Shown here in pieces: positions 1 to 32,621 of a stretch of DNA of 32,621 nt (its first letter is position 1; every line of letters begins with the position of its first letter). The position numbers were made by a program, and so were the translations under genes. The notes beneath the pieces are model-generated. The model ran no database searches, was not told the DNA's origin, and was given only the letters and a program-made list of their open reading frames with translations. The stretch covers positions 1 to 32,621 of the forward strand of contig JAQYSN010000010.1 in the NCBI GenBank assembly GCA_028725265.1, written 5' to 3'. This stretch comes from Spirochaetales bacterium. GTDB taxonomy: Bacteria > Spirochaetota > Spirochaetia > Treponematales > Treponemataceae.

Positions 1-147
1 ACTTGTTATGAACCTATTAAAGGGATTAGATTTGCCTGTCGCAACAAAAAAGAAGAATCTTACAATAGGCAACAAACAGACACTCTGTTTAAAAAACGAA
101 AAATGTCTGCTTTACGCTTTGCAGAATCTATAATGCGTTTGCCCTGA
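1..147 (+). CDS. possible 3' end of an unidentified CDS entering from the left edge (open frame ending TGA at 145-147)
   Basis: Frame 1 is open from base 1: ...EPIKGIRFACRNKKEESYNRQQTDTLFKKRKMSALRFAESIMRLP*. No family recognised. Confidence 0.25.
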   Translation, partial: TCYEPIKGIRFACRNKKEESYNRQQTDTLFKKRKMSALRFAESIMRLP

Positions 148-796
148 GAATATCATCAAAAGTAATTTTTGACTTGGAATTATATTCTTTAAGCAGGGCC
201 TTGATTGCACCTTCAACTTCTGCAGGCTTTGTTGTTTCACTACCTCCAACTTCATTTTCAAGCATTTTATATTCACCGACTTTAAACCAGGATTTCTGAC
301 TGTCAGTAGTTCCAGATTTCAAAATGAAATGAAGCTGCTTTATAAAACTTTCTGTAAGTTTTGTATGAGCGCCTTCAATAATCAGATCAATGCAGCGGAA
401 GTGGTTTACCGTTTCAACAATATCATCAACCTTCACGGCTTTATCTGTAACTCCAATAGTTTTTGTTTCAAAGATATAGCGGGTCTGGTCATGAGTAAGC
501 TTTGAGCCTTCAATGTGATTCGAATTATAAGTAAGGTCAATCTGGATTTTATGATAAATTCCGCCCTTAAGACCGGCATCCTTTTCGCGTTTGAGAAATG
601 AAAGAAGGGTTTCTTCTGCAGAAGAATGACGAGGTTTACGGTCTGGCTTTTCTGCGGTTGATGGAATCTTCCAGATTTTTCCTTCTAAAAGAGCACCCTC
701 AACCCTGCCTTGGGCGCAGTAATTACGGGCACTTCGTTCGCTGATTTGCCAGGCGTGAGCTGCATCTTCTACCGAAATGTATTTTACCTTACTCAT
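128..796 (-). pseudogene. Fic-family protein, truncated (N-terminal HTH-like segment and Fic N-domain; catalytic HPFxxGNGR region missing)
   Basis: Translation resembles HTH-containing Fic proteins (GGIYHKIQIDLTYNSNHIEGSKLTHDQTRYIFETKTIG...; KITFDDIL) but stops with RANAL* before the Fic motif. Confidence 0.7.
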
Positions 797-991
797 AGGA
801 AAGATTATAGCATATTATCGGCAAAATATAAAGGTGAAATTGTGCGGAAAGTTAGGAGTTATTTTGCCGATAAAGTACTATGGAGACCATATTTCTTATA
901 ATTCAATGCACTACAGTTTTTGATCATTTTTAGATAAAAAAGTGTCTCTGTGAAAATATCTGTGTAACAATGAGTTAACCGCAAACCAGCT

Positions 992-1054
992 CGCTAGAAG
1001 CTTCGCTGCGAACGCTAGAAGCTTTGCTGCGAACGCTAGAAGCTTTGCTGCGAA
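992..1054. repeat. three tandem copies of a 21-bp unit CGCTAGAAGCTTYGCTGCGAA
   Basis: 992-1012, 1013-1033 and 1034-1054, differing at one C/T position. Confidence 0.95.
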
Positions 1055-1084
1055 TAGACCGGTTTGTCGGATTTGAACTGCATG

Positions 1085-1508
1085 TTAGGCGATATCTTCT
1101 CTTATAATTCTAACTAATTCTGCTGGTGTTACAATAAACGGCTTTTCTGGAAAATGTTTTCCGTTACCTGTTACAAGAAATGCATCTTTATCTTGAGCAG
1201 ATAATGTTACAGCATAGAAAAAAAATATCTTTCGGATCAGGCATCGTTTCTTCAACTTTTGAAAGTTCTGATATACATAAACCATTATCAATAATGTCTT
1301 TCAAAAGACTTATTATTATTGTTTCAGGTAGTTTGAACTTTTTTCTTCGAAGGACTTCATCGTACTCTTTTACAATTTCATCGGAATAAACGGGAATAAT
1401 ATTTCCGCTTGCAAGAAATTTTAAAATTTGTACAGTTGGAGAACTTTCTTTTCGAGTAATCAAAGCCGAAACAAGAACATTTGTATCTATTACAACATAT
1501 TTTTTCAT
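1085..1508 (-). pseudogene. PIN-domain toxin (COG1569-like), split by a frameshift at an A8/T8 run
   Basis: ORF 1188-1508 begins MKKYVVIDTNVLVSALITRKESSP...; the expected C-terminus (FYAVTLSAQDKDAFLVTGNGKHFPEKPFIVTPAELV) is in another frame (ORF 1085-1291). The switch maps to A8 at 1218-1225. Confidence 0.8.
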
Positions 1509-1510
1509 TC

Positions 1511-1795
1511 TTATTTGCCTGCTCTGAGCGCTGAAATTTCTGCATTTATTTCATCCAGTGACATTTCTGGAACATTGTTTGCCTGAATGGTATTTCTTGC
1601 TTCCTTATATATATTCCATCTCTCTGACTTTGTATCGTTTCTTAACTCAAATGGAAGACCTCCAACAGCAATGCTTTTTTTGAAGAATATTCTAATAGCT
1701 GTAGGGAGGTCTAATCCAAGAGATTCATATAAGTTTGTAACATCATTTTTCGTTTGAGGATCAATTTTAACTTGAACAAGCTCTGTATTTACCAT
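1511..1795 (-). CDS. RelB/DinJ-family antitoxin
   Basis: MVNTELVQVKIDPQTKNDVTNLYESLGLDLPTAIRIFFKKSIAVGGLPFEL, typical RelB/DinJ N-terminus; directly upstream of the PIN toxin. Confidence 0.85.
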   Translation of the reverse strand: MVNTELVQVKIDPQTKNDVTNLYESLGLDLPTAIRIFFKKSIAVGGLPFELRNDTKSERWNIYKEARNTIQANNVPEMSLDEINAEISALRAGK

Positions 1796-1921
1796 ATTAA
1801 CACCTTAAAAAGTATTTTATAGTATTACTTTAGCATACTTTTGAATATTCTCCAATATAAAATTTCTTTACTTTCCTTAGTTTATTAAACACCGCATTCT
1901 AAGACTTAATAAACTAAGCTA

Positions 1922-2608
1922 TTATTTTCCGATTAAGACATTATCTATGTTCTTCAATTCCTGTTTATTTGAAAAATACTTAAATCCTTCTTCTTCGTGG
2001 TCAATGACAATAATAGTCTTCTTTTCATCTGATAAAGATGTCAAATAATTTGCAACATGGCATATCTCGTTTTTGTTAAGACCTCTGAATGGTTCATCTA
2101 TTCCAAGAACGGATAAAGATGATTTCCAGGCTCTAAGAATCTTAATTCTAACATTTTCACCACCAGAAAGTGTGCTCATTTTCTGCCCCATCACCAAAGA
2201 ACCTAATAGAATGCTGGATGCACTTTCCAAGTGATTTAAATTATAAGTAAGGTCAATCTGAATTTTATGATAAATACCACCCTTAAGGCCGGCTTCTTTT
2301 TCGCGTTTGAGGAATGCAAGAAGTGTTTCTTCTGCAGAAGAATGACGAGGTTTACGATCTGGCTTTTCTGCGGTTGATGGAATCTTCCAGGTTTTTCCTT
2401 CTAAAAGAGCACCTTCAACGCGCCCCAGAGCTCTATGCCAATATAGTTGTCGCCTAGAGAGGTGGCTTACGTTTTTCGCTACCCCCTCTGCGGACCTCAA
2501 TCGGTGGCCCGCAACGCCCGCCTGTGACATATTTTTGCTTTTACGATAGACTGTACTCATGAAGATAAAAATTGCTCCGGCAGAACCTTTATATATAGAT
2601 TCCATCAT
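1922..2608 (-). pseudogene. chimeric ORF: duplicated Fic N-terminal fragment joined to a UvrA-like ABC ATPase C-terminal fragment
   Basis: GRVEGALLEGKTWKIPSTAEKPDRKPRHSSAEETLLAFLKREKEAGLKGGIYHKIQIDLTYNLNH nearly repeats ORF 128-796; then MGQKMSTLSGGENVRIKILRAWKSSLSVLGIDEPFRGLNKNE...IIVIDHEE (ABC signature, Walker B, H-loop). Confidence 0.75.
2430..2530. repeat. GC-rich repeat-family copy (CGCTACCCCCTCTGCGG...GGCCCGCAACGCCCGCC)
   Basis: Shares ordered motifs with insertions in purF and asnB (minus strand: GGGCGTTGCGGGC...CAGAGGGGGTAGCG). Confidence 0.65.
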
Positions 2609-3080
2609 GCACGTTGAAAAATCCTGTTTTATTCCTGAAATCCAGGAAGAAAGGGAAGTGTTTCTTTCACGTATGGGAAAGAATCCTTTTTATGTTTTTA
2701 TGGATGAAACAAGTGGAAAAGTGGCGGGGTATATTTCAGCTGAATACTTAGAAAAGATTCCCGAATCAGCTTCTGAAGTTGCACTGAATCATAAACCTTC
2801 TGGGAAGAAAACAAATATCATCTATATTTCTTCCTTTGCATTGCTTCCAGAATACAGGGGGGAAGGGCTTGGAAAAGAAATGTGGAACTGTTCCTGTGCA
2901 CTATTTTCAAAGCTTCCCGGTGTAAAGACTCTTGTGCTTCTTGTAAACGAAGAATGGAAAGGGGCCGCTCACATTTATGAAAGGGCAGGTTTTAAGACTG
3001 TAAATGTGTTCGAGGATTTTTTCCCTAAAACTGACGGCATCAGGTCTAAAGGAATTTTGATGTGTAAGGAATTATTTTAA
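2559..3080 (+). CDS. GNAT-family N-acetyltransferase
   Basis: ...ISSFALLPEYRGEGLGKEMWNCSCALF...VNEEWKGAAHIYERAGFKTVNVFEDFF matches the GNAT acetyl-CoA-binding pattern. Confidence 0.85.
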   Translation: MKIKIAPAEPLYIDSIMHVEKSCFIPEIQEEREVFLSRMGKNPFYVFMDETSGKVAGYISAEYLEKIPESASEVALNHKPSGKKTNIIYISSFALLPEYRGEGLGKEMWNCSCALFSKLPGVKTLVLLVNEEWKGAAHIYERAGFKTVNVFEDFFPKTDGIRSKGILMCKELF

Positions 3081-3232
3081 ATCCTGAATTTAATCAATTC
3101 GGGATGATATTCAAAATGCATATTATCCTAGATAGCCCATTTACCGCTCTCTATGCCAAGACAGATAATTACAACAATTGTAATACATATCAATATTAAC
3201 CATCACTATGCATTAGGCAAACAAAAAAAGTG

Positions 3233-3271
3233 TTGACTTCTTAATTTAACAGTGTTACATTTACATTGTTA
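3233..3271 (+). promoter_or_regulatory. promoter (TTGACT-N17-TACATT) with overlapping inverted repeat TAACAGTGT-N7-ACATTGTTA, candidate TetR operator
   Basis: -35 at 3233-3238, -10 at 3256-3261; near-perfect palindrome 3247-3271 just upstream of the tetR-like start at 3289. Confidence 0.6.
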
Positions 3272-3288
3272 TATTAAGAGAAACAATA

Positions 3289-3888
3289 ATGCGAAAACCA
3301 AATACTGAAATTAAAAAAATAATTAAAGAAAAGAGTCTTGAACTTCTTATGCAAAAGAATCCTGAGCAGATTGGAATGCGGGAAATTGCAGCTGCCTGCG
3401 GAATTACGGCCACAAATATCTATCATTATTACAAAGACAAGGATCGTCTCTTTCAGGAAATATCACTTGACTGTCTTTATAAATTAAATATCAGACTTAC
3501 AAAAGCAACTCAGAAAGAAAAAACAATAAAAAAACAGATTCAAAGTGCAATTGAAGCCTACCGCGACTGGTGTTTTGAAAACCCGCGGCGGGCTCTTCTT
3601 GTAATGCAGGGAATAAAATCTGCTGATGATGCAAGCCCGGAAGTTATTGAAGAATATTATGTCTGTAACAGGACCGGAGAAAGACTTCTAAAAGAAGCAG
3701 TCAGACAGGGAATAGCTAAATCTACAAATCCACGCCTTGATGTAAGCATCCTTGTATCGGGACTTTGGGGCTGTATTGAATCTGTATTATTGAAAAAAAG
3801 TGAGCCGGATTATTGGGAAAAAGGAAATACTTACACAGACCGTTTTATAAAATTATGGATTACTTCAATTTTTGGAGGAGATGAATAA
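3289..3888 (+). CDS. TetR/AcrR-family transcriptional regulator
   Basis: N-terminal HTH: IKEKSLELLMQKNPEQIGMREIAAACGITATNIYHYYKDKDRLFQEI. Confidence 0.9.
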   Translation: MRKPNTEIKKIIKEKSLELLMQKNPEQIGMREIAAACGITATNIYHYYKDKDRLFQEISLDCLYKLNIRLTKATQKEKTIKKQIQSAIEAYRDWCFENPRRALLVMQGIKSADDASPEVIEEYYVCNRTGERLLKEAVRQGIAKSTNPRLDVSILVSGLWGCIESVLLKKSEPDYWEKGNTYTDRFIKLWITSIFGGDE

Positions 3889-4415
3889 TGAATATCCTTG
3901 TATTAAATGGAAGCCCTAGAAAAAATGGAAACGTTGCAAAAGCCTTAAAAAAAGAAACAGAAAAAATCCAGATGAAGTACAAAAACAGTCAGATTATCTG
4001 GAAAGATATTTCTGATCTGAATTTTGATTTTTGCAAAGGCTGCATGACTTGCCGTTCAAAAAAGAACTGTATTTTACCGGCTGATGATGCACACAAACTT
4101 GCCGAAGAAATAAAAGCCTGTGATATACTTCTTACTGGTACCCCAGTTTACTGGGGAAATATAAACGGACAATTAAAAGCTCTTTTTGATCGTCTCGTAT
4201 ATGTTTTAATGAAAGAAAGTAAACGAGGAATTCCTTTTCCACTACACAAAGGCAAAAAAGCTGTGATTGTTACAAGCTGTACAACCCCCTTCCCTTTCAA
4301 CTATCTTTGCAGGCAATCAACCGGAGCTGTTCGTGCTGTAAAAGAAATTCTTAAATCTTCAGGGTTTAAAATCATAAAAACAAAAAATATTTCTAACACA
4401 AAAAAGCGAGGATAA
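3888..4415 (+). CDS. flavodoxin-like / NADPH-dependent FMN reductase family (iron-sulfur flavoprotein type)
   Basis: MNILVLNGSPRKNGNVAKAL...FCKGCMTCRSKKNCILPADDAHKLAEEIKACDILLTGTPVYWGNINGQLKALFDR; start overlaps the TetR stop. Confidence 0.88.
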   Translation: MNILVLNGSPRKNGNVAKALKKETEKIQMKYKNSQIIWKDISDLNFDFCKGCMTCRSKKNCILPADDAHKLAEEIKACDILLTGTPVYWGNINGQLKALFDRLVYVLMKESKRGIPFPLHKGKKAVIVTSCTTPFPFNYLCRQSTGAVRAVKEILKSSGFKIIKTKNISNTKKRG

Positions 4416-4417
4416 AA

Positions 4418-5059
4418 ATGAAAAGACTTACCTTATTATTCATACTTTCACTTTCTTTAAGCATGAATTTTTTCTATGCCAAAGAAATTACTGTTTCAGT
4501 GGGTGCCGGTCAGCATTGGAAAGAAAAGAGAGAAGCACAGTTTTCTGTCTGGCTTGAAGGTTCTGATGGAAACTTTATAAAAACTTTATATGTAACAGAA
4601 CGTGCCAGTCAAAGAAACTGGATAATGAGTCCTAAAGAAGGAAGGCCTGAATCTCTTCCTGTATGGTATCATGCATCAAAACATGAAAGTCGTAAGACAA
4701 AAAAACGCAATGACAAAGATGCTCAGCTTGATGCAATTACCAGTGCAACTCCAAAAGGCGGAATCATATTTAATACAGAAATTGAAGATAAGGAATATGT
4801 AATTAAGGCCGAATTCAACACAAGTTTTGATTACAATGACCATTATACAAAAAAGAATTCTGGAGTTAACGGTCAGCCATCTGTAATTTATTCTGCAAAA
4901 ATCCCTGCTGGTTTCAATAAAGAAAATGACGAAATTAAACTATCTTTTGAAGGCTGTGGCTCAATTGACGGATCAGATGGAATAGTTCAGTCAGATGTAA
5001 GTAAACTAACAACCGCCACAGAAATAGTAAAACTGATTACTGTTAAGGCTGTAAAATAA
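4418..5059 (+). CDS. exported DUF2271-like protein
   Basis: Signal peptide MKRLTLLFILSLSLSMNFFYA; VSVGAGQHWKEKREAQFSVWLEGSDGNFIKTLYVTERASQRNW...SLPVWYHASKH. Confidence 0.65.
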   Translation: MKRLTLLFILSLSLSMNFFYAKEITVSVGAGQHWKEKREAQFSVWLEGSDGNFIKTLYVTERASQRNWIMSPKEGRPESLPVWYHASKHESRKTKKRNDKDAQLDAITSATPKGGIIFNTEIEDKEYVIKAEFNTSFDYNDHYTKKNSGVNGQPSVIYSAKIPAGFNKENDEIKLSFEGCGSIDGSDGIVQSDVSKLTTATEIVKLITVKAVK

Positions 5060-5080
5060 ACTTTGCAACATCGGCATAAT

Positions 5081-5364
5081 AAAACGCACGTATTTCTGCA
5101 CAAAGTAAACGTGGACTTTATGACGAAACATCAATCGCAAAGCGCAATGCAAAATGGGGGGCTGAGTATATGTTTTTACATGATATTTTAGATAAAGAAA
5201 AAGAAGAAGCCCGCGAAGAAGGTTTTGAACAAGGCGCACACGACAAAGCTATTGAATCAGCACGCAATCTTCTTGCTATGGATGTTCTCACTCCAGAACA
5301 AATTTCACAGGCAACCGGTCTTCCCCTCGACGAAGTGCTGGAGTTGAAAGAAAATCTGCACTGA
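5081..5364 (+). pseudogene. C-terminal remnant of an Rpn/PD-(D/E)XK nuclease-family putative transposase
   Basis: Frame reads ARISAQSKRGLYDETSIAKRNAKWGAEYMFLHDILDKEKEEAREEGFEQGAHDKAIESARNLLAMDVLTPEQISQATGLPLDEVLELKENLH with in-frame stops immediately upstream. Confidence 0.55.
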
Positions 5365-5388
5365 TTAATGCATCGAGTATTAATCAGA
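5362..5388 (+). terminator. hairpin CTGATTAAT-N9-ATTAATCAG after the Rpn remnant
   Basis: Perfect 9-bp inverted repeat; no long T-run, so terminator status uncertain. Confidence 0.4.
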
Positions 5389-5402
5389 CTTTCCCAACCC
5401 AC

Positions 5403-5481
5403 TTCACACAAAAAGACAAAAGTGATATATTAACTTCAGTCAATGGCGACGCTATCCCTAGTGGTGGTGTCGCCTTTTTTT
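5403..5481 (+). promoter_or_regulatory. carB promoter plus leader hairpin
   Basis: TTCACA (5403-5408)-N17-TATATT (5426-5431); hairpin 5445-5474 GGCGACGCTATC-CCTAGT-GGTGGTGTCGCC then T7. Confidence 0.7.
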
Positions 5482-5605
5482 GTGCACATTGACTTTGAGC
5501 GTCGGAGGTAAAAATCATACGTCCACGTCAAGGCCCGCTCACTTTGTTCGGCTTAAAGCCTTGACATGTCCGTTTGCCGATTTTTTTCAGGAGGTTAAAA
5601 TCGTC

Positions 5606-8600
5606 ATGCCACTAAATAAAAATATCCATAAAGTAATGATAATCGGTTCGGGTCCTATCGTAATCGGACAAGCAGCAGAATTTGACTACGCAGGAAATCA
5701 GGCTTGCAAAGCGCTAAAATCGCTCGGACTCGAAGTCTGTCTTGTAAACTCAAATCCTGCAACTCTTATGACAGATCCACACATGGCAGATGAAATATAC
5801 ATCGAACCGCTTACCCTAAAAACGATTCAGCGCATCATCGAAAAAGAAAAACCTGATTCGCTGCTTTCAACTTTGGGTGGACAAACAGCCCTTACGCTTT
5901 CTATGGAACTTGCGAAATCAGGATTTTTGGAAAGCCACAATGTTCGCCTTTTAGGAGCAAATCCTTCGACAATCGATAAAGCAGAAGACAGACAGATGTT
6001 CAAAGATATGATGGAAAAAATCGGAGAACCCTGTATCCCATCAAAAGTAGTAACAAACTATCAGGATGCGATTGATTTTGTCCACAATGAGATTGGTCTA
6101 CCGGCTATCATAAGGCCAGCCTTCACGCTGGGAGGAACAGGAGGCGGTATCTGCCACACCGAAAAAGAACTTGATGAAATCGTTCAAAACGGACTCCATC
6201 GTTCGCCAATTCATCAGATTCTGGTTGAAAAATGTATTTCAGGCTGGAAAGAAATCGAATTTGAAGTGATGCGGGATTCAAATTCTAACGTGATTACGGT
6301 TTGTTCTATGGAAAACGTGGATCCTGTCGGAGTTCATACGGGAGATTCTATCGTCGTAGCACCTACAGTAACGCTTGCAGATAAAGAATATCAGATGCTT
6401 CGAAGTGCTGCACTGAACATCATCAGTGAGCTTAAAATCGAAGGAGGCTGCAACTGCCAGTTTGCACTCAAACCAGACAGTTTCGAATATGCCGTAATCG
6501 AAGTCAATCCGCGTGTATCGCGCTCATCAGCACTTGCTTCAAAAGCTACCGGCTACCCTATCGCAAAAGTTGCAGCCCTTATCGCAGTTGGTTTTACATT
6601 GGATGAAATTCCGAACTTTGTCACAAAAAAAACAAAGGCTTGCTTTGAACCGGTTTTGGACTACGTCGTCGTAAAAATGCCTAAATTTCCATTCGATAAA
6701 TTCGTTTACGGAAAAAGAAGTCTGGGAACACAGATGAAGGCTACTGGCGAAGTCATGGCAATCGGACAAAATTTCGAAGAGGCCCTTTTAAAAGCAGTTC
6801 GCGGAGCTGAACTTAAAACAAAAGACCTTTCGTTGCCAGCGTTCAAAGACGAAAGTGACAGAAATATCATCCTTGCAGTGGGCGAAAGTACGGATCGCAG
6901 AATTTTCGCAATCTACGAAGCATTGAAACGCCAAATCATGACTGTAGAAGATGTCCACGAAATTACACAGATAGACAGATGGTTTTTGTGGAAGATTGAA
7001 AAAATTGCTCGCCAAGGACTTAAATTCGAACCAAAATCATTCAAGATGGTCGATACCTGTGCAGGCGAATTTAATGCTGAAACACCGTATTTTTATTCAA
7101 CAACCGAAGGCGAAAATGAAGCGGAACTTTTCCTGAAAGAACGCCGCGAAAGCACGCAGGGGGTATTTGCAACGAGCGAAGCGAGTTTCGAGCGAAACTC
7201 CCCCACCAAAGGTACCATCGTAGTTTTAGGATCTGGACCAATCCGAATTGGACAAGGAATCGAATTTGACTACGCTTCAGTTCAGTGCGTATGGGCCTTG
7301 AAAAAACTCGGTTACGAAGTTGCAATCATAAACAACAATCCGGAAACAGTTTCAACCGACTTTGACACAGCAGACAGACTTTACTTCGAACCTCTGACAC
7401 CAGACGACGTGATGAACGTAATCAGGACTGAAAAACCTATCGGAGTCGTCGTAGCTTTCGGAGGTCAGACAGCCATCAATCTAACGAAATTTTTGAGCGA
7501 ACAGGGAATCCAGATTTTTGGAACAAGTGCCGATGCAATTGACCTTGCCGAAGACAGGGAACGATTCGAAGAACTTTGTGATCGCCTTAAAATCGCCCGA
7601 CCTCACGGAATGACGGTATTTACCGAAGTTGACGCCCTCGAAGCGGCTGCAAGAATTGGATATCCGGTTTTGCTCAGACCTAGCTACGTTTTGGGCGGCC
7701 AGAATATGATTATCGCACACACTAGCGCTGATGTAAAAGAATACATGGCAATCATCTTGAATCAGAAAATCGAAAATCCTGTCTTGATTGATAAATATAT
7801 GGAAGGACTTGAACTTGAAGTTGACTGCATCTGCGACGGCGAAAATGTACTGATTCCGGGAATCATGCAGCACGTTGAAAGGACCGGAATTCACTCAGGT
7901 GACTCAATCGCAACATATCCTGATTGGGACATCAGCCCAGAAATGAGAGAAAAAATCATCCGACAGTCTACGGATTTAGCACTTGAACTTAAAACAAAAG
8001 GTATCGTAAACATTCAGTACCTGATTTATAAGGGAATTGACGGAAAAGAAGATCTTTATATTATCGAAGCAAACCCTCGTTCTAGCCGAACGGTTCCTTA
8101 TATCAGTAAAGTTACAGGAGTCCCGATGGTTGAACTTGCAACCAGGGCCATGATGGGTGAAAAGATTTCGGACATGGGATTTGGAACAGGCCTTTACAGA
8201 AAACCTGATTATTTTGCAGTTAAAGTTCCGGTTTTCAGCTTTGAAAAACTCAATGATGTCGATACGGCTTTGGGACCTGAGATGAAATCCACAGGCGAAG
8301 TTTTAGGAATTGCAAAAACTAGGATTGAAGCCCTTTACAAAGGGATGATGGCAGCCAAAATTAAATTAATAAGACCTGAAGCTTCAGATAATAGCAATCC
8401 TAATAGCAGACCAGGTTTTTTGTTTTCCGTGAGAAAAACAGACTTGCCCGAACTTCCGTCCATTGCAAAAAAATTTCACGAACTTGGCTTTGCTCTTTAC
8501 GGAACCGAAGGAAATGCCCACACGATTGCCGCATCTGGAATTCCTGTGACAAGAGTAAACAAGGTTCATGAAAACCATATCGATAACATCATGACACTGT

Positions 8601-8806
8601 TGGATTCTGGTAAAATCAGTTACGTTCTTTCGACATCTGCCAAGGGGCGAAATCCTGATGCAGAAAGCGTAAAGTTCAGGAGGCACGCCGTCGAAAAAGA
8701 CATCGAATGTCTTACCGCAATTGATACAGCAAATGCCATTGCAGAGTGTCTGTTTTCGAACTTCACGGAAGATAACGTAAGCCTCGTCGATATCAAAACA
8801 CTTTAG
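5606..8806 (+). CDS. carB: carbamoyl-phosphate synthase large subunit
   Basis: MPLNKNIHKVMIIGSGPIVIGQAAEFDYAGNQACKALKSLGLEVCLVNSNPATLMTD...; ATG at 5606 preceded by AGGAGG (ORF-track start 5480 is an upstream TTG in the leader). Confidence 0.97.
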   Translation: MPLNKNIHKVMIIGSGPIVIGQAAEFDYAGNQACKALKSLGLEVCLVNSNPATLMTDPHMADEIYIEPLTLKTIQRIIEKEKPDSLLSTLGGQTALTLSMELAKSGFLESHNVRLLGANPSTIDKAEDRQMFKDMMEKIGEPCIPSKVVTNYQDAIDFVHNEIGLPAIIRPAFTLGGTGGGICHTEKELDEIVQNGLHRSPIHQILVEKCISGWKEIEFEVMRDSNSNVITVCSMENVDPVGVHTGDSIVVAPTVTLADKEYQMLRSAALNIISELKIEGGCNCQFALKPDSFEYAVIEVNPRVSRSSALASKATGYPIAKVAALIAVGFTLDEIPNFVTKKTKACFEPVLDYVVVKMPKFPFDKFVYGKRSLGTQMKATGEVMAIGQNFEEALLKAVRGAELKTKDLSLPAFKDESDRNIILAVGESTDRRIFAIYEALKRQIMTVEDVHEITQIDRWFLWKIEKIARQGLKFEPKSFKMVDTCAGEFNAETPYFYSTTEGENEAELFLKERRESTQGVFATSEASFERNSPTKGTIVVLGSGPIRIGQGIEFDYASVQCVWALKKLGYEVAIINNNPETVSTDFDTADRLYFEPLTPDDVMNVIRTEKPIGVVVAFGGQTAINLTKFLSEQGIQIFGTSADAIDLAEDRERFEELCDRLKIARPHGMTVFTEVDALEAAARIGYPVLLRPSYVLGGQNMIIAHTSADVKEYMAIILNQKIENPVLIDKYMEGLELEVDCICDGENVLIPGIMQHVERTGIHSGDSIATYPDWDISPEMREKIIRQSTDLALELKTKGIVNIQYLIYKGIDGKEDLYIIEANPRSSRTVPYISKVTGVPMVELATRAMMGEKISDMGFGTGLYRKPDYFAVKVPVFSFEKLNDVDTALGPEMKSTGEVLGIAKTRIEALYKGMMAAKIKLIRPEASDNSNPNSRPGFLFSVRKTDLPELPSIAKKFHELGFALYGTEGNAHTIAASGIPVTRVNKVHENHIDNIMTLLDSGKISYVLSTSAKGRNPDAESVKFRRHAVEKDIECLTAIDTANAIAECLFSNFTEDNVSLVDIKTL
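7159..7204. repeat. in-frame palindromic insertion in carB
   Basis: GGGGGTATTTGCAACGAGCGAAGCGAGTTTCGAGCGAAACTCCCCC; encodes GVFATSEASFERNSPT between the two CarB halves. Confidence 0.65.
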
Positions 8807-8873
8807 GACGCCAAAGAATTGGTGTTGCCCAAATATCTTCGCAAAGAGTCCGATGCAGAGCCTACAGGCCTAC

Positions 8874-8980
8874 TTGACATCGGCAAGAGGTTTAACTAGA
8901 ATCATATTTATTGATAAGCAAAGGCGCTTATTCGATTTGATGACAGAATTGTCATCGGATGGAATAGGCGCCTTTTTTTT
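8874..8980 (+). promoter_or_regulatory. pyrG promoter plus leader terminator-like hairpin
   Basis: TTGACA (8874-8879)-N17-TAGAAT (8897-8902); hairpin 8923-8972 GGCGCTTATTC...GAATAGGCGCC then T8. Confidence 0.85.
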
Positions 8981-8997
8981 GTTCATGGGGGATAATT

Positions 8998-10608
8998 ATG
9001 GCTAAGTTTATCTTTGTAACAGGCGGTGTCGTTTCAGGACTGGGAAAAGGAATTACAGCGGCAAGTCTTGGCCGACTTTTGAAATGTAGAGGCTTAAAAG
9101 TTGCATCGCAAAAACTTGATCCATACATGAACGTAGATCCTGGCACGATGAGTCCTTTTCAGCACGGCGAAGTTTTCGTAACAGATGACGGAGCTGAAAC
9201 AGACCTTGACCTCGGTCACTACGAAAGATTCATCGATGAAAATCTCACGCGCTATTCAAATCTTACAAGTGGCCGCGTTTACTGGAATGTCTTGAACAAG
9301 GAAAGACAGGGGGAATACCTTGGTCAAACAGTACAAATCATTCCTCACGTCACAAACGAAATCAAAGACTATATCATGAAGAATGCTGAAGTTAGCGGTG
9401 CCGATGTCTGCATCATTGAAATCGGGGGAACAACCGGTGACATTGAAAGCCAACCATTTTTGGAAGCCATCAGACAGCTCGCACTTGAAGTTGGCCGACG
9501 AAACTGCCTTTTTATTCACGTCTGTCTTGTTCCATACATCAGCGGATCCGATGAATTCAAATCAAAGCCAACTCAACATTCAGTAAAAGAACTTATGGGC
9601 GTAGGTATTCACCCTGACATCATTGTTTGCCGATGTGACAAAAACATTCCTGTTGAAATCCGAAAAAAGATTTCACTTTTCTGTAACGTAAGCGAAGACT
9701 GTGTAATCAACAATACGACCTGCAAAAGTCTCTACGAAGTTCCTCTTATGCTTCATGCACAAAATATGGACGATGTTACATGCCGAGAGTTAGGTTTTGG
9801 AAACAAAGCTGATTATCCAGAACTTGCATCTTGGTCAAAAATGGTCGAAAACATCCATAGCCGAAAAGGAAAAATCCAAGTTGCGCTTGTTGGAAAGTAC
9901 GTTAAACTCCACGATTCGTATCTTTCGATTGTTGAATCACTTAACCACGCAAGTTTTGTTGTCGGAAAAAATGTCGATATAAAATGGGTCGACAGCGACG
10001 AAATAACAGATGAAACGGCGCCGAAAATTTTTGAAGACTGTGACGGAATCATTTTACCAGGAGGCTTTGGACAACGCGGAATCGAAGGCATGATTTGCGC
10101 CTGTCGATATGCAAGAACTACAAAGCTTCCTTATTTTGGAATCTGTTTGGGAATGCAGATTGCGGTAATTGAATTTGCCCGCTCTGTATTGGGCTTTAAA
10201 GACGCAAACAGTCGCGAATTTGACGAGCTTTGTGAACACTCCGTAATCGATTTGATGAAAAATCAGGAAGGCGTAATAAAAGGTGGAACGATGAGACTTG
10301 GAAACTATCCGTGTATCGTTAAACCAGGGACAATTCTTTCAAAAGCCTATAAGACATCAGATTCAGAAGGAAAAAACATCATCAACGAACGCCACAGACA
10401 CCGCTACGAATTTAACAATGATTACCGCGAAAAAATGCAAAATGCTGGACTTATCATCAGTGGAACATCACCTGACGAAACTCTCGTTGAAGCTGTTGAA
10501 ATCGAAGGCCAGTTTCACATTGGAGTTCAGTTCCATCCTGAATTCAAGAGCCGTCCAAACCATGCAGGTCCATTGTTCGTAGAATTCTTGAAAGCCTGTA
10601 AATCATAG
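8998..10608 (+). CDS. pyrG: CTP synthase
   Basis: [61 protein letters not shown]...; class I glutaminase GICLGMQ. Confidence 0.98.
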
Positions 10609-10643
10609 TTTATACTTATAAAAAAGTTTAGGAGGAAATCCAC

Positions 10644-11858
10644 ATGTACACCAAGCAGGAAGTTTTGGACTTTATCAATGAAGAGGACGTAAAATTTATC
10701 CGTCTTGCTTTTTTCGACATCAGAGGAAAACAAAAAAACATATCGATTATGCCTTCTGAATTGCCAAGGGCCTTTGAAGACGGAATTCTTTTCGATGCTT
10801 CTGCCATCTACGGTTTTGAAAGTCCAGATGGATCTGATTTGTTTTTAGTGCCGGATCCTTCTACAATCATGATAATTCCATGGCGACCTTCAACAGGAAA
10901 AGTCGTCCGTATGTTTTGTAATATAAAAACGACTGATGGACAGCCTTACGCAAAAGACTGCAGGACTCTTTTACAAAATTCTGTTAAAACCTTACAAAAA
11001 GAATGCGGAATTTCAATGATGATAGGGCCGGAAGTTGAGTTTTATCTTTTTAAACTTGATGAAAACGGAGAACCGACGGAAGAACCGTTTGATCATGCAA
11101 GTTACATGGACATTGCCCCGGAAGATAGGGGTGAAAATATAAGACGAGAAATCTGCTTTACGCTTGAACAGATGGGAATCACCCCGGAAGCAAGCCATCA
11201 CGAGGAAGGACCTGGACAAAATGAAATAGACTTCCGCTATTCTGATGCACTTACATCTGCTGACAACACATCAACTTTCAAATGGGTTGTATCAACAAAA
11301 GCTGCTGCAAACGGACTTTGGGCAACTTTCTCGCCAAAGCCAATTCAAAAGATGCCGGGAAACGGAATGCACATAAATATTTCCTACATCAATAATTCAT
11401 CCAACAGCTCAAACAACTCTGAGTTACTGCCATATATTTTAGGCGGAATCTTGAAACACATGAGCGAAATGACATACTTTTTCAATCCTTCTAAAGAATC
11501 GTACGACAGGCTTGGAAGTTTTAAGTCTCCAAAATACATTTGTTGGGGCAAACACAACCGCTCCGTTTTGATTAGGGTTCCGATTGAAAACGGAAAAAAT
11601 GGAACAAGATTAGAAATTCGTTCGCCAGACCCTTCATGCAACCCTTACATTTGTTTCAGCCTAATTATTCACGCCGCGTTGGATGGAATAAAAAACAAAA
11701 TCGAGCCTCCAAAAGCAATTGAAGACAATCTTTTTGAAATAACCAGCGCCGAAGCTGCAAAATTTGGGCTATGCCAACTTCCTTCATGTTTGGAACAGGC
11801 AGAAGAAATTGCCAAAAGCAGCGATTTTATAAAATCAGTCCTAAAAGGCATAATATAA
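10644..11858 (+). CDS. glnA: glutamine synthetase, type I-like (about 404 aa)
   Basis: GPEVEFYLF...HHEEGPGQNEIDFRY...GNGMHINISY...RLEIRSPDPSCNPY; RBS AGGAGG. Confidence 0.93.
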   Translation: MYTKQEVLDFINEEDVKFIRLAFFDIRGKQKNISIMPSELPRAFEDGILFDASAIYGFESPDGSDLFLVPDPSTIMIIPWRPSTGKVVRMFCNIKTTDGQPYAKDCRTLLQNSVKTLQKECGISMMIGPEVEFYLFKLDENGEPTEEPFDHASYMDIAPEDRGENIRREICFTLEQMGITPEASHHEEGPGQNEIDFRYSDALTSADNTSTFKWVVSTKAAANGLWATFSPKPIQKMPGNGMHINISYINNSSNSSNNSELLPYILGGILKHMSEMTYFFNPSKESYDRLGSFKSPKYICWGKHNRSVLIRVPIENGKNGTRLEIRSPDPSCNPYICFSLIIHAALDGIKNKIEPPKAIEDNLFEITSAEAAKFGLCQLPSCLEQAEEIAKSSDFIKSVLKGII

Positions 11859-11874
11859 AATAGGATACTTTCAA

Positions 11875-12444
11875 ATGGATACGGAAAGTCATAGCGTTTT
11901 GCTAGTTTCGAAAGACAAAAAAATTATATCTCAGATTTCAACTTTTCTTGTACCGCCGCTTTTTGAACTTAAAACTACATCTGATTTTAATGAGGCAAGA
12001 AGACTGGCAAATGAAAGGACATTCAACATCATCATTGTCGATTCAGGAGATGGCTACGAAACAGACTTTGCTATCAACGTTGCCGATTCATATTCTGCCA
12101 TCATTTTGATGGTTCCTTCAGAACATTTCGACGAAATTTCATATCGAGTCGAAGGCTACGGAATTCTAACAATTACAAAGCCCTTTGAAGCCTTTTATTT
12201 TTACAACATAATGAAAATTGCAATAGCAGTCCGTTATAAAATTCAGATTTTGTCATCGCAAACAACAAAGCTCAAAGTGAAAATGGAAGAAATTCGGTTA
12301 GTTAACCGTGCAAAAATGCTTTTGATGCAACATCTAAAAATGACAGAACAAGAAGCACACCGTTATATCGAAAAAGAATCCATGGACAGAGGCCTCAAGC
12401 GAATTGCAATGGCCGAAAAAATTATAATTACTTACCAAAACTGA
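11875..12444 (+). CDS. ANTAR-domain RNA-binding regulator with degenerate receiver-like N-terminus
   Basis: C-terminus EEIRLVNRAKMLLMQHLKMTEQEAHRYIEKESMDRGLKRIAMAEKII matches the ANTAR pattern; N-terminus is receiver-like but has SKDKK where the acidic pair should be. Confidence 0.88.
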   Translation: MDTESHSVLLVSKDKKIISQISTFLVPPLFELKTTSDFNEARRLANERTFNIIIVDSGDGYETDFAINVADSYSAIILMVPSEHFDEISYRVEGYGILTITKPFEAFYFYNIMKIAIAVRYKIQILSSQTTKLKVKMEEIRLVNRAKMLLMQHLKMTEQEAHRYIEKESMDRGLKRIAMAEKIIITYQN

Positions 12445-12446
12445 TT

Positions 12447-13997
12447 TCACACAGGGTACACACCGCTAAAGCATCCTTCGCACCAGCCTTCTTTGCAAAC
12501 GGATTCATTACAATCAAGGCAACTTTTCAAAGCTGAAATCATCCCTTTGCGACTAATAAAGGCAAGCGAATCAGCTCCGATTTCCTTTCTGATTTCTTCA
12601 AGTTCGTGAGTACTTGAAATCAACTCGTTTTTGCTCGGAGTATCAATTCCAAGATGGCATGGAAATTTTACCTGAGACGACGACACCTTGAAGTGGACCT
12701 CTTTGGCACCAGCGCGTCTCAAAATCTCTACAAGGCGCCGGCTTGTAGTTCCACGAACGATTGAGTCGTCAATCACGACAACCTTTTTCCCTTCAAGGTC
12801 GCTTTTTATCGCGTTGAGTTTTACGAAAACCATATCTTCACGCTCCTTTTGAGTCGGTGCGATAAAGGTTCTTCCTATGTATTTATTTTTTATAATGCCG
12901 GTAACGTAAGGGATTCCGCTTTCTTTTGCATAGCCCATCGCGGCTCCTATTCCACTATCAGGCACTCCGATTACTACATCGGCCCTTACAGTGCTTTCTT
13001 TCGCCAGTTCTTTTCCAAGCGCGTATCTAGCCTTTTGGACGGAAATGCCGTCAATCACAGAATCTGGCCGAGCAAAATAAACGTATTCGAAAATACAGGT
13101 TTCTTTCTTTTCATTGGCATACATAATCGATTTTATGCCATCTTGATTCACCACGACCATTTCGCCAGGTTCAATATCGCGGACAAAATCCCCGTTCACA
13201 GAATCAATCGCACAAGATTCGGAAGCAAAAATATAAGATATGTTGGGGGGCGTTCCCCCCTGCGCGCCCATTTCATTGGTCGCTACCCCCTGTGCGGGGG
13301 TTATGTCACAAGGTCGCTCAGGACCTATTTCGCCCCCCGCAACGCCCCCGTTTATTGTACCAAGGCAAAGCGGTCTGATTCCGTTTGGATCACGCACCGC
13401 AATAAGCATATTTTCCGTCATGATACAAAGAGCGAACGAGCCTTTTATAATGGAAGCAGTTTCTTTTACGGCCTCTACAAAGCGCATCTGCTTCTCTTCC
13501 TCGCTCGACTGCTCAAGGACGGTTCTTCCAAGGTGGCCGCCCTTTTCAATGTATTTTCGGACGATAAGTTTAAGGATAACTTCGCTATCGCTAGTCGAAG
13601 AAAACGTACTTCCGCAATCCTCAAGCATCTCCCTAAGTTCTGAATGGTTTACCAACTGACCATTATGGGCAAGTGCAATAGAACCGTTTTTGAATGAATT
13701 CAAGAACGGCTGGGCATTTTCTATCGTGCGGCCACCGGCTGTTGCGTAGCGAACATGGCCAAGCGCAATCGAACCTGAAAGCTTTTCGAAGTCTTGCATT
13801 TTGAACACTTCACTTACAAGCCCAATCCCTTTGTGCAGCCTAATTTGATTTTGTTTGCCTTCACAACTCTGACTTACGGCAATTCCGGCACTTTCCTGTC
13901 CCCTGTGCTGTAACGATGTCAGGGCAAAATATGACAAAACCGATGCATTTTCAGCTCCATAAATTCCAACAACGCCACATTCATCACGCAAACCCAT
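12447..13997 (-). CDS. purF: amidophosphoribosyltransferase
   Basis: MGLRDECGVVGIYGAENASVLSYFALTSLQHRGQESAGIAV...VVVIDDSIVRGTTSRRLVEILRRAGAKEVHF. Confidence 0.97.
   Translation of the reverse strand: MGLRDECGVVGIYGAENASVLSYFALTSLQHRGQESAGIAVSQSCEGKQNQIRLHKGIGLVSEVFKMQDFEKLSGSIALGHVRYATAGGRTIENAQPFLNSFKNGSIALAHNGQLVNHSELREMLEDCGSTFSSTSDSEVILKLIVRKYIEKGGHLGRTVLEQSSEEEKQMRFVEAVKETASIIKGSFALCIMTENMLIAVRDPNGIRPLCLGTINGGVAGGEIGPERPCDITPAQGVATNEMGAQGGTPPNISYIFASESCAIDSVNGDFVRDIEPGEMVVVNQDGIKSIMYANEKKETCIFEYVYFARPDSVIDGISVQKARYALGKELAKESTVRADVVIGVPDSGIGAAMGYAKESGIPYVTGIIKNKYIGRTFIAPTQKEREDMVFVKLNAIKSDLEGKKVVVIDDSIVRGTTSRRLVEILRRAGAKEVHFKVSSSQVKFPCHLGIDTPSKNELISSTHELEEIRKEIGADSLAFISRKGMISALKSCLDCNESVCKEGWCEGCFSGVYPV
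13243..13350. repeat. in-frame GC-rich repeat insertion in purF with terminal inverted repeats
   Basis: Minus strand GGGGGCGTTGCGGGGGGCG...CAGGGGGTAGCG...GGGGGGAACGCCCCC; encodes GGVAGGEIGPERPCDITPAQGVATNEMGAQGGTPPN between RPLCLGTIN and ISYIFASESCAID. Confidence 0.8.
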
Positions 13998-14007
13998 TTT
14001 TCAGTCC

Positions 14008-15615
14008 TTATCTATCGGCATCAAAAGCCAAATATTCATCAATCTGGAGGGCACATTCACGCCCCTCGGCAATCGCCCAAACCACAAGGGACTGTCCTCG
14101 ATGCATATCCCCACAAGCAAAAACCTTTTCTTTAGTCGTTGCAAAACCTGTCGGACTCGTTGAAAAAGATTTTGCAGGTTCCTGCGAATTTTGTATGACA
14201 GATTTTACGCATCCCCTTTCTCCAAGTTCCACGTCAAAAGCATTTGCAGTGTATTCTTCACAACCAACAAATCCAGCTGCTACCAAAAGAAGTTCACATG
14301 GAAGAATTTTTTCAGTTCCTTCTCGTTCAACAAGTTTTCGCACCCCATCGCCCATTTTAAATTCGACTTCCACAGTTTTCACTGCCGTAATGTGACCATC
14401 CCGACTGATAACTTCTTTTACAGTCGTTTCATAAATTCGTGGATCATGGCCGAATTTTGCAATTGATTCTTCAGCGCCGTAATCGACTTTCAAAACTTTT
14501 GGCCACTGAGGCCAAGGATTTGATGGACTTCGTTCAACTGGCGGGCAAGGCATCATTTCAATCTGCGTAACTGATGCACAACCTAACCTGATAGCAGTTC
14601 CGCAACAGTCGTTTCCTGTATCTCCGCCTCCAACGATTATTACATTTTTTCCTTCAAGTTCTATTCCGTAACGTTCTCGAAGCATCTGCGAAATCTGTCC
14701 GTTAGTCGGCTCCATATTGATTTGCTTTAAAGCGTCTCCCGTCGAAATTACGCACTTTGTTACAGATTTCAGAAAATCAACTGCAAACATCATTCCGCCT
14801 GAAGCGCCGTTATTTTCAGTATTCAGATTTTCTATTCCAGCAGCACTAAGACGCCTTGCTTTTTTCGCACCACAACAAAGTGCTACTGCATCGTATTCTG
14901 AATAAATGTGGTCAGCTGAAATTGAGCGTCCTACATCGGCGTTAAAAACAAACTCGACACCTTCTTCTTTCATCAAGTTGATTCGTCTTTCGATTATCGA
15001 TTTTTCCAGTTTCATATTCGGAATACCATACATCAAAAGACCGCCTGCTTTATCTTCACGTTCGAAAACCGTTACGTCGTGACCTCGTCGATTCAGCCAG
15101 TCGGCAACGGCCAGGCCGCTAGGTCCTGCCCCGATTACCGCAACTTTTTTGCCACTTCGATGGGCTGGAACTTGAGGCTTCATGTAGCCACTTTCAAAAG
15201 CCTTCTCGATTATGAAAAGTTCATTGTCGTGAATCGTAACGGCTCCGTCGCCGCAGACAGGATTTCCGCAGTTACAGGCTTTTTCACAAAGGGCAGGACA
15301 TACGCGGCCTGTAAATTCAGGAAAACTAGATGTCTTCAAAAGGCGCCAGGCTGCCATGTCAAATTGACCTTTGTACAACGCATCATTCCATTCAGGAATA
15401 TAATTGTGAAGAGGACAGCCTGTAACCATTCCAGCAAGCTTAATTGCAGATTGGCACATCGGAACACCACAGTTCATACAGCGGGCAGCCTGCTCACGAC
15501 GTTTTTCTTCATCAAGTTTAGGATGAAATTCCTTGAATGTAGCAATACGCTCAAGCGGAAGAATATTTCCGTTTTCAACTCTTTTATAATCCATAAATCC
15601 CGTTGGTTTTGCCAT
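14008..15615 (-). CDS. gltD: glutamate synthase small subunit
   Basis: MAKPTGFMDYKR...RCMNCGVPMCQSA...GCPLHNYIPEWNDALYKGQ...CPALCEKAC...; FAD and NADPH GxGxxG motifs. Confidence 0.97.
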   Translation of the reverse strand: MAKPTGFMDYKRVENGNILPLERIATFKEFHPKLDEEKRREQAARCMNCGVPMCQSAIKLAGMVTGCPLHNYIPEWNDALYKGQFDMAAWRLLKTSSFPEFTGRVCPALCEKACNCGNPVCGDGAVTIHDNELFIIEKAFESGYMKPQVPAHRSGKKVAVIGAGPSGLAVADWLNRRGHDVTVFEREDKAGGLLMYGIPNMKLEKSIIERRINLMKEEGVEFVFNADVGRSISADHIYSEYDAVALCCGAKKARRLSAAGIENLNTENNGASGGMMFAVDFLKSVTKCVISTGDALKQINMEPTNGQISQMLRERYGIELEGKNVIIVGGGDTGNDCCGTAIRLGCASVTQIEMMPCPPVERSPSNPWPQWPKVLKVDYGAEESIAKFGHDPRIYETTVKEVISRDGHITAVKTVEVEFKMGDGVRKLVEREGTEKILPCELLLVAAGFVGCEEYTANAFDVELGERGCVKSVIQNSQEPAKSFSTSPTGFATTKEKVFACGDMHRGQSLVVWAIAEGRECALQIDEYLAFDADR

Positions 15616-15644
15616 AAGTTTCTCCCTCGTATTAAAACTTCGCG

Positions 15645-18600
15645 TTAAGCCGTTACCTTTTTGAAAGCAGCCATGATTGCATCTTCATGTTCTACGCCAT
15701 TTTGTTCCTGCTCAGCTATTTCATTCATTATCTTTAAATAATCGTTCGGAATAATTTTCTTGAATTTACCTTTCCAATTTTTCCAGTTTCCAAGAATTTC
15801 TTTGGCCCTCTGACTACCGGTTTCTTTTGCATGCTCTTCGATAAGTGAGCGAAGATTCTGTTCGTCCGTTATATCGCGGAGAGTCGTGTTTTTATCATCA
15901 AGATCGTACATTTTGACTAGCTCATGATTAAGCCGCTTGTAAAGATCATGATTTTCATCAAGGACATAAGCGATTCCGCCACTCATTCCTGCCGCAAAAT
16001 TTCGACCGATTTTTCCAAGAATTACAGCACATCCTCCCGTCATGTATTCAAGACCGTGATCACCGCATCCTTCAATTACGGCTGTGACACCCGAATTTCG
16101 TACGCAGAATCGCTCTCCTGCGACGCCGTTGATAAAAGCTTTTCCGCTCGTTGCCCCGAAAAGAGCAACGTTTCCGATGATAATATTTTCATCAGCCTTG
16201 CCGCCAAAATCCTTAGCCTTTGTTACGGTAAGTTTTCCGCCGCTCAGCCCCTTTCCAAAATAGTCGTTTGCCTCGCCTTCAAGTTTCAAAGTTACACCCT
16301 TTGGAACGAAAGCTCCGAAACTCTGCCCTGCACCACCTTCACAACTGATGACATAAGAATCGTCGTTCAGTTTGCCCCTAAACTTATTCTGAATCTCACT
16401 TCCGAAAATAGTTCCGAACGTTCTGTCCGTAGACTGAATTTTCACAGCATTTATTTCCTTCTTTTTGTCGAGCATAGGAAGGAGGAATTTCAAATCGGCA
16501 GTCTTTTCAAGAGCGAAATCGTATGTATCGCGATTCTTCTTCCAATCCTCATCACAAAAAGCTATGAGTCGGCTCAAATCCAAAAGATTTGCCCTCTTGA
16601 ATCCCTGCTTTTCTTTCATTTTGAGCAAATCACTTCTTCCGCACATTTCTTCAATGCTTCGAAGTCCAAGCTTTGCCATATATTCCCTAAGTTCCTGAGC
16701 GATGAACTTCATGAAATTTTCGACATATTCAGGTTTACCCGGAAAACGTTTTCTAAGTTTCTCGTTCTGTGTTGCAACTCCAAAAGGACATGTATCAAGA
16801 TTACAAACCCTCATCATTGCACATCCCATCGTAATAAGAGGTGCCGTTGCAAAACCAAATTCTTCGGCCCCCAAAAGGCAGGCTATTGCAACATCTCGAC
16901 CGCTCATCAGTTTTCCGTCAGTTTCTATTACTACCCGGCCACGTAAACCGTTTTGAACCAAAGTCTGATGCGCTTCCGAAAGTCCAAGTTCCCAGGGGAG
17001 TCCTGCATGATGAATTGAACTGATTGGAGCCGCACCCGTTCCACCGTCGTGTCCTGAAATCAAAATGACCTGAGAGCCAGCTTTTGCAACTCCCGCTGCA
17101 ATCGTTCCGACCCCAGCTTCACTTACAAGCTTAACTGAAATTCGGGCTGATCGGTTTGCATTTTTCAAGTCGTAGATGAGCTGAGCCAAATCTTCAATTG
17201 AATAAATATCATGATGTGGAGGCGGTGAAATAAGACTTACGCCTGGAGTTGCAAGACGAGTCTGTGCAATCCATGGATAAACTTTTTTTCCAGGAAGATG
17301 TCCGCCCTCTCCAGGTTTTGCACCCTGAGCCATTTTTATCTGAATTTCTTTTGCACTCAAAAGATATTCTTCGGTTACACCAAATCTGCCTGATGCAACT
17401 TGTTTTATTGCACTATTGTACTCGCTTCCAAGACGTTCTGGTTTTTCGCCACCTTCACCTGAATTTGATTTTCCGTGCAAATGATTCATCGCTACGGCCA
17501 TGCATTTATGAGCCTCTTCGCTGATAGAACCATACGACATCGCACCAGTTTTGAATCGCTGGACGATACTTTCAACGCTTTCAACTTCATCAATCGGGAT
17601 TTCACCTTTCGAAGCAGAATAATTTAGATCAAGCATTGCTCGCAATGTGTGCGGTCTGTTCGTGTCGTCAACAAGATTTGTATATTCCTTGAATCTTTTA
17701 TAGTCGCCGTTTCGAGTTGCTTCTTGAAGTGCAATGATAGTTTCAGGATTATAAAGATGATCTTCAGCATTCGGTCCTCGTCTGAATTTGTGATAACCGA
17801 CACTATCCAAATGCGTATTTTCGGTAAGACCTCGCTCGTTCCATGCCTGTTTATGGTTATATATGATGTCTTCCTCGATTTCCTTAAGACCGATTCCTCC
17901 GACTCGGCTCACTGTGTTGGTAAAGTACTTTTCGATAACATTCTGTGCGATTCCAACTGCTTCAAAAATCTGGGCCGACTGATAGGACTGAATTGCACTG
18001 ATTCCCATTTTTGCCGCAATTTTTACGATTCCGTTGATAAGGCCTTTATTGTAATCATCAATCGCAGTGTGATAGTCTTTGTCCAAAAGTTTTTGGTCGA
18101 TAAGCTCTGCAATTCCTTCATGCGCAAGATATGGATTTACAGCTCGTGCGCCATAAGACAAGCACATAGCAGCCTGATGTACGTCACGAACTTCGGCACT
18201 TTCGAGAATAATCGAAATCTTGGTTCTTTTTTTTGTTCTTATAAGGTACTGTTCGACTGCACTGACTGCAAGCAAAGAAGGAATTGCCGCATGAGATTTG
18301 TCTACTCCACGGTCACTCAAAATTATGATGTTATATCCTTCCTTGTAAGAAGAATCAATTTGTTCAAAAAGCTTGTCTAGGGCACACTCAAGACATTTTC
18401 CGTCTGAACTTGCATTCAACTCTGCAACATCCATCAAAATAGAAAGAGTTTTAGCCCTAAGCCCTTCCTGGTTCAATGCCGCTATTTTTATAAGATCTGT
18501 TCCGGTAAGAATCGGATTATTGATTTCCAAAACTCGGCAATTTTTTCCCTTGATATTCAGCAAATCACCGTCGCTTCCGACATAGACGGTCGTATCTGTT

Positions 18601-20177
18601 ACGATTTTTTCCCTCAGGCTATCAATTGGCGGATTAGTTACCTGTGCAAAAAGTTGCTTGAAATAACTGTAAAGACTCGGATGTTTATCCGACATGCAGG
18701 CAAGCGGCGTATCAACACCCATCGAAGCCGTAGGTTCACTTCCAGTTCTTGCCATCGGCAAAACCATCTCATTTAAATCTTCATAGTTCCATCCGAACGC
18801 CCTATAAAGATGATTTCGTTCTTCCAAAGTCGAAACTGGAATTTTTTTGTTCGGAATTTTGACATCAGCAAGATGGACAAGATTCTGATCAAGCCATTCT
18901 CCATACGGATACTGATTGGCGTATGTATTTTTTATTTCATCATCACTGATGAGCCTTTTTTGGACGGTATCAACGAGGAGCATTCTTCCAGGCATCAATC
19001 TTGATTTTTTAACTATTTGCGATTCTGGAATATCGAGAACACCAACTTCACTTGAAAGAACAAGCATATTATCTTTTGTAATGAAATATCGGCTCGGCCT
19101 AAGTCCATTTCGGTCTAAGGTTGCTCCCAAAATATCGCCGTCCGAATACAAAATTGCGGCAGGTCCGTCCCAGCTTTCCATCATGGTTGCCCAATAGTGA
19201 TAAAAATCACGTTTTGACTCAGTCAAAGTATCATCATGCTTCCAAGGTTCTGGAATACATACCATTACGGCAAGAGGGAGCGGCATTCCGTTCATCACAA
19301 AATATTCTAGAGTATTATCAAGCATTGCTGAGTCAGAACCCGTTACGTCAACTTCGCCATTTCGAGCAATCATTCTGTCAACATTTCCTCGAATCGTATT
19401 GATTTCTCCGTTGTGGGCGATAAATCTGTTAGGATGTGCTCGCTGCCAACTAGGATTTGTATTCGTTGAAAATCGCGAGTGAACGATAGCAAGGCAGGAT
19501 TCGTATTCATTGTCCTGCAAGTCATCATAAAAAGTACGAAGCTCATCCACCAAAAACATTCCTTTGTAAACGATTGTTCGGCTGGAAAGCGAGCATACGT
19601 AGGTTTTTTCCGCAACGCCTCCATCTGAGGCTTTTTCAAATTCGCGTCTTAAACTATAAAGTCGTCGGTCAAAATCCAATCCTTTTTCGCAGCTTTTTGG
19701 ACGTTCGATAAAACCTTGCCAGATTTGCGGCATACAATCCCGCGCCTTTTTACCCAATACATCAGCATTTACAGGAACACATCTCCATCCCAAAAGATTC
19801 AATTGTGCCTCGGTACAACATTTTTCAAAGCGACTGATTTCACACTTTCTCATCTCTTCATCAGAAGGAAAGAAGAACATCCCGATACCATAGTCACGTT
19901 CATCCACGAGAGTTTTGCAAGCCTTTCCGCTACATGAAACTATCTGACCTTCCTTGCAAACACGTTCAAAAAATTTATGTGAGATTTGGAGCAAAATACC
20001 AACACCATCGCCTGTTTCGCCCGAGGCATCTTTTCCTGCCCTATGTTCTAGTTTTTCTACAATTTCCAATGCATTTTCAACAACATTATGGGATTTGATT
20101 CCATCAATGCTTACAACAGCACCGATTCCACAGTTATCGTGTTCAAAACTTGGTTCATAAAGTGTTCGTTCCATCAT
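15645..20177 (-). CDS. gltB: glutamate synthase large subunit
   Basis: 1510 aa; [11 protein letters not shown] class II amidotransferase N-terminus, [33 protein letters not shown] FMN domain, C-terminal GXGXG domain. Confidence 0.98.
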   Translation of the reverse strand: [1510 protein letters not shown]

Positions 20178-20249
20178 TAACCACCTATGATATTAGTTTA
20201 TTTAGCAAAGTGCTTTTTAGTTTTGTTAAAATCCGCTTGAAAAAACAAA

Positions 20250-20400
20250 AGCCGCACGCACAGTTTGATTGCTGTACATGCGGCTCCTTTGCCGACTTTG
20301 AGATTTTCAAAACAAAAAAAGGCCGTAGATATAGCGTATATATCTACGACCTCTTTGCCGTATTTAGTTCATAATAGCGAATTTTTTTACAATAAGTCAA
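20250..20400 (-). promoter_or_regulatory. gltB promoter plus tandem leader hairpins
   Basis: Minus strand TTGACT (20400-20395)-N18-TATTAT (20376-20371); hairpin 1 20352-20320 AGGTCGTAGATATA...TATATCTACGGCCT+T7; hairpin 2 20285-20250 AGCCGCATGTACAG...CTGTGCGTGCGGCT+T-rich. Confidence 0.85.
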
Positions 20401-20494
20401 GACTATTCACCAATATATACAGGGCAAACGCATTGCGCATACTATTTCGCAAGCAAAACTGACATTTTTACCTAAATATGTAAACTTTTATTTC

Positions 20495-20523
20495 TTGACC
20501 GCTCCTGATTTCTGATTTACTAT
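20495..20523 (+). promoter_or_regulatory. promoter for the ABC transporter operon, -10 overlapped by one of two direct repeats TATGTAAAC
   Basis: TTGACC-N17-TACTAT; TATGTAAAC at 20477-20485 and 20521-20529. Confidence 0.55.
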
Positions 20524-20583
20524 GTAAACAGATTTTGCATTTGTTGCACTTTTCAAACTTTTGATAAAATTTGGAGAAAAAAT

Positions 20584-21285
20584 ATGCCTGTTTTATCCGT
20601 AGAAAATCTATGCAAGACATACCCATCTTTTTCACTTAAAAACGTATCTTTTCAGATTGAAAAAGGCTCCATCATGGGATTTGTAGGCCGAAATGGCGCC
20701 GGAAAAACCACGACCCTAAAAAGCCTTTTGAATCTCGTCCATCCTGATAGCGGAACAATAAAATTTTTCGGACTTCCTCTCAATGAGAACGAAGATGAAA
20801 TCAAGCAGAAAATTGGCTACGTCGTAAGCAGCGACGGCTATTATAAAAAGAACAAAATTTCACAAATCACAAAGATTACAAAGTCATTTTATGACAACTG
20901 GGATGAAGATGCATGGAATCACTATATTGAAGTTTTCAAGCTTGACCCAAAAAAAAGTCCGCAGCAACTTTCCGAAGGAATGAAAGTTAAATATTCGATT
21001 TCGCTCGCACTTTCCCACAAGGCGCAATTTTTGATTCTTGATGAACCTACGTCAGGGCTGGACCCGATTTCCCGAAATGAACTTTTGGATATCTTTTGTC
21101 AGCTACGCGATAAAGGCATTTCGATTCTATTTTCCAGCCATATAACAAGCGATCTTGATAAATGTGCAGACTGCATCACTTACATAAAAAATGGCGATAT
21201 TTTGTATTCAGGCAAAACTTCCGACATCGGAATGAGTCTCGACGATTTTATGCTCAATAACGAAAAGGAGGAAATCCGTGTCTAA
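20584..21285 (+). CDS. ABC transporter ATP-binding protein
   Basis: GFVGRNGAGKTTTLKSLL (Walker A), FLILDEPTSGLDP (Walker B). Confidence 0.96.
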   Translation: MPVLSVENLCKTYPSFSLKNVSFQIEKGSIMGFVGRNGAGKTTTLKSLLNLVHPDSGTIKFFGLPLNENEDEIKQKIGYVVSSDGYYKKNKISQITKITKSFYDNWDEDAWNHYIEVFKLDPKKSPQQLSEGMKVKYSISLALSHKAQFLILDEPTSGLDPISRNELLDIFCQLRDKGISILFSSHITSDLDKCADCITYIKNGDILYSGKTSDIGMSLDDFMLNNEKEEIRV

Positions 21286-21940
21286 AACCCTAAAACTTCT
21301 GAACAAAGAAATAAAACTTTCATCTTCGCCTCTTTCATTTTTCTTTCTTGCATTTACACTGATGACCTTTATTCCAGGATATCCAATTCTGATAAGCCAG
21401 TTTTTTATATGTCTGGGTCTTTTTCAGACATTTCAGCGTGGCCGCGAAGCAAACGACATAATCTACACAGTTCTGCTGCCCGTTCCGAAAAAAGATGTCG
21501 TAAAAGCACGATATATTTTCGTCTTGTTTATTGAATCAATTGATTTCATCCTGATTACGATTTTCACTCTGATAAGAATGATTTTCCTTAAGGATTCAGC
21601 TCCTTATCCAACTAATGCCCTGATGAACGCAAATCTTTTTTACCTGGGGTTTTCGCTTTTGATATTAGCCTTATTCAATTCGGTCTTTGTTGCAGGATTT
21701 TTCAAAACAGGCTATTACTTTTCAAAACCATTCATCACATTCATCGTGCTTTCATTTCTTATCGTACTAGCATCTGAAATTTTGCATCACTTACCGAATA
21801 TGCAGTTTTTGAGCTGCCGTGGATTTGAAAATCTTGGATTGCAACTGATTTTTCTTTTTTCAAGCCTCGCTATCTTTGTAGTCCTTACGATTTTAGGACA
21901 AGCGTACTCTCAAAAAAAATTCTGCAAGATTGATTTATAG
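21278..21940 (+). CDS. ABC-2-type membrane permease
   Basis: Multiple hydrophobic segments; overlaps the ATPase stop; GREANDIIYTVLLPVPKKDVVKARYIF. Confidence 0.8.
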   Translation: MSKTLKLLNKEIKLSSSPLSFFFLAFTLMTFIPGYPILISQFFICLGLFQTFQRGREANDIIYTVLLPVPKKDVVKARYIFVLFIESIDFILITIFTLIRMIFLKDSAPYPTNALMNANLFYLGFSLLILALFNSVFVAGFFKTGYYFSKPFITFIVLSFLIVLASEILHHLPNMQFLSCRGFENLGLQLIFLFSSLAIFVVLTILGQAYSQKKFCKIDL

Positions 21941-21948
21941 GAGGAGTC

Positions 21949-22359
21949 ATGTTCGGAGAAAATATGCTTCACCTAAGAAAAATGGCAGGGATTACCCAAG
22001 AAGAACTTGCCGAAAAAATTGGAGTTTCAAGACAGGCTTTGAGCAAATGGGAAAACGGAGAATGTACTCCAGATCTTGAAAATGCTGCTAATATAGCAAA
22101 GGTCCTGGATGCAAGCCTTGATGAACTTGTAAATTACGAACGTTCTGAATCAAAACTACCGATGCCACCAAAGGGAAAACACATGTTCGGTTTGGTGCAA
22201 GTTAGTGACAAAGGGCAAATTGTAATTCCCAAACGAGCAAGAAAAATCTTTGATATATCACCTGGCGATAAACTCATCGTGCTAGGCGATGAAGAACAAG
22301 GTCTGGCACTTCTAAAAGAAAAAAGTTTTATGGATTTTGTCCGTCAAGTTAATAGCTAG
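21949..22359 (+). CDS. XRE-family HTH + SpoVT/AbrB-domain regulator
   Basis: LRKMAGITQEELAEKIGVSRQALSKWENGECTPDLENAANIAKVL plus VQVSDKGQIVIPKRARKIFDISPGDKLIVLGDEEQGLAL. Confidence 0.9.
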   Translation: MFGENMLHLRKMAGITQEELAEKIGVSRQALSKWENGECTPDLENAANIAKVLDASLDELVNYERSESKLPMPPKGKHMFGLVQVSDKGQIVIPKRARKIFDISPGDKLIVLGDEEQGLALLKEKSFMDFVRQVNS

Positions 22360-22388
22360 ATTCTAATAGGCCTTGTCGTGTACACGTC

Positions 22389-22429
22389 GGTCGCTTTCGC
22401 GACCTTACCGAGTTTGCTCTGCAAACTCG
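22389..22429. repeat. double-hairpin palindromic module, intergenic
   Basis: GGTCGC-TTTC-GCGACC, TTAC, CGAGTTTGC-TCT-GCAAACTCG. Confidence 0.75.
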
Positions 22430-22440
22430 CTGCTGAATCG

Positions 22441-24357
22441 TTAGTACGCATCATCATGTACTCCACTTATGGCACGTCCGCTCGGTTCGTCCATGTTTTT
22501 CCAGGCTTCGTCCCATTCAAGAGCTTTCGCCGTTGAACAGGCAACTCCCGCTTCGTGTGGAACGCATCGGGCCGCACTGTCGCTAGGAAAAAGTTCTGAA
22601 TAAATTTCCCTGTAATAATATTCTTCTTTAGTTTTTGGCGGATTCACAGGGAAGCGGTTTTCCCTTCGAGCAAATTCTGCATCGCTGACTTTTTCTTCCG
22701 TAATTTTTTTTAACGTGTCGATCCAGTTGTAACCGACACCGTCACTGAACTGTTCCTTTTGTCTCCAGCAGATTTCTTGCGGAAGGATATCCTCAAAAGC
22801 TTTCCTCAAAATCCATTTTTCCATTCGCTGTCCGTTCGTTCCGCAATGCTCTGAATTTTTATCCAGGCGGATGCTCATTTTGTCCGTCGGATTCAGAGTC
22901 ATCGCAATGTCGATAAAATCTTTGTCGAGGAATGGAACTCGGCCTTCGACGCCCCATGCCATAAGACTTTTGTTCGCCCTAAGGCAATCGTAAAGATGGA
23001 GTTTGCTCATCTTTCTGACCAGTTCTTCGTGAAATTCCTGTGCATTCGGCGCTTTGTGAAAATACAGATATCCGCCGAAAAGTTCATCGCTTCCTTCGCC
23101 TGAAAGCACCATTTTGATTCCCATTGATTTGATGACTCGTGCAAGAAGATACATCGGAGTCGAGGCACGCACCGTCGTAATGTCGTAAGTTTCGATGTGG
23201 TAGATTACGTCGGGTAGTGCGTCCAAGGCTTCCTGAATCGTGAAATGAACTTCGTGATGAACAGTCCCGATGTAGTCAGCCGCTTTTTGAGCTGCAACCA
23301 AGTCTGGGCTTCCCTCCAATCCGACTGCAAAAGAGTGTAGCTGAGGCCACCAGGCACTTTCCTTGCTGTCTGTTTCGATTCGTTTTTTGCTGTATTTTTG
23401 CGTGATGGCGGCAATTATGGAACTATCCAATCCGCCGCTCAAAAGAACACCGTAAGGAACGTCGCTCATAAGCTGTGCTTTAACCGCATTTTCCAATCCG
23501 TTTCTGACTTTTTCGATTATTGAAGGATTGACGACTTGTCCTTTGTCGTCGGTTGCTTTCGGCGCATTTTTAACAGAATCAAAGTTTTCCCAGTCACGAT
23601 GATACCATTTGACCGGAGTTGCCACAGAGCAGGCGTTGCGGGCGGCGTGTGATCCGTCGTTCGCTTTGCGAACTAACGAGTTTTCTTGCGAAAACTCGCG
23701 GGCAGAGGGGGTAGCGGAAGCTCGATCGCTTTGCGAGAGAGCTGAAGCGAGGGGGAGACTTCCCCCGCCTGACCAAAGATAGCTTCCGTTCGGGAATTCT
23801 TCGATTGAAACGCAATTTCCCTCCAAAGCTTTCAGTTCGCTTGCAACATAGTATCGTCCCATTTTGTCCCAGCCCTGGTAAAGCGGAATTACTCCGATTT
23901 CGTCCCGTGCGATAAGGTAGGTGTCGTTTTCGCTGTCGTAAAGGGCGAAGGCAAAAATTCCTGAAAGTGTTTCTATCATTGAGGTAAAATCGCCTGATTC
24001 GCGGTATTTCTTGTATAACGGAATTATAACTTCGCAGTCGCTTCCTGTAAGAAAATTGTAGCTGTCTTTTAATTCATTTCTGATTTCTTTGTGATTGTAG
24101 ATTTCTCCGTTTGCGGCAAGGATGATTTTTCCGTCCTCAGAAACAAGAGGTTGTTTTCCCGAAAGTGGGTCAACGATGCTCAATCGTTCATGGCTCAAAA
24201 TCGCATTATTGCCTGTGTAGATTCCGCTCCAGTCTGGTCCGCGGTGGCGGATTTTTTTGCTCATTTCCAAAACCTGACTTCTAAGTTGTTCTCGAAGTCC
24301 CTCTGCAATCGGCTGACTGCCGCTGTTCAAATCAAATGCTCCAACGAATCCACACAT
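22441..24357 (-). CDS. asnB: asparagine synthase (glutamine-hydrolysing)
   Basis: MCGFVGAFD..., IRHRGPDWSGIY, GVLLSGGLDSSIIAAI, VLSGEGSDELFGGY, WGVEGRVPFLDKDF; C-terminus PSGRAISGVHDDAY. Confidence 0.97.
   Translation of the reverse strand: MCGFVGAFDLNSGSQPIAEGLREQLRSQVLEMSKKIRHRGPDWSGIYTGNNAILSHERLSIVDPLSGKQPLVSEDGKIILAANGEIYNHKEIRNELKDSYNFLTGSDCEVIIPLYKKYRESGDFTSMIETLSGIFAFALYDSENDTYLIARDEIGVIPLYQGWDKMGRYYVASELKALEGNCVSIEEFPNGSYLWSGGGSLPLASALSQSDRASATPSAREFSQENSLVRKANDGSHAARNACSVATPVKWYHRDWENFDSVKNAPKATDDKGQVVNPSIIEKVRNGLENAVKAQLMSDVPYGVLLSGGLDSSIIAAITQKYSKKRIETDSKESAWWPQLHSFAVGLEGSPDLVAAQKAADYIGTVHHEVHFTIQEALDALPDVIYHIETYDITTVRASTPMYLLARVIKSMGIKMVLSGEGSDELFGGYLYFHKAPNAQEFHEELVRKMSKLHLYDCLRANKSLMAWGVEGRVPFLDKDFIDIAMTLNPTDKMSIRLDKNSEHCGTNGQRMEKWILRKAFEDILPQEICWRQKEQFSDGVGYNWIDTLKKITEEKVSDAEFARRENRFPVNPPKTKEEYYYREIYSELFPSDSAARCVPHEAGVACSTAKALEWDEAWKNMDEPSGRAISGVHDDAY
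23620..23768. repeat. in-frame palindromic/GC-rich repeat insertion in asnB
   Basis: GGCGTTGCGGGCGGCG...GTTCGCTTTGCGAACTAACGAGTTTTCTTGCGAAAACTCG...AGAGGGGGTAGCG...GGGGGAGACTTCCCCC; encodes an ~50-aa low-complexity insert between EEFPNGSYLW and KWYHRDWENFD. Confidence 0.8.
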
Positions 24358-24417
24358 AAAATTGCTCCTGTTATGAAAATGGCTTTGAGCGACATTTTAC
24401 CCGCTCGAACAAAAAAA

Positions 24418-24513
24418 AGAGGCCGTAGACAGTGACTCTTATTAAGAATCATTATCTACGACCTCTTTGTCGCTTACTTTTCACATTATCATTAAATTTT
24501 ATTATGATGTCAA
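24418..24513 (-). promoter_or_regulatory. asnB promoter plus leader hairpin
   Basis: Minus strand TTGACA (24513-24508)-N17-GATAAT (24490-24485); hairpin 24466-24418 AGAGGTCGTAGA...TCTACGGCCTCT then T-run. Confidence 0.85.
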
Positions 24514-24543
24514 GATAGGTGAATTTTTAATTTCGCTCGCACT

Positions 24544-24976
24544 GCTGTACCTTCCCGCGAAAATTGGACTTTTCTCACGCGATTTCGCATGCGCTCAAAG
24601 CGTTCGATAGCCCATTTTCGCTCACGGTGCCTCACCTTTTTTTCCATGCGCGCGCTGTCGGTAAAATTTATGAGCCAGATTCCGGCAGCAGTTGCGGATT
24701 GTGCGGTTCCCGATGGAAGCGGAAGTTTTTTTATTTCCTCCCATCCATCCTTGCTAAATGCATGGGAAGAAGAACCGCGGAATCGGGGTTTTCGTTCGCT
24801 TTCGCGAACTATCGAGTTTTCGCAATACGAAAACTCGCGGCATCTGCACTCACGGTGCTGCACCTTCCCGCGAAAATTGGACTTTTCTCACGCGATTTCG
24901 CATGCGCTCAAAGCGTTCGATAGCCCATTTTCGCTCACGGTGTCTCACCTTTTTTTCCATGCGCGCGCTGTCGGTA
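24544..24976. repeat. composite intergenic repeat (unit A - unit B - unit A)
   Basis: CCTTCCCGCGAAAATTGGACTTTTCTCACGCGATTTCGCATGCGCTCAAAGCGTTCGATAGCCCATTTTCGCTCACGG at about 24551 and 24863, separated by the double-hairpin unit 24794-24837. Confidence 0.92.
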
Positions 24977-25045
24977 AGTATCTTTTTCATTCATCCTTGC
25001 AAAATGCATAGGAAGCAAAAATAATTGCAAAATTAAAATCATCGC

Positions 25046-25210
25046 TTGACAATTTTTTTTAGAAACGATATAAACAAACTATAAACGACAATGAGGTCGC
25101 AGGAATGGTGTTCTTGCGACCTTTTTATTTTTAAAACATATTCGGCAAAGACGTCGTATTTCTGGCTCTGATGTACACAGATCCAAAAATGCGACGTCTA
25201 TTTTTATTTT
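25046..25210 (+). promoter_or_regulatory. glnN promoter plus tandem leader hairpins
   Basis: TTGACA (25046-25051)-N17-TATAAA (25069-25074); hairpin 1 25094-25122 AGGTCGC...GCGACCT+T5; hairpin 2 25149-25199 AGACGTCGTATTT...AAATGCGACGTCT then ATTTTTATTTT. Confidence 0.88.
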
Positions 25211-25245
25211 AGGTGGTTTTTGTACCACAAATGGAGTGTAAAACT

Positions 25246-27351
25246 ATGGACGAAGTAACTTCAATCTTTGGTGAAAATGTTTTTAACGAAACAGTAATGA
25301 AGGCTCGGCTGCCAAAGGAAACTTACAAGCAGCTGATGAAAACAATCGACGATGGCGAAAAACTTGACAAGAGTGTTGCCACTGTAGTTGCTAATGCAAT
25401 GAAAGATTGGGCAATCGAAAAAGGTGCCACTCATTTTACGCACTGGTTTCAGCCGCTTACAGGAATTACAGCAGAAAAACACGACAGTTTTATCCAACCA
25501 ATCGAAGGTGGCAAAGTAATAATGGAATTTTCCGGCAAGGAACTCGTTCAAGGAGAGCCGGATGCTTCAAGCTTCCCGAACGGAGGAATCCGAGCAACTT
25601 TTGAAGCAAGAGGATACACTGCCTGGGATCCGACTTCATACGCTTTCATCAAAGACGGCACATTGTGCATTCCAACGGCCTTCTGCTCGTACACCGGAGA
25701 AGCTCTCGATAAAAAAACCCCGCTTTTACGCTCAATGCAAGCAATTTCGAAAGAAGCCGTCAGAGTCCTCAAACTTTTTGATGGAAACGAAGACGTAACA
25801 TCAGTAAAAACAACAGTCGGACCTGAGCAGGAATACTTTTTAGTTGACAAAGAGGTTTACGACAAACGCGAAGACCTCATATACACAGGACGAACATTGT
25901 TCGGTGCAAAAGCTCCAAAAGGTCAGGAACTTGAAGATCACTATTTTGGTATGATAAAACCTCGCGTTCAGGATTTTATGAAAGATTTGAACAAGGAACT
26001 TTGGAAACTCGGAATCCTTGCCAAGACGGAACACAACGAGGTCGCTCCTGCCCAGCACGAACTTGCACCTATTTTCAGCACAACAAACCTTGCCTGCGAT
26101 CACAACCAGCTCACGATGGAACTCATGAGAAAGACAGCCGCAAAACACGGTATGGTTTGTCTTTTGCATGAAAAACCTTTTGCAGGCGTTAACGGAAGCG
26201 GTAAGCACAACAACTGGTCGATTTCGACTAACACAGGTAAGAACCTTCTTGACCCAGGTGCGACCCCGGAAAGCAACGCACAGTTCTTGCTCTTCTTGTG
26301 CGCCGTAATCAAAGCCGTTGACGAATACCAAGACTTGCTTCGAATTTCAGTCGCATCAGCCGGAAATGACCATCGTCTTGGAGCAAATGAAGCACCACCA
26401 GCCATCATCTCTATCTTCCTTGGAGATGAACTTTCCGCAATTTTGGACAGTATCGAAAAAGGAATTCCATACGGAAAGCACGAAAAAGAAAAAATGAAAA
26501 TTGGCGTTACCGTTTTGCCTGAATTCAACAAAGATACAACGGATCGAAACAGGACATCACCTTTTGCATTTACAGGAAACAAATTTGAATTCCGAATGCT
26601 CGGCTCTAATGAATCAATTGCATGCGCAAACGTATTCTTGAATACAGCAGTAGCAGAAGAACTCAGTCAGTTTGCTGACGTACTTGAAAAGAGCAAGGAT
26701 TTCAACGGCGACTTACACGAACTGATTCTCAAAACAATCAAAGAACACAAACGAATTATTTTCAACGGAAACGGATACGACGATTCCTGGGTAAAAGAAG
26801 CTGAAAAACGAGGCCTTTTGAACCTCCGCTCAACTCCAGAAGCTTTGCTCCACACTTTGGATGAGAAAAATGTCAAACTTTTCGAAAAATTCGGAGTTTA
26901 CAGCAAGGTAGAACTAGAAAGCCGCAATGAAATCCACAATGAAAACTATTCAAAAATCATCAACATCGAAGCTGAAACGATGCTAGAAATGGCTAAAAAG
27001 GATATCTTGCCTTGTGCAAGCAAATTTGCATCAAAACTTGCCCAAACAATCAACTTGAAAAAATCTGCTTGCAGCGAATGTGACTGTAGTTACGAAGCTG
27101 AAATGCTCAAAAAGGTAAGCACAATCACAAGCTCAATATACGCAAAAACAAGTGCCCTTGAAAAAACTGTACTTGATGCCAGAATCCTTGCCGATAAGGG
27201 TGATTCAAGCAAAACTGCCCTCTTCTATCGGGAAAAAGTTTTTGCAGCAATGGGAGAACTCAGAGCCGTTGCTGATGAACTTGAAGTAATCACACCAAAA
27301 GAATTGTGGCCGTTCCCAAGTTACGGAGACTTGCTTTATAGCGTTCGCTAA
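25246..27351 (+). CDS. glnN: glutamine synthetase type III
   Basis: [86 protein letters not shown] at 25246 follows GGAG (ORF-track start 25213 is an upstream GTG). Confidence 0.95.
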
Positions 27352-28319
27352 TCTTTTTTTCGTGGTAGTGTCGCTGCAAATGGAATTCCAAGAGCAAACG
27401 GCACTATCATCGAGAAAAATCTGTACAAAATGACGGCCGTTGCCGCAATGACTCCAAAATCTTGTGCAAAAAACAATGAAAAAAGATATTCCAGAGTTCC
27501 GACACCGGCTGGCATAAACATAGAACCGCTCAGCATGATAATCAGTCCCATCATTAAAAGACAATAGAAAACCGAACAGTCCATTCGACTTTTGAAAATC
27601 ACCATCGGAATCGCATACCAGCAAATCATTTTTAAAATATCAATTAAAAATGTCAAAACTATGGCTTTTTTGTCCCTAACAAGTTCCTTTCCACAAGTAT
27701 TAAAAGCAATTAATTTTTCAGAAAATTCTTCGGCCTTTTCAGGGTGCCTTTTAAGAATAAGGCGAATCAGTTTGATGAAAAAAGATGTTATTCGCTTGGA
27801 AACTGCAATCATTATCAAAACAGAAACAGTTAGAAGCGAAAGAATGCTACATACGATGATGAAAACCGAACGTTGATGAATTGTTTCAATGCCCCGACAA
27901 TATAAAACAGCAAATGAAAGAAGGCCCAAAAAAGTTACGACAGTTTTGTGGACAGCGTACTGAATCATCATGACACCAGTTCCTCGTTCTGCCTTAACGC
28001 CTTGAGTTGAAAGAAAATAGACTTCTGCAACACCTGAGCCGGATCCCAGCGTTATCAGTTTATAAAAAGAACAGAACATCGCGCTTTTTTGAGCAGCCCA
28101 AAAGGAAACTCCAGAAAAAGTCTGTGTTGCAAGTCCATCAAAAAATACATATCCGAATGAAAAAAGGAAACATAGTAAAATGGGAACAAGTCTCATGTTT
28201 GAAATTTCACTAAAAGCATTGATGATGAGTTCTTTTTTCCAAAAGAAAACTATCACTATAAGAACAAGAACAAGAAGCCAACTTATGATATTTTTAATTG
28301 TGTTTTTTTTCATGTACAA
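27348..28319 (-). CDS. lysylphosphatidylglycerol synthase-like / flippase-like membrane protein (UPF0104 type)
   Basis: Multi-[31 protein letters not shown] and [18 protein letters not shown]. Confidence 0.75.
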
Positions 28320-28370
28320 TTAAATCTAAATAAAATCCATAATTTCGGCAATATTTTTTTATTTACCCCG

Positions 28371-28518
28371 TTGACAATATTTTTTGCTTAGGCTATAAAG
28401 AGAATATCAAAGACAAAGGCGTCATAGATTTATTTCTGTGACGCCTTTCTTATTTTACGGCGGCGATGGTGTCGGGCATTTGTGCACAGTGCTTGAAATC
28501 ATCGTCGCTTTTTTATTT
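28371..28518 (+). promoter_or_regulatory. amtB-PII promoter plus tandem leader hairpins
   Basis: TTGACA (28371-28376)-N17-TATAAA (28394-28399); hairpin 1 28417-28446 AGGCGTCATAGA...TCTGTGACGCCT; hairpin 2 28460-28508 GCGGCGATGGT...ATCATCGTCGC then T6. Confidence 0.88.
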
Positions 28519-28530
28519 TGGGGGTATTTT

Positions 28531-30288
28531 ATGGAAGGTGCTATCACACTCGAAAAAGTCAGTGAAATTGCACACGCCGCCGCAGGTTCTGAGGCATACG
28601 CAATTTGGTTTCTTATCGGTGCAGCTCTCGTATTCTTCATGCAGTGCGGCTTTGCAATGGTTGAAACAGGATTTACACGGGCAAAAAATGCAGGAAACAT
28701 CATCATGAAAAACCTGATGGATTTCTGTATCGGAACTCCAATGTTTATGCTCATCGGATTCTCTTTGATGATGAGCGAGAACTATGTTTTTGGCGTAATT
28801 GGTTTGCCAAGTTTCCAGCTTTTTACAAATTTTGCAGACCTTGATTGGTCAAGTTTCGTATTCAACTTGGTTTTCTGTGCCACAGCTGCGACAATCGTTT
28901 CTGGAGCAATGGCAGAAAGAACAAAATTCAGTGCATACTGTATCTATTCAGCTGTAATTTCAGCAATCGTTTATCCAATAGAAGCCGGATGGGTTTGGAA
29001 CAGCCAAGGATGGCTTGTAAAACTCGGTTTTGTAGACTTCGCAGGAGGTGCTGCAATCCACTCAGTTGGCGGCGTTGCAGCCTTAATTGGCGCAATTTTC
29101 CTTGGTCCACGAATCGGAAAATACGATTTTGACAAAAACGGCAAGGTAACAAAAGTTCACGCAATTCCAGGTCACTCTTTGACACTGGGTGCACTCGGAA
29201 CTTTCATTCTGTGGTTTGGCTGGTACGGATTCAACGGAGCTGCTTGTACACAAATGGGCGGAATCGGAGGATTGGCTGCAGTTTTCACGACGACAACAAT
29301 CGCACCTGCAGTTGCAGCCGTTACAACGATGATTTTTACCTGGATAAAGAACAAAAAACCTGATGTTTCAATGACCTTGAACGCATCTTTGGCAGGTCTT
29401 GTTGCCATAACTCCAACTTGTGCAACAGTTGATGCAATCGGAGCTACGGTAATCGGTATAGTTGCAGGAATCCTTGTAGTAGTCGTTATCGAATTGTTGG
29501 ATATTAAACTCCATATTGATGACCCAGTAGGTGCTGTCGGAGTTCACTTGGCAAACGGAATTTGGGGAACAATCTCAGACGGCCTTTTCAATGTTGATTG
29601 CGGACTTTTCTACGGCGGCGGCTTCAAGCACCTTGGTGTTCAGTGCCTCGGTGAGTTCACAATCATCGCTTGGACGGCTGCTTGTATGACACTTGTCTTT
29701 TTCTGCATCAAGAAGTTTCACGGACTTAGAGCAAGTCGTGAAGAAGAAATTGTCGGTTTGGACAAACTTGAACACGGAATTGATTCTGCTTACGGCGGAT
29801 TCATCATGGCACCACAGGTTATGACAAGTGGAGATGCCGGAATCGGAGGACTTGCAGCCGTCGCAGGAACGACACTGTCAGGCTCAGTACCTGTTGAAAA
29901 AGCTATTCCTGTAACAAAAGGTACAATACGACCTGATGCAAAGTTCCATATGGTTACTATCATTACAAGGCCAAGCAAATTCAATGAATTGAAATCGGCC
30001 ATGAACGACATCAACGTAACGGGTATGACTTTGACAAATGTACTCGGATGTGGCGTACAACATGGAAACGTCATAAAATATCGTGGTGTTGAAATGGATA
30101 TGACCTTACTTCCAAAAATCAAGGTCGATATCGTAGTGAGCGAAGTCCCTGTTGATTTGGTAATAACTGCTGCAAAAGAGGTTCTTTACACAGGCAATAT
30201 TGGTGACGGAAAAATCTTCGTATACGACGTAGATAATGTTGTAAAAGTTCGAACTGGCGAAGAAGGTTACGAAGCTTTGCAGGATTAA
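28531..30288 (+). CDS. ammonium transporter (Amt) with C-terminal PII (GlnB/GlnK) domain
   Basis: MQCGFAMVETGFTRAKNAGNIIMKNLMDF..., GAAIHSVGGVAALIGAIFLGPRIGKYD; C-terminal FHMVTIITRPSKFNELKSAMNDINVTGMTLTNVLGCGVQHG...YTGNIGDGKIFVYDVDNVVKVRTGEEGYEAL. ATG at 28531 after GGGGG. Confidence 0.95.
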   Translation: MEGAITLEKVSEIAHAAAGSEAYAIWFLIGAALVFFMQCGFAMVETGFTRAKNAGNIIMKNLMDFCIGTPMFMLIGFSLMMSENYVFGVIGLPSFQLFTNFADLDWSSFVFNLVFCATAATIVSGAMAERTKFSAYCIYSAVISAIVYPIEAGWVWNSQGWLVKLGFVDFAGGAAIHSVGGVAALIGAIFLGPRIGKYDFDKNGKVTKVHAIPGHSLTLGALGTFILWFGWYGFNGAACTQMGGIGGLAAVFTTTTIAPAVAAVTTMIFTWIKNKKPDVSMTLNASLAGLVAITPTCATVDAIGATVIGIVAGILVVVVIELLDIKLHIDDPVGAVGVHLANGIWGTISDGLFNVDCGLFYGGGFKHLGVQCLGEFTIIAWTAACMTLVFFCIKKFHGLRASREEEIVGLDKLEHGIDSAYGGFIMAPQVMTSGDAGIGGLAAVAGTTLSGSVPVEKAIPVTKGTIRPDAKFHMVTIITRPSKFNELKSAMNDINVTGMTLTNVLGCGVQHGNVIKYRGVEMDMTLLPKIKVDIVVSEVPVDLVITAAKEVLYTGNIGDGKIFVYDVDNVVKVRTGEEGYEALQD

Positions 30289-30305
30289 TTTGGCGTATAA
30301 AAAAT

Positions 30306-30333
30306 AGGCTGCCTTTCCAGAGAGGCAGCCTTT
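30306..30333 (+). terminator. intrinsic terminator of amtB-PII
   Basis: AGGCTGCCT-TTCCAGAG-AGGCAGCCT followed by TTCT. Confidence 0.8.
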
Positions 30334-30340
30334 CTATCTA

Positions 30341-30632
30341 TCCATCCATCCTTGCTAAACGCATGGGAGGGAAAAAACCACGCGGAATCGGGGTTTTCGT
30401 TCGCTTTCGCGAACTATCGAGTTTTCGCAATACGAAAACTCGCGCTGCTGCACCTTCCCGCGAAAATTGGTCTTTTCTCACGCGATTTCGCATGCGCTCA
30501 AAGCGTTCGATAGCCCATTTTCGCTCACGGTACCTCTTTCCGTGCGCGCGCTGTCGAGAAAATTTATGAGCCAGACCCCGTCAGCAGTTGCGGATTGTGC
30601 AGTTCCCGATGGAAGCGGAAGTTTTTTATTTC
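30341..30632. repeat. composite intergenic repeat, third copy (unit B then unit A)
   Basis: Near-identical to 24544-24976 segments: CCATCCATCCTTGCTAAACGCATGGGA..., CGAGTTTTCGCAATACGAAAACTCG, CCTTCCCGCGAAAATTGG...; ends 5 nt past the convergent ORF's stop. Confidence 0.93.
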
Positions 30633-30637
30633 AACTT

Positions 30638-31411
30638 TTATTTGAGCATATTTTTGAGAAGAGCATCAGTAGCATCAAGTTCTTTTTGCTCTTCTGATTT
30701 TTCGGCATTCAAGGTTGACACGTTCTTGTACTTGTTTGCCAAAGTTTCTTCATCACGTTCAGGAATAGTTCCGATTTCACACATCGTGCTGAATTGGTCT
30801 CCAACAGCCTGTTGCAATTTTTGACTTTCAAGATCCTTCATTACAGAAAGCATATAAGCCTGAACCAAAGATTTCCATGCTGTTTCGGGCATAGTATAAA
30901 CCGTTACGTAAACATATTTAGTAACAGGCTTTTTTGTAACAGGATCTCGTTCAAGAGTCTTCCACCAAAAATCAGTTTCATATTTTAACTGGGCAACCTG
31001 AACCTGAGTATTCGTAGCAACCTGATCAATAATGCCAAGTTCTTCTTTGCTTATATCAGATGTCTCGCTCAAATTAGTAACGATATTCATTTTGAGTTCG
31101 TTAGCAATTGCTGATGCAAGGCTCAATTCCGATTTGGTTTTCGCACTGTTGAGAGTATAACCTGTTCCTCGTCCGATTCGAACTACAGAATCACTTCTGA
31201 TTCCATAGTCACGTCTAAAAACGCTGTCACGTCCGCGCAAAAGTTGCATTACCCAAGCCGGTTTCTCCTCTTCGCCAAGAGCCTTGTCTTTCCAGTCAGA
31301 ATTGACAACCGTCGTTTCTGCCTGAATTTTCTTTGCAAAACAGAAAGGCATTGCTAAAGTCAAAATCATAAGTCCAATAGAAACTGCTTTTACTCTTTTC
31401 ATATCTATCAT
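30638..31411 (-). CDS. exported LPP20-family-like protein
   Basis: Signal sequence; PAWVMQLLRGRDSVFRRDYGIR...AIANELKMNIVTNLSETSDISKEE; adjacent to a related lipoprotein. Confidence 0.6.
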   Translation of the reverse strand: MIDMKRVKAVSIGLMILTLAMPFCFAKKIQAETTVVNSDWKDKALGEEEKPAWVMQLLRGRDSVFRRDYGIRSDSVVRIGRGTGYTLNSAKTKSELSLASAIANELKMNIVTNLSETSDISKEELGIIDQVATNTQVQVAQLKYETDFWWKTLERDPVTKKPVTKYVYVTVYTMPETAWKSLVQAYMLSVMKDLESQKLQQAVGDQFSTMCEIGTIPERDEETLANKYKNVSTLNAEKSEEQKELDATDALLKNMLK

Positions 31412-31434
31412 ATTTTTGTGTCTCCGTAAAAAAA

Positions 31435-32475
31435 TTAAAGTCCAACTTTTGCGCTAAAATCTTTAGGCATTCCAGCCTTAATTTCATTTGCAACTTTCGG
31501 ATAGCCCCTTCTGCGAGCTTCTTCGAATGAAGTAATAGAAACTGTTTTCTGTGATTTTAATTCATAAGAATAAACCGTTCTTCCGTCTTTATTCACAAGA
31601 TTTATTACAACCGATGGAAAAATCGCATACGCTGAATAGTCATCAGAATTCTGCTGAACTCCGTTATCAGAAATCTTAACATTAAGATTATAAACACCGG
31701 AATTGCGATCTACAGTAAAGCCCATTTGATTAAAAATATCAGAAATCGCCGTAGAAATAATGTTTCCATAATCGCCGCTAACTGTCATTTTCATAGTGCT
31801 ATTCTGTGTTTTCTGCTGAATTACAGAAGGAATCGCCATTATTTTTTCACGATCCGAACGATAATTCATTTCGATATCAGGATTTATAGCATAGGCATCC
31901 GAAAGCTTTTCCAAAAATTTTGAACCTGCAATTGCGGCACTTTTGTAGTAAGCACAACTCAAAATATCATCAGTTTCAGCAAGTGCCTTATCGTATGAAG
32001 AATAAAAAACAGTTTTTGCATCTTCAATCTGAGGTTTCATTCGGCGCATTGCATTCTGAATGTCGATATAAACTACGCAATAATATCGCTTTGCCTTTTT
32101 ATCAAGATAAACTTCAGAATATTCAAGTCCGATCAAATCAACCTTGCTTTCTACGGATGTAGCAGCTGAAGTCGTCGTATCTTCGGTAACGTTTACTTCT
32201 CCTGTGGATGTAACGCTTTCCATTGTCCTTGTTTCAGTTGCACGTCGGTCACTGATAGTGGCACTGATGTTGCTTGCAATTTTAGAAAGGCCATCGGCTT
32301 TGGCAGCTTCTTCGGTATTGCCCTCTCCCCTGAAAGCCATAAAATCATTACGCGGAAAAACCGTATAAAGAGTATTTCCTGGTCCAAACCAGCTTGGTTC
32401 CTTAGTCGTTGGCTTTGCAAAACAAGCCGATAAAATCATCATTAAAAAAAACAGTCTAACTATATTTTTTTTCAC
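31435..32475 (-). CDS. LPP20-family-like lipoprotein (GTG start)
   Basis: Lipobox-like LSACFA; EPSWFGPGNTLYTVFPRNDFMAFRGEGNTEEAAKADGLSKIASNISATISDRRATE. Confidence 0.65.
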   Translation of the reverse strand: MKKNIVRLFFLMMILSACFAKPTTKEPSWFGPGNTLYTVFPRNDFMAFRGEGNTEEAAKADGLSKIASNISATISDRRATETRTMESVTSTGEVNVTEDTTTSAATSVESKVDLIGLEYSEVYLDKKAKRYYCVVYIDIQNAMRRMKPQIEDAKTVFYSSYDKALAETDDILSCAYYKSAAIAGSKFLEKLSDAYAINPDIEMNYRSDREKIMAIPSVIQQKTQNSTMKMTVSGDYGNIISTAISDIFNQMGFTVDRNSGVYNLNVKISDNGVQQNSDDYSAYAIFPSVVINLVNKDGRTVYSYELKSQKTVSITSFEEARRRGYPKVANEIKAGMPKDFSAKVGL

Positions 32476-32488
32476 TTAACACTCCCAT

Positions 32489-32530
32489 AAAAAGTCAATG
32501 CGGAAATTTCAATTTCAACATCGACTTTTT
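32489..32530 (-). terminator. terminator-like hairpin just upstream of the LPP20-like gene
   Basis: Minus strand AAAAAGTCGATG...CATTGACTTTTT, 12-bp stem ending in a U-tract, about 14 nt from the GTG start. Confidence 0.6.
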
Positions 32531-32621
32531 AGCGCACATTCGCAATGAAATGAGAATGTGCAATATATAAGGCAGTTTGCAACGCAAACTGGCAAGATAA
32601 AAACTGACGCCATTTTAGGAA

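Follow-up and report, generated by a model that had tools for sequence, protein, structure and literature searches.

What does an ANTAR protein with a degenerate receiver domain regulate when its gene lies directly behind that of a glutamine synthetase (GS) homologue, and through which RNA? The question is raised by a 32,621-nucleotide stretch of a Spirochaetales bacterium genome (contig JAQYSN010000010.1 of assembly GCA_028725265.1), here called the window. As judged from sequence comparison, the protein very probably turns on genes that make or use glutamine, and does so through one small 5′ RNA hairpin. We consider it highly likely that it is an antiterminator of the NitR and AmiR kind and stands at the centre of a glutamine regulon, with one predicted hexaloop per terminator.

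The protein, a proposed trans-acting antiterminator, is encoded on the plus strand at 11875–12444 (189 amino acids from an ATG start) and consists of a pseudo-receiver, a coiled coil and an ANTAR domain. The C-terminal ANTAR domain recognized in a preliminary description of this DNA scores 56.2 bits against a Pfam cut-off of 27.3 (PF03861; residues 132–184, positions 12268–12426, plus strand), and this is the sole ANTAR gene detected in the source genome, which is 87.7% complete. The same description had placed the gene 16 nt behind glnA, in an operon preceded by a leader terminator. Both points hold: glnA stops at 11858, and the operon, in the order pyrG–glnA–antar, lies downstream of a leader at 8912–8981. 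An AlphaFold2 model, a check proposed at that stage, was built on a 32-sequence alignment and reached a pLDDT of 91.7, with a confident receiver fold that is followed by a single long helix and the ANTAR bundle. Its best matches in the PDB are Rv1626, EutV and AmiR, and it superimposes on chain B of RNA-bound EutV with a TM score of 0.77. Relatives of the protein come mostly from rumen Treponema, and our Treponema comparison set comprises the window locus and 47 relatives (L002–L048), 48 loci in all. Lys147, Glu158 and His162 are invariant in these 48 proteins, one cut sequence excepted; allowing for a numbering offset of 2, they would correspond to the RNA-contact residues Lys149, Glu160 and Tyr164 of EutV.

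The receiver domain falls below the Pfam threshold (15.8 bits compared with 30.2). Motifs reported earlier are present in the window protein: SKDKK replaces the acidic pair (residues 12–16), VDSG follows at 55–58, and a P-S lies near the conserved Thr/Ser position (VPS, 80–82). The lysine of TKPF (101–104), described as retained, is indeed there, but it is not a family-wide trait, as the position of Lys102 holds lysine in only 20 of the 48 Treponema proteins. Asp56 is invariant in all 48, and the conserved Thr position is occupied by Thr in 27. The acidic pair that binds Mg2+ in phosphorylated response regulators is absent from every one of the 48, its positions being [T/S/A][K/R/H], and among the ANTAR proteins encoded beside glnA in other spirochetes, several have Asn or another residue even in place of the phospho-acceptor Asp (VNAPL, INSPL). 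Conventional phosphotransfer through this receiver therefore appears very unlikely, in line with the doubt first expressed about it.

A candidate source of the signal is encoded next door. GlnA* (10644–11858, plus strand; 404 amino acids) is a GSI-α homologue that we propose as a ligand-sensing partner. The ANTAR gene directly follows the glnA-type gene, as in the NitR type of arrangement, in 48 of 48 Treponema loci, with a gap of −1 to 79 nt. Where complete, GlnA* is 380–409 amino acids long, about 35–40 residues short at the C terminus relative to enzymes of 443–446 amino acids, and the window protein scores below the curated NCBIfam cut-off (TIGR00653; 392 bits compared with 429). In the GSI-α literature, Glu304 (Bacillus subtilis numbering) is catalytic, Arg62 serves feedback and the C-terminal thong helices join the two rings. 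In GlnA*, the flap Glu304 has become Lys in 47 of 47 sequences, Arg62 is lost in 46 of 47 and the thong helices are absent with the missing tail, whereas none of the 47 departs from the others at those metal, glutamate and ATP residues that were examined. A GSI of the Treponema family that is unlinked to ANTAR (genome G093) keeps Glu304, Arg62 and full length. A search of 15 ANTAR-negative relatives, and of G339, a genome discussed below, found no close GlnA*; two of the ANTAR-negative relatives (G001 and G093) have only a divergent GSI. Two additional GS genes, both of type III size, occur in the source genome and may be available for catalysis. A universal truncation of GlnA was considered and rejected, as other spirochete families mostly have versions of 423–436 amino acids.

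GlnA* may thus signal to the ANTAR protein by binding glutamate, glutamine or ATP and holding or releasing the pseudo-receiver, an extension of the antitermination reading to which we give slightly less than an even chance; its assignment as a GS-derived sensor is correspondingly tentative. The circuits AmiC–AmiR, NasS–NasT and GS–TnrA/GlnR are precedents, and the constant adjacency to antar, the absence of close GlnA* from ANTAR-negative relatives and the loss of the flap Glu, Arg62 and tail around intact substrate and metal residues all favour it. However, co-inheritance could merely reflect an operon, and the glnA–antar pairs of other spirochete families keep Glu304 in 12 of 15 cases, so the flap Glu has not been lost throughout. 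The NitR gene of Clostridium saccharobutylicum, moreover, presumably lies beside a glnA that encodes an ordinary GS. Alternatively, GlnA* could have a changed substrate, as in GmaS, or be a partly active enzyme. A γ-glutamylamide ligase is conceivable since enzymes of the GmaS type, which have no flap Glu, are still active on amines; in that case the ANTAR protein would sense nitrogen by way of a different partner, for example the AmtB-fused PII domain, whose gene belongs to the regulon. Yet GmaS also lacks Asp50, which GlnA* keeps, and the strict linkage of glnA* to antar speaks against this version, which we regard as unlikely.

The antitermination reading itself rests on the leaders. A composite scan found seven hexaloop–terminators of the form AA[A/T]G in the window (scores 20–24), whereas dinucleotide-shuffled windows gave a mean of 0.4 matches and a top score of 15.5; the family of leader terminators noticed at the outset thus exceeds chance. 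An eighth element, ahead of carB, was overlooked by the scan, added by eye and then recovered by a covariance model, R1. It spans 5434–5483 (plus strand), with the hexaloop AATGGC (5442–5447) on a 3-bp stem and an overlapping terminator at 5445–5474; carB, for the large subunit of carbamoyl-phosphate synthase, follows at 5606–8806 (plus strand; start assigned to the ATG at 5606 behind GGAGG). The other seven were found by both scan and covariance model. The pyrG leader (8912–8981, plus strand) has a single hexaloop, AAAGGC (8920–8925), overlapping its terminator, and a predicted promoter (TTGACA at 8874, TAGAAT ending at 8902); pyrG, for CTP synthase (8998–10608, plus strand), is the first gene of pyrG–glnA*–antar, an order kept in many relatives. 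Two tandem elements on the minus strand, one at 20313–20364 (AAAGAG on a 6-bp stem, with terminator) and one at 20242–20298 (AAAGGA, with its own terminator), precede gltB–gltD–purF (12447–20177, minus strand), which encodes the GOGAT subunits and amidophosphoribosyltransferase, as assigned from its open reading frames (ORFs) and the gene order in relatives. On the same strand, a leader at 24413–24476 (AAAGAG, with terminator) precedes asnB, for a glutamine-dependent asparagine synthetase (22441–24357). A second tandem pair, on the plus strand at 25082–25129 (AATGAG, with terminator) and 25139–25204 (AAAGAC, with its own terminator), lies ahead of a glnN-like gene for a type III GS (25213–27351, plus strand; a 712-amino-acid ORF as listed). 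The last, the amtB–glnK leader (28407–28454, plus strand; AAAGGC, with terminator), has −35 TTGACA and −10 TATAAA boxes just upstream and is followed by a gene whose product combines an ammonium transporter with a PII domain at its C terminus (28531–30288, plus strand; start assigned to the ATG at 28531). R1 recovers all eight and a ninth leader of the source genome, that of carA, on another contig; a further match in this genome (C144; 28.5 bits), near secF at the end of a contig, was left unassigned.

Elsewhere in the window, the interval 24520–25010 between asnB and glnN contains imperfect direct repeats, which show up as near-identical translations of overlapping ORFs. A long stretch of the ORF at 128–796 (SAEETLLxFLKREKxAGLKGGIYHKIQIDLTYN) recurs in similar form in that at 1922–2608, which resembles a chimeric or broken copy, and adjoining small ORFs at 1188–1795 resemble, by eye, a PIN-domain toxin and a RelB/DinJ-type antitoxin.

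The leaders share a common design, a stem enclosing a six-base loop, A-A-[A/T]-G-N-N, with a C–G closing pair, and each element, terminator included, is 40–94 nt long. Loop bases 4–6 together with the 3′ arm of the hexaloop hairpin form the 5′ arm of the intrinsic terminator, which makes hairpin and terminator mutually exclusive. Among 48 distinct sequences, 85% of the cells in the hexaloop stem pair, and 61 cells carry two-sided changes compared with 18.4 ± 4.2 after shuffling. The covariation score of the stem is 0.611 compared with 0.192 when shuffled, and all slid registers give 0.222 or less. A1 and G4 of the loop were search criteria; covariation was not. The composite scan did demand the inner stem pairs 1–3, leaving only pairs 4 and 5 and the type of change free of selection, and these two outer pairs show 17 and 7 two-sided changes. 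A scan without the stem requirement returned 91 sites, which include ordinary terminators and antisense copies, and 49 of them have a stem of at least 3 pairs (background, 6.1%). RNAalifold, run on the whole leader alignment, yields the hexaloop unprompted. Minimum free energies of the leaders range from −20 to −38 kcal/mol, compared with −5 to −21 kcal/mol when the hexaloop is forced, and in the window the terminator conformer is 11–18 kcal/mol more stable than the hexaloop conformer, so a protein would be needed to reach the hexaloop state. The forced folds retain only the upper terminator stem, which is the geometry of the published antitermination model.

Characterized ANTAR targets, the amiE, nasF and eut leaders, have two hairpins, P1 and P2, and EutV requires a fixed P1–P2 spacing in vitro, which would lead one to expect that a P1 exists here too and that the protein needs both hairpins. 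The promoters argue otherwise. In 60 of 73 leaders (82%) a promoter matches at least 9 of 12 consensus bases, compared with 3.4% of random positions and 12% of shuffled upstream sequences, and in these 60 the predicted −10 box ends only 6–15 nt before the hexaloop stem. The RNA would thus begin only a few bases from the hexaloop, too close to accommodate a canonical P1, which gives one hexaloop per terminator. P1-like hexaloops upstream are not enriched, occurring in 6 of 73 leaders compared with 22 of 213 control segments, and inspection of a second spirochete family likewise leaves no room for P1. The tandem elements of gltB and glnN do not constitute such a pair either, as a complete terminator separates the two, unlike P1–P2. 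We therefore rejected the dual-hexaloop reading as very improbable. The single-hexaloop design, which goes beyond the preliminary description, bears on work by Walshe (2022). In that study the EutV dimer was found to contact hexaloops singly, the minimal target was reduced to a single hexaloop, and the question was raised of how common the use of such sites is, although EutV antitermination in vitro failed when the P1–P2 spacing was altered and still required the dual arrangement.

The composite scan collected 73 leaders from the window and its 47 relatives. They precede gltB (16), carB (14), pyrG (8), and carA, asnB, glnA and glnN (7 each), with smaller numbers at purF (3), dapF (2), amtB (1) and a gene for a CxxCxxCC-domain protein (1). 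As predicted from these assignments, almost every target serves to make glutamine, to spend it (the glutamine amidotransferases) or to bring in nitrogen for it. For wider searches we based R1 on the hexaloop and not on the terminator because the two leader classes pair in registers that differ by three columns. It gives 89 matches in the window and the relatives’ loci, one of them antisense to another. Possible further regulon members are urtA of a urea ABC transporter (L019:11857–11914), dapF (L004:2079–2169 and L006:809–876) and the CxxCxxCC-domain protein gene (L046:1551–1620), each with R1 matches ahead of it.

Co-occurrence across the phylum had been suggested as a check. At E ≤ 0.003, R1 matches in 38 of 393 Spirochaetota genomes, and 37 of these 38 carry an ANTAR gene, compared with 77 of 393 (19.6%) overall (Fisher P = 3.5 × 10−29, uncorrected for kinship). 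The remaining 40 ANTAR-positive genomes have no strict match; some are regained at E ≤ 0.1 or by the composite scan and others are not. At the looser threshold, 8 of 15 further ANTAR-positive genomes match, and 15 of 16 ANTAR-negative relatives from the same family have no match, the lone one being at E = 0.045. The expectation that leaders always accompany an ANTAR protein, with leader-bearing genomes that lack one named as its refutation, held in all but one genome, G339. This assembly (93% complete) has leaders at pyrG, glnN, asnB and gltB and no detectable ANTAR gene or glnA*; in this genome (loci L153 and L154) purF directly follows pyrG, and the absence of ANTAR may reflect either an assembly gap or a real loss.

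Constitutive attenuators, or cis-sensing elements such as a riboswitch, leader peptide or T-box, with no link to ANTAR, would also explain a strong terminator in every leader, but we give this almost no weight, because the leaders match no Rfam family at the curated cut-off (two sRNA matches only, far below it), elements this short could hardly hold a leader ORF or an aptamer, hexaloops with A1 and G4 are what ANTAR proteins are known to recognize, and the leaders co-occur with ANTAR. The evidence instead favours the trans-acting antiterminator originally proposed, with putative RNA binding.

The sequences show mutually exclusive structures, covariation, one hexaloop per terminator, the promoter position and co-occurrence; from these we infer RNA binding, dimerization and antitermination, as well as the direction and signal of the response, as follows. 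A σ70 promoter would start each target operon, and the first 20–25 nt or so of RNA would fold into one small A1/G4 hexaloop hairpin. As long as no active protein is present, the RNA would fold into the terminator, by far the more stable of the two structures. An ANTAR dimer, joined through the long helix, would clamp the hexaloop and so keep the terminator from closing at its base; with the upper stem then detached from the U-tract, RNA polymerase would read through into carB, pyrG–glnA*–antar, gltB–gltD–purF, asnB, glnN, amtB–glnK and carA. The receiver, lacking its Mg2+ site, would be a docking or dimerization module and not a phospho-switch, and the system probably responds to nitrogen or glutamine status. 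Because antar lies in an operon that it would control, it would be autoregulated, as supposed from the start; in the second spirochete family (f12) a leader precedes the glnA–antar operon itself, which supports this.

The spirochete protein is probably a relative of NitR that works in the same way. The NitR regulator named at the outset does exist: a review describes it as an ANTAR protein of C. saccharobutylicum that induces GS and GOGAT genes by antitermination under nitrogen limitation (PMC6316151, citing Stutz 2007). ANTAR control of GS and GOGAT genes is common to both, as far as that description goes; the spirochete system differs in its host, its wider regulon (carA, carB, pyrG, purF, asnB, glnN and amtB) and its altered GlnA*. 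EutV and its targets (Ramesh 2012; Walshe 2022) share the protein fold, the A1/G4 hexaloop and the overlap of the distal hairpin with the terminator, whereas the spirochete leaders have one hexaloop per terminator at the predicted 5′ end and no P1, and the receiver lacks the acidic pair. AmiR of Pseudomonas aeruginosa is likewise a pseudo-receiver–ANTAR protein, with His at the position of EutV Tyr164 and a similar N-x-AK-x-LLMQ helix; unlike in AmiR–AmiC, the co-encoded candidate partner is a GS homologue and not an amide-binding protein. As in the GS–GlnR and GS–TnrA systems of Gram-positive bacteria, a GSI-α shares an operon with a nitrogen regulator (GlnR) and GS acts as sensor, here as a proposal. 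Unlike those systems, the output would be a putative RNA-binding antiterminator, and GlnA* lacks Glu304, Arg62 and the C-terminal tail.

ANTAR antitermination is already known; what is new here is the proposed regulon in spirochetes, its design with a single hexaloop and the altered GlnA*. Spirochetes are not among the ANTAR phyla listed in a 2012 commentary, and our literature search found no paper linking ANTAR and Treponema. The leaders would extend ANTAR regulons to spirochetes and to enzymes that use glutamine in making nucleotides and asparagine. Close to 90 candidates for natural antiterminators with a single hexaloop, supported by covariation and equipped with predicted promoters and terminators, in genomes that usually have one ANTAR gene, now open the question of Walshe (2022) to direct in vitro test with one protein and leaders of less than 100 nt. 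The altered GlnA*, absent from the preliminary description, provides a specific candidate for the sensor protein. It is plausible, though we would not call it probable, that this GS homologue, having lost the catalytic flap Glu, the feedback Arg and the ring-joining tail, is a dedicated ligand sensor for an ANTAR protein with a pseudo-receiver, and that the latter reads a single 5′-terminal hexaloop per leader and so turns on genes for making and spending glutamine. If true, this would be a three-part, phosphorylation-free nitrogen switch of a kind not described before.
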